From contig CAADGE010000042.1 in the NCBI GenBank assembly GCA_900696465.1, positions 1 to 64,000 on the forward strand: DNA of 64,000 nt. Direction: 5' to 3'. The notes beneath the pieces were generated by a model. That model had not been told where the DNA came from and did no database searches. It saw only the letters and a list, made by a program, of their open reading frames with translations. Positions 1-64,000 of this stretch are shown here, piece by piece (position 1 is the stretch's first letter; the number at the start of each line of letters is the position of its first letter). The position numbers and the translations under genes are program-made. This DNA comes from an uncultured Planctomycetota bacterium (GTDB taxonomy: Bacteria > Planctomycetota > Phycisphaerae > UBA1845 > UTPLA1).

Positions 1-146
1 CTGTGGGCGCTCGATGGGGTCTCCGGTGATCTCAGCGGCGTTCAGTAGACCACCGGCGCCGTGGTACCATCAAGCCGCCTGAACACAACCGCCGCGCCAA
101 ATCCGTGGGTTTTGCCACGGGCTGTTAAGTAAGCGGAGCGAGGCGT
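1..146. other. Left flank; possible 3' end of an upstream gene
   Basis: Frame 1 on the + strand is open from the window edge to a TAG at 46-48 (15 codons), so the tail of an upstream gene may end here. It is too short to identify. The rest, up to the msrB start, is an intergenic leader with no clear promoter. Confidence 0.2.
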
Positions 147-731
147 ATGCGTGCCCTGTCCCAGTCATTGAAATGGACCGGCCTTGCCGCGGCCCTTCTG
201 TTTTCGGCCCCGGCCTGCCAGAAGGAATCGTGCCCGAGTCATGCCGCGCGCGGCCCCAAAGAGGAGTTGAAAATGGCAAATACCGGAGATATCTCGACCG
301 GCAGCGAAACTGCGATGAGTGACCGCGACCATGAGAAGATCATGAAGTCGGATGCCGAGTGGCGCAAAGAACTGTCGCCGACGCAGTATGAAATCACCCG
401 CTGCGGTGGGACGGAGCGTGCCTTCACCGGCAAGTACTGGAACCATCACGGCGACGGGATGTACATGTGTTCCTGCTGCGGGGCACCGCTTTTTGACTCG
501 AAGACCAAGTACGATTCCGGCTCGGGTTGGCCCAGCTTCTTCCAGCCGGCGGAGAAAGGACGCGTCGGCGAGAAGGAAGATCGTTCGCACGGGATGGTGC
601 GCACGGAAGTCACCTGCAATCGCTGCGGCGCGCATCTGGGACACGTCTTCGACGATGGACCGGCACCGACGGGACTGCGTTACTGCATCAACTCCGCCTC
701 GCTGACCTTCGAGGATCGCACGAAGAAGTGA
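147..731 (+). CDS. msrB: Peptide-methionine (R)-S-oxide reductase MsrB, probably exported
   Basis: This enzyme reduces methionine-R-sulfoxide in oxidised proteins. The MsrB fold covers about residues 72-190. Zinc ligands are two CxxC pairs (C108/C111 and C157/C160), and the catalytic cysteine is C180 in RYCINSASL. The common cysteine of SGCGWPS is serine here, so C86 (RCGGTE) is the likely resolving cysteine. A hydrophobic N-terminal stretch ending in SAPAC (C24) suggests export, perhaps as a lipoprotein, although the lipobox is poor. An internal ATG at 273 (MANTGD) follows a strong GAGGAG and would give a cytosolic form without the signal. The next + strand gene is a Cys-rich lipoprotein, which fits an envelope redox role. 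Confidence 0.92.
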
Positions 732-827
732 ATCGCGACGTGTTTTGCACAGGGCGACTTTACCTGCCGCTTTCCCGGGTCTATGATCCGCTGATTGCCT
801 GCAGCTCATCACCGAGGAGGCCGCGTC

Positions 828-1184
828 ATGACCCACCTGTGCAAGTCGAGACTCCTGCTTCTCCTTTCGCTTTCCGGCATGCTTTTTCTGCCTTCGGGCT
901 GTGAGAAGTCAGAGCCGGCCAAGGCGACGCCGTCCGCTACAGGCGGCGATGCATCAGGTCAGCCGGAAGTGGAAGCGAAACTGGCCTCTGCGGATGCCGT
1001 GGACGGCAAGGTGGACAAGGTGATCTCGCGCTGCGCGGCCTGCGCCCTCGGGATGGACGGCAGCAGCGAGCATGCACTGGAGACGCATGGCTACACCATG
1101 CATTTCTGCAGTTCACACTGTCGAGACGGCTACGCTGAGAACCCCGAAAAGGCCATTCTGGGCATGAAAGTGCCGGCGAAATAG
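828..1184 (+). CDS. Cys-rich lipoprotein with YHS/TRASH-like metal-binding domain
   Basis: A small secreted lipoprotein of 118 residues. I start it at ATG 828, not the in-frame start at 795, because GAGGAGG lies just upstream of 828 and the protein then begins with a normal signal sequence. The signal ends in a lipobox LPSGC. The mature C-terminal half has a CAAC pair followed about 30 residues later by HFCSSHC. That spacing resembles YHS/TRASH-type domains that bind heavy metals such as copper. It may pair with MsrB in handling metal or oxidative stress in the periplasm. The family is recognised only by cysteine pattern; the ligand is unknown. Confidence 0.7.
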   Translation: MTHLCKSRLLLLLSLSGMLFLPSGCEKSEPAKATPSATGGDASGQPEVEAKLASADAVDGKVDKVISRCAACALGMDGSSEHALETHGYTMHFCSSHCRDGYAENPEKAILGMKVPAK

Positions 1185-1245
1185 TCGGACCTCGCCGGTA
1201 CAGATGGCGCGCGAACGTGTCGTCGATTCTATCCCAAAAACTTTG

Positions 1246-2571
1246 TTACCGTGATGCAGAGGCAGCCCTGCCGGAGCCACCGACTTCATACACGCAGAGC
1301 GTGTGGCGATCTCGCAGATAGAGCTTGCCATCGGCGAGGGTCGGCACGGTCCATGCGATGCGTTTGCAGACCTGCGTCTTCGAAAGCGTCTTGAGCTTTT
1401 TCTTCGTCGGCTGCGTCAGAGCGAGGTTGCCGTCCTCGTCGAGAACGATCAGCTTCTTGTCTCCATAGACGCATGTCGCCTTGGTAAAGCCGCGCTGCTT
1501 CCAGACGAATTCGCCTGAGTGGATGTCCACCGCCGCCATGAAGGCCGGGCCGAAATCGCCGCTGCTGCCGTAGACCACGTTGCCGTCGGCAATGGCATTT
1601 CCGTGATGAATCTTCATCTTCGGGTTGTACCAGAGTTCTTTGGCACTCCAGCCGTCCTGCGTCTTCGCGATCTGAATGCCGCGGGCGCCGTTTCCATATG
1701 CGGAGGAGATAAAGAGGATGTTGTCCCTGCACCAGACCGGGGTGCTGATATTGGCATCGAACTGCGTCTTGTGCGCGTGGTTCCACAGGAGTGAACCGTC
1801 CCGCGGGTTCAGGCCCGAGGCGCCGTTGTCGCTGAAGATAACGAGTTGGGTCTGGCCTTCGATCTGTATCAGGATGGGCGAGGCGTAGGTCGGGCCGAAG
1901 TCCTGGTTCTTCCAAGCCACCGAGCCGTCCGACTGACGGAAAGCAATGACGCCCTGCCCGGCTCCACCGATCGGAAGAATGATCGTATCCTCGAATGCCA
2001 GAGGGCTTGCACCGTAGCCGCGCATGAGATGACTGGCGTCGAATTCCTTGCGGAGATCCTTCGCCCAGATGAGCTTTCCGGTCTTCTTGTCGAGACTGTG
2101 CAATTTGCAGGTGCAGCCGATGGCGAACACTCGATCGTCCACGATGAGCGGTGTAGAATGCGGACCTGGGCCGAACTCCATCTGCATGTTCGCTTCCCAC
2201 GGGGCGTCGTACTTGTATTCCCATCGCTTTTCGCCGTTTTGCGCATTTAAGGCCACGACGACTTCCTGGCCCTCCAGCTCCCATTTCTGCTCGGAGAGCT
2301 GCTTGCGAATGGTGTACATCGTGTACAGCGTGTCGCCGTCGACAAGGACGGAAGAATAGCCGTCACCGAGTTCGACGCTCCAGAGCTTGCGCGGGCCTTC
2401 TTCGGGCCACTTGTTAAGGAGCGTGCCGTCGGTCCGGAAGTCTCGCCCCGGTCCGCCCCATTGGAGCCAGTTTCCGCCCGCCAGCGTCGGATGCGAGATG
2501 ATTACCGTAAGCACCGCGGCAAGCAGGAGACGCACACAGACAGATCTGATTCGTCGATTGCCCCGTTTCAT
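1246..2571 (-). CDS. Secreted PQQ-type beta-propeller protein
   Basis: A 441-residue protein with an N-terminal signal peptide (about residues 1-31, ending TLAGG) and a body of repeated WNxxGxxxW-like blades typical of PQQ_2 / BamB-like propellers (WQ/WGGPGRD, NGEKRWEY, GKLIWAKD, GSVAWKN, GSLLWNH, GEFVWKQ). In planctomycetes such proteins are numerous, often annotated as outer-membrane assembly or PQQ-binding-like, and most do not bind PQQ. No dehydrogenase catalytic residues are evident. The start ATG at 2571 is supported by GAGGGA about 8 bases upstream. It follows the acidic-tail protein on the same strand at a 66-base gap, so the two may be co-transcribed. Confidence 0.85.
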   Translation of the reverse strand: MKRGNRRIRSVCVRLLLAAVLTVIISHPTLAGGNWLQWGGPGRDFRTDGTLLNKWPEEGPRKLWSVELGDGYSSVLVDGDTLYTMYTIRKQLSEQKWELEGQEVVVALNAQNGEKRWEYKYDAPWEANMQMEFGPGPHSTPLIVDDRVFAIGCTCKLHSLDKKTGKLIWAKDLRKEFDASHLMRGYGASPLAFEDTIILPIGGAGQGVIAFRQSDGSVAWKNQDFGPTYASPILIQIEGQTQLVIFSDNGASGLNPRDGSLLWNHAHKTQFDANISTPVWCRDNILFISSAYGNGARGIQIAKTQDGWSAKELWYNPKMKIHHGNAIADGNVVYGSSGDFGPAFMAAVDIHSGEFVWKQRGFTKATCVYGDKKLIVLDEDGNLALTQPTKKKLKTLSKTQVCKRIAWTVPTLADGKLYLRDRHTLCVYEVGGSGRAASASR

Positions 2572-2637
2572 GAACAGTTCCCTCGTAACTGATCGCGAGA
2601 AACCCTTGTCTATCGCAGGATGGACGGAGTGAGTTGG

Positions 2638-3720
2638 TTACTCGTCGTCGTCCTCATCGTCGTCCTCCTCCTCATCATCCTCTTCCTCTTCGGCCTTCTT
2701 GCGCTCGGCGATCTTGCGGGCCGTCACTTCCTTCTGGCGGGTACGTTCCTCTTCACCGAAGACCTTGCTGATAAACTTACTCTTGACCTCGATGGTTACC
2801 TCACTGGCGCCGCCGCCCATGCTCTGGCCGGGCATGACCACCTTCTTCTTCTCCTCGCCTGTGTTGCGAACGATCAGGCCGCGCTCGATGTCGTAGATGG
2901 CCGTACCGTTCGATGAGCCCTCGACGCTTTTCTTGCCGCCGGCTTCATTTTCTTCGCCTTCTGAAGGAATCAGGGACTCCCGCGTCGTGTAAGTGATGTA
3001 CGCCACCTTGCGGCCATCTTCCGTTGCGAGTTTTTCAAGCTTGAATTGATGCTTTGTCTGTGTCTTGCCGACCTGCGGCATCTCGTCGGTCGATTCCGAT
3101 TCCCACGTATCGCCTACTTTGACGCTTCGATTCGGATAGAATCGGAGCGGGTCCTCGGCGTAGCTGCCGCGACCGCGCTCATCCGTGAAGTAGGATTTCA
3201 TCATCATCCAGAACTGGTTGACCGAGGCCTTCTCGGAAATCTTCGAGGCAATCGCGTCCATACCGGAAAATCCCGCGACCTTGCCTTCCTTGTCGATTTC
3301 GACGGTCAACGACTCGCCGACGAGATTCTTATAGATGACACCGAGCATCGGAGCGCTGTCGGGATCATCCGGATCGTCTGAATCAAATTCTGCACTGCCC
3401 ATCATGGGCATGTCCATGCTTTGCATCGCCCGATCGAACGTAAGCGTCACGATCTTTCGGCCGCCATCGCCTTCCTTGACCTTTTCCTTCAGGCAATAGA
3501 GCTGGGAGACCTTTATCTCCATTCCGCCGCCGGGCATCCCCGGAGCAGAAATCTTCTGTACGGTGTCGATCTTCATCTCGGAGAACATGGGCCGAGACGG
3601 ATCGTACTTCCGCTGGATCAGAACACTCTCGGCCTGCAATGCAGCACCGCCAGAAAGGACGCTGCCAATCGCGACAACCGCGATGCGGACTCGGAACGAT
3701 TTCGTGAACATGGCATGCAT
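2638..3720 (-). CDS. Secreted protein of unknown function with polyacidic C-terminus
   Basis: I place the start at ATG 3720 (360 residues), because GGAGG lies 8 bases upstream. The open frame reaches further upstream, but that extension reads like non-coding sequence. Residues 1-30 form a signal peptide. The body has beta-rich sequence (SVKVGDTWESES, KVAYITYTTRES) of a kind seen in uncharacterised planctomycete secreted proteins; I cannot name a family with confidence. The C-terminus turns basic and helical (RKIAERKKAEEEE) and then ends in about 17 almost uninterrupted Asp/Glu residues. Such tails often bind cations or basic proteins, but nothing here shows the partner. Confidence 0.75.
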   Translation of the reverse strand: MHAMFTKSFRVRIAVVAIGSVLSGGAALQAESVLIQRKYDPSRPMFSEMKIDTVQKISAPGMPGGGMEIKVSQLYCLKEKVKEGDGGRKIVTLTFDRAMQSMDMPMMGSAEFDSDDPDDPDSAPMLGVIYKNLVGESLTVEIDKEGKVAGFSGMDAIASKISEKASVNQFWMMMKSYFTDERGRGSYAEDPLRFYPNRSVKVGDTWESESTDEMPQVGKTQTKHQFKLEKLATEDGRKVAYITYTTRESLIPSEGEENEAGGKKSVEGSSNGTAIYDIERGLIVRNTGEEKKKVVMPGQSMGGGASEVTIEVKSKFISKVFGEEERTRQKEVTARKIAERKKAEEEEDDEEEDDDEDDDE

Positions 3721-3889
3721 GGAAGCTTCCTCCAAAGAACAGGGTTTTCGAACAATGCGGCCTCGCCCGACCGCATCGGCGGGACTACCCGACAGGCGGA
3801 GTCTAACCGGCCAACACCTGAACGCGAAGGACAGGAACGACCCTCCGAGACCGACCGGCCGAAAGAAAAACGGCCTGAAACAGCGCATC

Positions 3890-5293
3890 TCACGCCTGAA
3901 TCAGGTCTTCCATCACACGATCCAAGAGCAGATCGGCCGTCGGACGGGGAACGGCGGATTCGATGAAAGTAAGCATCAGGTTCAGCCGACCGCGAAATTG
4001 AATGGCTTGCAGCGTCGTCCCTGGCGGGGAAATGGCTGAGTTAAGACTGTAGAGACGGTCCACCTCCTGCCCGCAGAACTGCTCCAATCCCGCCGTCGCC
4101 GGGCCCAGAAAGCCGAACCCGAGCGTAAAGGGCTGGTTCTTCATCTGCGTGAGAATGTGGCGGTGCAGGAGCCGGGCATGCGGCGCCATCAGGTGCATCA
4201 TCTGCAGATTGCCGAGGTCGATGGCGCTGCGCAGTTGATCGCGCATTCGGGTATTGAGCAGCCGTGCGGCAGCTTCGAAGCTATTGAGTTCGTCGGCGCG
4301 TGCCCGAATCTGAATGAAGGACATGAAGTTCCGGAAGATCGGCTCCATTCTGCCGGGTGGTCGGAGGTTCAGCGGCAGATCGGTCTGGAAGATCGTTCGA
4401 CTGTTCGTTGCGAGCGGAGCGTGGCGTGCAACCGCACGGAAGGCCGCCGCCAGAATCAGCGGAGTGGGATTGGCGAAGCCAAAGAGGCCCTTCGCTCGTT
4501 CGAGAAGTGCATCGGTCTGCTCAACCGTGAGCTGTCGGAGGGCGATGCCATAGGGCCGCACGAGCCATTCATCAAGCTCGCGCGGCGTCATGTTCGCCGG
4601 TCGCTGCGGCCAGCGGATATGGCTACGCACGACGCGTAGCGCCGCCCGAACGCGACGTTTGCGATCGAAGCGCAGCAGATGGGCCTGCATTTCGTCGCCT
4701 GCTGTGACCGCGCAACCGACGGTGTGCAATCCATCGGCATCTTTCGCTCGAAGCTCGCACCTGTGCGGGTCACGAACTTCGGATTCACCTTCCTGAAGCA
4801 AGCGATTGATTTCCTTCAACACATATTCCGGTGCCTTGCCGTCCATGAGCACATGACTGAATCGCAGGAGGAATACGTCACGCCCGTCCGGCAAATGGAG
4901 CAGATGAAAGGTCAGCGGATCGTCACGGTCGTGATCAAGTGGCTTCTCGAAGAGTCGTTCGGCGGTATGGAGGACGGGCGCATCGTCCGCCGCCAAGAGC
5001 GTGGATTCGTGGAGAACAGGTCGTGCCCCGGGTCGATGTCGCCAGCAGGGTACGGCTCTTCCGCCGGGATCCTCGAGACGCGCCGTGACAACCGGATACG
5101 CCGTATGCAGCCGTGCAAGGGCGAGCTTCAAACAAGCGGGATCAAGCCGCCCGCGCAGCCAGACGTGTGTCTGACTGAGAAAGCCCGCGTGATCAATGCC
5201 GCGCATGCCTTTGTGAGCGACGAGCATGAGCCGGTCGGCGGCATTGAGATGCTGACAATCGCTGCTCGTTGTGCCCGTGCTACTGTGCATCAT
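3890..5293 (-). CDS. Condensation-domain-fold acyltransferase (HxxxDG)
   Basis: A 467-residue protein with the HxxxDG catalytic signature of the condensation / wax-ester-synthase / PapA acyltransferase superfamily: HVLMDG, with H147 and D151. The size matches a single stand-alone C domain, with no carrier or adenylation domain attached. An N-terminal LNAADRLML resembles the start of WS/DGAT and PapA-like enzymes. The family joins an acyl thioester to an alcohol or amine. It lies 46 bases downstream of the halogenase-like gene on the same strand, so the two probably form a small biosynthetic unit acting on one substrate. The substrate cannot be inferred. Confidence 0.72.
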   Translation of the reverse strand: MMHSSTGTTSSDCQHLNAADRLMLVAHKGMRGIDHAGFLSQTHVWLRGRLDPACLKLALARLHTAYPVVTARLEDPGGRAVPCWRHRPGARPVLHESTLLAADDAPVLHTAERLFEKPLDHDRDDPLTFHLLHLPDGRDVFLLRFSHVLMDGKAPEYVLKEINRLLQEGESEVRDPHRCELRAKDADGLHTVGCAVTAGDEMQAHLLRFDRKRRVRAALRVVRSHIRWPQRPANMTPRELDEWLVRPYGIALRQLTVEQTDALLERAKGLFGFANPTPLILAAAFRAVARHAPLATNSRTIFQTDLPLNLRPPGRMEPIFRNFMSFIQIRARADELNSFEAAARLLNTRMRDQLRSAIDLGNLQMMHLMAPHARLLHRHILTQMKNQPFTLGFGFLGPATAGLEQFCGQEVDRLYSLNSAISPPGTTLQAIQFRGRLNLMLTFIESAVPRPTADLLLDRVMEDLIQA

Positions 5294-5339
5294 ACCTGAA
5301 GCGCGACTGGTCGATCGCCGGGCCGTTGTACGGAGCTGC

Positions 5340-6692
5340 TCAAAACGACGGTTTGAAGGCCGTGCAGGTCAGATCGCCGAGCAGCTTGTGCCAGACGTGG
5401 TTGGGGTTCTGCTCCACGCTGGTGACGATGTCTTTCATCTTGCGAAGGACTTCGGGGGTTTCTTCGTCATAAACATCTCCCTGGAGAAGCTTGAGCACGT
5501 CGATGCGATAGCGTGGGTCCTGAATGAACATGGTGAACAGGACGTTCAACCGGTAGTACATGGTGATGAAGTCGTACCAGTTCCGCGTACCCCAGCGCAG
5601 GGTGCGCTCAAAAGTTTCGAAACTCGGTCGGCGGTAGTCGCCTATTTCCGCGGCGCGGATGATGTCAGCCGTCGCCAGACGGGCACCGTTGAGGGCGATG
5701 CTTACGCCGCTGGAGAAAATCGGATCGACGAAGCGCCCGGCATCGCCGACGAGGGCCCAGCGATCGCCGGCGACCTGCTTCATCGCGTAGCTGTAATCAC
5801 CTTCTTCCTTGAAAGGACGAACGCGTTCGGACTTGCGCAGCCGCTCGTACACGTCGGGGCGAGTCATGATGCAGTCCCAGAACCACTTTTCGCGATCTTC
5901 GCGCGTTTTGGGGAAGTGCTGTCGCTGGGTGACGATGCCGATGCTGGTGATCGTATCCGTGATGGGTATCTGCCAGATCCAGGAGTTGGTCATCGGCAGG
6001 AAATGGATGAAGATGTAATCTGCCTTGTCGGGGTACCTGGGATCAAGCCGTTCGTATCCCTCAAACCAGGTGTGAAAGGCGAACTGGTTGAAGACCGGGT
6101 CCTTGATCTTGATGCGCAGCTGGTTGCCCAGCAGGGTATCCCGGCCGGAGGCATCCACCACCATCTTGACCGTGACAAACATCTCCTTGCTGCCCATTTT
6201 GAAGTACAGTCGCGGATAGGGCTCCGCGTTCAGATCGACGCTGGTGACTTTCACACCTTCGTAGACCGCGGCACCGAGCTTGTGGGCATGCTGAAGAAAG
6301 AGCAGGTCGAACTTGCCGCGATCGACGTGGTACGTGTAGCGCCGGTCGACGCCTTCCTGCTCCCGCTCCTCAAAGCGAATGTCGGCAAAGTCGCCGGCGG
6401 GAAGCTCGTCCCAGTCGTGTGAATAGGTCGGGGCTTTTGAGTTGGCCGTCCAGACCGCGCCGAACTTCTTCGGGAAGCCGGCCTTTTCCATCTCGTCGAT
6501 GAAGTCCAGATCGCGAAAGACGCGCGTGGTCGCAGGAACAAACGACTCACCGATGTGCGGCCGGGGAAACAATTCGCGCTCAAAGACGACGCAGGGAATG
6601 CCCGCCTTGGCCAGGTAACCGGCGGTCGCCGCGCCACCCGGCCCGCCACCGATGATGCCCACCTCGAAGTCCGCATTCGTCATGCTGATCAT
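5340..6692 (-). CDS. Flavin-dependent halogenase-like FAD oxidoreductase
   Basis: A 450-residue FAD enzyme. The start at ATG 6692 follows AGGAGG by about 10 bases. The Rossmann motif GGGPGG lies near residues 14-20, followed by ERELFPRPHIGES, typical of the CndH/CmlS branch of flavin halogenases. The halogenase signature WxWxIP is present as WIWQIP (W238-P243), and the catalytic-lysine region is retained as GFPKKFG. GDAGRFVDPIFSSG is the C-terminal FAD motif. Family knowledge: these enzymes use FADH2, O2 and halide to make HOX, which halogenates an activated aromatic or aliphatic substrate. Some homologues are only hydroxylases or reductases, so halogenation is likely but unproven. No flavin reductase is visible nearby. 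Confidence 0.78.
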   Translation of the reverse strand: MISMTNADFEVGIIGGGPGGAATAGYLAKAGIPCVVFERELFPRPHIGESFVPATTRVFRDLDFIDEMEKAGFPKKFGAVWTANSKAPTYSHDWDELPAGDFADIRFEEREQEGVDRRYTYHVDRGKFDLLFLQHAHKLGAAVYEGVKVTSVDLNAEPYPRLYFKMGSKEMFVTVKMVVDASGRDTLLGNQLRIKIKDPVFNQFAFHTWFEGYERLDPRYPDKADYIFIHFLPMTNSWIWQIPITDTITSIGIVTQRQHFPKTREDREKWFWDCIMTRPDVYERLRKSERVRPFKEEGDYSYAMKQVAGDRWALVGDAGRFVDPIFSSGVSIALNGARLATADIIRAAEIGDYRRPSFETFERTLRWGTRNWYDFITMYYRLNVLFTMFIQDPRYRIDVLKLLQGDVYDEETPEVLRKMKDIVTSVEQNPNHVWHKLLGDLTCTAFKPSF

Positions 6693-7066
6693 CGCGTTAA
6701 ATCCTCCTGCGAATACACCGATCAAATCGAAAGTATCAGTTCCTGTTTGACCGGCGAAAGGATGGGCGGAAGTCTATCTATGGCACAAGAAGCTTGTCAA
6801 ATCGTGCGGCGAGCTATTCTGCTTTCATCTGCACATTTCAGCGAAGTGCGATAGCTGCGCAGATCGACGGCATAATACGCCGCACCGGATTTTCTCGCTG
6901 CCTGAGTGCAATTATCCTCCGCGCGCGGCATCGGTCCGTAATTCTCCTCGAGCGACCGCGGCCAACCCCTCGCGCAGCATGGTTTTCACGATTCGCCGCC
7001 CGCTGGCATCGTTTTTGCTTAATCCGTCTCTTGCAGGGGTCCAGGCGCTCGAAAGGAGCCACCGGA
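6693..7066. other. Divergent intergenic region, halogenase-like / truncated hypF
   Basis: About 370 bases separate the - strand halogenase gene from the + strand hyp operon. It holds the halogenase ribosome-binding site at its left end and a sigma-54-type promoter at 7004-7019 near its right end. The middle contains several AT-rich words but no repeat or operator that I can define. No N-terminal HypF domains are encoded here in any frame. Confidence 0.5.
7004..7019 (+). promoter_or_regulatory. Sigma-54 (-24/-12) promoter for the hyp operon
   Basis: TGGCATCGTTTTTGCT matches the TGGCAC-N5-TTGCW consensus closely. GG is at 7005-7006, GC at 7017-7018, and exactly 10 bases lie between them. The predicted start of transcription near 7030 gives a leader of about 37 bases before ATG 7067. 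Two further copies head the hydrogenase and PFOR genes. Confidence 0.68.
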
Positions 7067-8296
7067 ATGAGCCCGACCGCACACGCATCGACCTTGCCAC
7101 CAGCCGCCGACTCCTACGGCGAGGCGGCAACCCTGCGCGGGCCGGTCCAAACACGCCGCCGTATCCTCGCGGTCGGAGCGGAGCGACAGTCCTCGATCTG
7201 TCTTTACCATGCCGACCAGGCGTACTGCCCGGAAACGCTTGGTGATCTGAGCCATCCTGCGGTATACCGCGCCTATCGTCGCCAGATCGAACAGCATATC
7301 CGATTGCGCGCCTTCAAACCGGACATCGTTGCCCACGACCTGCATCCGCTCTATCTCTCGACGCAGTACGCCCGGGAGCGTGCTGCGATGGGCGCGGTTG
7401 CTGTGGGCGTGCAGCACCATCACGCACACATCGTCAGCGTCATGACAGAGCATCGCTTGTCGCGGCCCGTGATCGGCGTTTGCTGCGACGGCGTCGGCTT
7501 TGGAGATGACGGCGCGGCGTGGGGCTGCGAGGTGCTGTATGCGACCCTCGCGGCTTACACGCGCATCGGACATCTTAATTACTTCCCGCTGCTCGGCGGT
7601 GATGCGGCAGCGACGGAGACCTGGCGGTCTGCGTATGCCCTGGTCCGACAATCCATGGAACATGAACAATGCGGCCTTATCCGCGCAGGCATTCCCCGCG
7701 AGGCCCTGGCATGTTTTGATCAGGTGCCTGCCGAACAACTCGAAGTGCTCGAACGACTGTGGGCCTCGACCCTCAACGCGCCGCCGACATCGAGTCTTGG
7801 CCGCGTCTTTGATGCCGTCAGCTTTCTGCTCGGACTGTGCGACCGAAACGACCGACCCGCACAAGCGGCCATCGCCCTCGAACAGTGTGCCCTCCCCGGC
7901 CCCGCAGAGCCGTATCCGTACGAAACGACGGCAGGCCCGGAGGGAATCCGCATGTCACTGTCGGCAACCATCCGCTCGATTCTGCGAGACCATGCCCATC
8001 GTCAGAACCGCGGGCGGATCTCCGCTCGATTCCACGAAACGGTTGCCCGGATGCTCGTTGCCACGACGCTGATTGCGGCGGAGCGGAGCGGGGTCACGGC
8101 CGTGGTCCTGTCGGGCGGCTGCTTTGCGAATGCCCGTCTGCGGACACGCACGATGGAACTGCTCGAAAGGCGGCATCTGACGGTGTATTCACCGCAACTC
8201 GTGCCCATCGGTGATGCAGGTATCGCCCTGGGACAGGCAGTTGTCGCCGCCGCGAGACTCGAAGGCGAGTCTTCGACGATGGATGGAGACGAGTGA
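7067..8296 (+). CDS. hypF: Truncated HypF: Kae1-like carbamoyltransferase domain only
   Basis: A 409-residue protein matching only the C-terminal Kae1-like half of HypF, the enzyme that carbamoylates the C-terminal Cys of HypE during [NiFe] CN-ligand synthesis. Landmarks in order are ILAVGAERQSS, VAHDLHPLYLSTQYA, QHHHAH, CDGVGFGDDGAAWG, LSGGCFANARL and GDAGIALGQAV. Full HypF is about 750 residues and starts with acylphosphatase, zinc-finger and YrdC-like domains; all three are missing. The start at ATG 7067 has GGAG 9 bases upstream and excludes a longer upstream frame of non-HypF character. The stop overlaps hypC (TGATG). Carbamoyl-AMP must come from another protein. Confidence 0.88.
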   Translation: MSPTAHASTLPPAADSYGEAATLRGPVQTRRRILAVGAERQSSICLYHADQAYCPETLGDLSHPAVYRAYRRQIEQHIRLRAFKPDIVAHDLHPLYLSTQYARERAAMGAVAVGVQHHHAHIVSVMTEHRLSRPVIGVCCDGVGFGDDGAAWGCEVLYATLAAYTRIGHLNYFPLLGGDAAATETWRSAYALVRQSMEHEQCGLIRAGIPREALACFDQVPAEQLEVLERLWASTLNAPPTSSLGRVFDAVSFLLGLCDRNDRPAQAAIALEQCALPGPAEPYPYETTAGPEGIRMSLSATIRSILRDHAHRQNRGRISARFHETVARMLVATTLIAAERSGVTAVVLSGGCFANARLRTRTMELLERRHLTVYSPQLVPIGDAGIALGQAVVAAARLEGESSTMDGDE

Positions 8297-8589
8297 TGTG
8301 CCTGGCCGTGCCTGGTCGAATCCTGAAATGCGACGCCGACGATGCCCTCGTCGATCTGCAAGGCAATCGCGTGCGTATCAGTCGCGTGCTGACGCCGGAC
8401 ACCCGCCCGGGCGACTGGGTGCTCGTGCATGCCGGCTTCAGTATTGCCACGGTGGACGAAGCCGAGGCCCTGGAGACGTGGGACTATCTCCGGCAGGCCT
8501 ATGGACCGGACTTCGCCACGGAATTGGAAATCGAATCCGAGGACACGGGAAACAGTGAAGCTTCTTTGGCGAAGGGGCTATCGCCATGA
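8296..8589 (+). CDS. hypC: Hydrogenase assembly chaperone HypC
   Basis: A 97-residue HypC/HybG-family chaperone. It must start at ATG 8296 so that the mature protein begins MCLAVPG, since Cys2 is the residue that holds the Fe(CN)2CO intermediate with HypD. A GTG immediately upstream would add one residue and bury that Cys. The body has the usual small beta-barrel with GDWVLVHAGFSI. A longer than usual acidic C-terminus (ESEDTGNSEAS) follows. It overlaps hypF at its 5' end and hypD by ATGA at its 3' end, so translation is coupled. Confidence 0.93.
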   Translation: MCLAVPGRILKCDADDALVDLQGNRVRISRVLTPDTRPGDWVLVHAGFSIATVDEAEALETWDYLRQAYGPDFATELEIESEDTGNSEASLAKGLSP

Positions 8590-9716
8590 CCGCTCGACTC
8601 GATAATCTGTTCCGCGAGTTACGCGAAGCGGCCGGGCAACTCTTGCGACCCGCGCAGTACATGGAAGTCTGCGGCACGCACACGGTCTCCTTTTATCGCA
8701 GCGGTCTTCGCGACCTGGTGCCGGGGAATATCCGCCTCATCAGTGGACCTGGCTGCCCTGTCTGTGTCACTGCGCAGCGACACATTGACGCAGCGATCGC
8801 CCTCTCCCGCGAACCAGGCGTCATCCTTGTCACGTATGGGGACATGCTCCGTGTGCCGGGAAAACTTGGCAGTCTCGAAGCCACGCGCGCAGCCGGCGCG
8901 CAGGTGCGTGTGATTACATCCGCACGGACCGCGCTGGAAATCGCCGTCGCAAACCCTGAGGCGACGGTCGTTTTCCTCGCGGTCGGCTTCGAGACGACTG
9001 CGCCGGCCACGGCGGCCACCCTCCTCGAAGCTGACCGACGAAACATCGACAATTTCGCCGTGCTCATGTGCCATAAGCTGGTCGTTCCGGCCATGCTTAC
9101 GCTTCTGAGGAACAAAGACACCGCGCTCGACGGCTTCCTCTGCCCCGGACATGTAAGTGTGATCATCGGTTCATCGGCCTATCGGCCGGTCGTCGAGCAG
9201 TACGCAAAGCCCTGTGTGGTCGCCGGCTTCGAACCCGAGCAGATGCTCCGCGGAATCCTGCAACTCGTACGGCAGTCGCTCGCCGGTGAGGCACGCTTGG
9301 AGAACATCTACCAGGCCGTGGTGCGCAGCGACGGGAATCCGACGGCCCAGCGGCTGATGGCGGAGGCCTTTGTCGCGGAAACAACTCCCTGGCGGGCTCT
9401 CGGCGAGATGCCTGCCAGTGGCCTGGGGCTGGCGCCGCGTTTCGCGCACTTCGATGCCGTGCGTCGCTTCGGCCTGACGATGGGTGAGGATGAGGACGAC
9501 CCGGCCTGCCGCTGTGGGGAAGTGATTCAAGGCAAGGTGCAGCCGGTTGAATGCCCCCTTTTCGGCCGCGGCTGCACTCCAATCACGCCGATCGGGCCCT
9601 GCATGGTCAGCAGCGAAGGCACTTGCGCGGCGTGGTACAAGTACAACCGGCCTGCAAAAGATCTCCCGCAGCGGGCCGAACGCCCGCACGCCTCAGTGAC
9701 GGAGGCGGTAACATGA
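8586..9716 (+). CDS. hypD: Hydrogenase formation protein HypD
   Basis: A 376-residue HypD, the [4Fe-4S] scaffold that with HypC assembles the Fe(CN)2CO group. Diagnostic motifs are MEVCGTHTVSFYRSG, ISGPGCPVCVT, GFETTAPATA, and the C-terminal cysteine-rich block CRCGEVIQGKVQPVEC followed by GRGCTPITPIGPCMVSSEG, where the cluster ligands lie. Length and all conserved cysteines are normal, so it should be functional. It overlaps hypC (ATGA) and hypE (ATGA). Confidence 0.95.
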   Translation: MTARLDNLFRELREAAGQLLRPAQYMEVCGTHTVSFYRSGLRDLVPGNIRLISGPGCPVCVTAQRHIDAAIALSREPGVILVTYGDMLRVPGKLGSLEATRAAGAQVRVITSARTALEIAVANPEATVVFLAVGFETTAPATAATLLEADRRNIDNFAVLMCHKLVVPAMLTLLRNKDTALDGFLCPGHVSVIIGSSAYRPVVEQYAKPCVVAGFEPEQMLRGILQLVRQSLAGEARLENIYQAVVRSDGNPTAQRLMAEAFVAETTPWRALGEMPASGLGLAPRFAHFDAVRRFGLTMGEDEDDPACRCGEVIQGKVQPVECPLFGRGCTPITPIGPCMVSSEGTCAAWYKYNRPAKDLPQRAERPHASVTEAVT

Positions 9717-10747
9717 TCGCCAGAATGACGACGAACCGCAGTACAGAACGTGTGATGCTGGCACACGGCGGCGGCGGTGAGCTGACCGGGCGACTGATCG
9801 AAGAACACTTTCTGCCGAAGCTCAGCAACCCCGCGCTGTCCACGTTGACCGACGGGGCAATTGTTCCGATTAACGGTACGCCTGTTGTCTTCACCACCGA
9901 TTCCTTTGTGGTGACGCCGCTGGAGTTTCCCGGTGGCGACATCGGCCGACTCGCTGTTTGCGGCACGGTGAATGACCTCGCTGTGATGGGCGCGATCCCG
10001 ACCGCGCTGAGTCTCGGCATCATCCTCGAAGAAGGCCTTCCGATGGATTTGCTGGATCGAGTGATTGCTTCGATCGCGCGGTCCGCGCAGGAAGCAGACG
10101 TGCCTGTTGTCACCGGCGACACCAAGGTGATCGAGCGTCGCGGCGAGGGCGGCATGTATATCAACACCGCCGGTGTCGGGGGGTTGCATCCTGGCGCTCA
10201 TCTGGACCTTGCCCGGATCGTGCCCGGTGATGTCGTACTCGTCAGCGGCACGCTGGCAGATCACGGGCTGACCATCATGTCGGTGCGTGCGGGAATCGCG
10301 TTTGACTCGGATCTTCGAAGCGACGCCGCGCCGCTCAACGAGCTTGTAGCGCGGCTGCTGGAGTGTGGAGCGGACATCAAGTTCCTTCGCGACCCGACCC
10401 GGGGCGGACTGGCGGGGGTGCTGGCCGACATCAGCGCCCGCGCCAACGTCAGCATCGAGATCAACGAGGCCTCGGTGCCCATCACATCGACGGCCCGACA
10501 TGCTGCGGAAATGCTCGGTCTTGATCCGCTGAGCGTCGCCAACGAAGGAAAACTGGTATGCGTTGTGGCCCACGATGACGCATCGAAGGCACTCAAGATT
10601 CTGCACGCGCATCGGCACGGGAAACAGGCCGCCATCATCGGCCGCGTGACCGACGCCTCGCCACCGCTGGTGGAACTGCGAACCCGCATCGGCGGCCGGC
10701 GAATCGTGCAGCGGCCCTACGGCGAGGAGTTGCCGAGGATATGCTAG
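9713..10747 (+). CDS. hypE: Hydrogenase expression/formation protein HypE
   Basis: A 344-residue HypE of the AIR-synthase / PurM fold. It dehydrates the carbamoyl group received from HypF to a thiocyanate on its C-terminal Cys and passes CN to the HypC-HypD complex. Visible features: AHGGGGELT near the N-terminus, TDSFVVTPLEFPGGDIG, RDPTRGGLAG, and the essential C-terminus PRIC, with Cys as the last residue. The start at ATG 9713 overlaps the hypD stop and has GGAGG upstream; MTTN at 9725 is a second possible start. About 90 bases separate it from the receiver gene. Confidence 0.95.
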   Translation: MIARMTTNRSTERVMLAHGGGGELTGRLIEEHFLPKLSNPALSTLTDGAIVPINGTPVVFTTDSFVVTPLEFPGGDIGRLAVCGTVNDLAVMGAIPTALSLGIILEEGLPMDLLDRVIASIARSAQEADVPVVTGDTKVIERRGEGGMYINTAGVGGLHPGAHLDLARIVPGDVVLVSGTLADHGLTIMSVRAGIAFDSDLRSDAAPLNELVARLLECGADIKFLRDPTRGGLAGVLADISARANVSIEINEASVPITSTARHAAEMLGLDPLSVANEGKLVCVVAHDDASKALKILHAHRHGKQAAIIGRVTDASPPLVELRTRIGGRRIVQRPYGEELPRIC

Positions 10748-10762
10748 GAAAATGATGCAACG

Positions 10763-10823
10763 ACGAATTACAAGAGAGACTTCCGGCTACCAGCTTTCCT
10801 TCGTAATTCGACATTCGTAATCA
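10763..10823. repeat. Degenerate GAATTAC / ATTCGTAAT repeat remnant
   Basis: The hypE-receiver gap contains ACGAATTAC and, about 35 bases on, GTAATTCGACATTCGTAATC. This gives both direct and inverted copies of a GTAATTCG word. It resembles the other short degenerate repeats in this window. A hairpin between the two arms is possible but the loop is long. Confidence 0.35.
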
Positions 10824-10840
10824 CCGCTGAGGGTACGCCG

Positions 10841-11230
10841 ATGACTACCACGCGCAACATTCTGCTGATCGACGACGACCCCGATATCCACAGCGCCGTC
10901 AAGCTGATCCTCGAACCGGAGGGCTATCAGGTGCAATGTGCCTTGACCGGCCCGGCCGGGATGGAGCTGGCCCGAAAGTCCCGGCCCGACGCCATCCTGC
11001 TGGATGTCATGCTCACGTCACCCTCCGAGGGCTTTCATCTTGCATATGAAATGCGGCAGGATGAATCCCTATCCGGTGTGCCGATCGTCATCCTCTCCGC
11101 CATCGGCCAGACCATGGGCATGGACTATGCCAAAGAGCTGGGCACGGATTACCTGCCGGCGAATGCCTTCGTTGAGAAGCCGTTCGATGCGGCGACGCTC
11201 CGCGAGGCCGTTCGGAGTGTCCTGAAGTAA
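10841..11230 (+). CDS. Stand-alone response-regulator receiver domain
   Basis: A 129-residue CheY-like receiver with no output domain. The acidic pocket is D11-D13, the phosphoacceptor is D55 (ILLDVML), and the conserved lysine is K113 (VEKPF). It lies directly before the RegB-like kinase and so is its probable phospho-acceptor. With no DNA-binding domain it must act by protein contact or as part of a relay. No sigma-54 activator is encoded in this window to receive the signal. Confidence 0.9.
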   Translation: MTTTRNILLIDDDPDIHSAVKLILEPEGYQVQCALTGPAGMELARKSRPDAILLDVMLTSPSEGFHLAYEMRQDESLSGVPIVILSAIGQTMGMDYAKELGTDYLPANAFVEKPFDAATLREAVRSVLK

Positions 11231-11257
11231 GGCCAAGAGGCGGAATGGACCCTGACC

Positions 11258-12775
11258 GTGGGCGCCCCAACATCGCTGCTCGAATTCCATGGAAGCGAAC
11301 GCAGCTTTCGTGCGCGCACGCTTATCTCCTTTGTTCGTCTCAAGTGGTTCATTCACCTGCGCTGGGTGATGATCGCCGCGGCCTTCGCCGTAGTCGGCCT
11401 TGAACGCGCCCTCACCGGTCTGTCTCGACCGCAGCCGCTCTTTACCGTGCTGGCGCTGCTGCTGATCGTCAACTTTTTCTGGTGCGGCCTCTCTTACCGT
11501 TTGCAGCGCCTGGCCCACGACGTCGCCATCGATGCAGAATCGTCCTACAAGGCGGCCACCGTCCTGGCAAACGCGCAGATTGCCGTGGACCTGCTGCTGC
11601 TCACCGCTATCTTGAGATACACCGGCGGCGTCGAAAGCCCGTTGGCGATCTTCTACCTGTTCCACATGGCCATTGCCGCACTGCTCCTGACGCGACCGCA
11701 CGTTTATTTTCAGGCCGTCTGGGCGCTGGCGCTGTATGCCGCACTCGCCCTTGGTGAACTGTCCGGCCTCCTTACGCCGCATTACCCCTTCCTGCCGACG
11801 CTCGGTCCGGGCACGTGGTACGCCAACACCGGTTTCGTTTTCTGCGCTGTGCTGATTGTGGCATGCGGCATTCTCGGGATGCTGTACTTCGTCCTGCAGA
11901 TCGCCGGCCGGGTTGAGTCGCACGAGCGGGCTCTGGCCCGTGCCAATTCCGCGCTACGGTTTTCGCAGCAGAAACTCGTCGAGCTTCAGGCCCGTAAGGC
12001 CGAATTCATGCGCACCGCCGCTCATCAGCTAAAGAGTCCGCTGGCGATCGTGCAGACGCAGGTCGGTCTGCTGCGTGAGGGGCTGGTTCCTGCCAACGAA
12101 GTGCGACCGCTCTACGACCGCATTCTCTCGCGCTGCCGTGAGGGCATTCTACAGGTAACTCGACTGCTTACCTTTGCCCGACTTCAGGAGCTGGAATCGA
12201 CACGCACGAATGCTGTTCGCGAATCGCATTTTCATGCGAAAGATGCTGCTCGAATCCTCCGCGAGCAGTGTGACCGTCAACGGCCTGTCGCCGAGGAGAA
12301 GTCGATCAAGTTGCATTATCAGGAAGCTTTCAGCACCGACGCGATTCTTTCGGTCGAGCCCGCCGACTTTCTGGATTGCACCGCCAACCTGATCGACAAC
12401 GCCATCAAATACACGCCCAACGGTGGCGAGGTAAACGTCTTCATCCGCACGGTGCACGACAGCAACCCGCGGGGCGCGGCGAGCACCATGCCGGATGACT
12501 CGGGGAGCGACGTCTTGGTCACCGTCAGCGACACCGGTATCGGCATGGGTGAGGAGACGCGCGCGCATCTCTTTGAGCCATATCGCCGCGGCGTGGAGGC
12601 CATCGCTGCGCAAATCTCCGGCAGCGGACTCGGCATGTCCATCGTGCAGGCCGTTGTCGAGCGCGCCGGAGGGCGAATCGACGTCGACACCGCTCCCGGC
12701 AAAGGCAGCCGTTTCACGCTCCACTTTCCGGCCGTGCGAGCATCGGACCACGATCGGACCGTGGCGGAAAAATAG
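11258..12775 (+). CDS. RegB/PrrB-like membrane sensor histidine kinase
   Basis: A 505-residue kinase that starts at GTG 11258; the ribosome-binding site is weak, so the exact start is uncertain. About six membrane helices (residues 30-215) resemble the RegB/PrrB sensor: LRWVMIAA in helix 1 matches the family's LRW motif. GGVESPL (123-129) aligns with the quinone-binding heptapeptide GGxxNPF, with Asn-Pro-Phe changed to Ser-Pro-Leu. A coiled segment leads to HisKA with H256 (AAHQLKSP), then the N box NLIDNAIKYTPNGG and G boxes DTGIGM and GSGLGMSIV. RegB senses ubiquinone-pool redox state and regulates hydrogenase and other redox genes in proteobacteria. The position between hyp and hydrogenase genes suggests the same here. 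Confidence 0.82.
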   Translation: MGAPTSLLEFHGSERSFRARTLISFVRLKWFIHLRWVMIAAAFAVVGLERALTGLSRPQPLFTVLALLLIVNFFWCGLSYRLQRLAHDVAIDAESSYKAATVLANAQIAVDLLLLTAILRYTGGVESPLAIFYLFHMAIAALLLTRPHVYFQAVWALALYAALALGELSGLLTPHYPFLPTLGPGTWYANTGFVFCAVLIVACGILGMLYFVLQIAGRVESHERALARANSALRFSQQKLVELQARKAEFMRTAAHQLKSPLAIVQTQVGLLREGLVPANEVRPLYDRILSRCREGILQVTRLLTFARLQELESTRTNAVRESHFHAKDAARILREQCDRQRPVAEEKSIKLHYQEAFSTDAILSVEPADFLDCTANLIDNAIKYTPNGGEVNVFIRTVHDSNPRGAASTMPDDSGSDVLVTVSDTGIGMGEETRAHLFEPYRRGVEAIAAQISGSGLGMSIVQAVVERAGGRIDVDTAPGKGSRFTLHFPAVRASDHDRTVAEK

Positions 12776-12920
12776 CCCCCGAAACGAGTAAAAGTCCGCA
12801 ACCAATCGGCCCAGCGCGACTGCCGCCCCTCCGGCCAAGTCGCACAGACTCGCTAACACCGATTTTTTTGAATTTTCGGCCGCCCTGGACCGCTGTGATC
12901 ATCCCGAAATCCGCACACGC

Positions 12921-12936
12921 TGGCGCGAGGATTGCA
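12921..12936 (+). promoter_or_regulatory. Sigma-54 (-24/-12) promoter for the hydrogenase operon
   Basis: TGGCGCGAGGATTGCA fits TGGCRCG-N4-TTGCA, with GG (12922-12923) and GC (12934-12935) separated by 10 bases and a pyrimidine just before the T. The predicted transcript starts near 12947 and leaves a leader of about 86 bases before ATG 13033. The rest of the 257-base gap (12776-13032) shows AT-rich runs but no clear enhancer-binding palindrome. Confidence 0.7.
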
Positions 12937-13032
12937 TCCGATCTCGATGGGCACGGACCCCACGCCGCGTGCAAGGGTGGTTGCCGACGGCATCGACACG
13001 GGCCAGCCGTGCACATGCAACGGGAGCCAGCG

Positions 13033-14082
13033 ATGCTCGACCGAATGTTGACCCATCCTGAACTGCTCGAACTAGTCAACGAGCTGGCGCTCCAGCGGCG
13101 GATCGTCGGCCCGGTTGCACGTGACGGTCGATACTTTTACGAGGAAGTTACACGGGCGACCGATCTTGACCTGACCTTCAATTATTGCGTTTATTCACCG
13201 CGCGGAGCTCTTTTTCCGCCGCAAGAAACGCTCTTCGTCTTCAAACGAACCAATGGCACGTTTACCGCCGAGCCGGTCATCGATGTGCGACCGACAGCAC
13301 TGGTCGGCGTGCACCCCTGTGACATCCATGCGATTCGGTTGCTGGATCACGTTTTCGAACAGGATCAGCGCGACGAACACTACCTCTCGCGGCGTGCGCA
13401 CACGATGATCGTGGGCATCGACTGCCAGCGACCCTGCACGGAAGGCGTTTTCTGCGCCGACATGGAAACGAACGCGGCGGACAAGGGTTTTGACGTGATG
13501 CTCTATCCACTGAGCGATCCCGGAGCAACAGAGCCCCTTTACGGCGTCGTTTACGGTACGTCGATCGGCAGGGATTGGGTGTTGTATGGCCGACGCGGCC
13601 GCATACCCACGGCCACGGATGAGCGGACTTTCGAACAGTACCAGCGACACAAGACGGACGCGTTTCCGCGGATGCTTCGGATGAAGGCCGACGAACTGCC
13701 TGCGTTGCTTGATCGCTCTTACGACTCGCTGTTGTGGGAGGCGACTGCGCGGCGATGCTACTCCTGTGGGAGCTGCAACCTGTCGTGCCCGACATGCTAC
13801 TGCTTCAACATCCTGGACGAGACCGATCTGTCGGGCACGACGGGGCGCCGCGAGCGGACCTGGGACGGCTGTCACCTTCGCGAATTCGCCGAGGTGGCGG
13901 GCGGCCATAACTTCCGACCGAAGGCCGGATCGCGTCTGCGACATCGCATCTATCGCAAGGCCAAGTGGATTCGTCAGCGAACCGGCCTGCCCGGCTGTGT
14001 CGGATGTGCCCGGTGCGATCGGGCCTGCACGGCGAAGATCAACTCGGTCGAAATCTACAACCAGCTCGCGGAGGAGGTGTGA
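13033..14082 (+). CDS. hyhB: Group 3b [NiFe] hydrogenase beta subunit, two [4Fe-4S] clusters
   Basis: A 349-residue homologue of the HyhB / sulfhydrogenase beta / anaerobic sulfite reductase subunit A family. It passes electrons between the small subunit and the flavin subunit. ATG 13033 is chosen because GGGAG lies 6 bases upstream; further in-frame codons upstream look non-coding. Two ferredoxin-type clusters are visible: C242, C245, C248, C252, and C322, C325, C328, C332. More cysteines lie at C131, C135 and C141. The last codons carry the GAGGAGG ribosome-binding site for the gamma gene two bases after the stop. Confidence 0.87.
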   Translation: MLDRMLTHPELLELVNELALQRRIVGPVARDGRYFYEEVTRATDLDLTFNYCVYSPRGALFPPQETLFVFKRTNGTFTAEPVIDVRPTALVGVHPCDIHAIRLLDHVFEQDQRDEHYLSRRAHTMIVGIDCQRPCTEGVFCADMETNAADKGFDVMLYPLSDPGATEPLYGVVYGTSIGRDWVLYGRRGRIPTATDERTFEQYQRHKTDAFPRMLRMKADELPALLDRSYDSLLWEATARRCYSCGSCNLSCPTCYCFNILDETDLSGTTGRRERTWDGCHLREFAEVAGGHNFRPKAGSRLRHRIYRKAKWIRQRTGLPGCVGCARCDRACTAKINSVEIYNQLAEEV

Positions 14083-14084
14083 AG

Positions 14085-14942
14085 ATGCTTGCTCCGCCGA
14101 TCCCATACAAGCCGACCAACGCCGAGCTTTATCTCCCGAAGCCCGCGCGAATTCTCAGAATCACGCAACTAACGGAGATGGAGAAGCACTACGAGCTGGC
14201 CTTCCTCGACGGCCACCGTCTGAACCATCAACCGGGGCAGTTCGTGCAGGTGTCCATCCTCGGCGTCGGTGAATGCCCGATTTCCATCTGCTCGTCGCCC
14301 ACGCGGCCGGATACGTTCGAGCTGTGCATCCGCCGCGCCGGCAGCGTTACGAATCGCATCCATGCGCTGCGCGAGAAGGACATCATCGGCATTCGCGGAC
14401 CGCTGGGACACGGCTTCGACGTCACCGAAATGCATGGGAAGGACATTCTCATGATCGCCGGCGGTCTGGGCATGGCCCCGCTGCGATCGCTTGTGCAGTA
14501 CGTGCTCGATGAGCGGCCTCGCTTCGGGCAGTTCCATCTGCTCTATGGCTGCCGCGAGCCGAAGGAACTTCTCTTTACCGATGATCTGACCCGCTGGCGC
14601 GAGAGCGGGGATGTGAATCTGAAAATAACCGTCGATCGACCCGATGAGCAGTGGCGCGGCCGGGTCGGCGTGGTGACGACGCTGTTTGCGGATCTGCCGA
14701 AACTCAATCCCCAGGATACGGTCGTCGTGATCGTCGGTCCGCCGGTGATGTTCAAGTTCGTGGTGATCGAAGTGCTCGCCCGGCGCATCCCACAGAGCAG
14801 CATCTACTGTTCGCTCGAACGGCGGATGAAATGCGGCATCGGCAAGTGCGGCCACTGCCAGGCAAACCATGTGTACGTCTGCATCGACGGCCCTGTCTTC
14901 AAGTATGGACAACTCAAGGCCATGCGGGAGGCGATGGAATGA
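14085..14942 (+). CDS. hyhG: Group 3b [NiFe] hydrogenase gamma subunit (FAD, NAD(P)-binding, [2Fe-2S])
   Basis: A 285-residue diaphorase subunit of the ferredoxin-NADP reductase / DHOD electron-transfer family. It exchanges hydride with NADP(H) and single electrons with the beta subunit. The flavin domain includes HQPGQFVQVSILG and SICSSPTRPDTFELCIRR. The nucleotide domain includes IAGGLGMAPLRS and LLYGCREPKELLF. The C-terminal [2Fe-2S] motif is CGIGKCGHCQANHVYVC (Cx4Cx2Cx7C). The start at ATG 14085 lies after GAGGAGG. The stop overlaps the small-subunit start (ATGA). Confidence 0.92.
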   Translation: MLAPPIPYKPTNAELYLPKPARILRITQLTEMEKHYELAFLDGHRLNHQPGQFVQVSILGVGECPISICSSPTRPDTFELCIRRAGSVTNRIHALREKDIIGIRGPLGHGFDVTEMHGKDILMIAGGLGMAPLRSLVQYVLDERPRFGQFHLLYGCREPKELLFTDDLTRWRESGDVNLKITVDRPDEQWRGRVGVVTTLFADLPKLNPQDTVVVIVGPPVMFKFVVIEVLARRIPQSSIYCSLERRMKCGIGKCGHCQANHVYVCIDGPVFKYGQLKAMREAME

Positions 14943-15724
14943 AACCGAGAATCGCCATCTTCAGCTTGACCGGTTGCGAGGGATGCTCGCTGGCCATCCT
15001 CGAGTTGGAGGACCAGCTCCTCGATCTCCTGGGCGCGGTGGACATCGTGAACTTCCGCGAGGGCATGACGGACCGCGCCTGGGATATCGACATCGGCTTT
15101 GTCGACGGCGCCGTCTCTACGCCGGAGGATGAAAAGGAAGTCCGCCATTTCCGCGAGCACTGCAAGGTTCTGGTGGCCATCGGCTCGTGCGCCTGCCTTG
15201 GCGGGATCAACACACTCAAACACTATCAAGGGGCAACGGGGCCAAAGGGCCGAGGAGCAATCGGCGAGAATGGAAGCGACGCCTATCGACGGTACGTCTA
15301 CGGAGACAAGGCAGAGTGGTTCCCGACGACCGAGGCGCGACCGATCTCCGCTGTCGTCAAGGTCGATTATGAACTGCCCGGCTGCCCCATGGTGAAGGAG
15401 GAGTTCCTCGCTTTTGTCACCAGCTTGCTTGCCGGACGGACGTTCAAGCTGCCGGATTTCGCCGTCTGTGTCGAGTGCAAGAAGCGCGGCACGCTCTGCC
15501 TCTACGAAAAAGGCATCCTCTGCCTCGGACCGGTCACGCGGGCCGGCTGCAACGCCATCTGCCCGGCTTTTGGTTCCAAGTGCGAGGGCTGCCGCGGAAT
15601 CGTATCGAAGGAGGCCCTGGTTGCCGCCGGCATCAATCTCCGTGAGCAATACAACGTCGAACTGCAGGAGGTCCTCGACGACCTGCGGCTCTACGGTGCC
15701 TACCAGGAGGCGGACCTGCCATGA
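14939..15724 (+). CDS. hyhS: Group 3b [NiFe] hydrogenase small (delta) subunit
   Basis: A 261-residue iron-sulfur small subunit that carries electrons to and from the NiFe site. The proximal cluster ligands are C13 and C16 (TGCEGCSLAILE), GSCACLGG and PGCPMVKEEF. The C-terminal region has two more cysteine groups (CVECKKRGTLC, CLGPVTRAGCNAICP, CEGCRG), as in cytosolic group 3 enzymes. There is no Tat signal, which agrees with a cytoplasmic NADP-linked hydrogenase. The start overlaps the gamma stop and the end overlaps the large-subunit start, both as ATGA. Confidence 0.94.
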   Translation: MKPRIAIFSLTGCEGCSLAILELEDQLLDLLGAVDIVNFREGMTDRAWDIDIGFVDGAVSTPEDEKEVRHFREHCKVLVAIGSCACLGGINTLKHYQGATGPKGRGAIGENGSDAYRRYVYGDKAEWFPTTEARPISAVVKVDYELPGCPMVKEEFLAFVTSLLAGRTFKLPDFAVCVECKKRGTLCLYEKGILCLGPVTRAGCNAICPAFGSKCEGCRGIVSKEALVAAGINLREQYNVELQEVLDDLRLYGAYQEADLP

Positions 15725-17028
15725 AAAACGTCTCCATCGATGTCAAACACGTGACGCGGGTCGAAGGCCACGGCAACATCACCATCCGTGTGCAGGACGG
15801 CGCCATTACGCGACTCGAACTGGCGATCGTAGAGAGCCCGCGATTCTTCGAAGCATTTCTGCGCGGCCGCAAGTACGACGAGGCCCCGCACATCACCTGC
15901 CGGATCTGCGGCATCTGCAGTGTCGGGCACACGACCGCCAGCGTGAAGGCCGTCGAGGCGGCGTGCGGCATCGAGCCGAGTGAGCAGACGGTACTGCTTC
16001 GAAAGCTGATCCTCTATGGCGAGGAGCTGCAGAGTCACTTCCTGCATCTCTACTTCCTTGCGGTGCCGGACTACTTCGGCGTCGGATCGGTGATCCCCCT
16101 TGCCAAGACCCATCCGGATGTGGTGCGCAGGGCGCTGCGGATGAAGAAACTGGCCAACGATATCTGCGCGGTCGTCGGCGGCCGGCACATTCATCCGATC
16201 GCCCTGCATGTCGGCGGCATTACCCATGTCCCTCGCGACGAGGAACTTCTGGACCTCAAGCGGCGGCTCGAAGCCACGCGGGCGGACCTGGCGGAAACGG
16301 CGGCGCTGTTCGCCACGCTCAAGGTACCGCAACTCGAACGCCCCACCGAATATGTATCGCTCAAGACCCAGAACGGTGAGTATGCCTTCTACGATGGGGA
16401 TATCGTTTCCACGCTGGATCCGAAACCCACCAAGGCAGCTGACTACCGATCGCGAATCCTCGAAACCGTGGTCGAGCACTCCGCCGCAAAGCACTGCCGT
16501 TCACCCAACAGCCCGACCTACGCCGTTGGGGCGCTGGCCCGGTTCAACAACAATCATTCGCAACTGCATCCCACGGCGCGACAGATCGCGCGTACCCTCG
16601 GCCTTGAGCCGATCTGCAACAATCCGTATCACAACAATACGGCGCAGCTCATCGAGAGCGTCCATTGCGTAGAGGCAGCCATCGAAATCCTTGACACCCT
16701 GCTGACCCACGGGATGCAGGTCGAGCCCCTTCGCAAACCCACACGTCACGGTCTGGGCGCCGGGCTCGCCGAAGTGCCGCGCGGTCTCCTGGTACACGAA
16801 TACGGAATCGACGCGAAGAACCGCATCGAAAGCGCCAACCTGATCATCCCGACGGGTCAGAATCTGGCCAATATCGAGGAAGACATGCGGGCGCTCGTGC
16901 CGCCGCTTCTCGAATCGGGACTCGGCAAAGAGCAGATCACGCTGCAACTGGAGATGCTGGTACGTGCGTATGACCCCTGCATCTCCTGCGCGACGCACAT
17001 GCTGGACATCAAATGGGATGAGACATGA
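15721..17028 (+). CDS. hyhL: Group 3b [NiFe] hydrogenase large (alpha) catalytic subunit
   Basis: A 435-residue catalytic subunit. The N-terminal Ni ligands are C63 and C66 in RICGICSVGH, and the C-terminal pair is C420 and C423 in DPCISCATH. Both match group 3b L1 and L2 signatures. Nine residues (MLDIKWDET) follow H426 and would be removed by the maturation protease encoded next. RVEGHGN near residue 13 is the usual conserved N-terminal glutamate region. All four NiFe ligands and the normal length indicate an active enzyme for reversible H2 oxidation with NADP(H); some family members also reduce sulfur. AGGAGG precedes the start, and the stop overlaps the protease gene (ATGA). Confidence 0.96.
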   Translation: MKNVSIDVKHVTRVEGHGNITIRVQDGAITRLELAIVESPRFFEAFLRGRKYDEAPHITCRICGICSVGHTTASVKAVEAACGIEPSEQTVLLRKLILYGEELQSHFLHLYFLAVPDYFGVGSVIPLAKTHPDVVRRALRMKKLANDICAVVGGRHIHPIALHVGGITHVPRDEELLDLKRRLEATRADLAETAALFATLKVPQLERPTEYVSLKTQNGEYAFYDGDIVSTLDPKPTKAADYRSRILETVVEHSAAKHCRSPNSPTYAVGALARFNNNHSQLHPTARQIARTLGLEPICNNPYHNNTAQLIESVHCVEAAIEILDTLLTHGMQVEPLRKPTRHGLGAGLAEVPRGLLVHEYGIDAKNRIESANLIIPTGQNLANIEEDMRALVPPLLESGLGKEQITLQLEMLVRAYDPCISCATHMLDIKWDET

Positions 17029-17564
17029 CCTGGACACACAGCCATCCTGAAAAGGCGAGCCATGCCTGCTCAACGCCGGACGTCGTCATCGTCGGCTGTG
17101 GGCGCTGGCTGCGCCGCGACGATCAGGCGGGGCTGATCGCGGCCCAGATGATCGAAAAATCACCGCCGTCAGGATGCGTGGTCGTGGGCACCGAGGCACC
17201 GACCACGGATATCCCGAATCTCGTTGAAAATGTTCAATTACTCATAATCGTGGATGCTGCACGCTCCGCGGAGGGCCATCCTCCCGGAACCTGGCAGCGC
17301 ATGGACTACTGGACGCACAAGGACCATCTCGCACAGCGCTGCCGGACCGACACCCATACGCTCAGCGTTGATCTGGCCCTGCGCATCGCCGAGGAAATGG
17401 GCATGCTGCCGCCCAACGTCTGGATTTACGCCGTGACCGCCGAAGACTGCGGCTACGGCGAGGAGCTTTCGCCGGTGGTCGCTCGAGTGATCCCCGAGGT
17501 CACCGCACAGATCGAGTCCGACATCTCCGAGTTTCGTGCGGGAAGAGAGGTGTGCCATGCATGA
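17025..17564 (+). CDS. Hydrogenase maturation endopeptidase (HybD/HycI family)
   Basis: A 179-residue peptidase that checks Ni insertion and trims the large-subunit C-terminus. The N-terminal motif is GCGRWLRRDDQAG, where the usual GxGNxLxxDxGxG is altered and the metal-binding acid is the Asp pair. The second acid is in VDAARS and the histidine ligand in DTHTLSVD. A longer-than-usual C-terminal end (ARVIPEVTAQIESDI) is present. Its substrate is almost certainly HyhL, with which it is translationally coupled. It overlaps hypA by 8 bases. Confidence 0.88.
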   Translation: MTWTHSHPEKASHACSTPDVVIVGCGRWLRRDDQAGLIAAQMIEKSPPSGCVVVGTEAPTTDIPNLVENVQLLIIVDAARSAEGHPPGTWQRMDYWTHKDHLAQRCRTDTHTLSVDLALRIAEEMGMLPPNVWIYAVTAEDCGYGEELSPVVARVIPEVTAQIESDISEFRAGREVCHA

Positions 17565-17949
17565 GTTCTCCATTGCCGCCGGAATCATTGAGATCGCCTG
17601 TGAGGAAGCGCGCAAGGCGCACGCAGATCATGTTCGAAGCGTCACCTGCCGCGCCGGTGTGCTGCGACAGGTCGACCCCGAGCTTCTGCACGATGCCTTT
17701 GCGCTGGCTGCTGAAGACACGCCCTGCGCCGGCGCCGAACTGTCCATCGAGCAAATGCCCGTGCACCTGGCCTGCCCCGATTGCGGGCATCGGTTCTCCG
17801 CACATGGCTGGGACTGGCAGTGTCCGAAGTGCGGCCAGGACGCCACCTGCCTCGAAGGCGGCGATGAACTGGACGTGACATCCGTGGAAGTCGATTCGGA
17901 AGCGACGGGAGCGCAAGCGAAGGGAGGCCTCACATGGTCGGCGTCATGA
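17557..17949 (+). CDS. hypA: Hydrogenase nickel-insertion protein HypA
   Basis: A 130-residue HypA. The start at ATG 17557 gives the invariant N-terminus MHEFSIA, whose His2 binds nickel. The structural zinc site is CPDCG plus CPKCG. It delivers Ni to the large subunit together with HypB. The C-terminal tail beyond [11 protein letters not shown] is longer than usual and overlaps the malic-enzyme start by 16 bases, which suggests tight coupling. Confidence 0.93.
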
Positions 17950-19634
17950 ACAAACCGAAGTCGGATACCAGGAAGATTACACCCCCCTACGATGGTGTCG
18001 AGCTGCTGCGCGATCCCGTTTACAACAAGGGCCCGGCCTTCTCGCAAGCCGAACGCGAGGCACTCGGCCTGCGCGGTCTTCTGCCACCATCGCAGCTTTC
18101 GCTCGAGCAGCAGGTCTCCCTGGAGCTCGAACACCTGCGTGCCAAGAACGACGATCTGGAGAAATTCATCGGCCTGGCTGCCCTGCAGGATCGCAATGAG
18201 ACGCTCTTTTATCGTGTCGTCGTCGAGAACATGCCGGAGCTGCTGCCGATCGTCTATACCCCGACCGTCGGCAAGGCCTGCCAGCGCTACAGCCACATCT
18301 TCCGGCAGCGACGCGGTGTCTGGATCACCCCGGATGACATCGACCGCATACCCGAACTCCTGCGCAACGCACCCTACCCCGACATCCGCCTGATCGTCGT
18401 CACCGACAATGAGCGAATCCTCGGTCTCGGCGACCAAGGCGCCGGCGGAATGGGCATTCCGATCGGCAAGCTTGCGCTCTACACCGCCGCGGCGGGAATC
18501 CATCCAACGCACTGCCTGCCGGTCTCGCTGGACGTCGGCACCAACAACGCAGAGCTGCTGAACGATCCGTGCTACCTCGGTTATCGCCATCGACGGCTGC
18601 ACGGTGCTCCGTACGACGCTCTCATCGAGGCCTTCGTCGAAGCGGTTAAGGAAGTCTTCCCCCGGGCTGTCATCCAGTGGGAGGACTTCGGACACCACAC
18701 AGCGTTCAACATTCTTGATCGATATCGTCGGCGCGTCCCGAGCTTCAACGACGACATCCAGGGCACCGCCGCTGTCACCCTCGGCGGCATTCTCGCCGCC
18801 CTGCGTGTCACCGGCGGGAAGCTCTCCGATCAGCGCATTGTTTATGCCGGCGCCGGCAATGCAGGCATCGGCATCGCCCGACTGTGCCGCGCCGCCATGC
18901 TCGAAGAATGCACAGACATGCAGAAGGTTCATGCGGCCCAGGCGGTGCTCGACTCACGCGGGCTGGTCTTTGAAGGACGCGAGGTGGACGACCCGCACAA
19001 GCGGGAGTTCATGATGAACCGTGCGGCGATGAAGGCCTACGGTTTCGAAGGCGAGGGCCCGTTCACGCTGCTGGACGTGGTGCGGCGCGTGCGACCGACG
19101 ATCCTCGTGGGCGTCACGGCCAAGGCCGGTACCTTCAACGAGGAGATCATTCGAGAGATGGCCAGACACGCGCCTAGGCCGATCATCCTGCCACTGTCCA
19201 ACCCGACTTCGAAATCGGAGTGCACGCCCGCCGAGGCGCTGCACTGGACGGAAGGCCGGGCGCTGATCGCGACCGGCAGCCCGTTTGCACCCGTGGAGTA
19301 TGACGGCAAGACGCATGTCATCGGTCAGGGTAACAACTGCTTCGTCTTTCCCGGCATCGGCCTGGGTTGCATCCTGAGCGAGACGAGTGAGGTCAGCGAC
19401 GCCGTTTTCATGGTGGCCGCTCGAACGCTGGCCGAAATGGTGACGCCTGAACGCCTCGCGCAGGGAGCGATGTATCCCGATCAGTCGATGATGCGGGAGG
19501 TCAGCCGGCGCATTGCCGGAGCCGTCATCCGCGAGATCCGGGACCGCAACCTCGGTCGCCTCGTCCCGGATGAGGCCGTGGACGAGCTGGTGCAGGAGAA
19601 CATGTGGTATCCGGAGTATGTGTCTTACGTGTGA
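17934..19634 (+). CDS. NAD(P)-dependent malic enzyme
   Basis: A 566-residue malic enzyme of the large MaeA/SfcA type (malate + NAD(P)+ to pyruvate + CO2 + NAD(P)H, reversible at high CO2). Catalytic features: Tyr in [13 protein letters not shown], Lys in [12 protein letters not shown], metal ligands in [11 protein letters not shown] and [10 protein letters not shown], and a nucleotide site at [14 protein letters not shown]. The start ATG 17934 follows GGGAGG by 6 bases and lies inside the hypA end. The gene sits between hypA and hypB, an unusual place that implies co-expression with the hydrogenase and possible sharing of NAD(P)H. Cofactor preference cannot be read with confidence. Confidence 0.93.
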
Positions 19635-19695
19635 TCAGTTCCTGAAGCGGGCGGATTGTCCCGTCGCGCCGAGATCGGCTTCGAGGAGGCGCACC

Positions 19696-20355
19696 GTGAA
19701 CATCAAAATCCTTCGCCGCGTGCTGGAGAAGAATGATTCCGCGGCCGCGGAAAATCGAATCTGGTACAACCGGCATCACATCACCTGCATCAACCTCCTC
19801 GGCGGCGCCGGCAGCGGGAAGACTGCAATCCTCGAAGCCCTCCTGCCCGAACTGCAGACTGAATTGCGCTGCGCCGTTCTCGAAGGCGACCTCGCCACCA
19901 CGCGAGATGCCGATCGAATCGCCGCTCTGAACGTCCCCGTTCTCCAGCTCCTTACCGACGGCGGCTGCCATCTAACGGCCACGCATGTGCAGGCGGCGCT
20001 GCACGAACTTCCGCCGGATTCTCTGGATCTGCTCTTCATCGAGAACGTCGGCAACCCGATCTGCCCGGCGAACTTCGACCTCGGCGAACATCTGCGAATC
20101 AGCGTCCTGAGTGTGGCCGAGGGCGATGACAAACCGAGCAAGTATCCGCTGCTGTTTCGCGATGCGACCTTGGCGCTGATCACCAAGGTCGATCTGCTTC
20201 CCCATGTAAAGTTCGACCTGGCACAGGTCCGTGAGGACTTGCGGCGGCTCAATCCTGCTGTGCGAATCCTCCAGACGAGCGCTCGCACCGGCGAAGGCAT
20301 CGGCGACCTGTCCGCCTGGATCATGGAGCGAGCCCTTTGCCTGACAGCTGTTTGA
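19696..20355 (+). CDS. hypB: Hydrogenase nickel-insertion GTPase HypB
   Basis: A 219-residue GTPase that supplies nickel with HypA. The start is GTG 19696, with GAGGAGG 6 bases upstream. The P loop is GGAGSGKT (36-43). Further motifs are EGDLATTRDADRI, FIENVGNPICPANFDLGE, the switch region SVAEGDDKPSKYP, and TKVDL in place of NKxD. The N-terminal CCxxC high-affinity nickel site and any His-rich stretch are absent, so this is the short form with only the G-domain metal site. The 205-base gap that follows contains the PFOR promoter. Confidence 0.92.
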   Translation: MNIKILRRVLEKNDSAAAENRIWYNRHHITCINLLGGAGSGKTAILEALLPELQTELRCAVLEGDLATTRDADRIAALNVPVLQLLTDGGCHLTATHVQAALHELPPDSLDLLFIENVGNPICPANFDLGEHLRISVLSVAEGDDKPSKYPLLFRDATLALITKVDLLPHVKFDLAQVREDLRRLNPAVRILQTSARTGEGIGDLSAWIMERALCLTAV

Positions 20356-20473
20356 CCAGAATCGAAACACGATAGGTTCTGTTTCCCGCAAAAAATCGTT
20401 CGCGGTGCGGAAAAATCCGTCCTCTGTTCGCTCCTAAGTCCTGCAAAATCCGGTTTTAGCGTCATTGGCCGGG

Positions 20474-20489
20474 TGGTACGCCGGTTGCT
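20474..20489 (+). promoter_or_regulatory. Sigma-54 (-24/-12) promoter for the PFOR genes
   Basis: TGGTACGCCGGTTGCT differs from TGGCACG-N4-TTGCW by one base. GG (20475-20476) and GC (20487-20488) are 10 bases apart. The predicted start near 20500 lies about 60 bases before ATG 20561. The upstream part of the gap (20356-20470) is AT-richer than its surroundings and contains CGGAAAAATCCG, a small palindrome of unknown role. Confidence 0.65.
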
Positions 20490-20560
20490 ATCTGTCTTTC
20501 CGACCGCTTCTGCGCCGGCCGGTTAGCAAAAGACGGAGTAGCCACAGGAGGACGTGCCCC

Positions 20561-21496
20561 ATGGTCGCTGCAAGTTATCGACTGCCCGTCAAAGATGAAC
20601 TGGGCTTCTGCAACGTCTTTCTCTCGGCCCTCGGCGGCGACGGCGCCAACATGGCCGGCAAGCTGCTTTTCAAGATCGGCTGCAAGATGTTCGGCCTCGA
20701 CGGTGGTTTCGATGCCAGGTACGGCTCTGAAAAGAAAGGCACGGCCACGGATGTGTCCGTGCGGTTCTGTGAGGTCGGCACGCCGGTGCGACAGTCCGGC
20801 CCGACGCGCCGGCCGAATTATCTGGTTGTGTTTCATGACGACTTGATCACCCCGCTCGACCTGGGCCGTGGTCTGCACGACGGCGCCGTGTGCATCGTCA
20901 ATACGATTCAGCCGCCGTCGGAGATCCGCAAGCTGCTCCGGCTGCACAGCGGAAAGATCATCTGCCTGGACGCCACCAAGATCGCGGTTCAGACTCGAAG
21001 CCGGCTCAACATGCCGCTGGTCGGCGTCCTTTGTCATGAGATTGGCTTCCCGGATGAGCAGATCACCAAGGTTATCGCCGATCAGTGGCCGAAGGCGGCG
21101 GAAGCGAATCTCGCCGCCTACGCCGCGGCCATCGAGCATCTGGAGACCGAAACTTTCGATGCGGATGACCGGTTCCCGCTGACGGAGCCGACCTCAATTT
21201 ACGGTCCCATCGGCTGGCGCAACATGCTCAACGGCGGAACGATCGACGCGATCAAGTTCACGACGATCAATCGAGATAACCGCATCGCGGGGCGCGGACA
21301 TGTACCGAAGTTCGACGCCGCGGCGTGCAACAGTTGCGGCATCTGCCTGACGGTGTGCAGCGACCCTGGCGGCCTGCTCTGGCGACAAGGCAGAATGGAA
21401 GGCATCGATCCGCTCTTCTGCAAGGGCTGCATGCGGTGCGTCGAGGTCTGTCCAGAGACGAAGAAGGGTAAGGCGCTGACAACGGACTATGCGTAA
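20561..21496 (+). CDS. Pyruvate:ferredoxin oxidoreductase gamma-delta fusion
   Basis: A 311-residue fusion of the gamma domain (about 15-190; LSALGGDGANMAGKLL, VVFHDDLITP) and a two-cluster ferredoxin delta domain. Cluster ligands are C256, C259, C262, C266 and C287, C290, C293, C297; the second group reads CMRCVEVCP. In the four-subunit archaeal type these are separate proteins. AGGAGG lies 9 bases before ATG 20561. It pairs with the alpha-beta fusion encoded next. Together they oxidise pyruvate to acetyl-CoA and CO2 with ferredoxin, or make pyruvate in reverse. Specificity for pyruvate over other 2-oxoacids is inferred. Confidence 0.88.
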   Translation: MVAASYRLPVKDELGFCNVFLSALGGDGANMAGKLLFKIGCKMFGLDGGFDARYGSEKKGTATDVSVRFCEVGTPVRQSGPTRRPNYLVVFHDDLITPLDLGRGLHDGAVCIVNTIQPPSEIRKLLRLHSGKIICLDATKIAVQTRSRLNMPLVGVLCHEIGFPDEQITKVIADQWPKAAEANLAAYAAAIEHLETETFDADDRFPLTEPTSIYGPIGWRNMLNGGTIDAIKFTTINRDNRIAGRGHVPKFDAAACNSCGICLTVCSDPGGLLWRQGRMEGIDPLFCKGCMRCVEVCPETKKGKALTTDYA

Positions 21497-21549
21497 GTGC
21501 GGAACGCAAATTCGAAAACGCCGAGCAACGATTACCACACGGTGACACG

Positions 21550-23916
21550 ATGACGACTCAATTGATCGAACCGCCCAGGAAACAAACAAAGAACTCGACT
21601 GCGCCGCAGCAGCCGTGGATCGGAAACGGCAACGAGGCCGTTGCCCGGGCAATCATCGAGATCGGGTACGACCTCGAGGGGTACTATCCGATCACGCCGT
21701 CGTCCGACGCCGGCGAGGAAGTATCGAAAGCGTTCGCGCGCGGCGAGACGGACATTGCCTTTGTCGTCGGCACGAGCGAACTCGCTGCGCTGGGCATCTG
21801 CGCCGGCGCGGCGGTCGCCGGTGGCCGGGTGGTCGATGTCACCAGTGCCAACGGCCTCCTGCTCAAGGCCGAGCAGATGCCGGCCATCTCCGGACTCGGC
21901 CTGCCGATGGTTCTCAATCTTTCGACGCGGGACGTCTCCGCGCCGCTGAACATCAAGAACGGCCACAGCGACCTGTATGCCACCCTCGGCTGGGGCTGGA
22001 TGATCTTCATGGCCCCGACGGTGCAGGCCGCCTACGACATGAACGTCATCGCCATCAAGGTCGCCGAGGCGGTCAATCTGCCCGCCATCGTCGCCTACGA
22101 CGGCTTCCATACATCGCACGCCAATCGGCGCATAGAGGTCTTCGCCGATCGTGAGGATGTGCGTCGCTTTGTCGGCCCGCCGCCCTTCAAGGCGACGCTG
22201 GAGAAGAAAGGTGATCGGTTCAGTCTGCTCGATGTGGCCCATCCGCGGACCTTCGGGCCGTACATGAACGACGACCTGATCAATGCAAAGGTGCAGATGG
22301 ACCTCAAGTTCGATCAGGCGTTCAAGCTCATCCCGAAGATCTTTGACGAATATGCGAAGCTGACGGGGCGACGCTACGGTTACGTGCAGCAGTACGGCGA
22401 CCGGGAGGCGTCGCGCTGCCTGGTCGCACTGAACACCGCCGGCGAGGCCGCGAAGGACGCCGTCGATCATCTCGCCGCACAGGGTGAGCCGGTGAATCTT
22501 GTTATCCCGATGGTGCTGCGACCATGGCCAGAGGCGGAGCTGGTCGAGGCCATCGGCCACGCTGATCAAATCATCGTCGCCGAGCGTGCCAGCCAGTACG
22601 GCGCAAACAACTATCTTGCCAATGAACTCGGCGCAGCCCTGCAGCGACATGGCAATGATGCACGAATCATCCAGCGGACCTACGGCATCGGCGGGCTGAA
22701 TTTCACGATGGACGATGCCCTGGTGCTCTATTCGGAATGCGGAACGCGGAATGGGGAGCGCGGGTCGAAAGGCAGCGTTGTGACGGACGCCGGATCGCTC
22801 CGAAATCCAAAATCCGAAATCCGAAATGAGCGCGGTGATCGCCCCTCCTTCAGCTTCGCCCCACACAAGACCTACCACGGCGCATGGCCCGGTGATCCGT
22901 CGTACGACCCGCCGGACACGCTGGTGCCGCTGACGGTCAACGAGTGCAGTCTCAATGCCGGCATGAACGGCAAGGTGAACCTCAAGGAGTTGTCGAAGAT
23001 GCCGGTGCGCTTCGACAAGCACAGCGCCTGCCCAGGCTGCGGTATCTTCACCAGCTTGAACCTGTTCCTGCGCGGAATCGACGGCCACGTTGTACTGCTC
23101 TTCAACACCGGCTGCGGCATGGTCGTCACCACGGGCTATCCGCTCACCAGCTTCAAGGTGCCGTACTTCCACAACCTGTTCCACAACAACAGCAGTACGG
23201 CCACGGGCGTCGTGGAGATGATCCGTCGATTTCAACGGCGCGGCGAGCTGCCGGACGAGATCACGGTCATCTCCGTTTCGGGCGACGGCGGCGATGATAT
23301 CGGCATGGATCAGGTCATCGGTGCGGCCCTGCGGAATGACCCATTCATCCATTTTGAGTACGACAACAAGGGCTACATGAACACCGGCGCCCAGCTCTGC
23401 TACAGCGGCTTCAAGGGTCAGAAGAACAGCAACGCCCACTTTGGCCCTCAGCAGCGTGGTAAGACGACGCACCACAAGGACATCATCGAAATCCTCCGCG
23501 GCACCTTTGCGCCGTATCTCGCTACGTGCGCCGAGTCACACGGCCTGGACATGATCCGCAAAGCCCGCAAGGCGCAGGCAACGGTACGAGCCGGCGGCTT
23601 CGCCTTCGTGAAGACGCTGTCCGTCTGTCCGCTGAACTGGGGCATGGATGAGCACGTCGGTCCGTCGGCGGTCGAGGCGGCGGTCAACGCCTGCATGCAC
23701 CCACTCTTCGAGATCGAGCACGGCATCACGAAGATCACGGTGGACCCCGAAGCAAGCGGAAAGAGAATCTCCGCCGGCGAGGCCTTCAACAAGATGGGCG
23801 GCGCCTTCGCGCATCTGAGCAAACCGGAATTCGCCGATCTGCTCGCCGAGGTGCAGGAAGAAATCAACCGCCGATGGACGCGGCTCAAGGCCATGTCGCA
23901 GCACGAGCTGCTCTGA
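21550..23916 (+). CDS. Pyruvate:ferredoxin oxidoreductase alpha-beta fusion
   Basis: A 788-residue fusion. The alpha part (about 20-390) has YYPITPSSDAGEE, EQMPAISGLGLP and RASQYGANNYLANE. The beta part (about 470-780) has the cluster motif SACPGCG, NTGCGMV and LSVCPLNW, and the TPP-binding GDGGDDIGMDQVIGAALRND with the following N-K-GYMNTG. Between the halves is a linker at about 394-430 built partly from the repeats at 22732-22828, an unusual case of repeat DNA read in frame. A weak GGTGA precedes ATG 21550. It is the catalytic partner of the gamma-delta protein and probably co-transcribed from the promoter at 20474. Confidence 0.9.
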   Translation: MTTQLIEPPRKQTKNSTAPQQPWIGNGNEAVARAIIEIGYDLEGYYPITPSSDAGEEVSKAFARGETDIAFVVGTSELAALGICAGAAVAGGRVVDVTSANGLLLKAEQMPAISGLGLPMVLNLSTRDVSAPLNIKNGHSDLYATLGWGWMIFMAPTVQAAYDMNVIAIKVAEAVNLPAIVAYDGFHTSHANRRIEVFADREDVRRFVGPPPFKATLEKKGDRFSLLDVAHPRTFGPYMNDDLINAKVQMDLKFDQAFKLIPKIFDEYAKLTGRRYGYVQQYGDREASRCLVALNTAGEAAKDAVDHLAAQGEPVNLVIPMVLRPWPEAELVEAIGHADQIIVAERASQYGANNYLANELGAALQRHGNDARIIQRTYGIGGLNFTMDDALVLYSECGTRNGERGSKGSVVTDAGSLRNPKSEIRNERGDRPSFSFAPHKTYHGAWPGDPSYDPPDTLVPLTVNECSLNAGMNGKVNLKELSKMPVRFDKHSACPGCGIFTSLNLFLRGIDGHVVLLFNTGCGMVVTTGYPLTSFKVPYFHNLFHNNSSTATGVVEMIRRFQRRGELPDEITVISVSGDGGDDIGMDQVIGAALRNDPFIHFEYDNKGYMNTGAQLCYSGFKGQKNSNAHFGPQQRGKTTHHKDIIEILRGTFAPYLATCAESHGLDMIRKARKAQATVRAGGFAFVKTLSVCPLNWGMDEHVGPSAVEAAVNACMHPLFEIEHGITKITVDPEASGKRISAGEAFNKMGGAFAHLSKPEFADLLAEVQEEINRRWTRLKAMSQHELL
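22732..22757 (+). repeat. In-frame CGGAATGCGGAAC-type repeat in the PFOR linker
   Basis: TCGGAATGCGGAACGCGGAA contains three tandem degenerate copies of a GCGGAAT unit. It lies in the alpha-beta linker and encodes ECGTRNGE, which has no counterpart expected in PFOR. It is about 40 bases from a second repeat of the AAATCC family. Confidence 0.5.
22799..22828 (+). repeat. In-frame AAATCC-type repeat (peptide RNPKSEIRN) in the PFOR linker
   Basis: Four degenerate copies of a 7-8 base unit (CGAAATC, CAAAATC, CGAAATC, CGAAATG) read in frame as RNPKSEIRNE. The same family appears at 30317-30348 (inverted), 61361-61400 and 62211-62243. The AT-rich words stand out against the GC-rich surroundings. 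Confidence 0.6.
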
Positions 23917-24039
23917 CGGCCAAACGCCGCCCTGCACCTGCACGCGCCGCCTATAATCCGCTGCTCGATGCGGCATCGCGCCCGCAACCTCGAACTACCG
24001 GCACGTGAATTGCTGCATTCCTGTCGCAGGAGGTGTGCC

Positions 24040-24750
24040 ATGGCCATCCAAGTCAGTACCGTCAACCCCGAAATCGGCCGAGTCGTCGAACGCCAGTTGC
24101 GGAACTGGGAAATCGCCCGGCAACAGCAAACCGCATCCCCACTTCAACCCGGTCAGCAGGTGGCAGAGTTCATCGCTGTCAGCCGCGCGGTCGGTCTACC
24201 CGGCGATGAGGTGGCTTCGCTGCTCAACCTGCGTCTTGGCTGGCCGGTCTTCGATCGAGAAATCCTTCAGGCGATGGCCGGTGATGACGCCTATCGTAAA
24301 GAACTTTACGAGGCCATGGATGGGCGAGACCTGACATGGCTGGAGGAGATCCTGCTCTCCATCACGTCCGGTCCCGGCGGCCGGGACGATTACTTCAAGC
24401 GACTCTCTGAAACCATCCTGACCCTGGCGAGGAAGGGTCATGCCATTTTCCTCGGGCGAGCGGCGGATCTGATCCTGCCGCGCGGCGTAGGTCTGCGCGT
24501 CCGCATCACCGCGACGCGCGACTACTGCATCCGCACTTACGCATCCCGGCTTGGCATTACCTACGAGAAAGCGGTGCGCGAAGTGGAGGAGATCGAGCAC
24601 GAGCGTGCCCGATTCATCCGGCACCACTTCCATATCGAAGCGAGCGAGCAGACCCGGCATGACCTGATCATCAACATGGAGCACTACAACGCCCAACAGG
24701 CAGCTGACATCATCATGACGGCCCTGCGATGTCGAGGCGTCATCGCCTGA
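24040..24750 (+). CDS. Cytidylate-kinase-like protein
   Basis: A 236-residue protein of the cytidylate kinase-like family. The start ATG 24040 follows AGGAGG by 6 bases. The P-loop region aligns as VSRAVGLPGDEVASLL, but the usual GSGGxxIA becomes GLPGDEVA, so nucleotide binding may be weakened. Next come LGWPVFDREIL, a lid-like part GRDDYFKRLSETI, and AIFLGRAADLILPRG, then the arginine-rich KAVREVEEIEHERARFIRHHF typical of the family. It is probably the third gene after the PFOR pair. A TATAAT at 23952 has no -35 partner. The role in this operon is unknown. Confidence 0.72.
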   Translation: MAIQVSTVNPEIGRVVERQLRNWEIARQQQTASPLQPGQQVAEFIAVSRAVGLPGDEVASLLNLRLGWPVFDREILQAMAGDDAYRKELYEAMDGRDLTWLEEILLSITSGPGGRDDYFKRLSETILTLARKGHAIFLGRAADLILPRGVGLRVRITATRDYCIRTYASRLGITYEKAVREVEEIEHERARFIRHHFHIEASEQTRHDLIINMEHYNAQQAADIIMTALRCRGVIA

Positions 24751-24811
24751 TTGACCGCAGCACCAGCCCTCCGGTCGACGCTGCCAACAGTCCTGAAAGG
24801 CAGGTACTGCC

Positions 24812-25516
24812 ATGAAGCGTTCCACGCTGAACTACGTCGTTGATTTTGCAACGTTCGTCCTCATACTCGCGATGGTCTGCACCGGCCTGATCCTCGCCTT
24901 CGTCCTTCCGCCGGGAAGCGGCGGCCGCGGTGGTGGTTCGGCGAGTGTCCTCTGGAGCTGGACGCGCCATGACTGGGGCGACCTGCACTTCTGGATCGCC
25001 GTTGGACTCGCCGCGCTCCTGATTCTCCACGTAGCCCTTCATTGGAGCTGGGTATGCGGGATCACCCGGCACCTGCTCGGCCTGGCGAACAACATGAATG
25101 CTTCGAAATGGAAGCAGAATCTGGCCGGCGTTGCATTTCTTGCCTCGATGGTCGTCCTGCTCGGTGGATTCACGCTGTTGGCCCGGGCGTCCGTGGAACA
25201 GCAAGATTCGCAAGGCGAACGATTCCGCAAGGGACAGGTCGCGACCGGGCACTTCGGCAATGCTCGCGAGTCGTCCGGCAGAGCTTCGCAGCATTCACTT
25301 CAGGTGCGCGGCTCCATGACGCTGAAGGAACTCTCCGAAGAATCCGGGGTGCCGTTGAATACGCTCCTTGCACGGCTGAACCTTCCCGATGATGTCTCCG
25401 CAGACGACCAGCTCGGCCGGCTGCGAAGGAAACACGGTTTTACGATGTCCGATGTACGGCGCGCGGCTGGCGCTGCACCATCCGGCAATCACGAGCGCGA
25501 GGAGGCGCAGCCATGA
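24812..25516 (+). CDS. DUF4405-type membrane protein with C-terminal helical domain
   Basis: A 234-residue membrane protein with three helices (about 9-32, 56-79 and 104-125). The H-rich pair HDWGDLHFW and ILHVALHWSWV resembles the heme-b-binding helices of DUF4405 / cytochrome b-like proteins. The C-terminal part (about 168-216: MTLKELSEESGVPLNTLL, LPDDVSADDQLGRLRRKHGFTMSDVR) is a small soluble domain often found at the end of such redox membrane proteins. It may pass electrons between the quinone pool and the soluble redox module upstream, which would complement the RegB-like kinase. It overlaps the next gene (ATGA). Confidence 0.68.
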   Translation: MKRSTLNYVVDFATFVLILAMVCTGLILAFVLPPGSGGRGGGSASVLWSWTRHDWGDLHFWIAVGLAALLILHVALHWSWVCGITRHLLGLANNMNASKWKQNLAGVAFLASMVVLLGGFTLLARASVEQQDSQGERFRKGQVATGHFGNARESSGRASQHSLQVRGSMTLKELSEESGVPLNTLLARLNLPDDVSADDQLGRLRRKHGFTMSDVRRAAGAAPSGNHEREEAQP

Positions 25517-26862
25517 GCCATGAGGAATTCGCACCCCGACGCGATCATGATAAAGATGCCCAGACGCCCGACACTTATCCGCAGGAATCGAAGCGGGCCG
25601 TACGTACGCGGATGATCCACGGTGTCGGGCGCACGCGTAAGTGGGACTACGATCACCACGTCGTGCCGCCGATGACTTCCAGCGCGACCTTCCGGCTGGA
25701 CTCCGCACAGCGCGGCGCTCAGGGTTTCGTCGAGTTCGGGCATCTCTCTGCGGAAGACGAAAAACATGGCCCGATTTACATCTACGACCGACTTGATGAA
25801 CCCACGCGCGGGATGCTGGAAGAGAACCTCGCTGTCGCGGAGCACGCGGAATGCGCCGTCTGCTTCGCAAGCGGCATGGCGGCGATCAGCGCCGCCCTCG
25901 GTGTGCTGGCGCCGGCCGGTCGACACATCGTCAGTCATCGCACCCTGTACGGCTGCACCTACTCGCTGATGACCAACTGGCTCCCTCGCTTCGGCATTGA
26001 AACGAGCTTCATCAACCTTATCGAACCGGACGCGGTCCTGCAGCACGTCCGTGATGACACGCGGGTCGTCTATTTCGAGACACCGGTCAATCCCGACATG
26101 CAGCTCATTGACATCGCCGCCATCCGCCGCGAGGTCGATGTGATCAACCGGAACCGCCGCGAGGATCAGCGAGTCTGGATCGTCGTGGACAACACCTTCG
26201 CCAGCCCGTACTGCCAGCGGCCGATTACGCTCGGCGCCGATGTGGTCGTCGAGTCGCTCACCAAGGCCATCGGCGGGTTCGGCACTGATCTGGGCGGCGT
26301 CGTTGCCGGCCCGAAGAAGCTGCACGACCCGCTGGTGCTCTATCGTAAAGATTTTGGCGGTTCGCTCTCCCCCAAGAGCGCGTGGCCGCCGCTTGTCTAT
26401 GGTCTGCCTTCACTTGGTGCGCGCATGGCCAACTATCAGAAGACCGCGCACCATCTCGCCCGATTTCTCGAAGGCCATCCGAAGGTCGAGTATGTCCGCT
26501 ATCCCGGCCTGGCAAGCTTCCCGCAGTTTGAGCTGGCCAAGAAGCAGATGACCGACGAGGTCGGCCACTTCGCCCCCGGCTCGATGATCTACTTCGTCCT
26601 CAAGCAGAAATCGCCGAATGACAACGTCGGCGAGCGCCTGATCGACTGGATCGCCGCGAATTCGTACTGCATCACCCTTGCCGTCTCGCTCGGTCAGATC
26701 AAGACACTCATCGAGTGCCCCTACACGATGACCCATGCCGCCCTGCCGCCGGATCGAAAGGCCGACGACGGCCTCATTCCCGGCGGTATTCGGCTCTCGG
26801 TCGGCCTGGAGGACTGGCACGATCTGATCGCTGAGCTTCGCACCGCACTGGAAAGCATCTGA
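25513..26862 (+). CDS. Trans-sulfuration-type PLP enzyme (cystathionine/methionine gamma-lyase family)
   Basis: A 449-residue Cys/Met-metabolism PLP enzyme. The start ATG 25513 has GAGGAGG 7 bases upstream. Landmarks: YDRLDEPTRGMLEENLA, CFASGMAAISAAL, YFETPVNPDMQLIDI, WIVVDNTFASPYCQRP, and the PLP lysine in ESLTKAIGGFGTD. The C-terminus has GGIRLSVGLEDWHDL. It carries an N-terminal extension of about 40 residues rich in charged residues. Cystathionine synthase, cystathionine gamma-lyase and methionine gamma-lyase cannot be told apart by eye. Its coupling to the DUF4405 gene is unexplained; a methionine gamma-lyase would give 2-oxobutyrate, a possible 2-oxoacid oxidoreductase substrate. Confidence 0.87.
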   Translation: MSHEEFAPRRDHDKDAQTPDTYPQESKRAVRTRMIHGVGRTRKWDYDHHVVPPMTSSATFRLDSAQRGAQGFVEFGHLSAEDEKHGPIYIYDRLDEPTRGMLEENLAVAEHAECAVCFASGMAAISAALGVLAPAGRHIVSHRTLYGCTYSLMTNWLPRFGIETSFINLIEPDAVLQHVRDDTRVVYFETPVNPDMQLIDIAAIRREVDVINRNRREDQRVWIVVDNTFASPYCQRPITLGADVVVESLTKAIGGFGTDLGGVVAGPKKLHDPLVLYRKDFGGSLSPKSAWPPLVYGLPSLGARMANYQKTAHHLARFLEGHPKVEYVRYPGLASFPQFELAKKQMTDEVGHFAPGSMIYFVLKQKSPNDNVGERLIDWIAANSYCITLAVSLGQIKTLIECPYTMTHAALPPDRKADDGLIPGGIRLSVGLEDWHDLIAELRTALESI

Positions 26863-26928
26863 GTTCGTCCTGGAACAGACATCTCTGCCGATGATGCACG
26901 CAGTCTCGCTCTATTGCTTTTGATGCGA

Positions 26929-27813
26929 TTAAGACGGATTTGCCCTTCCGCACATGGTTTCGATCACTCGGATCAGCGCGTGCGTGCCGTTGCGACCGCC
27001 GCCAAGTGCAGAGAGCATCGTGTAGAGCTGTTTGGCAAGTGCCAGCCCCGGCAGGCAGAGTTTCATCCGATCGGCTTCGTCCAGCGCAATCTTCAGATCC
27101 TTGATGAAGTGCTCGACATAAAAACCCGGCGCGAGATCGCCCTTGAGAATGCGAGGGCCATAGTTCGACAGACTCCACGAACCCGCCGCGCCGCCGCTGA
27201 CGCTTTCCATCACGCGCTCGGCATCCAGCCCGGCCGCCCGGGCGTAAACGATTCCTTCGCACAAGGCCACCATCCCTGCGGCGATCAAAATCTGATTGAC
27301 CATCTTCGTGTGCTGGCCGCTGCCTGGCCCACCCTGTCGTACGACGGTCCTGCCCATCTTTTCCAGCAGCGGCCGGACTCGTTCGAAGGCCACAGCATCA
27401 CCGCCGACCATGATGGAGAGCATTGCGTTTCGCGCGCCGATGTCTCCGCCGCTGACCGGCGCGTCCAGTGCCGCGGCACCCTGCGCAGCAGCCCGCTCGG
27501 CGATCTCAACCGCCAATGACGGACTGCTCGTCGTGCAGTCGACGACGATGCCTCCAGGCGGTAACCCCGCCAGAGCCCCTTGCGTGCCGAGGACCACCTC
27601 GCGCACGTCTTCCGGGTAACCCACCATCGTGAAGACCAATTCGCTCGATCGGGCGACCTCTGATGGCGACGCTGCCCATGACGCACCACGCTCAAGCAGT
27701 TCTCGTGCCTTCTCGCGCGAACGGTTAAAGACGGTCAACTCGTGTCCAGCCGCGAGCAGGTGGCCGGCCATCGACTTTCCCATGACGCCCGTGCCGATCC
27801 ATCCGATCTTCAT
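26929..27813 (-). CDS. Beta-hydroxyacid dehydrogenase (3-hydroxyisobutyrate / tartronate-semialdehyde reductase family)
   Basis: A 294-residue NAD(P)-dependent enzyme. The start ATG 27813 has GGAGG 9 bases upstream. The Rossmann motif is [12 protein letters not shown]. The substrate-binding motif is [11 protein letters not shown], and the catalytic lysine lies in [24 protein letters not shown] is the typical C-terminal helix. The exact substrate is not visible; GarR-like and MmsB-like enzymes look alike at this level. It faces the PLP-enzyme gene convergently across a 66-base gap. Confidence 0.88.
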
Positions 27814-27912
27814 CTTCCAGGTCCTCCGTTGAGCATCCAAGCCATCCGCGTAAAGGAAAGTTCTGCCGTCCCATCATAGAATGGTCGTACGTCCTCACAA
27901 GGTTCGGCGCCG

Positions 27913-28140
27913 ATGCAGCATCATAATGAGAACCGTCCCCTGGAATTGAACTACGCCGTTCGCGACCAATCTCGAGTCCACGGACAACCGACAGATGCAT
28001 CGGTGTTTCGAGGACTCAAGCTGATCCTCGTTCTCATTGTTATTCTGCCGTTCGTCGCCGGACTGGCGATTCTGTTTCTGCTCATGATCGGCGCGGGCGG
28101 ATGGCTGGGCCGCGTCGGCTCCTGGCTGTCGGCGACGTGA
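27913..28140 (+). CDS. Small single-helix membrane protein, unknown function
   Basis: A 75-residue predicted protein with a soluble N-terminal half and one or two membrane spans at about 34-70 (LKLILVLIVILPFVAGLAIL, then LFLLMIGAGGWLG). It is divergent from the dehydrogenase. No good ribosome-binding site precedes ATG 27913, so expression is uncertain. No family is recognised. Confidence 0.45.
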   Translation: MQHHNENRPLELNYAVRDQSRVHGQPTDASVFRGLKLILVLIVILPFVAGLAILFLLMIGAGGWLGRVGSWLSAT

Positions 28141-28167
28141 GACATCCACCGAGTAATACGTTATACT
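28139..28167 (+). promoter_or_regulatory. Possible sigma-70 promoter for the S46 peptidase
   Basis: A good -10 (TATACT, 28162-28167) stands 17 bases after a weak -35 (GAGACA). It overlaps a perfect 7-base inverted repeat, CCGAGTA at 28149-28155 and TACTCGG at 28164-28170, with an 8-base spacer. That repeat could be an operator. Confidence 0.35.
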
Positions 28168-28228
28168 CGGCTGTCCGGCAGCATCGGCTGCCGAACTACT
28201 CCCGCAAACGCATGAACAGGGGCTTCAG

Positions 28229-30307
28229 ATGTCGAGAATATCGTGCACAATTGCAGGGCTGTTGAGTCTGCTGGTCGTCTGTGTACCGTCGATTGCCGAA
28301 GAGGGCATGTGGCTGCTGAACCAGCTTCCTCGAGAACAACTTCAGGAACGCTACGGTTTTGAGCCCGGCGACGATTGGATCCGCCATGTTCAGCGTTCCT
28401 GCGTCCGGATCTCTTCAGGCGGTTCTGCTTCGTTCGTATCGGGCAACGGCCTGCTGATGACCAATCATCACGTGGCCTCGGATATCATCGCCGATCTGTC
28501 GGATGAGAAGAACAATTATGTTCGCGACGGCTTCTACGCCCGCACGCATGGCGACGAACTCAAGTGTCCCAAGGCGGAGCTGTCGATCCTGATGACCATC
28601 GAGCAGGTGACCGACCAGGTGACCGCCGACGTGACACCGGAGATGAGCCCGGCCGAAGCACTGGCCGCTAAAAAGATGGCCATGTCTCGAATCGAAAAGG
28701 AGGCCAGGGACCGCACCGGCCTGATGCCGGAAATCGTCGAGCTGTATCATGGCGCCCGATACGACCTTTATCTCTACAAGCGATACACGGACGTGCGGCT
28801 GGTCTTCGCCCCTGAACTGGGCATCGCCTTTTTCGGCGGCGACCTCGACAATTTCGAGTATCCGCGCTACTGCCTCGATGTCGCCTTTTTGCGCGCCTAC
28901 GAAGACGGCAAGCCGGCGCGGACGGAGAACTTTCTGAAATGGAGCGCGAACGGAGCACGCGACGGCGAACTGGTCTTTATTGCCGGACACCCGGGCCGGA
29001 CGCAACGACTCTTTACCGTGGAACACCTGGAGTTTCTTCGCGACGTGCGGGCGCCGCTGATGCTCAATGCCTACAACCAGCGTGAAGTCGCCCTGCTGCA
29101 GTTCATGGGCCGCAGCGAGGAGTATCGACGGATCGCCAATGAGGACCTGCTCGGCATTCAGAACGGTCGCAAGGCCTACAACGGCATCCTCGAAGGTCTG
29201 CTCGATGAGCAGCTCATGGGGATCAAGCGCCAGGCGCAGGACAAGCTGGTTGATTTCATTCAGGCCGAGCCCGGTCGTCAGGCAAAGTACGGCGACGCGC
29301 ATCGACGCTTGGCCGAAGCGATTGAGGCGACGCGCGCTGATTACCCTGCCTACTTTCTACTGGCTAATCGAAGGGCCAGTCTCTGTCGTCTGTATTCAAT
29401 CGCCCTGCGTCTTGTACAAGCCGCCCAGGAAAAGGCGAAGCCGGATGGTGAACGGCTTGATGAATTCCGAGATGCCAACCTTCCGTCACTGGAGATCGAT
29501 TTGTTCTCCACGGCACCGATCTACGACGCACTCGAGCAGTTTCGCCTGTCGGACGGCCTGGTTCGACTGGGCCGAGTGCTCGGCGGAGGCCATCCGGCGG
29601 TCAAGGCGGCGCTGGGCGGTGTCGACGCGCAGGGCCGGGCTACGGTGCTGCTGGCGGGATGTAAGCTGAAGGACGTGGAATACCGCCGCAAACTTTACGA
29701 AGGTGGGAGCACGGCGATCGCGGAGAGTGAAGACTCCATGATCCGTTTTGCCCGGCAGATGGAGCCGATCATCCGCGAGCTGCGCAAGCGTTATGAGGAC
29801 CAGTACGAGAGCGTCGAGAAGGAAGTCTACGGCAAGATTGCCGCGGCCCTCTTCGAGATGCAAGGCGACAAGGTCTATCCCGATGCGACATTCACCTTGC
29901 GGCTCGCCTACGGAACAATCGCCGGCTACGAGGAGCCGGGTCGAAGTGTGGAAGCAATGACCACCTTCCGCGGGCTCTACAAACTTGCGACGCGCCGCGA
30001 CAATCAGCCGCCGTATGAATTACCGAAGCGCTGGCAGGAACGAAAGGACAAGCTGGACCTGTCGCTTCCGTTCAACTTCGTCTGCACGAACGACATCATC
30101 GGTGGTAACAGCGGCAGCCCCATCTTCAACAAGAACGCGGAAGTCGTCGGTATCGTCTTCGACGGAAACATTCACGGTCTCATCTGGGACTTTCAATTCG
30201 ACATGAAGCGTGCCCGCGCTGTGGGCGTGCATTCGCGCGCGATCACCGAAGCCCTGGAAAAGGTTTATGACGCCGGTCCGCTCGTGTCGGAAATCCTGGG
30301 CAGGTAA
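28229..30307 (+). CDS. S46 family dipeptidyl-peptidase (DPP7/DPP11-like)
   Basis: A 692-residue secreted serine peptidase of family S46, which removes dipeptides from the N-terminus of peptides. A signal peptide spans about residues 1-23 and the mature protein starts EEGMWLLNQLP, as in DPP7/11. The catalytic triad is visible: H81 (TNHHVAS), Asp in the DLDNFEYPR region, and S628 (GGNSGSP). The length is normal for the family. The start ATG follows AGGGG. DPP7 and DPP11 specificity depends on a residue near the C-terminus that I cannot align safely. It suggests use of external protein as a nutrient, as does the M2-like peptidase opposite. Confidence 0.9.
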   Translation: MSRISCTIAGLLSLLVVCVPSIAEEGMWLLNQLPREQLQERYGFEPGDDWIRHVQRSCVRISSGGSASFVSGNGLLMTNHHVASDIIADLSDEKNNYVRDGFYARTHGDELKCPKAELSILMTIEQVTDQVTADVTPEMSPAEALAAKKMAMSRIEKEARDRTGLMPEIVELYHGARYDLYLYKRYTDVRLVFAPELGIAFFGGDLDNFEYPRYCLDVAFLRAYEDGKPARTENFLKWSANGARDGELVFIAGHPGRTQRLFTVEHLEFLRDVRAPLMLNAYNQREVALLQFMGRSEEYRRIANEDLLGIQNGRKAYNGILEGLLDEQLMGIKRQAQDKLVDFIQAEPGRQAKYGDAHRRLAEAIEATRADYPAYFLLANRRASLCRLYSIALRLVQAAQEKAKPDGERLDEFRDANLPSLEIDLFSTAPIYDALEQFRLSDGLVRLGRVLGGGHPAVKAALGGVDAQGRATVLLAGCKLKDVEYRRKLYEGGSTAIAESEDSMIRFARQMEPIIRELRKRYEDQYESVEKEVYGKIAAALFEMQGDKVYPDATFTLRLAYGTIAGYEEPGRSVEAMTTFRGLYKLATRRDNQPPYELPKRWQERKDKLDLSLPFNFVCTNDIIGGNSGSPIFNKNAEVVGIVFDGNIHGLIWDFQFDMKRARAVGVHSRAITEALEKVYDAGPLVSEILGR

Positions 30308-30575
30308 TGACCATTCTTGATTTGGATTTTAGATTGCGAATTGCGGATACCTGGCCGCTACGCCTTCTTGAGTCGCACGCGCAGCCAGCCGGCCAGTTCC
30401 GTCTCGTCCAGTTTGCCCTCAGCCGAGTGATGGACCAGCGTTGGCAAGCAGATTCTTCGGAAGCCAACACCAACTGAAGTAGTCCAGTTTCTCTGACGCC
30501 AGACTCGCCCCCGTGCTCTGCATTCTGTCGGAGCTGGATCGAACGGACAATATGATCCCTGACCCGTCTCCAATG
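30308..30575. other. Convergent intergenic region with repeat and possible gene remnant
   Basis: It lies between the S46 and M2-like peptidase genes, both of which end here. It holds an AAATCC-type repeat at 30317-30348. On the - strand, an open stretch from about 30465 to 30358 has coding-like sequence (LVHHSAEGKLDETELAGW) but no start or recognisable family, so it may be a decayed 3' end. No clear terminator is seen. Confidence 0.35.
30317..30348 (-). repeat. Intergenic AAATCC-type degenerate repeat
   Basis: Read on the - strand it contains CAATCTAAAATCCAAATC, the same pattern as the repeat in the PFOR linker and those in the large PQQ gene. It starts 10 bases after the S46 stop codon. Confidence 0.5.
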
Positions 30576-32324
30576 CTATTTCACAAACTGCTTCGCGAAG
30601 TACTTCGCCGATAGCGGCTCACCGGTGGCGCGGCGGGTCAGCTCATTCCAGGAGTGGAGATTTCCCGGACCGAAGACTCGCTTCTTCAGGTATTCTCCCG
30701 CCTCCGTGCGGCCGAAGTAGCTGGTCGTGCGAGGATCCGCGCCGCCAAGCACTTCCTTCGCAATGTAATGATGCACCTGGCAGGCAAACAGATCTCCCAT
30801 GACATAGCTGTGGTAATAGACCGGCGCGGCGACGACATGCATCTTGGCCGCGTAGTCCGGCCGGCTCACCGTCTCCGGCGGCGGCAGCAGTTGATACTTC
30901 GCCTTCAGATCCCACCAGAGCTTACCGAGGTCCTGATCGGGCTTCTCGTACATCCCCTTTTCGAAGCGCACAATGACCTGGCCCCATCGAGAAAAGATCA
31001 GCTTCTCCGCGCGGAGCATGTCGCGCGCCGAGGCAATCACGGCCTGCTCCTTTTGCGGGTCGATGCCGCGCACCTTTATCAGCCACTCCTCCATTTTGCA
31101 CATCATGCCCTTCATCATCGCGTACCCTTCGGTCGTGATGCTGTGCGCCGGCTCGTGCAGCACGAACGGAACCTCCTGCTTGTCGATGTACTTGTCGTAC
31201 ACCGCGTGGCCCAGCTCATGCAGCAGCGTGTCCATCCAGTAGGCGTTGTCCTTCAGGTTGCAGAGTGTCCGAACGTCTCCGGCGCGATCCAGGTCGGTCG
31301 AGAATGCATGCGGGCTTTTGCCCGGCTTTTCGTACAGATCGCTGCGGGCGATGATGTCGGAGACCTCCAGCCCGATGCTCTCGTAGTACTTGCGGGTCAG
31401 CGCCAGCAGGTCCTGCCCCTTGAACACGTCGTCGAGGTTGACCTCCTGAATCTGAGGTGCCTCCTGAAAGAACAGATCGCCGAAATGCCAAGGGCGCAAC
31501 TCCGCCGGTTTGATGCTGAAGCGCTTGGCCATCGTCCCGTCAATCTGCGACTTCAGCTTCGCGAAGGGCTCGCGCGTCAAGTCATCCAACTCGTCGAAGA
31601 GCCGCACCAGTTCGTCGCCATCGATCTCCGAGAGCGACATCTTCATGACCCAGAAATTGCGGAAGCCCAGCTTCCGGGCGAGCTGATTGCGCAGCTCGAC
31701 GAGCTCACGCAGTTTCTTGTCTACCTTCGCGCCGACTTCCATGTAGCCGAGCCATGCTTCCTTCGCGAGGGCCGAGTCGCCGGAATCGGAGAGAATCTTG
31801 CGCACGTCGTTTTCGGAAAGTTCCTTTCCGCCGACTTTGCTGCGATGGGTGTTGAAGATCTGCTCGACTTCGTTCTCCAGGTTGACGATTTTCTTCTGCA
31901 GCTCGGGGTCGGCCTGGCCGGGCAGAAAGGTTCGATACATCACGTCGAGAATGCGTGCCAGGACCGGGTCGGCAACGAGGCCGTCGCTCTTGAGACTCTT
32001 TAACTCGGCAAAGACCTTCTTGTCGCTGTGCAATTCGATGAGCGCCTTCTCCGCGGCCTTCTTCTCTTCGTACGCCGCGTCGGAGCCGGTCGTATTCGCT
32101 TCCCACCAGGCCCGGGCCGCGCGGAGATAAAGCGGCCGAAACTCCTTGAGGTATGCATCGTGCAACGCAAGCAGATCTCGCTCGGCGTTGTTGTGAGCGA
32201 GAAGGATCGGCGAGATCCTTATTTCTTCCGCATTGCCCATCTGTGCAGCAGCAGGACGAAGAGCCGAGAGTGAAGATGTGAGAGCGACTATCATCAGCAC
32301 ATAAACGAGATTCGACTTTTGCAT
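30576..32324 (-). CDS. Secreted M2-like zinc metallopeptidase (ACE family)
   Basis: A 582-residue secreted metallopeptidase. The signal peptide spans about 1-28 (LRPAAAQ). The zinc motif is HELGH at 369-373, with the third ligand probably E399 in TTEGYAMM. The alpha-helical architecture, RAARAWWEANTTGS near the N-terminus, and NQLARKLGFRNFWVMKM fit peptidyl-dipeptidase A (M2) rather than M3. It should remove C-terminal dipeptides from peptides outside the cytoplasm. It converges on the S46 gene, so the two may serve peptide scavenging but are not one operon. Confidence 0.78.
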   Translation of the reverse strand: MQKSNLVYVLMIVALTSSLSALRPAAAQMGNAEEIRISPILLAHNNAERDLLALHDAYLKEFRPLYLRAARAWWEANTTGSDAAYEEKKAAEKALIELHSDKKVFAELKSLKSDGLVADPVLARILDVMYRTFLPGQADPELQKKIVNLENEVEQIFNTHRSKVGGKELSENDVRKILSDSGDSALAKEAWLGYMEVGAKVDKKLRELVELRNQLARKLGFRNFWVMKMSLSEIDGDELVRLFDELDDLTREPFAKLKSQIDGTMAKRFSIKPAELRPWHFGDLFFQEAPQIQEVNLDDVFKGQDLLALTRKYYESIGLEVSDIIARSDLYEKPGKSPHAFSTDLDRAGDVRTLCNLKDNAYWMDTLLHELGHAVYDKYIDKQEVPFVLHEPAHSITTEGYAMMKGMMCKMEEWLIKVRGIDPQKEQAVIASARDMLRAEKLIFSRWGQVIVRFEKGMYEKPDQDLGKLWWDLKAKYQLLPPPETVSRPDYAAKMHVVAAPVYYHSYVMGDLFACQVHHYIAKEVLGGADPRTTSYFGRTEAGEYLKKRVFGPGNLHSWNELTRRATGEPLSAKYFAKQFVK

Positions 32325-32620
32325 AGGTTATCTCCGGTTGGGGCCAGCAAGCACGGTTCGATGGGACACCAGCATACCACGAAGGCCCGAACGCCGTCTG
32401 CCGTCTTTGTGCAACTGCACAACATCTCACGCTGCTGCGCGATTTTGTGGACAGCGTGAACCGGATACAAGTAGAATGAGTATAGATCAGCACCAGCGCT
32501 GGCAGGACAAAATGCAAGATCGATCCGATCCGCGTTCTCCTGCCGTGAGGTGCATCTTCACGTTTTGTTAGTTTCGCCGCGGCATGCACCGGCCACGAGA
32601 GGCATGAGGAGGTTGAAGCC
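32325..32620. other. Divergent intergenic region, M2-like peptidase / fabG-like
   Basis: 296 bases between divergent genes. It carries a good sigma-70 promoter toward the fabG-like gene (32448-32477) and a 10-base perfect palindrome CCAGCGCTGG at 32493-32502 just after it. No convincing promoter for the peptidase side could be fixed. Confidence 0.4.
32448..32477 (+). promoter_or_regulatory. Sigma-70 promoter for the fabG-like gene
   Basis: TGGACA at 32448-32453 and TAGAAT at 32472-32477 are each one base from consensus, with an 18-base spacer. The predicted transcript starts near 32484 and leaves a leader of about 135 bases that includes the palindrome CCAGCGCTGG. Confidence 0.5.
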
Positions 32621-33367
32621 ATGTTCACGCTCGAAGGAAAGGTCAGTCTCGTCACCGGCGCATCCCGTGGCATCGGCAAAGCCATCGCTATGGAACTCGC
32701 CAAGGCCGGCTCCGATGTCGCATTGAACTACCACGCCCACCGTGAGCCCGCGGAGGCCGTCGCCGCGGAGATTCACAAGCTCGGTCGCAAGGCCCTTGTC
32801 TATCAGGCCGACGTCTCCAAGCCCGAAGAAAATGACGAGATGGTTGCCCGGATCAAGAAGGATTTCGGCGTCGTGCAGATCGTGGTCAACAACGCCGGCA
32901 TCACGCGCGATAAGTCTTTCACCAAGATGGACCGCCAGATGTGGCATGACGTGCTGAATGTCAACCTCACCGGTCCGGCGATGATCATCCATCGGCTCAT
33001 CGGCCCGATGATCGAGTCCGGCTGGGGCCGCATCGTCAACATCACCAGCATCGTCGGACAGATGGGCAACTTCGGTCAGGCGAACTACGCCGCCGCCAAG
33101 GGCGGACTGATGGCTCTAACCAAGACGCTCGCCCGTGAATTCGCCCGTAAGAACGTCACCGTGAACGCCGTCGCCCCCGGTTTCATCGAGACCGACATGA
33201 CTGCCGCGGTACCGGAGGCGAGTCTCGACGTGGTCCGCCAGATGACGCCGATGGGCCGGCTCGGCAGGCCCGAAGAAGTCGCCGCTGCTGTGGTGTTCCT
33301 CGCGTCGCCGGAGGCGTCGTTCATCACCGGCGAAATCCTCGGTGTCAACGGCGGGATGTATATGTAA
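32621..33367 (+). CDS. fabG: 3-oxoacyl-ACP / acetoacetyl-CoA reductase (SDR family)
   Basis: A 248-residue short-chain dehydrogenase. Cofactor motif GASRGIG, then NNAGITRD, catalytic Ser in ITSIVGQMG and YAAAK, and PGFIETDM. The C-terminal NGGMYM and the stretch NNAGITRDKSFTKMDRQMW resemble PhaB acetoacetyl-CoA reductases as much as FabG, so either fatty-acid elongation or polyhydroxybutyrate synthesis is possible. AGGAGG precedes ATG 32621. No phaA or phaC is near. The gene stands alone behind its own promoter. Confidence 0.9.
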   Translation: MFTLEGKVSLVTGASRGIGKAIAMELAKAGSDVALNYHAHREPAEAVAAEIHKLGRKALVYQADVSKPEENDEMVARIKKDFGVVQIVVNNAGITRDKSFTKMDRQMWHDVLNVNLTGPAMIIHRLIGPMIESGWGRIVNITSIVGQMGNFGQANYAAAKGGLMALTKTLAREFARKNVTVNAVAPGFIETDMTAAVPEASLDVVRQMTPMGRLGRPEEVAAAVVFLASPEASFITGEILGVNGGMYM

Positions 33368-33384
33368 GCCGCCGCATCGTCGGG

Positions 33385-33549
33385 TCAGTCTCCGCGAGAA
33401 CGGCCCGCCGCGATCTGCGCCGCTAGCTTCCGCACCTCATCGACCGGCAGCGGGCCGCGTTGCAGTTGACCGGCCAGCGTCGCACCTTCGACATACTCAA
33501 AGACGAGGTACTGCCGGCCGTCGACTTCTTCGAGCCCGCAGATTGCCGT
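33385..33549 (-). pseudogene. Remnant of a Ser/Thr protein kinase (N-lobe fragment)
   Basis: A 54-codon open stretch on the - strand, bounded by stops, encodes GLEEVDGRQYLVFEYVEG and GPLPVDEVRKLAAQIAAG. These match the beta4-hinge-alphaD-alphaE segment of planctomycete Pkn-type kinases. No start codon, P loop or catalytic HRD follows in any frame nearby. It is a decayed fragment, perhaps left by a deletion. The remaining bases up to 33647 hold nothing recognisable. Confidence 0.6.
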
Positions 33550-33647
33550 TCACCGTCGGGCAACACGGTCGATCAACGCGCCAGAGAAGCAGAAAGCAAG
33601 TATATCAGATCGACTTTCTTTCCGAAGCACATAGTGTACGAAGTCTC

Positions 33648-34574
33648 TCAAGGTCGAATCGCCGGATCGATAGATGACGTGGGCCGGCGGGCAATCAGAG
33701 ACGCTGCGTATCGCCGTGGGCCGGCGAGACCTTCCCGGTAGAGCAGCACTTCGCAAGAGGAAAAGGCCGCAAGCAGTTCACCGGATTGCAACACGTGCGC
33801 CGCACGGCCCGGTTTGCCGAAGAGCGCTCGCTGCGGCTCAACAAAGGTTTCGCAGACGATCAAACCGCCGGGTCGCACCGCCTCCAGCATGCTTGAGAAA
33901 AGCGGCCGATGCAGAAAATTGAAACAGCATACGAAGTCGTACTGTGCGGGCGCTATCGATGTGTCCTGTTCCACATCGCGGCATCGCGTTCTGATCGTCA
34001 CTCTGTTTCGAACCGCCAGTTCCTGACAGCGATCGATCGCATCGGGCAGGACGTCCCACGCCTCCACTTCGAAGCCGCACAGCGCGAGATAGACGGCATC
34101 CCGACCTGTCCCGCAGGCGATGTCGAGGGCCCTAGGAGGATCCGGCCAGTGAGCAAAAAGGCCCATTGGCCCGGACAGTGTTGTGGATCGCACGATATCT
34201 GAGTCTGCGCTTCGAGCGACCTTACCCCACGCGTTACTCGCGATCTCAACGGCCGTCCTCAGTAACTCATGCGGCTGCCAGAGGCGCACGCGCGAAGGTC
34301 CGCTGTCCGTCGGCCCGGTTTCCAGCCACGCAATGCCGTGAACAACGCCTGCAACCGTTCGTTCGCGGACACGCAGGCGCGAAGCGGCCCAGCGCGCCCT
34401 TGTCGGATTCTCATCATAGATGGTCACAGGGACGCTGCGAGGCGGCAGTTCGTGGATTCGGCGGGTGAGTTCTTCCAGCGGGATGTTCACAGAGCCGGCA
34501 CGATGCAGGCGCTCAAAGTCCGCCGTGGAGCGGACATCCAGAACGGTCATCATCGCAGATTGATTGATCGCCAT
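33648..34574 (-). CDS. Rhodanese-like domain fused to SAM-dependent methyltransferase
   Basis: A 308-residue fusion that I start at ATG 34574, just downstream of the GNAT stop; the ribosome-binding site is poor and M8 at 34553 is another option. Residues 8-90 have rhodanese-like sequence (LDVRSTADFERLHRAGSVNIP), but the active-site Cys loop is replaced by YDENPTRA, so it cannot be a sulfurtransferase. From about residue 140 follows a class I methyltransferase with LDIACGTGRDAVYLA (SAM site) and YDFVCCFNFLH, close to TehB-like enzymes. Its substrate is unknown; detoxification is one possibility. Confidence 0.7.
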   Translation of the reverse strand: MAINQSAMMTVLDVRSTADFERLHRAGSVNIPLEELTRRIHELPPRSVPVTIYDENPTRARWAASRLRVRERTVAGVVHGIAWLETGPTDSGPSRVRLWQPHELLRTAVEIASNAWGKVARSADSDIVRSTTLSGPMGLFAHWPDPPRALDIACGTGRDAVYLALCGFEVEAWDVLPDAIDRCQELAVRNRVTIRTRCRDVEQDTSIAPAQYDFVCCFNFLHRPLFSSMLEAVRPGGLIVCETFVEPQRALFGKPGRAAHVLQSGELLAAFSSCEVLLYREGLAGPRRYAASLIARRPTSSIDPAIRP

Positions 34575-34599
34575 GCTGCGCAGGGAGCGGTGAATCGTG

Positions 34600-35097
34600 T
34601 TACGGAATATCCTCAATACGAAGTTGCCAGATGGCGACATCGATCCAGCGATCGAACTTGTAGCCGATTCGATCCAGACAGCCGACCTGTCGGAAGCCCT
34701 GTGACGCATGAAGCTTCTCGCTGGCGGCCTGATGATCCGCGATCTGGGCGATCACGTTCCGATGGCCGAAACGTCGTGCATACTCGGTAAGCGTTTTCAG
34801 CAGTGCTCGACCTATGCCCCGACCATGGCACTCCTGCAAGACATAGACGGAATCCTCAACGCTGAAGCGATATGCGCAGCGATTGTTCCAGCGTGAGAGC
34901 GTCGCCCAGCCGGTCACACGACCGGCATCGATCGCCACGATCGCCGGATAGGGTTCGCAGTGATCAGAAAGCCACTTCTCCCAGTAGGCCGGTCCTTCCG
35001 GCTCGGTGGCAAAGGTGCAGGTCGATGAACGCACGTAGTGGTTGTAGATCTCACTGACGGCGGGAATGTCTTCAGGTAAGGCGGCTCGGATTTCCAT
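34600..35097 (-). CDS. GNAT acetyltransferase, phosphinothricin-acetyltransferase-like
   Basis: A 165-residue GNAT enzyme resembling the PAT/bar family, which acetylates amino groups of small molecules such as phosphinothricin or methionine sulfoximine. It has IRAALPEDIPAVSEIYNHYV at the N-terminus, the acetyl-CoA motif CHGRGIGRALL, and ASEKLHASQGFRQVG. ATG 35097 is preferred; an upstream GTG at 35106 would add three residues. It is 25 bases upstream of the rhodanese-methyltransferase gene and likely co-transcribed with it. Confidence 0.82.
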   Translation of the reverse strand: MEIRAALPEDIPAVSEIYNHYVRSSTCTFATEPEGPAYWEKWLSDHCEPYPAIVAIDAGRVTGWATLSRWNNRCAYRFSVEDSVYVLQECHGRGIGRALLKTLTEYARRFGHRNVIAQIADHQAASEKLHASQGFRQVGCLDRIGYKFDRWIDVAIWQLRIEDIP

Positions 35098-35180
35098 GGC
35101 AGACACCGATGTAGCTTTCGGACTATCATACGAAGGCGATCGCTCGGAGGCGACGCTCGCGGTTTGACCGGACCCTACGC

Positions 35181-35624
35181 ATGACTGAACGACCCTCTGA
35201 CCATCCGCAACCCATGACGGAAGACCAGCTCATTGAGCTGGCCCTGCGCCAACCCCTGGCCACGGACATGTTTCGGCCGGTCGATCTGCACCTCGATCGG
35301 CGCGAGGGCCTGCACATTTCGTGGGCTGACGGTCATGCCAGCAATTTTCCGCTCGCCTATCTTCGCAAACGCTGCCCGTGCGCTACCTGTCGAACAGAAC
35401 GCGAGAGCCGGACGCACTCGCCGGGATCGGCTGGGTTGTCACTGACCATTCTTCCGTCGAACATCGACCGAGCGACGGAATTCGTGGACGCCCGACTGGT
35501 CGGCAACTACGCGATACAGATCACGTGGGCGGATGGACACTCGACCGGCATCTATGATTTTCGATATCTGCGCGTGATATGCCCGGCGAATCGAGGGGGG
35601 ACCGGCCTCAATCCGGATCGGTGA
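35181..35624 (+). CDS. DUF971 domain protein
   Basis: A 147-residue protein with the DUF971 (GBBH-like N-terminal) fold: LHISWADGHASNFPLAYLRKRCPCATC near residues 44-70 and YAIQITWADGHSTGIYDFRYLR near 110-135. The CPCATC cysteines may bind metal. DUF971 proteins have been connected with Fe-S and Mrp/ApbC functions, but their role is not settled. Its 3' end overlaps the convergent HEAT/TPR gene by 17 bases. Confidence 0.82.
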   Translation: MTERPSDHPQPMTEDQLIELALRQPLATDMFRPVDLHLDRREGLHISWADGHASNFPLAYLRKRCPCATCRTERESRTHSPGSAGLSLTILPSNIDRATEFVDARLVGNYAIQITWADGHSTGIYDFRYLRVICPANRGGTGLNPDR

Positions 35625-36312
35625 CGAGCGTGAGGGAAAAGGGAGGCCGCTCCGCCGGCACGAGGCGCTGCTCAAGCTGGTGCACGACGGTATCCACCTC
35701 GGGCATGCGCGGGCACAATTCCAGAACTCGCTGGTAGGTCGCGAGGGCCTCTGCATATCGACCGAGTGCGGCGTAGCAATTGGCGATGTTGGCCAGGGCA
35801 CCGAAGTGATACGGATTGAGCTGGAAGGCGCGGCGGGCGTCTCGAAGGCCCGCGTCGAAATTGTTTTCCAGAAAGTGCGCCTGGCTGCGCTGATGAAAGG
35901 CCTCTGCATAGTGCGGATGGGTGCGAATCAGATCGGTAAGCATGGCGACGACGTTTTCCGTCTCCCCGTGGCGGATGTGTTCCGCAATTTTCGACAGCAC
36001 CTGTCGCCCCAGCGGGTTACAGGCACGGAACCAGATCGACCAGAGAGCGTCTTCCGCAGCATGGGCGACGGCGTCCTGGCGATGATGCAGCAGGGGCATC
36101 AGCGACGGACAGGATGTCATGTCGCCGATGAGGCCGATGCAGATGGCCACCACTCGAAGAAGCTCGGAATCGTCTGAGTCGAGCAGCAGGGCCAAGCAGT
36201 CGGCGTTCCATTCTTCCTGCAGCGCGGCCGACAGACCGGCGCGATCACCGCGTCTGAGGAAGGGCTCAGCGAAGTCGAGGAGACTTCGACCGGCGATCAG
36301 CTTCTCGTCCAT
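35608..36312 (-). CDS. HEAT-like and TPR repeat protein
   Basis: A 234-residue soluble protein. The first half has HEAT-like helices (SELLRVVAICIGLIGD, CPSLMPLLHHRQDAVAHAAEDALW). The second has at least two TPR units (YAEAFHQRSQAHFLENNFDAGLRDARRA, ALANIANCYAALGRYAEALATY). It is probably a protein-interaction scaffold, and its partner is not visible. Transcription likely begins from the - strand promoter at 36451-36480. Its end overlaps the DUF971 gene convergently. Confidence 0.72.
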   Translation of the reverse strand: MDEKLIAGRSLLDFAEPFLRRGDRAGLSAALQEEWNADCLALLLDSDDSELLRVVAICIGLIGDMTSCPSLMPLLHHRQDAVAHAAEDALWSIWFRACNPLGRQVLSKIAEHIRHGETENVVAMLTDLIRTHPHYAEAFHQRSQAHFLENNFDAGLRDARRAFQLNPYHFGALANIANCYAALGRYAEALATYQRVLELCPRMPEVDTVVHQLEQRLVPAERPPFSLTLVTDPD

Positions 36313-36450
36313 TCGGCGGACCCCTCAAGGCAGAAGACCGGGCTAAGCGGCGTCAGACAGACCCGGCAAAACAGCCGGAGTCAGCAGCCGGGAGGAAACG
36401 GAAAGGAGCGGACCAACCCGGCCAGGGTCAGAATCGACCCGACAAACATA

Positions 36451-36480
36451 AGTATACCAACCGCTCCATCGTCGGGTCAA
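36451..36480 (-). promoter_or_regulatory. Sigma-70 promoter for the HEAT/TPR gene
   Basis: On the - strand, TTGACC (36480-36475) and TATACT (36456-36451) are separated by 18 bases, each one base from consensus. It is divergent from larB and gives a leader of about 130 bases. Confidence 0.5.
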
Positions 36481-36532
36481 ACCTCATCGACTGTTTTCGC
36501 CCGGAAAAGGCCGCTAGTATGGGGCAGTTCGG

Positions 36533-37408
36533 TTGATTCACGGCACCCTGGCACGGCATGAAATCCGCATCCGCAATATTGAAAACGCAGAAACTCTGAC
36601 GCCTGAGGCCCTGTTACCCATCGTGCAACCCGACCTTCTCAAAACGCTGCTCGAAGACGTCCGAAGCGGGAAGATTCCCGTCGCCCAGGCAATGGAGCGC
36701 CTCCGGCACCTGCCTTTTGAGTCCGTTGAATTCGCCAAGGTCGATCATCACCGGGCCCTTCGCTGCGGTTTTCCAGAGGTCATCTTCTGCCCCGGAAAGA
36801 CAACGGAACAGATCGTCGCCATTTTCTCGAAACTCGCCGAAGCCGGCGGCAATGTGCTTGCCACCCGAGCCACGCCGGATCAGTACGCAGCCATCCACGA
36901 AACACATGTTTCCGCCGAGTATCACGTCACGGCGCGCTGTATCACGCTTCGTCAGCTCCCGAAGAAGTTATCCTTCGGCGTCATTGCTCTGGTCTGCGCG
37001 GGCACAAGCGATCTGCCGGTGATCGAAGAAGCCCGGGTGACCTGCGAGATCATGGATCAGCGCACGGAGACGTATTACGACGTCGGCGTCGCGGGAATCC
37101 ACCGGCTGCTGGCGCATTCACTCCAGCTTCGCGCGGCTCGCGTGGTCGTTGTCGCCGCAGGAATGGAAGGAGCGCTGGCCAGCGTGGTCGGCGGCCTGGT
37201 CGAGGCGCCGGTCATCGCCGTGCCCACAAGCGTGGGCTATGGCGCGAGCTTCAACGGCCTGGCGCCGCTGCTGACGATGCTCAATTCCTGCGCGACGGGC
37301 GTGGCCGTAATGAACATCGACAATGGCTTCGGCGCCGGCGCGCTCGCGGCAAAAATCAACCGGCTCGGCGAGATGGCGAGTGGCAATAATGAATCGACCC
37401 CGGAGTAG
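36533..37408 (+). CDS. larB: Nickel-pincer cofactor biosynthesis protein LarB
   Basis: A LarB of up to 291 residues, which carboxylates nicotinic acid adenine dinucleotide in the first step to the nickel-pincer nucleotide of lactate racemase and related enzymes. Motifs: DHHRALRCGFPEVIFCPGKT, GVAGIHRLL, AAGMEGALASVVGGLV, VPTSVGYGASFNGL and LNSCATGVAVMNIDNGFG, all as in LarB. The start is uncertain: TTG 36533 is the longest frame and GTG 36623 would fit the usual family length. LarC and LarE are not in this window. NnrD follows at 6 bases. Confidence 0.9.
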   Translation: MIHGTLARHEIRIRNIENAETLTPEALLPIVQPDLLKTLLEDVRSGKIPVAQAMERLRHLPFESVEFAKVDHHRALRCGFPEVIFCPGKTTEQIVAIFSKLAEAGGNVLATRATPDQYAAIHETHVSAEYHVTARCITLRQLPKKLSFGVIALVCAGTSDLPVIEEARVTCEIMDQRTETYYDVGVAGIHRLLAHSLQLRAARVVVVAAGMEGALASVVGGLVEAPVIAVPTSVGYGASFNGLAPLLTMLNSCATGVAVMNIDNGFGAGALAAKINRLGEMASGNNESTPE

Positions 37409-37414
37409 GCCGCA

Positions 37415-38392
37415 TTGAAGAAGAAGGCGAAGCTCACTGACCGCACTCGCACGGAGCAACTTCGTCGCATCCGCGTCATCCCCAAATTGCCCAGGCGGCC
37501 GCGCGATGCGCACAAGGGCACCTTCGGCCGGGTACTGGTCATCGGCGGTTCGCGCGGCATGATCGGCGCGCCGGCACTGGTGGCCAACTCGGCACTGCGC
37601 AGCGGAGCGGGGCTTGTGACGGTGGCCTGTCCGCGTTCGATTCAGCCATGTGTGGCCGTACTCTGTCCTTGTGCGACGACGCTCCCGCTGCCGGAAGACG
37701 ACCACGGGCGGATCGATCCGCGCGCCGCACTGGAGCTGCTGCGCGAGGAAGGCCTGCTCGATGAGCCGGCCGCGCCTTCGGTCGTAGCCATGGGGCCGGG
37801 ACTCGGCCGCGGCGACACCGCATTCGATGCCGGACTTGTGGCACTCGCACATGCCTTTGGTGACGATGCCCGCGTGCCTGTGGTTCTCGACGCCGACGCC
37901 CTCAACGCCCTGCACAAGTCCGACGGCGAATCTTCCGGCTGGGATCGGGCGCTTCACTTTCGCACGATCATCACGCCGCATCCCGGCGAGATGGCGCGTC
38001 TGCACGGAAGCTCGGTTGCGGAAGTGCAGGCCGATCGCGAGGGTTTCGCCGTCCGCACAGCACAACTGCTTTCGGGCGGCAGAGCTCACCCCGATTATCG
38101 CGCCGTCGTCGTACTCAAGGGATCGGGCACACTTGTGACCGACGGAGTGAACATCTTCAGGTGCCGCACCGGGAACCCCGGCATGGCGACGGGCGGCAGC
38201 GGTGACGTGCTGACCGGTGTCATCGCGGCACTTGTTGCACAGCGTATGAGCGGAATCGAGGCCTCCGTGCTTGGTGTACACGTGCATGGTCTGGCAGGAG
38301 ACCTGGCCGCCCGGGCGCGTGGGCTTGTATCGCTGATTGCCAGCGATCTGCTGAAACACCTGCCGATGGCCTTTCGGCGGACATCTCGCTGA
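37415..38392 (+). CDS. nnrD: ADP/ATP-dependent NAD(P)H-hydrate dehydratase
   Basis: A 325-residue ribokinase-fold dehydratase that restores NAD(P)H from its damaged hydrate. Conserved motifs: HKGTFGRVLVIGGS, GAGLVTVACP, MGPGLGRG, VVLDADALNAL, TPHPGEMARL, VVLKGSGTLV, and the catalytic/phosphate site NPGMATGGSGDVLTG. The epimerase domain (NnrE) often fused in front is absent. The first 35 residues are very basic and probably disordered. The start appears to be TTG 37415 after GGAG. It is coupled to larB, which also deals with a nicotinamide-type nucleotide. Confidence 0.9.
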   Translation: MKKKAKLTDRTRTEQLRRIRVIPKLPRRPRDAHKGTFGRVLVIGGSRGMIGAPALVANSALRSGAGLVTVACPRSIQPCVAVLCPCATTLPLPEDDHGRIDPRAALELLREEGLLDEPAAPSVVAMGPGLGRGDTAFDAGLVALAHAFGDDARVPVVLDADALNALHKSDGESSGWDRALHFRTIITPHPGEMARLHGSSVAEVQADREGFAVRTAQLLSGGRAHPDYRAVVVLKGSGTLVTDGVNIFRCRTGNPGMATGGSGDVLTGVIAALVAQRMSGIEASVLGVHVHGLAGDLAARARGLVSLIASDLLKHLPMAFRRTSR

Positions 38393-38440
38393 CGCGCGAA
38401 CGTCAATAAGGTGAAATTGCTTGAACAGACGTGCCGCGTC

Positions 38441-39706
38441 TTAATCGGCATCGGGCTGCGTCGCAGGAACCGGCGCTTCACCCGGCGGCGGTACATTGTC
38501 GTCCGGCGCAGGTTCGGGTTGGACAGGTGGCGCGTCGATCGGGCCCAGATCAGAAGAACGCGCCAGCACGACGGACACCTCGAAGCTCCGCCAGCGCCGC
38601 TTGATCGAAAGAGTCACGGTCTCACCGGCCGCACGATCGCTTAGCTTTCGCTGCAGGTCGGCGATGTCGCCGATCGGATGGCCGTCGAGTGCCGTGACCA
38701 CGTCATCCGTCTGGAGATCCGCTCGCTTCGCGGGAGAGGGATCGGCAATCGCCGCGATTCGCACACCACGTGACCGCGGAAACAGATCCTCGAACAACTC
38801 GTTGAGCACGCCGGGCTCCTGCTCAGCCAGAAGCACGCCGATCTTGCCGGGCTCGATGTTCTCCCCGCGGCGCAGGCGCTCGACGACGGCCGCGATGCGG
38901 TCGCCTGTGACCGCGAAACCGATTCCGCTGTCGTACCAATGCACGCCGGCGAGTGCTCCGCCACCGGCGCCGGCCATGGGAACCAGAAGACCGAGGACAC
39001 GCCCTTCGAGGTCAATAAGCGGTCCGCCATAATTGACCGGTGAGGTCTTCGCATCCGTCTGAACGGCCAGACCGTTCCTTCGATTTACAGCGCTGACGAT
39101 ACCGAGCGACGCAAACGGCCTCGCTTCGCCCAGGCCCATACCACATGCAATGGCATATTGCCCGACCATGACCTCGTCGGCCTCCGCCCAGTTTGCCGTC
39201 GGAAGTTCCTCGGCCTCCACGCGCAAGAGGGCCACGCGGCGGATGTGATCCCGTGCCAGCAGCGTCGCCACAAGACGACGGCCGTCGGAAAGTCGCACCG
39301 TTATGATCGAGGGGTCCCTCGCGAAGTTAAATGTGCTCGACAGAATTAAACCGTCCGAAGTCAGGATGATGCCCGTTGTGGGACCGTCGGCCATGCGAAA
39401 GGAGGCCTCCGTCGGTCGGGATGCGCCTTCAAGAAGCGGTTGCGCGCCGCCGACGGTCTCGATCGTGACGATGCAGGGAAGGGCCGCGTCTACAGCACTG
39501 CGAACGACCCGGGCCCGCGCGGCTTCGAACTTGTGTATGTCGTCGTTTGCACCGGGTGATGCAAAGACCCATGCGGGACAAGAAGCAAACAGGATCAATG
39601 AAAGCGCTACCGGCACGAGCATGAAGGCGTGTTTACCGCTGCACTTCGTCGCCGGCGCAAGAAGCCGAGAAACTGCGAGCCGATGGCGAACCGAAATGAT
39701 CATCAT
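38441..39706 (-). CDS. HtrA-like PDZ protein, catalytically dead (pseudoprotease B)
   Basis: A 421-residue exported protein with a long N-terminal basic region and a membrane/signal segment at about 28-50. The trypsin-like fold is recognisable (TTGIILTSDGLILSS, TVRLSDGRRLVATLLARD, VGQYAIACGMGLG). The His motif TNxHV is replaced by STFNF and the GNSGG serine motif by VNYGG, so it cannot be a protease. A PDZ domain follows (about 300-385: VRIAAIADPSPAKRADLQTDD). The C-terminus is a Pro-rich tail. It is the last gene of the 13-gene operon and overlaps the preceding pseudoprotease by 4 bases. Confidence 0.82.
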   Translation of the reverse strand: MMIISVRHRLAVSRLLAPATKCSGKHAFMLVPVALSLILFASCPAWVFASPGANDDIHKFEAARARVVRSAVDAALPCIVTIETVGGAQPLLEGASRPTEASFRMADGPTTGIILTSDGLILSSTFNFARDPSIITVRLSDGRRLVATLLARDHIRRVALLRVEAEELPTANWAEADEVMVGQYAIACGMGLGEARPFASLGIVSAVNRRNGLAVQTDAKTSPVNYGGPLIDLEGRVLGLLVPMAGAGGGALAGVHWYDSGIGFAVTGDRIAAVVERLRRGENIEPGKIGVLLAEQEPGVLNELFEDLFPRSRGVRIAAIADPSPAKRADLQTDDVVTALDGHPIGDIADLQRKLSDRAAGETVTLSIKRRWRSFEVSVVLARSSDLGPIDAPPVQPEPAPDDNVPPPGEAPVPATQPDAD

Positions 39707-40803
39707 GGCTCGGCCTCCACGATGACAGTTACGACGAGAATGTCCGGGCCGCGTTTGAGCGTGAATGCAGCGCTTTGACCCGGCAAGAATCGGGCAACCA
39801 CCTCCTCGTAAGCATCGGCATCCGCAATACGGCGGCCGTCGATCGCGAGGATCAGATCATCGGGGAGAATACCGGCCTTCGCCGCGGGAGATCCGGGCCG
39901 GACACGTTCCACGTACGCAGAGACATGTCGATAACCCAGTCGAGCCAGCCGCACACCGATGTAGGGTCTTTTTGTGCGGTCTGAGGCGGCGGACGCACTC
40001 GACGTTTCACCTCCCGACTGTGCCTCGGGCCGTCTCAGTCCGTCGCTTGCCCCTCTGGCAGAATCAGCATTTTCGCTCTTGAGAAAAGCAATGACCTCTT
40101 CACCGGGGACGGCGTAGTTGAGCCGGGTGTTTGTATGGACGGATTCAATGACCTTGCCGACCAGGCCGACAAAGTGACCTTCGACATCGAGCAGTGGGCC
40201 ACCGGCGGCGCCGGGGTTGGCGGTGATGGCATCCAGAATCAGTGCGTCGCCCTGATAATCGAAGTCCTGCGCCAGTCGACGGGCCGCCAGCGGCATTCGC
40301 AGACTCACAATTCCTTTGCAGACCGAAACGGCCTCGTGGCCATCTGCGATCTTGAACCAGTTGCCCAGGGCGATCACCGAATCACCTTGCTCGAGGTGGG
40401 CCGCGGAGTGCGGTGTCATGTACGGGAGGTCCGTGGCCTCAATCTTGAGCAGCGCCAACTGGCGGACTTCATCGGTTCGTTCGAGTCGGGCTTCGTATCG
40501 TCGACCATCGGCCAGCACCACCTTGACGCCGCGCAGACTGACCATCAGCGAAAGCGTGGTGATGATGCGGCCGTCGGGCGAGATGATGACGCCCGTGCCG
40601 TAGCCATGCTCGCGGCCGGCTGCCTTCCCATACAGCTTCACCACGCAATCAGCCGCGTTGCCGATGATCGGCGCGACGCTGTCGCGACCCATCGTCGAGC
40701 AGACGAACATACCAGCGGCCGTCGCCGCGACTATCCAGGCACGCGCGAGCCGCGCCGTGAAAAATTGATTGAGGCGTTCGATCTGCATCGCTTGAGCCGC
40801 CAT
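39703..40803 (-). CDS. HtrA-like PDZ protein, catalytically dead (pseudoprotease A)
   Basis: A 366-residue protein starting at ATG 40803, just after the stop of the active HtrA-like gene. It has an N-terminal membrane anchor or signal (ARAWIVAATAAGMFVC), then a trypsin-like domain (GTGVIISPDGRIITTLSLMV, VKVVLADGRRYEARLERTDEVRQLALLKI). The histidine is missing (LSLMV) and the serine motif reads GAAGGPLLD, with Ala for Ser. One PDZ domain (about 270-360: IGVRLARLGYRHVSAYVERVRPG in two parts) follows. It probably binds substrate or regulates the active paralogue encoded upstream. Confidence 0.82.
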   Translation of the reverse strand: MAAQAMQIERLNQFFTARLARAWIVAATAAGMFVCSTMGRDSVAPIIGNAADCVVKLYGKAAGREHGYGTGVIISPDGRIITTLSLMVSLRGVKVVLADGRRYEARLERTDEVRQLALLKIEATDLPYMTPHSAAHLEQGDSVIALGNWFKIADGHEAVSVCKGIVSLRMPLAARRLAQDFDYQGDALILDAITANPGAAGGPLLDVEGHFVGLVGKVIESVHTNTRLNYAVPGEEVIAFLKSENADSARGASDGLRRPEAQSGGETSSASAASDRTKRPYIGVRLARLGYRHVSAYVERVRPGSPAAKAGILPDDLILAIDGRRIADADAYEEVVARFLPGQSAAFTLKRGPDILVVTVIVEAEP

Positions 40804-40808
40804 CTTCG

Positions 40809-42428
40809 TCACGGTTTCAGAAGAATCTGTACTTTCTCGATTCGGTCCTCGGCGATCCATTCATCATCGTGATAGATCCACCGCGTGTGCGGCAACCGTA
40901 ATCCACCGACCGGCCGCTCGTCACCATATTCACAGCGGATGGACTTGCCGCTTTCTTCGTCACGAAATTCGACGGCGAGCAGATTCCCGGTTTCATCATC
41001 CAGCAGAACACGATACGCATGGTCATCGGCCGTGTGCCGGCGCAGGACGACGGCGATCCGGCCGCGGATTTCATCGGCTGCGATCACTCGATAGCCCTCG
41101 CGGTCTGCCGATTCACCGGTATTCAGCAACGCGCCGAGGATGCTCGACTCGATTTCTGCAGCGCCTCTCGGCACATCCGCCGTCTCGCCCTCTGAAAGAA
41201 CGACCCGCCAGTGGATCTGCTCCGGTTCCTTCTCGGGGGCGGTCGCCAGCTGTCGGCGGCCAGTTGCATGAAAGCCGCTGATGCCGGCGACGATCGCATC
41301 GCCGCCGATGGCCGTGCGAAATCGACGAATGGCGCGCCGCACAGCCATGCGATTGGCGCGATTCATCACCGGATGCGTAGCATATGGATCGGCCGTCGGG
41401 CGCGCGCCTTCAGGAAGATTGCCGGTGAGCTTCGGCAATGGCAGGGCATCGAGTCGCATGCGGAAACGCATCACGCGGCCATCGCGTTCGTGGACCACAT
41501 CCACCGGCCAGCCGGCCGGATACGTACCCAGAATTGATAGAAATTGATTGGCGCTGACGATCTCCCGCCCTCCAAGCTGCAGGAGCCGGTCTCCCTGACG
41601 CAGGCCGGCACGATACGCCGGACGGTCCTCCGAGACACGATCGATCACCACGCGATCGCGCTCGTCGACCACTGTAAAACCGGCGGAGGCGTGCGGCGTT
41701 GGCAGACCGGCGCGAAGCATGGGGATGAATCGCTTGATCTGATTGATGGTGATGGCAAATCCTACGCCGACGTTGACGCGACTGCGCTCCTCGATCGAGA
41801 TTCGCCCGTTGATGCCGATCACGCGACCGGCCAGGTCGAAGAGCGGCCCGCCGGAATTGCCCGGATTGATCGACGTGTCGACCTGAATGCAATCTGTATA
41901 GACGAGGGCGCCGCGCACGCCGGGTTGGTAGCGATGAAGCCCTGAGATGATTCCCATGGTGACGGTCGGCGTGTAGTCGTCGGCGAGCCCGAACGGGTTG
42001 CCGAGTGCCATCGTGTAGTCACCTACCTGCAGTGTATCGGAATCACCCAGCGGTGCATGTCCCAGGACGGCCTTCTCGCTGATCTTGAACATGGCGACAT
42101 CCCCGCCGGGATCGATGCCAAGCACTTCCATCTCGTGCAGCTTACCATCGATCAGGCCGGCCTCACCTTTGCGATCGCCGAGCATGCCGACGACGACGTG
42201 AAAATTCGTAAGACCGTAACCCTCGGCGTCAATGATCACGCCGGACCCTCCGCCAGCATGGTTGCCCTTCATGAAGAGACATGCAACCGAGGATGAGATG
42301 CGTCGGATGGTCTCGATGCGGGCCTTCTCGGCAGCCACGACCCGTGCGCGATCTGCGGCATCCTCCGTTGGAGCCGTAGCACCGAGCGCCGGAGCGATGA
42401 TTCCCACCATCAGGAAGACCGTCAGCAT
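40809..42428 (-). CDS. HtrA-like (S1C) serine protease with PDZ domain, intact triad
   Basis: A 539-residue exported protease. The start ATG 42428 has GGGAG 7 bases upstream; an earlier in-frame start would overlap the previous gene by 46 bases. The signal peptide spans about 1-16 (IIAPALGA). The catalytic triad is H77 (LTNFHVV), D110 (GGDVAMFKI) and S192 (NPGNSGGPL). A PDZ domain at about 245-325 (VIDRVSEDRPAYRAGLRQGDRLLQL) follows, then a C-terminal region of about 190 residues not known from HtrA. It heads a set of three paralogues of which it is the only one able to cut. Confidence 0.9.
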   Translation of the reverse strand: MLTVFLMVGIIAPALGATAPTEDAADRARVVAAEKARIETIRRISSSVACLFMKGNHAGGGSGVIIDAEGYGLTNFHVVVGMLGDRKGEAGLIDGKLHEMEVLGIDPGGDVAMFKISEKAVLGHAPLGDSDTLQVGDYTMALGNPFGLADDYTPTVTMGIISGLHRYQPGVRGALVYTDCIQVDTSINPGNSGGPLFDLAGRVIGINGRISIEERSRVNVGVGFAITINQIKRFIPMLRAGLPTPHASAGFTVVDERDRVVIDRVSEDRPAYRAGLRQGDRLLQLGGREIVSANQFLSILGTYPAGWPVDVVHERDGRVMRFRMRLDALPLPKLTGNLPEGARPTADPYATHPVMNRANRMAVRRAIRRFRTAIGGDAIVAGISGFHATGRRQLATAPEKEPEQIHWRVVLSEGETADVPRGAAEIESSILGALLNTGESADREGYRVIAADEIRGRIAVVLRRHTADDHAYRVLLDDETGNLLAVEFRDEESGKSIRCEYGDERPVGGLRLPHTRWIYHDDEWIAEDRIEKVQILLKP

Positions 42429-42442
42429 GAACTCGCTCCCGC

Positions 42443-43690
42443 TCAGCGGATGGAATCGTTCCGGGATCGCAGCAACCTTGCCGCGCACCAGTTGCCATGG
42501 TCGGAGAAATCGAGATCATCACCGGGATCGCAGATGAGCGTCAGCCTGCTTACGCCGGCCAGGTCGATGCGCACGGTACGCGACTGGCCTGGAATGATCG
42601 GCTCGGACTCGAAGACTGTTCGGCCATCGCAGAGCACACGAAAAATCGCCCGCCCATGAGGTGCGACGCTGTCGTCGATCCCGATGACTGCGGTGAATTG
42701 CTCAAAACGTTCTTGCAGGTCATATGTCAGGGCTGTGTAAGCGTGTACACCTACGCCGCGATCGTAGCGCCGACCTGCAAGATGCAGCGGGCCACCTGTA
42801 ACATTCCTGTCTCGCCGAACCTGCCATGATGTACCGAAGAGCGTCCGATGTTCGACGCTTTCGGGCTCCAGCTCCGAAAGGTGGACGACGCGCTCGCTTC
42901 GAATCAGAACCTGACGAATCTTCGGCCAGGGAATGCGCAACCGGCCGATCGCTCCGGCATCCAGCATCAGCTCCGCCGGACCTGCGGTCACGATTCGGCC
43001 TGCGAGCATCCGTCCGGCATCGAGTCGAACGGTCACCGGCGCCGCTTTCTCACCGGCCAAGCCACTGAGCACAATCGCATAGGCCTTGTCCAGAGTTGCG
43101 GTCTGCAGTTTCTGACCTACGCGGAAGCTCCATTCTTCCGGTGTCAGCCGCTCCAATGCTCCCGGGACTACCACTGTGCGCCCTTCGCGTACGGCGATCA
43201 GGAAGTCGCGTCCCGCAGCGTGATCTTCCATTCGTGCGACCAGTTCAGCTTCGGCGGCATCGTTCGGCGTCCTTGCGAGTCGAATGCTTCGTATGGCCGT
43301 CAGCGGTACGGAAATTGCTTCCGACAGGCCGATGTCGACGCGGAGGCGCCGCCCGTCAGAGTCCTCCGGCAACAGGCGCGCATCGAGCACGCTTCCGCCG
43401 GCAAGGTACAGAGTGCATTCCCTCGGGCTCGGTTCATCACGAGATGGATCGCCTTCGGTGATTACCGATGCGCGGACCAGGTCACTTAACTCCACCTGCC
43501 CGGGCTGTCCATCTTGTTTGTAATGAAGGTGTCCGTCAGCGTCGATCGAAAGGAGAATCGCATCGAACTGACGGCCATCGAGGGCTTCGAGTTCGAGCCG
43601 AACGGTTTGCTGCGCAGGCACATCTCCCCCGGGTGGTTCGGGCGTAGCAGCGAGCAGGAGGAGGATCGGCAGCAGCTTGAGCAGCGTCAT
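42443..43690 (-). CDS. Secreted NPCBM-domain protein
   Basis: A 415-residue exported protein with a short signal peptide (LLKLLPILLLLAATPEP). The C-terminal third (about 275-410) has the NPCBM pattern (GGPLHLAGRRYDRGVGVHAYTALTYDL, in two parts, and FTAVIGIDDSV), a carbohydrate-binding module common in planctomycete glycan-related proteins. The middle is beta-rich and unassigned. It overlaps the TPR gene upstream by 4 bases and lies 14 bases before the active HtrA gene. Confidence 0.82.
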   Translation of the reverse strand: MTLLKLLPILLLLAATPEPPGGDVPAQQTVRLELEALDGRQFDAILLSIDADGHLHYKQDGQPGQVELSDLVRASVITEGDPSRDEPSPRECTLYLAGGSVLDARLLPEDSDGRRLRVDIGLSEAISVPLTAIRSIRLARTPNDAAEAELVARMEDHAAGRDFLIAVREGRTVVVPGALERLTPEEWSFRVGQKLQTATLDKAYAIVLSGLAGEKAAPVTVRLDAGRMLAGRIVTAGPAELMLDAGAIGRLRIPWPKIRQVLIRSERVVHLSELEPESVEHRTLFGTSWQVRRDRNVTGGPLHLAGRRYDRGVGVHAYTALTYDLQERFEQFTAVIGIDDSVAPHGRAIFRVLCDGRTVFESEPIIPGQSRTVRIDLAGVSRLTLICDPGDDLDFSDHGNWCAARLLRSRNDSIR

Positions 43691-44802
43691 TGCGGCGGGG
43701 CATCCTTGGCGAGCTGGCGGTAATACTGCTCCAACAGATCCCGATACTGGCTGGGAAATCGCCGTTGCAGAGTCTGGAGGATTTCTTCACGTTCGCGCGG
43801 CGGCATCCGGCCCCACTCCTCTCCCGGTCGGGCCTGCGTGCGGCGCAGCTCGCCTACCTGCGATTCGCCGCCCGGCAGCGTCGATTGCTGCGCGCCTCCG
43901 CCGGGCTGCTGCGCGCCTTTCGGCGCACCGTGGCCGCCCTTGCACTTTCCGCCGCCGCATTGCTTGCAGTTGTTCTGACTCTTTTCCCGGTCTTCGGCTT
44001 CCTGGATCATCGCGCTGAGCAGATCGACCGCTTGCTGCTGACGAGCAATGACCACTTCGTCGACATCGCCGCGGGTCAGCCGCCGGCGAGCGTAATTCAT
44101 CAAATCGCGTACATCGCCAAGCTGGCCGGGCACGCGCCGCTCGATCTCGGTGAGAATCTGTGTCGCCGTAACGCGCAGGCGTTCCGGGGCATCGGGGTAT
44201 CTGCGGAGAAACCCGGTGAGCGTCTCGGTGGCGGCTTCGTAGTCGAGATCGTGAATCTGACAGTAGCCCAGCATGAAGTAGAACTGATCGGGCTGGAGGG
44301 TGTATCGTTCGATATCGACGTGGGTTTCCTCGATGCGCAGCAGTATCTCCCGACAGCGTTCGATGGCATCGAGTTCCATCAGGGCCGTTGCGGCTTGGTT
44401 GGCTGCGGCAACAGCCAGATAGGGATCATCATCGCGTGACAGACGCTCGAACAACTCTGCGGCCTCTGCAGACTTTTCCTGCGAGAGTAACTCGAGCCCA
44501 CGGGCATAGTCCGGTGACAGCAGCGCCAAGGCACTGTTGAGAAAGTCACGCTTCGAGGCGGCCGTCAGCTCGGATGCGCTCTTCCGCACGAAGGCCCGGA
44601 CGTCCGTGTCGTAGGAATCGCGCGTCTGGAGGAAGTCGATGAAACGGGCGATAACCTGATCCATCGACGGGCGCGGGGCAACAACCAGCTCCGCCGCATC
44701 CTTTGCCTGCGGGGTTTCTTCGGAGATCGTAACGGGATCCGTCGCGGTAACGGTCGTCGTCCAGAAGCCGGCCAGAATGACGACCAGCAGGATTCGAGTC
44801 AT
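43687..44802 (-). CDS. Secreted TPR protein with Cys-rich linker
   Basis: A 371-residue exported protein. The start ATG 44802 follows AAGGAG. A signal peptide covers about 1-21. TPR-like helices (ARGLELLSQEKSAEAAELFERL, FYFMLGYCQIHDLDYEAATETL) fill about 80-235. A Gly-rich linker with CKQCGGGKCKGG follows, perhaps metal-binding, and a C-terminal helix RFPSQYRDLLEQYYRQLAK. That C-terminal motif (PxxYRxLIExYYRxL) recurs in planctomycete BatA-operon proteins as I recall, but I cannot confirm this here. Confidence 0.78.
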   Translation of the reverse strand: MTRILLVVILAGFWTTTVTATDPVTISEETPQAKDAAELVVAPRPSMDQVIARFIDFLQTRDSYDTDVRAFVRKSASELTAASKRDFLNSALALLSPDYARGLELLSQEKSAEAAELFERLSRDDDPYLAVAAANQAATALMELDAIERCREILLRIEETHVDIERYTLQPDQFYFMLGYCQIHDLDYEAATETLTGFLRRYPDAPERLRVTATQILTEIERRVPGQLGDVRDLMNYARRRLTRGDVDEVVIARQQQAVDLLSAMIQEAEDREKSQNNCKQCGGGKCKGGHGAPKGAQQPGGGAQQSTLPGGESQVGELRRTQARPGEEWGRMPPREREEILQTLQRRFPSQYRDLLEQYYRQLAKDAPPQ

Positions 44803-44886
44803 GGGCAGTCTCTCCTTATCTGTCATCATAGCATCCGAAAGACACCGAGTTGCGGCCGGGCAGTCGCTTCAAAGCAACGGTCGCGT

Positions 44887-46935
44887 TTACTGGGCCCGTC
44901 GAAGGGCTTCGTGCATCGAACGAGCCATCTCATGAACCTGTTCCTGCCGCCGGGCGAGCTTTTCCCGGCGATCTCTTAATTCATCGGTTTCCCGGACGGC
45001 CTCGGATATTTCGTCCTCCAGACGCACCGTGGCCTCGTTCACGCGAACCTGACAGGAACGCAGGAGCTTGAGTTCCGCCGAGGCGGGAAGGAGCGGCTGG
45101 TTCTGATTCTCGCTGCCTCCGCTCTGGCCACCGCCCCCATCGCCCTCATTCTCGGCCTGCTTTTTCTCAATCGCCTCAATCAGTTCGCGGAGCGTGTTGA
45201 CGATACCGGCCTGAATGCTGCGCGTCGGTTCTCCCGTGGTCGCCGCAACCAGAAGCCGCGATGCCTCCGCTGCGTCGTCGCGGAGGTGCTCAACGACCTG
45301 CGGAAAGACCACCGTCGTGCCTTCTTCCTTAAGAATGTAAAGTGCCTGATCTGCTTCTTCGCCAACCCAGGCCTGCTTCTGCGAGAGGTCGGCCAGCTCG
45401 AGTTGGTCAGCCCGACGCCAGTTCTCGACGCCCAGACCATCGAGTCGCTCGGTGCCCTTGTTGACCTCAATCTGCCGGGCGAGCATGGCCTTGAAACGAC
45501 TCTCCAGCGCGGCGAGCAGTTCTTCCTGCTGCTCTTTGCGAAGCTGTTCGAGTGTTTCCTCCAACTCCTTCCGCGCCTGTTCAAGCTTCTCTATGGCCTT
45601 GCCCTGTGCCTGCTCGGCCTTGTCAGGATTCTGCTGATCGAGGTTTTTTTCGGCCTCCTCTTGAAACGGCACCGCTTCCTGCACTTCGCGTGAACCGGGC
45701 GTCGGAGCTTCAGAAGACTCTTCTTCATGCGCGTCGGGTTGATCGGATTGCGATTGATCCTGGTCGCCCTTCTGACCGCCTTGCTGATTACCTGATGGCT
45801 GACCGCCGGACGACTCCTTCTTCTGTCCGCTCTCCTGGCCGTCCTGACTGCCACTATCCTGATTGCCCGGCTTGGGCGTCGAGCCGCCGGATGGATCCAT
45901 CTGTTTGCCAAGCTGCTTGGTCTTCTGCGTGATCTGCTTCTGCTCAGCGGATTGTTTCTCGATCGGGCTTTCCGCCCGGCGTGCGGCCTTGTCTTGCTCG
46001 CGCTTTTTCTTGAGCTGCTCCAGCGTGTCTCGAAGCTGCTTTCCCGCGGAATCCTGAGCGGGCTTTGCAAGATCAGGATTACCCTGGCGCAACTGCTGCT
46101 CCGCGTCTTCCATCGCTCCGGCGGCGCGCTCCAGACCCTCCGCGGCTTGCGTCATCTCAGAATCGCCGTTGGGTTTACCGGCTTGTCCAGCAGCTGAGTC
46201 GCGCAGTTCATCGGCCAGTGCGTCTGTCTCGGATCGCAATTGCTCCTGCTGTTCTGCCGATTTCTGAGCGTCGACATCGGGCCTTGCGCTCTGAGCAGAG
46301 AGTGCATTCTGGCGCTCCACGAGCTTCTCAAGCTGGTCGATTGCCGCATCCAGGCGATCATCCGCCTTACCGGCGGCAGCACGGGCATTCTTTCGCGCCT
46401 CACGCTGCTCCTGGATCACTCGATCCAGTTCCTGTTTAATCGCTTCGAGACGCTCGATCTCCTTCTTGCGGTCCTCAAGCTTCTCGGGCCCTTCAAGCAA
46501 CATGCGCAGCAGGGCCTGCAAGTCTTCGGAGACCTGCTTCTGGGAGTCTGTCGCATCGGCATACTGCTGGCGTTCCAGCTTTCGAATGATCTCTTCCATC
46601 TGCTGACGGATCATCATCCCACGAGCTGCACCGAGTGACTCGAGCAACTGCGCCGCCTTCTCCGGTTCGGATTTTCGTATCGCCTGGCTGAGCTGGAACA
46701 TGCGATCCTCCAGCCGAGCTACTCGGTCGCGGATGATCGCCTGTCGTTCGGACAGAGACAGCTTTCGACTGCCATGATCTGGTTGTGGCTCGGCTTGCTG
46801 CGCACGAAGCGGCGCAGGAATGGCCAGGCAGGCGACCGCGAGCGCAACGAAAAAAATGGTGAGAGCCATCGAGCGCGCAGGTTGAGCCGGGTCGGATTGC
46901 ACTCGTTCACGGAAAGAAAAACTGAGGATGGTCAT
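44887..46935 (-). CDS. Exported Gln/Glu-rich coiled-coil protein
   Basis: A 682-residue protein with a signal or anchor at about 22-45 (ALTIFFVALAVACLAIPAPL). Almost all the rest is heptad-rich coiled coil (about 60-330 and 425-520), broken by a low-complexity Gly/Ser/Gln/Asp region at about 345-410. Such proteins regularly follow DUF4175-like genes in planctomycete MoxR operons. A structural role in the envelope is likely. The start overlaps the preceding gene's stop by 4 bases. Confidence 0.78.
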   Translation of the reverse strand: MTILSFSFRERVQSDPAQPARSMALTIFFVALAVACLAIPAPLRAQQAEPQPDHGSRKLSLSERQAIIRDRVARLEDRMFQLSQAIRKSEPEKAAQLLESLGAARGMMIRQQMEEIIRKLERQQYADATDSQKQVSEDLQALLRMLLEGPEKLEDRKKEIERLEAIKQELDRVIQEQREARKNARAAAGKADDRLDAAIDQLEKLVERQNALSAQSARPDVDAQKSAEQQEQLRSETDALADELRDSAAGQAGKPNGDSEMTQAAEGLERAAGAMEDAEQQLRQGNPDLAKPAQDSAGKQLRDTLEQLKKKREQDKAARRAESPIEKQSAEQKQITQKTKQLGKQMDPSGGSTPKPGNQDSGSQDGQESGQKKESSGGQPSGNQQGGQKGDQDQSQSDQPDAHEEESSEAPTPGSREVQEAVPFQEEAEKNLDQQNPDKAEQAQGKAIEKLEQARKELEETLEQLRKEQQEELLAALESRFKAMLARQIEVNKGTERLDGLGVENWRRADQLELADLSQKQAWVGEEADQALYILKEEGTTVVFPQVVEHLRDDAAEASRLLVAATTGEPTRSIQAGIVNTLRELIEAIEKKQAENEGDGGGGQSGGSENQNQPLLPASAELKLLRSCQVRVNEATVRLEDEISEAVRETDELRDRREKLARRQEQVHEMARSMHEALRRAQ

Positions 46936-49151
46936 GGCTGATCCCCGGACTCATCCGGCGGCGGCTCGTCCCCCAAAAGACGTTCGAGCTCTTCCTGCAA
47001 TCGTCGCTGCGTGTCCTGGTTCATGTCGCCCTGAAGGCGGATGATGTCGCGCAGGATCGATACCGCTTCGTCGTATCCTTCCCATTTTAGCATGTTCGCG
47101 AGGATCGCGTACATCGATCGAACCAGTTCCGTCTGTGCCGATACCACTTTGGCGGCGGAATCGGGCTCATAATTCTGTCGGAGCTGCTCGATCTGTTCGG
47201 CAATCGCCGGTACGTCGGTATTGATAAGTCGGCGCATCGGCACGATCACGCCACCGTCGAGCCGACGCCGCGCAGCCGCTGTCATAAGCTGATTGACCTC
47301 CATCTCCGCGAGAATCTGCTCAAACTGGCGGCTCACCGTCCGCAATCGACCGACCTGCTGGCGCTGGCTGCGTTCTTCCTGCGCCAGTCGCATGGCAGTC
47401 GTCGCCGATGCCCGGTTCGCCTCGCTGGAACTCACCAGCTCCGCCACGCGTGCGTTGAGCATCTCCTGGGCCTTGATGATCTGTTCGAATTCGCGTCGCC
47501 ATTCATTCTCACGACGGGACAGTTCCGCAGCCATTTCCTCGGCTGTCACGATTCTGAAGACGTACAGTGCCGACTCGCCCGTGTTCGCGGGCGCTGACGT
47601 CGCGGGACTTGAACTTGTATCGGCAGGCGAAGACTCCGCCATGGGCGGCTGGTAGTCCGTGGCCCGCGCTTGAATCGTAATCTGATCTCCGGGCTGCGCG
47701 GTGAGCGGCAACAGCGGCCAGGGTTGTCGCAGGGTGTATCGCGTCTGACGCGGCACGAGGTCCGGCAGTGGTTCGGCTGTCGGGACAGGCGGCGTCGTGG
47801 TATCTCGGCCGCGCACCACCGCATGGAGCAGATCCGCAGATGCGATACCGAGATTGTCTTCCGCATCGACGGCGACTTGCAGGATGGCTGAAGGCGTTAG
47901 CATTTCTCCGGCGCCCGGCAAGGACAATCGCACCTTCGGCGGCGGATCGTTCACCAGCCGTAGCGCGCAGGTCACCGGTCGGGTGTCTGCAAGTCCGTCG
48001 GCATCCTTGAGGTCGAAGTAGTACGTGCCGCTCTGGGAGGGCGTGAAACTCGCGTGGACGCGACGATCATTCTCGAAATCCGCCGGCGTCACCACACCGC
48101 TGACCGTTCGCAGGGAGGCCTCGGCAACCGGCTTGCTGATCTCAGCACGAAGCGTGACCGACGAGCCGCGCAGCACGTCGAGGGAAGTCTGACCGGCGGC
48201 GAGCGTGAAGGGTTCGAGTCCCGAATAGGCCGGCGGCGCGACCTCGATGGTCACGCTTCGGACGGCCGGCCGCTCGACCGCCTCGATCGTGTACCAGCGC
48301 GTCCGCTCATCCACGCCCAGTCGCCAGGTGGAGAAGCGAACCCGAAGCGAATGCGGAAGCGGACCGTAGTCGAGCACGAACTGATTCTCGCCGCGCCGAG
48401 CCATCTGGCGAACCAGCATCTCTCCGGCGGGCGTCTCGAACTCCGCACGCACTCCCGGCGGCACCTGGTCCGTCGCCGTCGCCACCAGCGACAGGTGATC
48501 GTCGATCGGCCAGCGCAGCTTGTCGTTGACAAAGCCCTCCAGTACCAGTGAGACCCGCGACGGCCAGGGAACATCCCGCAGCACCAGATTTCGTGCGACG
48601 TAGGTAGCGGCCAGATCGGGAAACGCGGTCGAGAGTAAGGCGGCCAGACCGGCGGCGCAAAGTCCCATCAGGAGATACCGCCGATGCCGCCGCGTCTGGA
48701 AGATGTCTGAAATTCGCACGCCGGCCATGGCGCCGCGCGTCTGATCCAGCAATGCCTGCACGAGTGCCGGTGAATCGCGTCGGGGCTCAACCTGCCCCGC
48801 GCTTGCAAAGGCCACGGCGGAGGACAGCCGATCGTGCAGCGCCGGGTTCTTTCGCTCGACGAGCGTCGCCACATCACCGGCCTGAATGCGGAGCATGCCG
48901 GGGCGCATCACGTACCGCCAGAATTCGCGTCCCACCAGCACGAGGATGACCAGCAAAAGTGCCGCCCTCGGTCCTATCCCGAGAACCAGCAGCAAGTCGA
49001 GCATGAACTGCACGATCGCAATCGCCACGACAAATGCCGTGCAACGACAGAGCCCCTGAAGGACGACTTGCCGTTTCAAGGCCCTGCCGGTGCGCTCCAG
49101 CGGCGCAAGCACGGAGCGGCGAAAATCGGGATGCACTTCGATCCGGGTCAT
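46932..49151 (-). CDS. DUF4175-like membrane protein
   Basis: A 739-residue protein with two N-terminal membrane helices (about 35-80), a third at about 153-173, and a large beta-rich periplasmic part (about 180-480; YTIEAVERPAVRSVTIEVAPPAYSG in two parts). The C-terminal 250 residues are helical. The architecture resembles DUF4175 proteins. It sits between the VWA protein and the coiled-coil protein, with 3 bases to the former and a 4-base overlap with the latter. Function is unknown; co-occurrence with MoxR/BatA suggests membrane-complex assembly. Confidence 0.75.
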   Translation of the reverse strand: MTRIEVHPDFRRSVLAPLERTGRALKRQVVLQGLCRCTAFVVAIAIVQFMLDLLLVLGIGPRAALLLVILVLVGREFWRYVMRPGMLRIQAGDVATLVERKNPALHDRLSSAVAFASAGQVEPRRDSPALVQALLDQTRGAMAGVRISDIFQTRRHRRYLLMGLCAAGLAALLSTAFPDLAATYVARNLVLRDVPWPSRVSLVLEGFVNDKLRWPIDDHLSLVATATDQVPPGVRAEFETPAGEMLVRQMARRGENQFVLDYGPLPHSLRVRFSTWRLGVDERTRWYTIEAVERPAVRSVTIEVAPPAYSGLEPFTLAAGQTSLDVLRGSSVTLRAEISKPVAEASLRTVSGVVTPADFENDRRVHASFTPSQSGTYYFDLKDADGLADTRPVTCALRLVNDPPPKVRLSLPGAGEMLTPSAILQVAVDAEDNLGIASADLLHAVVRGRDTTTPPVPTAEPLPDLVPRQTRYTLRQPWPLLPLTAQPGDQITIQARATDYQPPMAESSPADTSSSPATSAPANTGESALYVFRIVTAEEMAAELSRRENEWRREFEQIIKAQEMLNARVAELVSSSEANRASATTAMRLAQEERSQRQQVGRLRTVSRQFEQILAEMEVNQLMTAAARRRLDGGVIVPMRRLINTDVPAIAEQIEQLRQNYEPDSAAKVVSAQTELVRSMYAILANMLKWEGYDEAVSILRDIIRLQGDMNQDTQRRLQEELERLLGDEPPPDESGDQP

Positions 49152-49154
49152 GTC

Positions 49155-51689
49155 CTAGAGCAGTCTTGCCTTTCTGCGGAGAATCCACTCAACGGTCACG
49201 ATCGTCGTAAGGAGCAAGAGTACGTATCCATTGTCCCACAGTGGTTTTGGGCGTTCACGGCTGACCATCGTCTGGCTGCAATCGGGTATCAGCGTCGCCA
49301 ATTCGCCGGCTTCGTCCACCTCGAGATAGCGGCCTCCGGTGGTCGAAGCGAGTTGTTCCATCGCCGCGCGATTGAGGGCCGTGTCGCGCATCTCGATCAG
49401 CGAGGGATTAACCGTGATGTCGCGCTCCAGCAACCTGTCCGCCGGCGCATCGCCCACGCCGGATGGTAGCGTCACGCTCAGATGCACGGTACCGGCGGAT
49501 GCGGGAATCAGTCGACCCTGGTAGTACCCTTCACGACCTACCATCGGCGCCAGCGGAATGCGGAGTGGCTGCGAATCCGTCGCCGGCAGCACGTCGCTCC
49601 TCTCGTCATTGTTGCCGGGAGAAATCGAAGTCACTGCCGCGGTCAGTTCCAACTCCGGAACAATGAGCGGTTCGCGCCGTTCGTCGAGCGCGCGGACGGT
49701 GATCGGTACGGTCTCGCCGATTTCATACTGGTCCTTCGGCGTGAGGATCATGCCGCGGCTCCGGCCGCCGAGCAGGCGGCCTTCGACCAGGTAGCGCACC
49801 AGCTGTATCCAGAAGCGATTGAAGTATTTCTCGTCGTGCCGGCGCCATCGCCAAGTCGAGTTGAAGCCGAGATAGGCGCTGCGACCGGCTCCGACGAACT
49901 GGGTCGCGAGGAGCACATGCGGACCATGGCTGCTGACCATGCGAGGATTTGAGTGTCGTATCAGCGGCACCGCGACGGGCTTCTCGCGGCGAACGGGATA
50001 ATGCCAGTAGATGCCGTCGAGCGCCGACCAGATCGCGCGATTCTCGAGCGGGTTGTCCGACTGTCGCAGGATCGGGTCCGACAGCGCGGCATCGGGAATG
50101 ACCATCGGCCAGGCCCGAGTCTGATACTGACCCAGTTCGTTGAGCAGGATTTCGGCATCCGGCTCTGGGACGATCGGCAGGATTTCGACGAGCGATGAGG
50201 TCTTCGGAGACCGAAAAAAGCGGCCTGTGTATTTGTTCCCAGCTGCATAAAGCAGGCCGCCGCCGTGCTCCGACACGAATGCCGCGACCAGACTACCCCA
50301 GGTCGGATCCAGTTCCTCGGGGTCGACGTCGATCAGCACGATCGCGTCGTACCGAAAGAGCTGTTCGGTCGTCGTCGGCAATTCGGTGATGATCGTGTTT
50401 CCGTCACGGACGGCATGTATGTCCGCCGATTGCAGCCAGGTGGACACGTCGACCGTGACGTCACGCTCCAGCATGCGCGCAAGAAAACGATAGTCGTAGC
50501 TCGGTGAACCGGCGACCAGCAGCACGCGCATCTTGTCATCCAGAATCTGCACTGCCGGCAGCATTTCGCGCTCGTTGTCCGTGCGGATGGCCTCGTACTC
50601 AACCGGCTGCACGCGCGCAATGTAGGAAACCGCCCCTGCCTGGGCGACCTTCCGCTCGAAGACCACCGGCTCCACCTGGCCGTCGGCTTCGACACGCACG
50701 GTGCGGCGATCCACGACCCGTCCGGTCGGCAAGCCGCCCTCGCTCTTTTCGATCAGCTCCACCTGGAGCGACTGGCTTTCCAATTGGTTGGCCGAGAGCC
50801 GCACGGTGATGCTGAAGGGATCGTTTTTGAACGCGGAGCGCGGCCCGTTGACATCAACCACGGATACATTGATCGGCTTCGACGGGTCACCGATGCCAAC
50901 GGCATGCAGAACAACACCTCGCTGCTTGAGCATTTGTGCGATCGTCGTCGGTGATTCTCCCTTGTTGAAGCCGCCGTCGGAAAGCAGCACGACACCGGCG
51001 ATCGGCGAACCGCTTACGCTGTCCAGCGCCGCGCGAACGGCGACGCCCACGTCCGTCGTCGGGCCGACGGGGTTCAGCCCAAGCGGGACATCCCAGCCGG
51101 AATCCGCCGGCATCGGAGTCGCCGTCGGTACGGAATATCCCTCCGAACGCTGCGCATCCGGATCAACCTGGGCATGCGCCGACCGCGCCCGATCAGAGAA
51201 TGCGAACACCTGCAACGAGTTTCGCGCTGCCAGGAGGCCCAGCAGTCCATCGCGACCCGCCGTCAGCAATCGCTCCGCCACTTCCGCGCGCAGGATTCCA
51301 TCCGGCGGCAACTCACCCATCGCATTCTGCACGCGCTGTGCATCCGCCGGACGCCGGTAGGCGTCGGTGAGCGACATGCTGGCCGATTCATCGACCAGCA
51401 CCAGCGTGTACGCCTCGATCCTGCGATGTACGTAATTGACCAGCACGGGCTCGAGGGCGATGAAGCCGAGAAGCACCAGCAGCAGCACGCGCAGCCCTGC
51501 AAGCACACCGCGCGAACGGGCATTGAGCTGCCCGCGGACTTCGCGCCGGTACATCCATACGATGGCGTAGATGCCAACGGCGGTCAGCAGCGTGCCGACC
51601 AGCAGGGCGGTCTCCGAGGACCAGCGCGCCAGTTCCACGTGCGTCTCAATGCGCTCCGTGGGAACAACCTGTGCGATCAGCTTCGTCAT
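49155..51689 (-). CDS. Membrane-anchored VWA-type protein
   Basis: An 844-residue protein with N-terminal membrane helices (about 28-48 and 64-82), a von Willebrand A-like domain whose MIDAS reads DESASMSL near residue 100, an acidic loop VVLLSDGGFNKGES, a domain similar to class I glutamine-amidotransferase folds (about 480-620; YDAIVLIDVDPEEL, GGGLLYAAGNKYTG), and a C-terminal membrane helix (VLLLLTTIVTVEWILRR). It is a BatA/B-type partner for the MoxR ATPase. It lies 15 bases after the BatA-like gene. Confidence 0.82.
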   Translation of the reverse strand: MTKLIAQVVPTERIETHVELARWSSETALLVGTLLTAVGIYAIVWMYRREVRGQLNARSRGVLAGLRVLLLVLLGFIALEPVLVNYVHRRIEAYTLVLVDESASMSLTDAYRRPADAQRVQNAMGELPPDGILRAEVAERLLTAGRDGLLGLLAARNSLQVFAFSDRARSAHAQVDPDAQRSEGYSVPTATPMPADSGWDVPLGLNPVGPTTDVGVAVRAALDSVSGSPIAGVVLLSDGGFNKGESPTTIAQMLKQRGVVLHAVGIGDPSKPINVSVVDVNGPRSAFKNDPFSITVRLSANQLESQSLQVELIEKSEGGLPTGRVVDRRTVRVEADGQVEPVVFERKVAQAGAVSYIARVQPVEYEAIRTDNEREMLPAVQILDDKMRVLLVAGSPSYDYRFLARMLERDVTVDVSTWLQSADIHAVRDGNTIITELPTTTEQLFRYDAIVLIDVDPEELDPTWGSLVAAFVSEHGGGLLYAAGNKYTGRFFRSPKTSSLVEILPIVPEPDAEILLNELGQYQTRAWPMVIPDAALSDPILRQSDNPLENRAIWSALDGIYWHYPVRREKPVAVPLIRHSNPRMVSSHGPHVLLATQFVGAGRSAYLGFNSTWRWRRHDEKYFNRFWIQLVRYLVEGRLLGGRSRGMILTPKDQYEIGETVPITVRALDERREPLIVPELELTAAVTSISPGNNDERSDVLPATDSQPLRIPLAPMVGREGYYQGRLIPASAGTVHLSVTLPSGVGDAPADRLLERDITVNPSLIEMRDTALNRAAMEQLASTTGGRYLEVDEAGELATLIPDCSQTMVSRERPKPLWDNGYVLLLLTTIVTVEWILRRKARLL

Positions 51690-51704
51690 CGTCTGCTTCG
51701 TGGA

Positions 51705-54029
51705 TTATCCCCGCGTCCCGAACCACCACGCCAACGTATGTTCCGTCATGAACAGCACAATCGCCGCGATCAAAAGGGGCCACCAGATCTCAATCCGCGC
51801 GGCGGAGGCCTGCCCCGTTACACCACCGATACCCTCGACATACTGAAAATCGAACTCGCTCAGAGTGGCCTCCAGCTCCGTCCGGGGGCTCCGCGTCAGG
51901 TTGGACTCCGCCGCTTCCGGATTCACGGCGGCGTAGCGCGTCACGGACTCGTCGCGCATGGTTGTCATCGTGAACTCATAAGCCCCGCAGCGCTGCGCTG
52001 CTTCCAACTCAAAGACGATCTCATCACCATCGCGGCGGCCGGTCAGCGGCACTTCTGCCTCGACCGGAAAGGCCGGTGTCCGCAGCCGTGCCTGCGGCTT
52101 GAACAGCAATCCGTCGACCCGAGCCCGCAACGGCGCGCCAACGACGGCGACCGGCGGTGTCGGCGCCGGCCGCGCGGCATACTGCACGAGTTCGAGCATC
52201 ATCGGCAGATAGCTGAAATTGGACGCCCAGTCGGTCCATTCCAGATCCGCACTGGTGGCGATGAAAGTGCAGGAGCCGCGGCCAAAGGCTCTTTCGACCA
52301 TCAGAGGAGATCGATCCGAGTCATTCAGACGAATCAGGATCCTGGGGCCGGGCCGATCATTCGCCGGCGCCGTGCTGGTCCCGGTACCCTCATCCGGCGT
52401 CGGCACCGTTTCGTTCGAAGTTGCCTCGACCGGATCTGCCAGTTTCATGTAGGTCACCACGCGGACGCCGCGTAGTACCGTGGCAAGTTCTTCCACAAAC
52501 GTCCTCAATACCGGGTGCGTCGTATCCCATTCGTCGATGTTGACCGTCATCCCCGGCGGTGCGTCTGTGGGTTCTCCGAGGGCAGCCGGGAGGAGACCGA
52601 CTCCGCCTCGATGGAGTTGATCGTTGTAGGACGTCGCATCGAGCTGGTCACCGGCGAAGAAGATCAAGCCGCCACCACTGGCGGCAAACGCTTCCAGCTT
52701 GCGAACAGCACCGGTCGAGAAGCGATCCACGTTTGCCAGAATGACCACGGCGTAGCCATCCAGGTCCACGCCCTCGATGTCCTGTTCGTCAATGACTTCG
52801 ATGTCGATACCGCTGGCCACACGACCTGCAGGCCGCAAAGCGGTGCGCAGCAAATACACCTCATCGTTGTAAGGGTCACCACTGGGCTTGCCGTTGACGA
52901 TGAGCACCTTGACGGCTGAGACTACCTCCACAGGGACGATACGCTCGTTGTCCAGGGCCAGTCCATCGCCGAGCTGCGTAGCGCCCAGCAATTTCACCGA
53001 GAGCAGACTCGATCCTTCCACGGGAAAAGTCACTTCGATCGGTTCACGCGCCACTTGCCCGGAAGCAAGGGAGGTGATGGCGACTGGCGGAAGGATGCCT
53101 TCGCCGGCGCGAATGCTCAGTTCGATCTGCGACAGGTCGTTCGGCGAGTAATTGGCCACTTCGACTTCGAAGCGCGTCGGGATGCCGGCGACGACCTGTG
53201 CCTGATCACGGCGCAGCTCGGTGATGGCCACGTTCTGCGGACGCACGTCGAGGGCTGTATCGACGAGCACCAGGCGCGGCCGTCGTCCGAGGGAATCCAG
53301 TTCAGCCAGCGGCGCCGCGGGACTGCGATCACGCTTTTCGTCGGAACCCTCCGCGCCGAGCCAGTCGTGCCGCTGGAAATCACTGATGACATAGACAACC
53401 ACGTTGGCCTGGGTGGGAGCCGAGCGGATCATATCGCGAATGGCGGAAAAAGCATCGTGGAAGCGCGCGGCCGACTGCGAAGGCGCAAGCAGCTCCAGAT
53501 GATCGTACAACTGTCGAAGATTTGCTTCGGAAAGACTCGAAAGCGCTATCAGTGGCTGTCGCGGCCGGCTTGTTGTGAGCAGAGTAAGCGAATCGGAAAT
53601 TCGATCCTGCGTGGCACGCTGGGCAATCAACTGGACTGCCTGGCGGGCATGGGCGAAAACGGACTGTCCCGCGCCGGCGCCGCTCGGGCTCCGATAGCCC
53701 ATCGAGAACGAATCATCCAGCAGAATGATGTGTTCGCTGCGCCCGACGGTGGTTAGCCCGGCCAAGGCGCTGGGGCGCAAAAACGGCCGCATCATGACCA
53801 TCGCGAGCAGGAAGAGTGCCAGGCATCGCAGCAGGAGCAGAATCAACTGCTCGATCTTGATCCTTCGTCGATTGCGCCGCTGTGCATCGAGCAGGAAGTC
53901 CATCGCCGCCCAGCGCACCCGGCGGAAGCGCCGCCGCGAGAGGAGATGAATCAGAATCGGGCTGGCGACGGCGGCCGTGCCGACGGCCAGCGCCGGATTC
54001 ATCACAAAGCTGGTCAGCCACGCCCACAT
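51705..54029 (-). CDS. BatA-like membrane protein with VWA domain
   Basis: A 774-residue protein with a BatA N-terminal domain (about 1-85: PILIHLLSRRRFRRVRW and LILLLLRCLALFLLAM), a VWA-type domain with LDDSFSMG at its MIDAS, and a C-terminal membrane helix near the end (WWPLLIAAIVLFMTEHTLAW). BatA-type proteins work with MoxR and DUF58 in stress-linked assembly of membrane complexes. It is 9 bases after the DUF58 gene. Confidence 0.88.
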   Translation of the reverse strand: MWAWLTSFVMNPALAVGTAAVASPILIHLLSRRRFRRVRWAAMDFLLDAQRRNRRRIKIEQLILLLLRCLALFLLAMVMMRPFLRPSALAGLTTVGRSEHIILLDDSFSMGYRSPSGAGAGQSVFAHARQAVQLIAQRATQDRISDSLTLLTTSRPRQPLIALSSLSEANLRQLYDHLELLAPSQSAARFHDAFSAIRDMIRSAPTQANVVVYVISDFQRHDWLGAEGSDEKRDRSPAAPLAELDSLGRRPRLVLVDTALDVRPQNVAITELRRDQAQVVAGIPTRFEVEVANYSPNDLSQIELSIRAGEGILPPVAITSLASGQVAREPIEVTFPVEGSSLLSVKLLGATQLGDGLALDNERIVPVEVVSAVKVLIVNGKPSGDPYNDEVYLLRTALRPAGRVASGIDIEVIDEQDIEGVDLDGYAVVILANVDRFSTGAVRKLEAFAASGGGLIFFAGDQLDATSYNDQLHRGGVGLLPAALGEPTDAPPGMTVNIDEWDTTHPVLRTFVEELATVLRGVRVVTYMKLADPVEATSNETVPTPDEGTGTSTAPANDRPGPRILIRLNDSDRSPLMVERAFGRGSCTFIATSADLEWTDWASNFSYLPMMLELVQYAARPAPTPPVAVVGAPLRARVDGLLFKPQARLRTPAFPVEAEVPLTGRRDGDEIVFELEAAQRCGAYEFTMTTMRDESVTRYAAVNPEAAESNLTRSPRTELEATLSEFDFQYVEGIGGVTGQASAARIEIWWPLLIAAIVLFMTEHTLAWWFGTRG

Positions 54030-54038
54030 TCAGCAACC

Positions 54039-54974
54039 TCACGCCTTCGCCTTGATCAGGTGTGACCGCATTGCCAAGTAACCGCGCAGTGCCACGTCCA
54101 GCGGATCGGCCGTCGAGAGCCCGACATACTCGATGCGACGATTCACGCAGGCCGCCCGAATGTCGGCAAGAAAGGCATTCAGCGCTTCCAGATAGCCGCT
54201 CCGCAGCGCTTGAGGGTCGGTCAAGAGTTGCAGCTCAGGGACCTCGAGTCCTTCGAACAACGTATGGTCAAGAAAGGGAAACTCCCGTTCATCCTGATCG
54301 AGCACGTGCATCACAATCAATTCGTGGTTGCCCTGCTGCAGTCGTTCGATGCCGCGGATCACGTCATCCAATCCGGCCAGCAGATCCGACACCAGGACAA
54401 CGATGCTGCGACGATGCAACTGCGCTGCCAGTTGCGTGAAGACGGCCCTGGCCTCCGTCGGTCGATCGAGCCGAGCCCTTTCGAGCTGGGCAATGACCGA
54501 TTGCAGGTGCGCGAAGTTCGAGTAGGCCGGCATCGTAAGCCGCACCTGATCATCGAAGAGCATCAGTCCGACGGCGTCGCCCTGGTTCACGAGCAAGTAT
54601 GCAAGACTGGCCGCCAGTGTGGCGGCATAGTCGAATTTGTTCATACGCGGCACGGCGCCAGCTTCTGGCCGATGCTCCGGATAGCGCATCGAAGAGGAAC
54701 AATCTACGAGAATGTGTGCCCTGAGATTGGTCTCTTCCTCGTACTGCTTGACGTAGAATCGGTCGCTTTTTCCGTACACGCGCCAGTCGAGGTGCCGCAG
54801 ATCGTCGCCGGGAACGTATTCGCGATGTTGAGAAAACTCGACGGAGAAGCCATGGTACGGGCTGCGGTGCATGCCGCTAATGATGCCTTCGACCACGGTG
54901 CGGGCGCGCAATTCCAGTCCGCCGATCCGGGCGAGCACGTCGGGTCGCAGGTAGTTCTTATCTCCGGCAGGCAT
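54039..54974 (-). CDS. DUF58 protein
   Basis: A 311-residue DUF58 protein (a VWA-like fold adjacent to MoxR in most bacteria). Diagnostic features are EFSQHREYVPGDDLRHLDWRVYG (two parts), the MIDAS-like VDCSSSM, and KFDYAATLAASLAYLL. The start ATG 54974 has GGAGAGG upstream. No membrane helix is present, so this is the soluble type. It lies 88 bases after moxR. Confidence 0.92.
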   Translation of the reverse strand: MPAGDKNYLRPDVLARIGGLELRARTVVEGIISGMHRSPYHGFSVEFSQHREYVPGDDLRHLDWRVYGKSDRFYVKQYEEETNLRAHILVDCSSSMRYPEHRPEAGAVPRMNKFDYAATLAASLAYLLVNQGDAVGLMLFDDQVRLTMPAYSNFAHLQSVIAQLERARLDRPTEARAVFTQLAAQLHRRSIVVLVSDLLAGLDDVIRGIERLQQGNHELIVMHVLDQDEREFPFLDHTLFEGLEVPELQLLTDPQALRSGYLEALNAFLADIRAACVNRRIEYVGLSTADPLDVALRGYLAMRSHLIKAKA

Positions 54975-55062
54975 GTAACCTCTCCGTCACCCATTGGGGG
55001 CGACGATACGGAACCCGATGCACGGGGGATCGATCAAACGGCGGACGCGGCATCGCGCGGCT

Positions 55063-56124
55063 TCATCCGCTGACGGCACGGCTGACGCGGTCATCCTGTA
55101 ACAGACCCCCGGCGTGGGGATCGGTCTGATCGAGCAGGTCGCGCGTAAGCCGATCGGAACCATAGCCCTCGGCCTGAGCGGCGAAGTTCGTAATGACGCG
55201 GTGCCGCAGGACCGGTGCCGCGAGCGCACGAATGTCATCGGTGGAAACGTGGTAGTTTCCACGGAGCACAGCCCGGGCTTTGGCACCGAGAATGAGAAAC
55301 TGCACGGCCCGCGGCCCCGCGCCCCAGGCAACGTGTCGTCGCACGAATTCTGGAGCGGTCGGATCTGCCGGCCGCGTTCGCCGCACCAGGTCCAGCGCGT
55401 AGCGAACGACCGGCGGCGCCGCAGGCACACGCCGCACGAGCTTCTGCAATTCGAGAATCTCAGACGCGTTGAGCACCGTTTCGACCTTGGCATCGCTCTC
55501 CGTCGTCGTGCGCGTGGCGATCTCCAGCTCTTCGTCGTAACTCGGGTAGCCGATGTAAATCTTGAACATGAAACGATCCTGCTGCGCTTCCGGCAACGGA
55601 TACGTACCCTCCTGCTCAATCGGGTTCTGCGTCGCCAGCACGAAGAACGGTGCTTCCAGCGTGTGGCGCACACCGCCGACCGTGACCTGGCGTTCCTGCA
55701 TCGCTTCGAGCATCGCCGCCTGCGTCTTGGGTGGCGTGCGATTGATCTCGTCCGCGAGAATGATGTTCGCGAACACCGGACCGGGCAGGAACTTGAACGC
55801 ACGGTTGCCCGTCGCGCGGTCTTCGGCGATCACCTCCGTGCCGGTGATGTCGCTGGGCATGAGGTCGGGCGTGAACTGAATCCGATTAAAGGACAGCGAC
55901 AGGCAGCGCGACAGACTCGAGATCATCAGCGTCTTGGCCAGACCGGGTACGCCTTCGAGAATGCAGTGACCGCCTGCGAAGAGGGCGATGAGCATTTCTT
56001 CGATGACAGCATCCTGCCCGACGATGATCCGGGAGAGTTCGCCGCGGATCTTTCGATGGGCCTCCTGGAGCTTCCGGGTCGCCGCCAGATCGTCGCCGCC
56101 GGTGGGTGGGTTAGTCTCACTCAT
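55063..56124 (-). CDS. MoxR-family AAA+ ATPase
   Basis: A 353-residue MoxR chaperone ATPase. I choose the third of three tandem ATGs (56124), with AAAGG 6 bases upstream. Motifs: Walker A-like GVPGLAKT, Walker B ILADEINR, sensor 1 ATQNPIEQEGTYPLPEAQQDRFMF (two parts) and the C-terminal lid. MoxR acts with VWA proteins to mature or remodel envelope complexes. It is followed by DUF58 and BatA-like genes in the usual order, and lies 120 bases after the toroid gene. Confidence 0.94.
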   Translation of the reverse strand: MSETNPPTGGDDLAATRKLQEAHRKIRGELSRIIVGQDAVIEEMLIALFAGGHCILEGVPGLAKTLMISSLSRCLSLSFNRIQFTPDLMPSDITGTEVIAEDRATGNRAFKFLPGPVFANIILADEINRTPPKTQAAMLEAMQERQVTVGGVRHTLEAPFFVLATQNPIEQEGTYPLPEAQQDRFMFKIYIGYPSYDEELEIATRTTTESDAKVETVLNASEILELQKLVRRVPAAPPVVRYALDLVRRTRPADPTAPEFVRRHVAWGAGPRAVQFLILGAKARAVLRGNYHVSTDDIRALAAPVLRHRVITNFAAQAEGYGSDRLTRDLLDQTDPHAGGLLQDDRVSRAVSG

Positions 56125-56244
56125 CATCATCCTTTCAAAATCGCAGGTTTCCAGGGAAACCGAGGTCTGCTTCGAGTCCATTGACGACTGCGGCAACTGT
56201 CATCCTGCCGTACGTCAGTGACGAATGCACTCATGGGCTGAATG

Positions 56245-57348
56245 CTACCGTTGCATGATCGGCAGGTTGTTGTACGGCAACTGAAGAATGACCAGGGCGA
56301 TCGCCGTGCCGTAAATCCTCCCGACCGAATCCCCCTGCCACGAGCCGTCCGAATCCTGCGTCGCCAGAAGCCGGTCACGAATCTTGGGGTAGTATTCGTT
56401 CCAGTCCTTCTCTCCGGACAGATACATCGCCTGGGCGAGATAGAAATGGGCATAGAACCAGTGCCCCCAGACGCCCTCGCCGCCGGCGCCGAATCCGATC
56501 GTCCGCTTGCAGTAGCGCAGGGCGTTGATCGCCAGTGGATTGTCGTATTCGCCCGCGTTGAACCAGCACATGACCGCGGCGGCGGTGATCGGCGGCCGCG
56601 AGCCGGTCATGCCCACGCGATAGGCAATGCCGCCATCGGGTTGAATCGACTTCTCCAGGTAGCCCATCGCCTGGTCGATCACCTTCTTGGGAACGGCAAT
56701 ACCGGCGTTTCGCGCCGAGCGCATCGCCTGTACCTGGGTGATGGTCACTGAACCTTCATCGCCGTTCATATCCGGTGTATACAACCATCCGCCCAGACGA
56801 CTCTGCGACTTGGCGATGAGCTGCACCCCCTGTTGCAACGCGAAGCGAATCTGCTCCATCCGCTCGGGGTCCTCCTCGGTGCCCAGGGCCTCGCCGAGCA
56901 GCAGCATCGAAAAGCCGTGGCCATACATCGAGCGAGATTCTTCCTCGCCCGGGCGACAGATCAGACCGTTTCGCTGCGACGAGCGAACGACGTAGGTGAG
57001 CGTCTTGCGAACCTGTGGTGCGTAAGGTCCCTGCGTGGAATTGCTCCCGGACGCCATCAGCGCCAGGCCGGCCAACGCCGACATCGCCACCGGGTAGCTG
57101 CCCATACCACCGGCTTCGCGGAAGGAACCATCCGAACTCTGTCGCGAGAGGAGATATTTCATCCCCTTTTCAATGGCTTCCACCGTCGCCTCATCGACCA
57201 GCGGGGGATGCCGGGGTGGCAGCGATGCAGCTCTCACCACAGAGGGCGCTGCGATCATCACCAGCGACAGCAGAACATGGGTGAAACCTCTTCCGAGGCA
57301 ACGTGCCCCACTGCCGACAGATCGAACTTCCTGATTCGGGTGTTTCAT
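56245..57348 (-). CDS. Secreted alpha/alpha-toroid protein (prenyltransferase/squalene-cyclase-like repeats)
   Basis: A 367-residue exported protein. The start ATG 57348 has GAGG 9 bases upstream; a TTG at 57363 overlaps the preceding stop. A signal peptide (about 24-42, ending VVRAAS) precedes a toroid made of QSSDGSF, SQSRLGGW, IQPDGGIAYR and TQDSDGSW repeats. These are the QW-like motifs of terpene-cyclase and alpha-2-macroglobulin-type toroids. No DxDD catalytic motif is seen, so it is probably not a cyclase. Homologues are common in planctomycete MoxR operons. Confidence 0.82.
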   Translation of the reverse strand: MKHPNQEVRSVGSGARCLGRGFTHVLLSLVMIAAPSVVRAASLPPRHPPLVDEATVEAIEKGMKYLLSRQSSDGSFREAGGMGSYPVAMSALAGLALMASGSNSTQGPYAPQVRKTLTYVVRSSQRNGLICRPGEEESRSMYGHGFSMLLLGEALGTEEDPERMEQIRFALQQGVQLIAKSQSRLGGWLYTPDMNGDEGSVTITQVQAMRSARNAGIAVPKKVIDQAMGYLEKSIQPDGGIAYRVGMTGSRPPITAAAVMCWFNAGEYDNPLAINALRYCKRTIGFGAGGEGVWGHWFYAHFYLAQAMYLSGEKDWNEYYPKIRDRLLATQDSDGSWQGDSVGRIYGTAIALVILQLPYNNLPIMQR

Positions 57349-57359
57349 CCGTGTTCGCC

Positions 57360-60300
57360 TCAATCGCCGCTCAGCCGGGCCGTTCGCTCCGGTCGAGGGG
57401 AGAAACCCGTCGCCGATGCATCCTCAGCGGCTTGCAGAACATAGTAGCCATCCGGGCCGATCGCAATGATCCGATCGTCGAAGATCACCACGTCCGTCAA
57501 CAATCCCGAAAAGGCGCGATCATCTGGCCTCTTGTTTTCGAAGAGGTAAGGGCTTTCGATCAACCGCCTGCGACCGGACTTATCGAAAACAAATAAGCGC
57601 GAGGCCGTGATGTTCGGCGCGCCGCGAATCCACCACGGACGCCCCTGCATAACACGATTGTCCGCTCGAAACTCGTAGCTGACGGCTGCGACATAATCCG
57701 GCGAGGCCCGCAACATCCTACGGCTGATTGTTGCCAACGGCCCCAGATCGTGTCGCCATCCTGACTCGCCTTCTTTGAGCGGAAAGCAGACGAGTACGAA
57801 ATTCGAGGGTTCCCCGTTCGTCTGAGTAAAGAGGACCAGACGCTCCCCGGCCGAAGGTGTCGACGTTGGAGGAGGATCGACCACGGCGTCACGGGGAGGA
57901 ATCTGCAAGCCCTTGGCGTGAATCTCCTTGATGACCGCTCCACTCTCGGCGTTGACGACCGTAATACGATTTCGACCGTGACAGATCCCGGCATACCGAT
58001 CATTGAGTGGCAAGATGCCGCTGATCAGTCCTGAAATCGGTAATTCCCACAACGGACGGCCCGTTTCAATGTCGCGCCCGATGACGCGCGAGAAACCGCT
58101 GCGGCAGACGCTGCCGCCGACGATGGCAAGATGTACGTCCGTCACCTGCGGTATTTCCTCTTCCTCACCGGAGTCGACCGCGCTGCGTGCGACGCGCAGT
58201 ATCTCTTTGAGCGCCTCCTGTACGCGCGTCTCCTTCTGCGACTGCGCATCCGGAACCAGCAGGGAATACTGTCGGCGGACGCGGCCACTGTACGGATCAA
58301 GCACCGTAAGCACCTCCGCCGCTGCGTCGATCGCCACGACCTGCCCGCGCACCACCGCCAGCTTGCCGAGCGGCCGGCCCGCGAACTGCCGCCGCCACAC
58401 GGGTCGGGCTCCCTGTCGAGCCGGCAACGCCATCAACGTGTTGGCATGCGTGGCGATGATGATCATGTCCTCGCTGTGAACGACCGGCGGATCAGGCAGT
58501 GCGCCGCCGTCGGAATCGACGAATGTGCTCGGCCACATCATTCGACCACTCAGCAGACCGATCGACGTGATGCGACCGCCGGAGGCCAGCACCGCCAATC
58601 GGCCGCAGATCGCCGCCGGACGCGCATCGAGCGTTCCCCATTCTCGGAGCACCGCCTCCTGGTCCTCCACGACCTGGCCGAGATCATTCGTCCATGCGGC
58701 CAGCTCCATCTTCGGACTGCGCGCTCGCACGCCGATCACCTGGCTGAGCTTGAGAATCGGCAGCACGCCGCCAAAGCGATCGGGCCGTTCCGCCGGATCG
58801 TAGAACGAAACGGTATCCCGTAGCTGCATGCTGCTCGGAATCTCCTCCTGACTGACGAGTTCCAGCTTACGCGCCCCATCCAGAATCCACGGCAGGGTCG
58901 AAGTCTGCTGCGTTGATCCGGGAGGCAGAAGCGCTGTCATGCGCTCCACGAATTGCTCGCACGTTTCGGCATCGGCCGCAGCACCCGTGCTCAACGATCC
59001 CGGCAATTTTTCTCCGGGTGGGTGTTTTCGAAGCGCCGCGAGTACGCGCACGGCCTCCGCCGGGGCTGACGGCCATCGTCCATCCGCGGCGGTATAGACT
59101 TGCGCCAGCAATCCGAGGGCCTCGCGCCCGGCTTCACTTGCCGCCGATCTTCGAACGGCACGCTCCCAATGGAAGACCGCCGATTCCGGATCACCACCCT
59201 CCATGCACCACCGGCCGAGACGAACATCGAGCCGGGCGGCGATTTCCTGCAATTGCGGATCGCGAGCATCGCCCGACTGCGCGTCGATCATCGATCCCGT
59301 GACCAGCCCGTCGGAAAGACGAAGCATCTCGTGAAAATCGGCATCCGTACCCGCACGATCCAACTGTTCGCTGACATCATCGAGAATCGCCCGGCGCTGC
59401 TCAACCGAAGACCGATTCCACAATCCCGTTAATCGTTCACGAATCAGAACACTGGCCCGAGCGAGCAATTGGCCTTCAACCGCGGTGGGTTCGTCACCGC
59501 GCTCGCGCAAGAGTTCCAGCATCAAGTGGACCGAATCCACCACCTGTCCCTGTTCTGCGTACAGCTCAGCCAGGGCCAGCGATGCACGGATCACATCGTC
59601 GGAACGTTGCGCGTACTGCGTCGCCTTCTCAAGAAGCCCGCGTCGGGCGTCGAGAGGTGACTCTGCGGCGAGACCGAGCAGAACTTCCACACGCTGCCGG
59701 GCAATGCGCGACCCTGTTTCTGCATCCGGCTGTGCGGCCAGCAGCTTCTCGGATCGATCGAGATACGCCAGCGCGTCGTTCCACTGTCGCTCGATTGCCG
59801 CCAGCCATGCCAGTCGCAGAACCGCGCGAAGGTCATCGGGGTCGCGCTCGAGTGCCCGGTCGGCCATCTGACGAGATTGTTGCACATCGGGAAACTTGCT
59901 GATGCTCGTCGGTGTGACACTGTAGAGCGCGCCGTCGAGGGCCAGCAAGTTGCCCATGGCAGAGTTCGTCGGCAGCAGTTTGTCGCGTCGCTTGCCGGTA
60001 GCGATCTCCAGGCGAACCAGTCCTTCCGCTGTGGGCACCAGCAGATCGTCGCCGCACCAGGCAGGTCGGCCGGTCGGGAGATGGTCCTCGTTGTGCCAGA
60101 TCGTATAACCGGATGCAGCATCGATGCAGGCGACGGATGTTCCCGCGGCCAGCACTCGCTGCGCATCGGCCCCGACCAGGTAACGGAGCGATCCACGCGG
60201 ATGGGTCCACGCAGGTTCGCCAGTAAAGCGATTGAATGCCAGCATCCTGTCACTATCGTGCGGCGCCAGGATGACGTTGCCCCCCGCGATCAGGGGCGGC

Positions 60301-62369
60301 GAACTGAGCCATTCGTCGAATTGCGGAGCCCAGCGTCCACGGCCGACCCACACGGCATCACGATTGCGCTGGGCGCGCAGCACCAGTTCCGCGCGTTCAT
60401 ACTCCGCCAGCCAGCGGAGGGAGTAATCGAATGCGCTCAACGCCACCAGCATGCCCGCGCCGGTGGGGACAAAAACCGTTCCGTCATGAACCGTCGGCTG
60501 AAGGACACCGTTCATGGGGAAGACACCAGGACGGGCGCTGCCGAGCAGTACCTTTCTCGCAAGCCGGCCACTGGGTTCGAAGACAGCCAGGTTCAGATCG
60601 GAGCCCATCTGAAAAACGGCGAGCAGGTGCCCCGACGCGCCGGAATTCATGACCGGCGGACCGTAGAAGTGTGCGAAACGTAATTCGTCGTCCGGCGGAC
60701 CGCTGCGTCCGCGGGTCCAGACGGCGCGACCGGTGTCTGCTTCGAATGCGCGAAGTGAGTTCGGCTCGCAGCTGCCGAAACCGTCGTTGGGATCCACCAC
60801 ACCCTGGCGCGTCGGGAATCGCTCGCCGGTGGTACCGAGTTGTTCGACGACAAAGACGAGGCCGCTGACGACGAGGTTGTCGTTAACAGGTGAGACACCG
60901 GTACCACCGCTGGATGCGATGTTCACGGCTGGGGTGCAGGAAATCGCGCCGCGGTACTCATGAAACAGCGCGGTGGTCGTACGCTCATCGAGTCGATCAC
61001 GATTGTCGCCTTCGATCGTACCGACGCTGATGCGAAACTGCGTGACGGCAGCGTCACGCGGACGGATGCGCGGCACGCTCCGCCAAAGCACCTCGAAGGT
61101 CGCCAGGTCACGGGCCACGATTCCCTCGGGGCTGGTCACGAAGAGGGCCTGGCCGTCGCTGACGCATTGCCAAACTGGAGGTCGGCCGCGCTGGGTCACG
61201 ATCTGCAGCGCCTGGGTCTCGTCGATCCGCTCGGTACCGGGCAGATGGTCGTGCCAGAAGCCCGGCTCGCCTGCGTCGTGCATCACGGCGGGATGCGTGG
61301 CTTGCATACGACCGGCCAAGGCACTTGGGCCGAGAAGCCATGGCCATGCGCGAAGGTGAGATCGCGGATTGGAAATAGGGAACTGCGAACTGGTCGTACG
61401 GCGGGCGATGAACTCGGCGACGGCATCGATACGCGCGCGGGGCTCGTCATTTACTGATGAGACGTCCTTACCGCCCTTTTGCATTTGGGCAGCATCGGTT
61501 CTGGCCTGTTCAATGGCGGCAGCAGCTCGTGCCGGTTGATCCGTCTGTGCAGAGGCCACGGCCTCACGAAGCCGTATCGACCATCGCGGGACTTTGCAGT
61601 GCGGCAGCGCTTCGAGTTGGGCAAGGACCTCCAGGGCTTCGCCGGCTGAACCGCGATCAAGCAGCCAGTTGGCCAGCAGGTCGAGGGCCTCGGGGCCGAC
61701 GGAGGTCATGGGGTACTTTCGGGCGATGAGGCGGAGTCGATCAGGATCGTGCGCTCGAACGGCGGCCTCATAGATGGCGAGGGCCTCGGCATCGTAAAGC
61801 ACGCGAAAGGCCTGCAGGCCGGCCGGGGGCCAGGACATCATCTGCGACTGTGCAAGGCGGGTAGCGGAAACGTAGCGCGGGGCGGCGGCGCGGAGCTCAT
61901 CCGCAACAGGCGAGACGTCGGTACCACTCTCAATGGCGGTGACGGTGCGGTCGCCGTACTCGTCGATCACGCGGCAGAGGGTATCGGCCGCGAGCTTCCA
62001 GTCGTCGCGCTGTGCGGCTTCTGCTGCACGGGCTAACCAGCGTTCGGCATCGCGGTCCACAATCGGCACAAGGCGGTTCGTCTCGCCGGGAACGGGCGGC
62101 TCGACCGTGCGACCGCCGAGCTGTTGCATGAGGACGGCCTCCTGCCAAGCGAGCGTTGCCGGCGTGAGCACGAGAAGCAGCGCGGTGCAGGCGGCAAAGA
62201 GGCAAGGGGTAATTGGATTTTGGAATCTGGATTTTGGATTGCCCTCCAAGCGGTACAGCGGCGGCGAGCAGGTGTTGCGCTCGATGGCGCGGGGCACAGT
62301 TCGATGCAGCATCGCAGATTTGCATTGCTCGATGGTGCTGGTTGCGTGATGGGTGACGCGTCGATGCAT
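57360..62369 (-). CDS. Giant exported PQQ-propeller/TPR protein
   Basis: A 1669-codon protein, first gene of the 13-gene operon. After a signal/anchor (about 55-77: CLFAACTALLLVLTP) come helical TPR-like repeats (about 100-280), a first PQQ-type propeller (about 370-800), a second TPR-like region (about 830-1120), and a second propeller (about 1190-1660). Blades read AVWTRGRSG, FTGEPAWTHP, SGYTIWHNED, TGRPLWELP. Five short DNA repeats of two families fall in frame inside it (see repeats), adding NPKS/NPRS and VSPV peptides at domain borders. The start is uncertain: ATG 62369 or 62312. The function is unknown; it is probably a large envelope scaffold or sensor. Confidence 0.82.
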   Translation of the reverse strand: MHRRVTHHATSTIEQCKSAMLHRTVPRAIERNTCSPPLYRLEGNPKSRFQNPITPCLFAACTALLLVLTPATLAWQEAVLMQQLGGRTVEPPVPGETNRLVPIVDRDAERWLARAAEAAQRDDWKLAADTLCRVIDEYGDRTVTAIESGTDVSPVADELRAAAPRYVSATRLAQSQMMSWPPAGLQAFRVLYDAEALAIYEAAVRAHDPDRLRLIARKYPMTSVGPEALDLLANWLLDRGSAGEALEVLAQLEALPHCKVPRWSIRLREAVASAQTDQPARAAAAIEQARTDAAQMQKGGKDVSSVNDEPRARIDAVAEFIARRTTSSQFPISNPRSHLRAWPWLLGPSALAGRMQATHPAVMHDAGEPGFWHDHLPGTERIDETQALQIVTQRGRPPVWQCVSDGQALFVTSPEGIVARDLATFEVLWRSVPRIRPRDAAVTQFRISVGTIEGDNRDRLDERTTTALFHEYRGAISCTPAVNIASSGGTGVSPVNDNLVVSGLVFVVEQLGTTGERFPTRQGVVDPNDGFGSCEPNSLRAFEADTGRAVWTRGRSGPPDDELRFAHFYGPPVMNSGASGHLLAVFQMGSDLNLAVFEPSGRLARKVLLGSARPGVFPMNGVLQPTVHDGTVFVPTGAGMLVALSAFDYSLRWLAEYERAELVLRAQRNRDAVWVGRGRWAPQFDEWLSSPPLIAGGNVILAPHDSDRMLAFNRFTGEPAWTHPRGSLRYLVGADAQRVLAAGTSVACIDAASGYTIWHNEDHLPTGRPAWCGDDLLVPTAEGLVRLEIATGKRRDKLLPTNSAMGNLLALDGALYSVTPTSISKFPDVQQSRQMADRALERDPDDLRAVLRLAWLAAIERQWNDALAYLDRSEKLLAAQPDAETGSRIARQRVEVLLGLAAESPLDARRGLLEKATQYAQRSDDVIRASLALAELYAEQGQVVDSVHLMLELLRERGDEPTAVEGQLLARASVLIRERLTGLWNRSSVEQRRAILDDVSEQLDRAGTDADFHEMLRLSDGLVTGSMIDAQSGDARDPQLQEIAARLDVRLGRWCMEGGDPESAVFHWERAVRRSAASEAGREALGLLAQVYTAADGRWPSAPAEAVRVLAALRKHPPGEKLPGSLSTGAAADAETCEQFVERMTALLPPGSTQQTSTLPWILDGARKLELVSQEEIPSSMQLRDTVSFYDPAERPDRFGGVLPILKLSQVIGVRARSPKMELAAWTNDLGQVVEDQEAVLREWGTLDARPAAICGRLAVLASGGRITSIGLLSGRMMWPSTFVDSDGGALPDPPVVHSEDMIIIATHANTLMALPARQGARPVWRRQFAGRPLGKLAVVRGQVVAIDAAAEVLTVLDPYSGRVRRQYSLLVPDAQSQKETRVQEALKEILRVARSAVDSGEEEEIPQVTDVHLAIVGGSVCRSGFSRVIGRDIETGRPLWELPISGLISGILPLNDRYAGICHGRNRITVVNAESGAVIKEIHAKGLQIPPRDAVVDPPPTSTPSAGERLVLFTQTNGEPSNFVLVCFPLKEGESGWRHDLGPLATISRRMLRASPDYVAAVSYEFRADNRVMQGRPWWIRGAPNITASRLFVFDKSGRRRLIESPYLFENKRPDDRAFSGLLTDVVIFDDRIIAIGPDGYYVLQAAEDASATGFSPRPERTARLSGD
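60876..60910 (-). repeat. In-frame VSPV-type repeat, copy A
   Basis: Encodes GGTGVSPVNDN on the - strand. The + strand core is GTTAACAGGTGAGACACCGG. The same roughly 32-base unit recurs at 61443-61475 and 61894-61928 in this gene. Confidence 0.6.
61361..61400 (-). repeat. In-frame AAATCC-type repeat, peptide FPISNPRS
   Basis: On the + strand it reads CGCGGATTGGAAATAGGGAA. The - strand reading gives SQFPISNPRSH within the large PQQ gene, just before the first propeller. It belongs to the same degenerate family as 22799-22828 and 62211-62243. Confidence 0.45.
61443..61475 (-). repeat. In-frame VSPV-type repeat, copy B (diverged)
   Basis: Encodes GGKDVSSVNDEP. The + strand core CATTTACTGATGAGACGTCC aligns with copies A and C at most positions. 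It lies in a low-constraint linker ahead of the first propeller. Confidence 0.5.
61894..61928 (-). repeat. In-frame VSPV-type repeat, copy C
   Basis: Encodes SGTDVSPVADEL. The + strand core CGCAACAGGCGAGACGTCGG is near identical to copy A over the AACAGGxGAGACxxCGGTACCAC word. It falls between N-terminal helical repeats. Confidence 0.6.
62211..62243 (-). repeat. In-frame AAATCC-type repeat, peptide NPKSRFQNP
   Basis: On the + strand it is TTGGATTTTGGAATCTGGAT plus TTTGGATTG, four degenerate copies of an 8-base unit. In the large PQQ gene it encodes NPKSRFQNPI directly before the signal/anchor segment, which raises doubt about the true N-terminus. Confidence 0.6.
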
Positions 62370-62526
62370 CGGCGAGAACGGCTCCCGGTATCGTGACCCC
62401 TGTGCCCCGTGGACGCTGCTTTGAGCATTCGCGGCGTTAGTATCGTAGTCGTGGCAGTACTCTTAGTATACCTTCGAGGGCGTAGTACGGTGCGATGATG
62501 GGGGTGACCGTTGCGGCGGCGAGGTC

Positions 62527-63462
62527 ATGCCACCTATGGGGCCATCCAACGAACACGGCAGGGGCGATTCACGCGCGAGCGACGGGTCGCAAAGTGCCCG
62601 GAGGCCAGCGATGGGCGGGCTTCTCGCGGCGATGGCGTACATGTTGCCCGTGGGAAGAATCTCGGGGCAAGGTACGGCGACGGCGGCGGGGTGGATCGTT
62701 CTAGTCGGCTTGCTGGTCGGGTTGGCCTGGGCCGGGGTGTTTCGACTGACCTGGCGAATCTACGGCGAGGCAGGCGGGCTGCGCGTGATACCGGCGCTCG
62801 CCATCGTGGTGTTGGAATGCCTCTTCACCGGTGCATTCCTCGTCCGCGGATTCTCGAGAAGCGTTGCACAAGTCTCCGAGCGACACGCGACGCCGCACCT
62901 GCTGCGCGACGATGCGACAAACCCAGGGCCGACGAGTTGCATGGATGCCCGCCCAGTGGAGATCGTTGCGCTCGTGCTCATCCTCACGATCCTCGCGCAG
63001 TGGGTGTTGATCGTCAGCATACCGGTGGCTTCTCCCTGGTGGCCCACACATGGATGGCGAACCCACTTCAATTTTCTGTACCCCGCGCCCGTGTACCGGC
63101 CGCTGATCCTGGCGCCGCTCTGGGGCCGGTGGGGCCTGCTGCTGGCGTGCAGCATCGGACGGACGGCCCGCGAGGCAGATGCTGATACTGTGGCACTCTG
63201 CCGTACGGTACGACCCTCGGTCCTGCTGCGATGGACGCTGCTGCCGCTGGTGCTCAGTGCGATTTACTTCGGCCGAGACGGGAACTACCTTATCGGGATC
63301 ATCGCCGGAATGATCGTGTTCGGCGTGACGTATCTTGCAGCAGTGATGTTTGCGCGGCGACTGGGAGGCCAGACCCGTGAGTCACTCTTCGCCGCGGCCC
63401 AAATCGCACAACTGACGTTTCTCGCCGTTTACCGAGCGCTATGGCCGCTGATACACGGTTAA
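62527..63462 (+). CDS. Polytopic membrane protein, unknown function
   Basis: A 311-residue protein with about six predicted helices (for example 53-73, 85-105, 140-165, 190-215, 235-255 and 262-285), with a soluble basic N-terminus of about 25 residues. No family is recognised. The start ATG 62527 follows GCGAGG; ATG 62536 is also possible. Its end overlaps the comEC start by 22 bases, so the two are probably translated together. Confidence 0.65.
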   Translation: MPPMGPSNEHGRGDSRASDGSQSARRPAMGGLLAAMAYMLPVGRISGQGTATAAGWIVLVGLLVGLAWAGVFRLTWRIYGEAGGLRVIPALAIVVLECLFTGAFLVRGFSRSVAQVSERHATPHLLRDDATNPGPTSCMDARPVEIVALVLILTILAQWVLIVSIPVASPWWPTHGWRTHFNFLYPAPVYRPLILAPLWGRWGLLLACSIGRTAREADADTVALCRTVRPSVLLRWTLLPLVLSAIYFGRDGNYLIGIIAGMIVFGVTYLAAVMFARRLGGQTRESLFAAAQIAQLTFLAVYRALWPLIHG

Positions 63463-64000
63463 CACTTGCACAGATTGATCTGTACGGCGATGCCGCGGTG
63501 CCGCCACGGCGCGACGCCGCGCCGATGTTGCCGGTGGCCGTCGGCCTGGGGATCGGCATCGTCCTCGATGACCGCCTCGCGATTCCTTCGTTCGCCGGCA
63601 CGATCCTGCTGCTCGCTGGTGTCTCCATCATGGTACTCCCAAGACGCTTTCGGCATCGTGTCGCGATGATAACCGCCGTGTTCATCGCTTCGGTCGGGCT
63701 CGGCGCCCTCCGTCATGCCGTCGCCGACCGAATGGTCCCATCGAACGACATCGTGCGATTCGTCCAACCGGAAGCATCCCTGGTTCGCATCCGCGGCGAA
63801 ATCATCTCCACGCCACTGATTCACGAACCGGACCCCGACGTGCCGCGGGCATACCCCACCGGCCCGAAGACGCGATTCCTTCTCAGGCCGACGCACGTAA
63901 AGGGAATCAAAGACACCATCCCCGTGGTCGGCCGAGTCGTCGTCAAAATTAACGGGCCGCGATTGGGCCTTCGCGTCGGGCAGCATGTGGAAATGACCGG
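63441..64000 (+). CDS. comEC: ComEC/Rec2 family DNA-uptake channel, 5' part only
   Basis: The reading frame from ATG 63441 runs off the window (186 codons seen). Its N-terminus fits ComEC: membrane helices (PMLPVAVGLGIGIVL, FAGTILLLAGVSIMVLP, AMITAVFIASVGLGALRH) followed by a DUF4131-like beta domain (EASLVRIRGEIISTP, RFLLRPTHVKG, VVGRVVVKINGP, LGLRVGQHVEMTG). ComEC forms the inner-membrane channel for DNA uptake in natural transformation. The competence and lactamase-like domains lie beyond the window. Confidence 0.75.
   Translation, partial: MAADTRLTLAQIDLYGDAAVPPRRDAAPMLPVAVGLGIGIVLDDRLAIPSFAGTILLLAGVSIMVLPRRFRHRVAMITAVFIASVGLGALRHAVADRMVPSNDIVRFVQPEASLVRIRGEIISTPLIHEPDPDVPRAYPTGPKTRFLLRPTHVKGIKDTIPVVGRVVVKINGPRLGLRVGQHVEMT

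What the first reader, a model, noticed from the sequence alone, without database searches (positions are those of the whole stretch)
7004..20489. Three sigma-54-type promoters at the heads of the hyp, hydrogenase and PFOR genes
TGGCATCGTTTTTGCT (7004), TGGCGCGAGGATTGCA (12921) and TGGTACGCCGGTTGCT (20474) all have GG and GC exactly 10 bases apart and TTGCW at -12. Each lies 30-90 bases of leader upstream of the first gene of a co-directional block. This would place hydrogenase maturation, a group 3b hydrogenase, malic enzyme and PFOR in one RpoN regulon. I did not notice such a site elsewhere in the intergenic regions I inspected, but I ran no scan.
Basis: partly seen in the sequence, partly recalled or inferred. 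Interest (0 to 1): 0.75.

Follow-up and report, generated by a model that had tools for sequence, protein, structure and literature searches.

The report
Oxygen-sensor-linked sigma-54 hydrogen regulon
The three proposed promoters look real: in this relative of the planctomycetes they probably switch on hydrogenase and fermentation genes together, under a regulator that appears to sense oxygen through heme.

Summary
The three sites are present as described. The core motif by itself is weak evidence: 212 matches genome-wide against 226 for the reversed pattern. Conservation is the evidence. A model-free pattern, [TC]GGN8TTGC, occurs within 300 nt upstream of orthologous head genes in relatives in 22 of 37 cases (PFOR-gamma 7/10, hydB 7/10, hypF 8/17), against 4 of 83 for internal genes hypD, hypE, hydG, hydD, hydA and PFOR-alpha-beta. 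rpoN is present. I also found a palindrome, YGYGnRWWWWYnCRCR, often paired 19-22 bp apart upstream of the -24 element, as enhancer sites are. Models trained without the window single out exactly its three sites. In 436 kb of the same genome they find one further such site, before an operon encoding a protoglobin histidine kinase and an NtrC-type activator. That pair lies near hyp, hydrogenase, PFOR or malic genes in 11 relatives. Best reading: this pair drives an RpoN regulon of hydrogen and pyruvate metabolism, and itself. DNA binding, expression and the sign of the oxygen response are untested.

The parts
7004..7019 (+). sigma-54-type -24/-12 promoter of the hyp block
   Evidence: score 13.3; conserved before hypF in 8 of 9 same-family loci
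6868..6951 (+). candidate enhancer palindromes of the hyp promoter (6868-6885, 6904-6921, 6934-6951; the weakest set)
   Evidence: scores 8.3, 9.0, 7.2
7067..8296 (+). hypF, carbamoyltransferase (Kae1-like) half only
8296..8589 (+). hypC (by my reading of the translation)
8586..9716 (+). hypD
9713..10747 (+). hypE (AIRS domains)
10841..11230 (+). receiver-only response regulator
11258..12775 (+). membrane histidine kinase, weakly PilS/RegB-like
12762..12801 (+). paired candidate enhancer palindromes of the hydrogenase promoter (12762-12779, 12784-12801)
   Evidence: scores 8.2, 8.7; pair 16.9
12921..12936 (+). sigma-54-type promoter of the hydrogenase block
   Evidence: score 17.0; orthologous leaders
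13033..17028 (+). four-subunit sulfhydrogenase-type [NiFe] hydrogenase, beta 13033-14082, gamma 14085-14942, delta 14939-15724, alpha 15721-17028
   Evidence: best models are sulfhydrogenase subunits, all below the equivalog cut-offs
17025..17564 (+). hydrogenase maturation protease
17934..19634 (+). malic enzyme
19699..20355 (+). hypB (start approximate)
20386..20422 (+). paired candidate enhancer palindromes of the PFOR promoter (20386-20403, 20405-20422)
   Evidence: scores 6.8, 12.1; pair 18.9
20474..20489 (+). sigma-54-type promoter of the PFOR block
   Evidence: score 16.3; orthologous leaders
20561..21496 (+). PFOR gamma/delta subunit
21550..23916 (+). PFOR alpha-beta fusion
23999..24014 (+). 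fourth sigma-54-like site, without a palindrome nearby
24040..26862 (+). rest of the PFOR block: cytidylate-kinase-like 24040-24750, small membrane protein 24812-25516, PLP lyase of the methionine gamma-lyase type 25513-26862

Best explanation
The three sites are RpoN (sigma-54) promoters of one regulon: hydrogenase maturation, an NAD(P)-linked hydrogenase with malic enzyme, and PFOR. The activator is most likely the NtrC-type regulator encoded elsewhere in the genome (G000:C46:63821-65203), phosphorylated by the protoglobin histidine kinase encoded just before it. It would bind palindromes YGYGnRWWWWYnCRCR, often in pairs 19-22 bp apart, centred mostly 45-130 bp upstream of the TGG, remodel the RpoN holoenzyme, and also drive its own operon. 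Shown: the sites, their conservation, the palindromes, rpoN, the kinase-activator pair, its position near the regulon genes in relatives, and the palindrome at its own promoter. Inferred: binding by this activator, heme and oxygen sensing, transcription, and the sign of the response (induction at low oxygen is my guess).
For: rpoN. [TC]GGN8TTGC upstream of head genes 22 of 37, internal genes 4 of 83. Palindrome log-likelihood 180 against 31-49 in shuffles; 18 of 39 centre distances at 19-22 bp. Models trained on 22 promoters of other genomes: only the three window sites have both scores at 13 or more; in 436 kb of the same genome the only one is before the globin-kinase operon. Palindromes scoring 10 or more within 420 nt upstream of the kinase in 15 of 30 genomes, against 5% of random pieces; none of these trained the model. 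Protoglobin+HisKA+HATPase and receiver+Sigma54_activat+HTH_8 domains. Pair near hyp, hydrogenase, PFOR or malic genes in 11 relatives.
Against: No binding, expression or oxygen data. In this genome the pair is on another contig than the window. In 8 of 10 same-family hydrogenase loci and in 5 PFOR loci (L239, L241-L244) the pair is not in the stretch held. G015 keeps the pair but gave no hydB or PFOR-gamma match and only a weak hypF one, so the pair has other targets. Palindromes are weak at the window hyp promoter, and absent above the cut at hyp_G006 and hyd_G007. Outside the family no hypF site was found (0 of 8, four of them unfairly measured). AfGcHK is enhanced by oxygen, which sits badly with induction at low oxygen.
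Confidence: 0.8

Rival explanations
1. The sites are real RpoN promoters, but another of the seven activators controls them; the protoglobin pair is only a further target, or a neighbour by chance.
For: Six of the seven activators are conserved in G015, G016 and G008, so occurrence does not single one out. G015 keeps the pair without the main targets.
Against: The pair's own promoter carries the palindrome, and this activator is the one found beside the regulon genes in G008 and ten other relatives.
Confidence: 0.12
2. The palindromes are operators of a redox repressor such as Rex (recalled consensus TTGTGAAnnnnTTCACAA, similar in layout), acting on RpoN promoters.
For: Same 16-bp layout, TGYG..R....Y..CRCA; recalled: Rex controls fermentation and hydrogenase genes in anaerobes. 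rex was not searched for.
Against: Position 45-130 bp upstream of the -24 element and spacing of 19-22 bp suit an enhancer better than a repressor; the motif also precedes the activator operon.
Confidence: 0.05
3. The three sites are chance matches and transcription uses other promoters.
For: TGGN8TTGCW is no commoner than its reversed control, 212 against 226; 5 against 3.32 expected in the window.
Against: Conservation before head genes but rarely before internal genes; agreement with a model trained without the window.
Confidence: 0.03

Closest known systems
NmpRSTU of Myxococcus xanthus (PMC11841059: passages, sections 16 and 22; PMC6211767: passages)
   Same: A heme-binding globin-coupled kinase (NmpU) works with an NtrC-like activator of sigma-54 promoters; paired inverted repeats; the system activates its own genes; targets include a hemerythrin gene and genes of oxygen use.
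   Different: NmpU acts in a relay with NmpT and NmpS; repeat GCGCA-N5-TGCGC, mostly 14-15 nt apart; reported targets are pilR, a cbb3 oxidase and others, and the word hydrogenase does not occur in that paper's main text. Activators beside Myxococcota globin kinases had this activator as best hit in 1 of 6.
AfGcHK of Anaeromyxobacter (PMC8697598: start of abstract in a listing)
   Same: Protoglobin + kinase; closest solved globin domain, 5ohe, E 1.8e-34; Tyr and His aligned.
   Different: There oxygen enhances autophosphorylation; what its system regulates is stated to be unknown. Here targets are proposed from sequence.
Sigma-54 control of [NiFe] hydrogenase and hyp genes (PMC12316311: passages)
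   Same: RpoN promoters before hydrogenase and maturation genes.
   Different: In the passages shown (12 of 21) hydrogenase is named for Proteobacteria; here a sulfhydrogenase-type enzyme and PFOR in a planctomycete relative.
DosR regulon of Mycobacterium smegmatis (PMC8125079: passages)
   Same: Heme sensor kinases and a regulon that contains a hydrogenase, Hyh, important in hypoxia.
   Different: The regulator is not a sigma-54 activator and the sensors are not protoglobins (recalled).

Membership tests
sigma-54 promoter | GG and GC elements 10 bases apart, TGGYAYR-N4-TTGCW-like (consensus recalled) | tested here: met
   the 12921 site has G for A in the -24 box
sigma-54 promoter | rpoN and sigma-54 activators in the genome | tested here: met
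sigma-54 promoter | paired upstream enhancer sites | tested here: met
   sequence level only:
sigma-54 promoter | transcript start about 12 bases after GC, RpoN-dependent | not testable with these tools
   no RNA data
globin-coupled histidine kinase | protoglobin + HisKA + HATPase | tested here: met
globin-coupled histidine kinase | distal Tyr and proximal heme His | tested here: met
   Tyr42 and His96 invariant in 4 sequences, aligned to residues 45 and 99 of 5ohe by my count; their roles are recalled
globin-coupled histidine kinase | binds heme and responds to oxygen | not testable with these tools
   needs protein work
NmpRSTU | activator orthologous to NmpR | tested here: inconclusive
   1 of 6 Myxococcota neighbours of globin kinases had this activator as best hit; NmpR itself was not used
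NmpRSTU | binding site GCGCA-N5-TGCGC | tested here: not met
   the palindrome here is YGYGnRWWWWYnCRCR (paper site)
NmpRSTU | NmpS and NmpT between kinase and regulator | tested here: not met
   in the stretches held the activator directly follows the globin kinase; homologues elsewhere in the genome were not sought
group 3b [NiFe] hydrogenase | four sulfhydrogenase-type subunits and nickel-site CxxC motifs | tested here: met
   (RICGIC, DPCISC by eye); below equivalog cut-offs; the group name is recalled

The most novel reading that the evidence does not exclude
A heme-based oxygen-sensor kinase and a dedicated NtrC-type activator form a core redox switch of this Phycisphaerae-like order (kinase matched in 90 of 114 genomes): through RpoN and one palindrome it places hydrogenase, PFOR, malic enzyme, in some genomes the methionine-lyase-type gene, a hemerythrin neighbourhood and the sensor itself in one self-activating regulon.
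Probability: 0.6. Interest if true: 0.7.

Novelty: new variant of a known kind. Interest (0 to 1): 0.6.

Why it matters
The genes controlled by the Anaeromyxobacter globin-coupled kinase system are stated to be unknown (PMC11841059, section 22). Here candidate targets of such a kinase can be read from sequence: hydrogen and pyruvate metabolism. It would extend sigma-54 control of hydrogenases beyond the Proteobacteria named in the passages I read, and it gives a concrete enhancer sequence and regulator to test in a poorly cultured group.

Tried and rejected
Core motif alone: not enriched genome-wide, so not used as evidence. One search used a spacing one base short and is only an off-register pattern (60 matches against 85 for its reversed control). 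Occurrence of activators in G015, G016 and G008 did not single out the regulator. Orthology of the activator to NmpR: not supported, though NmpR itself was not used. Early palindrome models mixed two registers and were redone. The receiver-only regulator and kinase at 10841-12775 were considered as the control system; the regulator has only a receiver domain, so it cannot be a sigma-54 activator. In G008 six palindrome matches (control 0) include three near hydB and PFOR; I listed ORFs around the other three but identified no target. The second window site at score 16.0, 43304, has no palindrome and I take it as chance.

Selections. Of 36 listed sites, 14 were left out of the no-window model: 3 window sites and 11 that I judged doubtful, shared or off the three head genes. 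In one search I gave 26 loci and dropped rows under 33% identity (the divergent hydB rows of L151 and L233-L235 among them) or starting within 200 nt of an end. All but one of the 22 head-gene hits at score 13 were training sites, hence the model-free counts. Loci for the linkage count were fetched because coordinates were close, so it is a list of cases and not a rate.

Paper searches: globin-coupled histidine kinase or AfGcHK (20 papers), sigma 54 + hydrogenase + Planctomycet (2), group 3b + hydrogenase + DosR + hypoxia (0), globin-coupled + Planctomycet + hydrogenase (0), smegmatis + hydrogenase + DosR + Hyh (2), NmpR set (4), PFOR + sigma 54 + hydrogenase + enhancer-binding, any three (16, 12 listed). 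I opened four papers, in passages or the named sections only. None that I saw reports this link.

Full report
The observation. The three sites are at the stated places and strand. Taking +1 as 12 bases after the GC, leaders to the ATG codons are about 37, 86 and 61 nt. TGGN8TTGCW occurs five times in the window, 3.32 expected, and 212 times in the genome against 226 for its reversed control, so counts alone prove nothing. The stricter TGGYAYN5TTGCW occurs 23 times against 7. By my reading of the translations, genes after these sites include flgB, dnaK, clpB, an hcp-like gene and an acetyl-CoA synthetase.

The genes. The hyp block holds the C-terminal half of hypF, hypC, hypD, hypE, a receiver-only regulator and a kinase; the second block a sulfhydrogenase-type [NiFe] hydrogenase, its protease, malic enzyme and hypB; the third PFOR and further genes. 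Group 3b is the recalled name for such an enzyme; the subunits match sulfhydrogenase models below the curated cut-offs.

Conservation. Orthologues of the first genes came from genomes of the same family and order. In 300 nt upstream, sense strand, window excluded, [TC]GGN8TTGC is found for PFOR-gamma in 7 of 10 loci, hydB 7 of 10 and hypF 8 of 17, together 22 of 37. For hypD, hypE, hydG, hydD, hydA and PFOR-alpha-beta it is 0 of 16, 1 of 16, 2 of 14, 0 of 14, 0 of 13 and 1 of 10, together 4 of 83. With the weight matrix at 13 or more the heads give 8, 6 and 8, but 21 of these 22 sites trained the matrix. Upstreams of long ORFs in this genome reach 13 in 1.1% of 274. Misses at 13: PFOR-gamma in G075 and G070; hydB in G013, G003, G001 and G076; hypF in G013 and in all eight loci outside the family. 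In G013 and four of those eight, hypF is full-length (open frames), so the stretch measured lies inside the gene.

The palindrome. Upstream of the -24 elements an expectation-maximisation search on 30 promoters (the window's three included) gave log-likelihood 180, against 31-49 for eight sets of dinucleotide-block shuffles at each of two widths; the refined form is YGYGnRWWWWYnCRCR. With the later model, 21 of 25 promoters have at least two copies, against 80 of 2480 random 160-nt pieces; 18 of 39 centre distances are 19-22 bp; 46 of 51 centres lie 46-128 bp before the TGG (22 of the 25 trained that model). Trained on 22 promoters of other genomes only, the models give the window sites sigma-54 scores 13.3, 17.0 and 16.3 and palindrome-pair scores 13.4, 16.9 and 18.9; no other window site has both at 13 or more. 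By sigma-54 score alone 7004 ranks only fifth, behind 23999 and 43304 too. Site 23999 is conserved before the same gene in G016 and G070. Two head-gene promoters, hyp_G006 and hyd_G007, have no palindrome above the cut.

The likely regulator. rpoN is on contig 40; seven activators are strong matches. In G008 an activator gene lies directly before hypF, preceded by a kinase; its orthologue here, 66% identical, is on contig 46. Pfam finds Protoglobin, HisKA and HATPase in the kinase, and receiver, Sigma54_activat and HTH_8 in the activator. The pair lies within about 10 kb of hyp/hydrogenase, PFOR or malic/cytidylate-kinase-like genes in G001, G075, G076, G052, G109, G111, G112, G019, G022 and G008, and in G003 the activator adjoins the cluster: 11 genomes; G056 is at 13.5 kb. 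I chose these because coordinates were close; the kinase was matched in 90 of 114 genomes. Against: in eight of the ten same-family hydrogenase loci and in five PFOR loci the pair is not in the stretch held.

Its own promoter. In 436 kb of this genome (20 spread stretches plus two chosen on purpose, one of which, L190, holds the kinase operon) the only site with both scores at 13 or more is TGGCATATCAATTGCT, 243 nt before the kinase start inferred from homology, palindrome 15.1, pair 16.8. Among the 30 best-matching kinases fetched, the best palindrome within 420 nt upstream scores 10 or more in 15, and 15 or more in 6; for 940 random pieces the shares are 5% and 0.1%. None of these upstreams trained the model. 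A sigma-54 site of 12.5 or more lies in the same stretch in 13 of the 30. G015, with no hydB or PFOR-gamma match and only a weak hypF one, keeps both. G015 and G016 have a second, divergent sigma-54 site sharing the palindromes, and this genome a weaker one, 9.5; the divergent side here encodes a small cysteine-rich protein and a hemerythrin. In G009, G006 and G001 the methionine-lyase-type gene also has such a composite site.

Sensor chemistry. The globin domain matches the solved globin-coupled kinase 5ohe (E 1.8e-34); Tyr42 and His96 are invariant in four sequences and align with residues 45 and 99 of that chain by my count. Heme and oxygen binding are inferred. Oxygen enhances AfGcHK, whereas in M. 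xanthus an NmpR target rises in hypoxia, so the sign is open.

Known or new. The parts are of known kinds: sigma-54 hydrogenase promoters, globin kinase plus NtrC-like activator (NmpRSTU), and NmpU/NmpT homologues already noted in Planctomycetes (PMC6211767, passages). The link of such a pair to hydrogenase and PFOR, and its palindrome, were not in what I saw from the searches named under Tried and rejected. Nearest named kinases are from Planctomycetota and Phycisphaerae metagenome bins, for example isolate PLA2.

Limits. No expression, binding or oxygen data; rex was not searched; bins may be incomplete, so absences are weak.

Noticed in passing
window 7067-8296: HypF is only its carbamoyltransferase half (409 aa). 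zf-HYPF has no match in the assembly; short frames of 402-426 aa occur in seven same-family genomes, while G013 has a full-length one. How the carbamoyl group is activated is unclear.
   Followed up: partly
window 10841-12775: A receiver-only regulator and a membrane kinase (weak PilS and RegB matches) end the hyp block. Kinase and regulator occur together at the hydrogenase locus in G016, G009, G007 and G001, the regulator alone in G013 and G006.
   Followed up: partly
L190 4732-6260, L191 10826, L192 10529: The globin-kinase operon is divergent from a small cysteine-rich gene and a hemerythrin in this genome; divergent sigma-54 sites share the palindromes in three genomes, weakly in this one.
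   Followed up: partly
L296 1501-1516 (G000:C22:189866): Strong sigma-54-like site (19.1) with two weaker palindrome matches 22 bp apart before a serA-like gene, next to another activator gene.
   Followed up: no
window about 22750-22870: Within the PFOR alpha-beta fusion the translation has a stretch (GSLRNPKSEIRNERG) that reads like an inserted repeat, between the alpha and beta parts.
   Followed up: no
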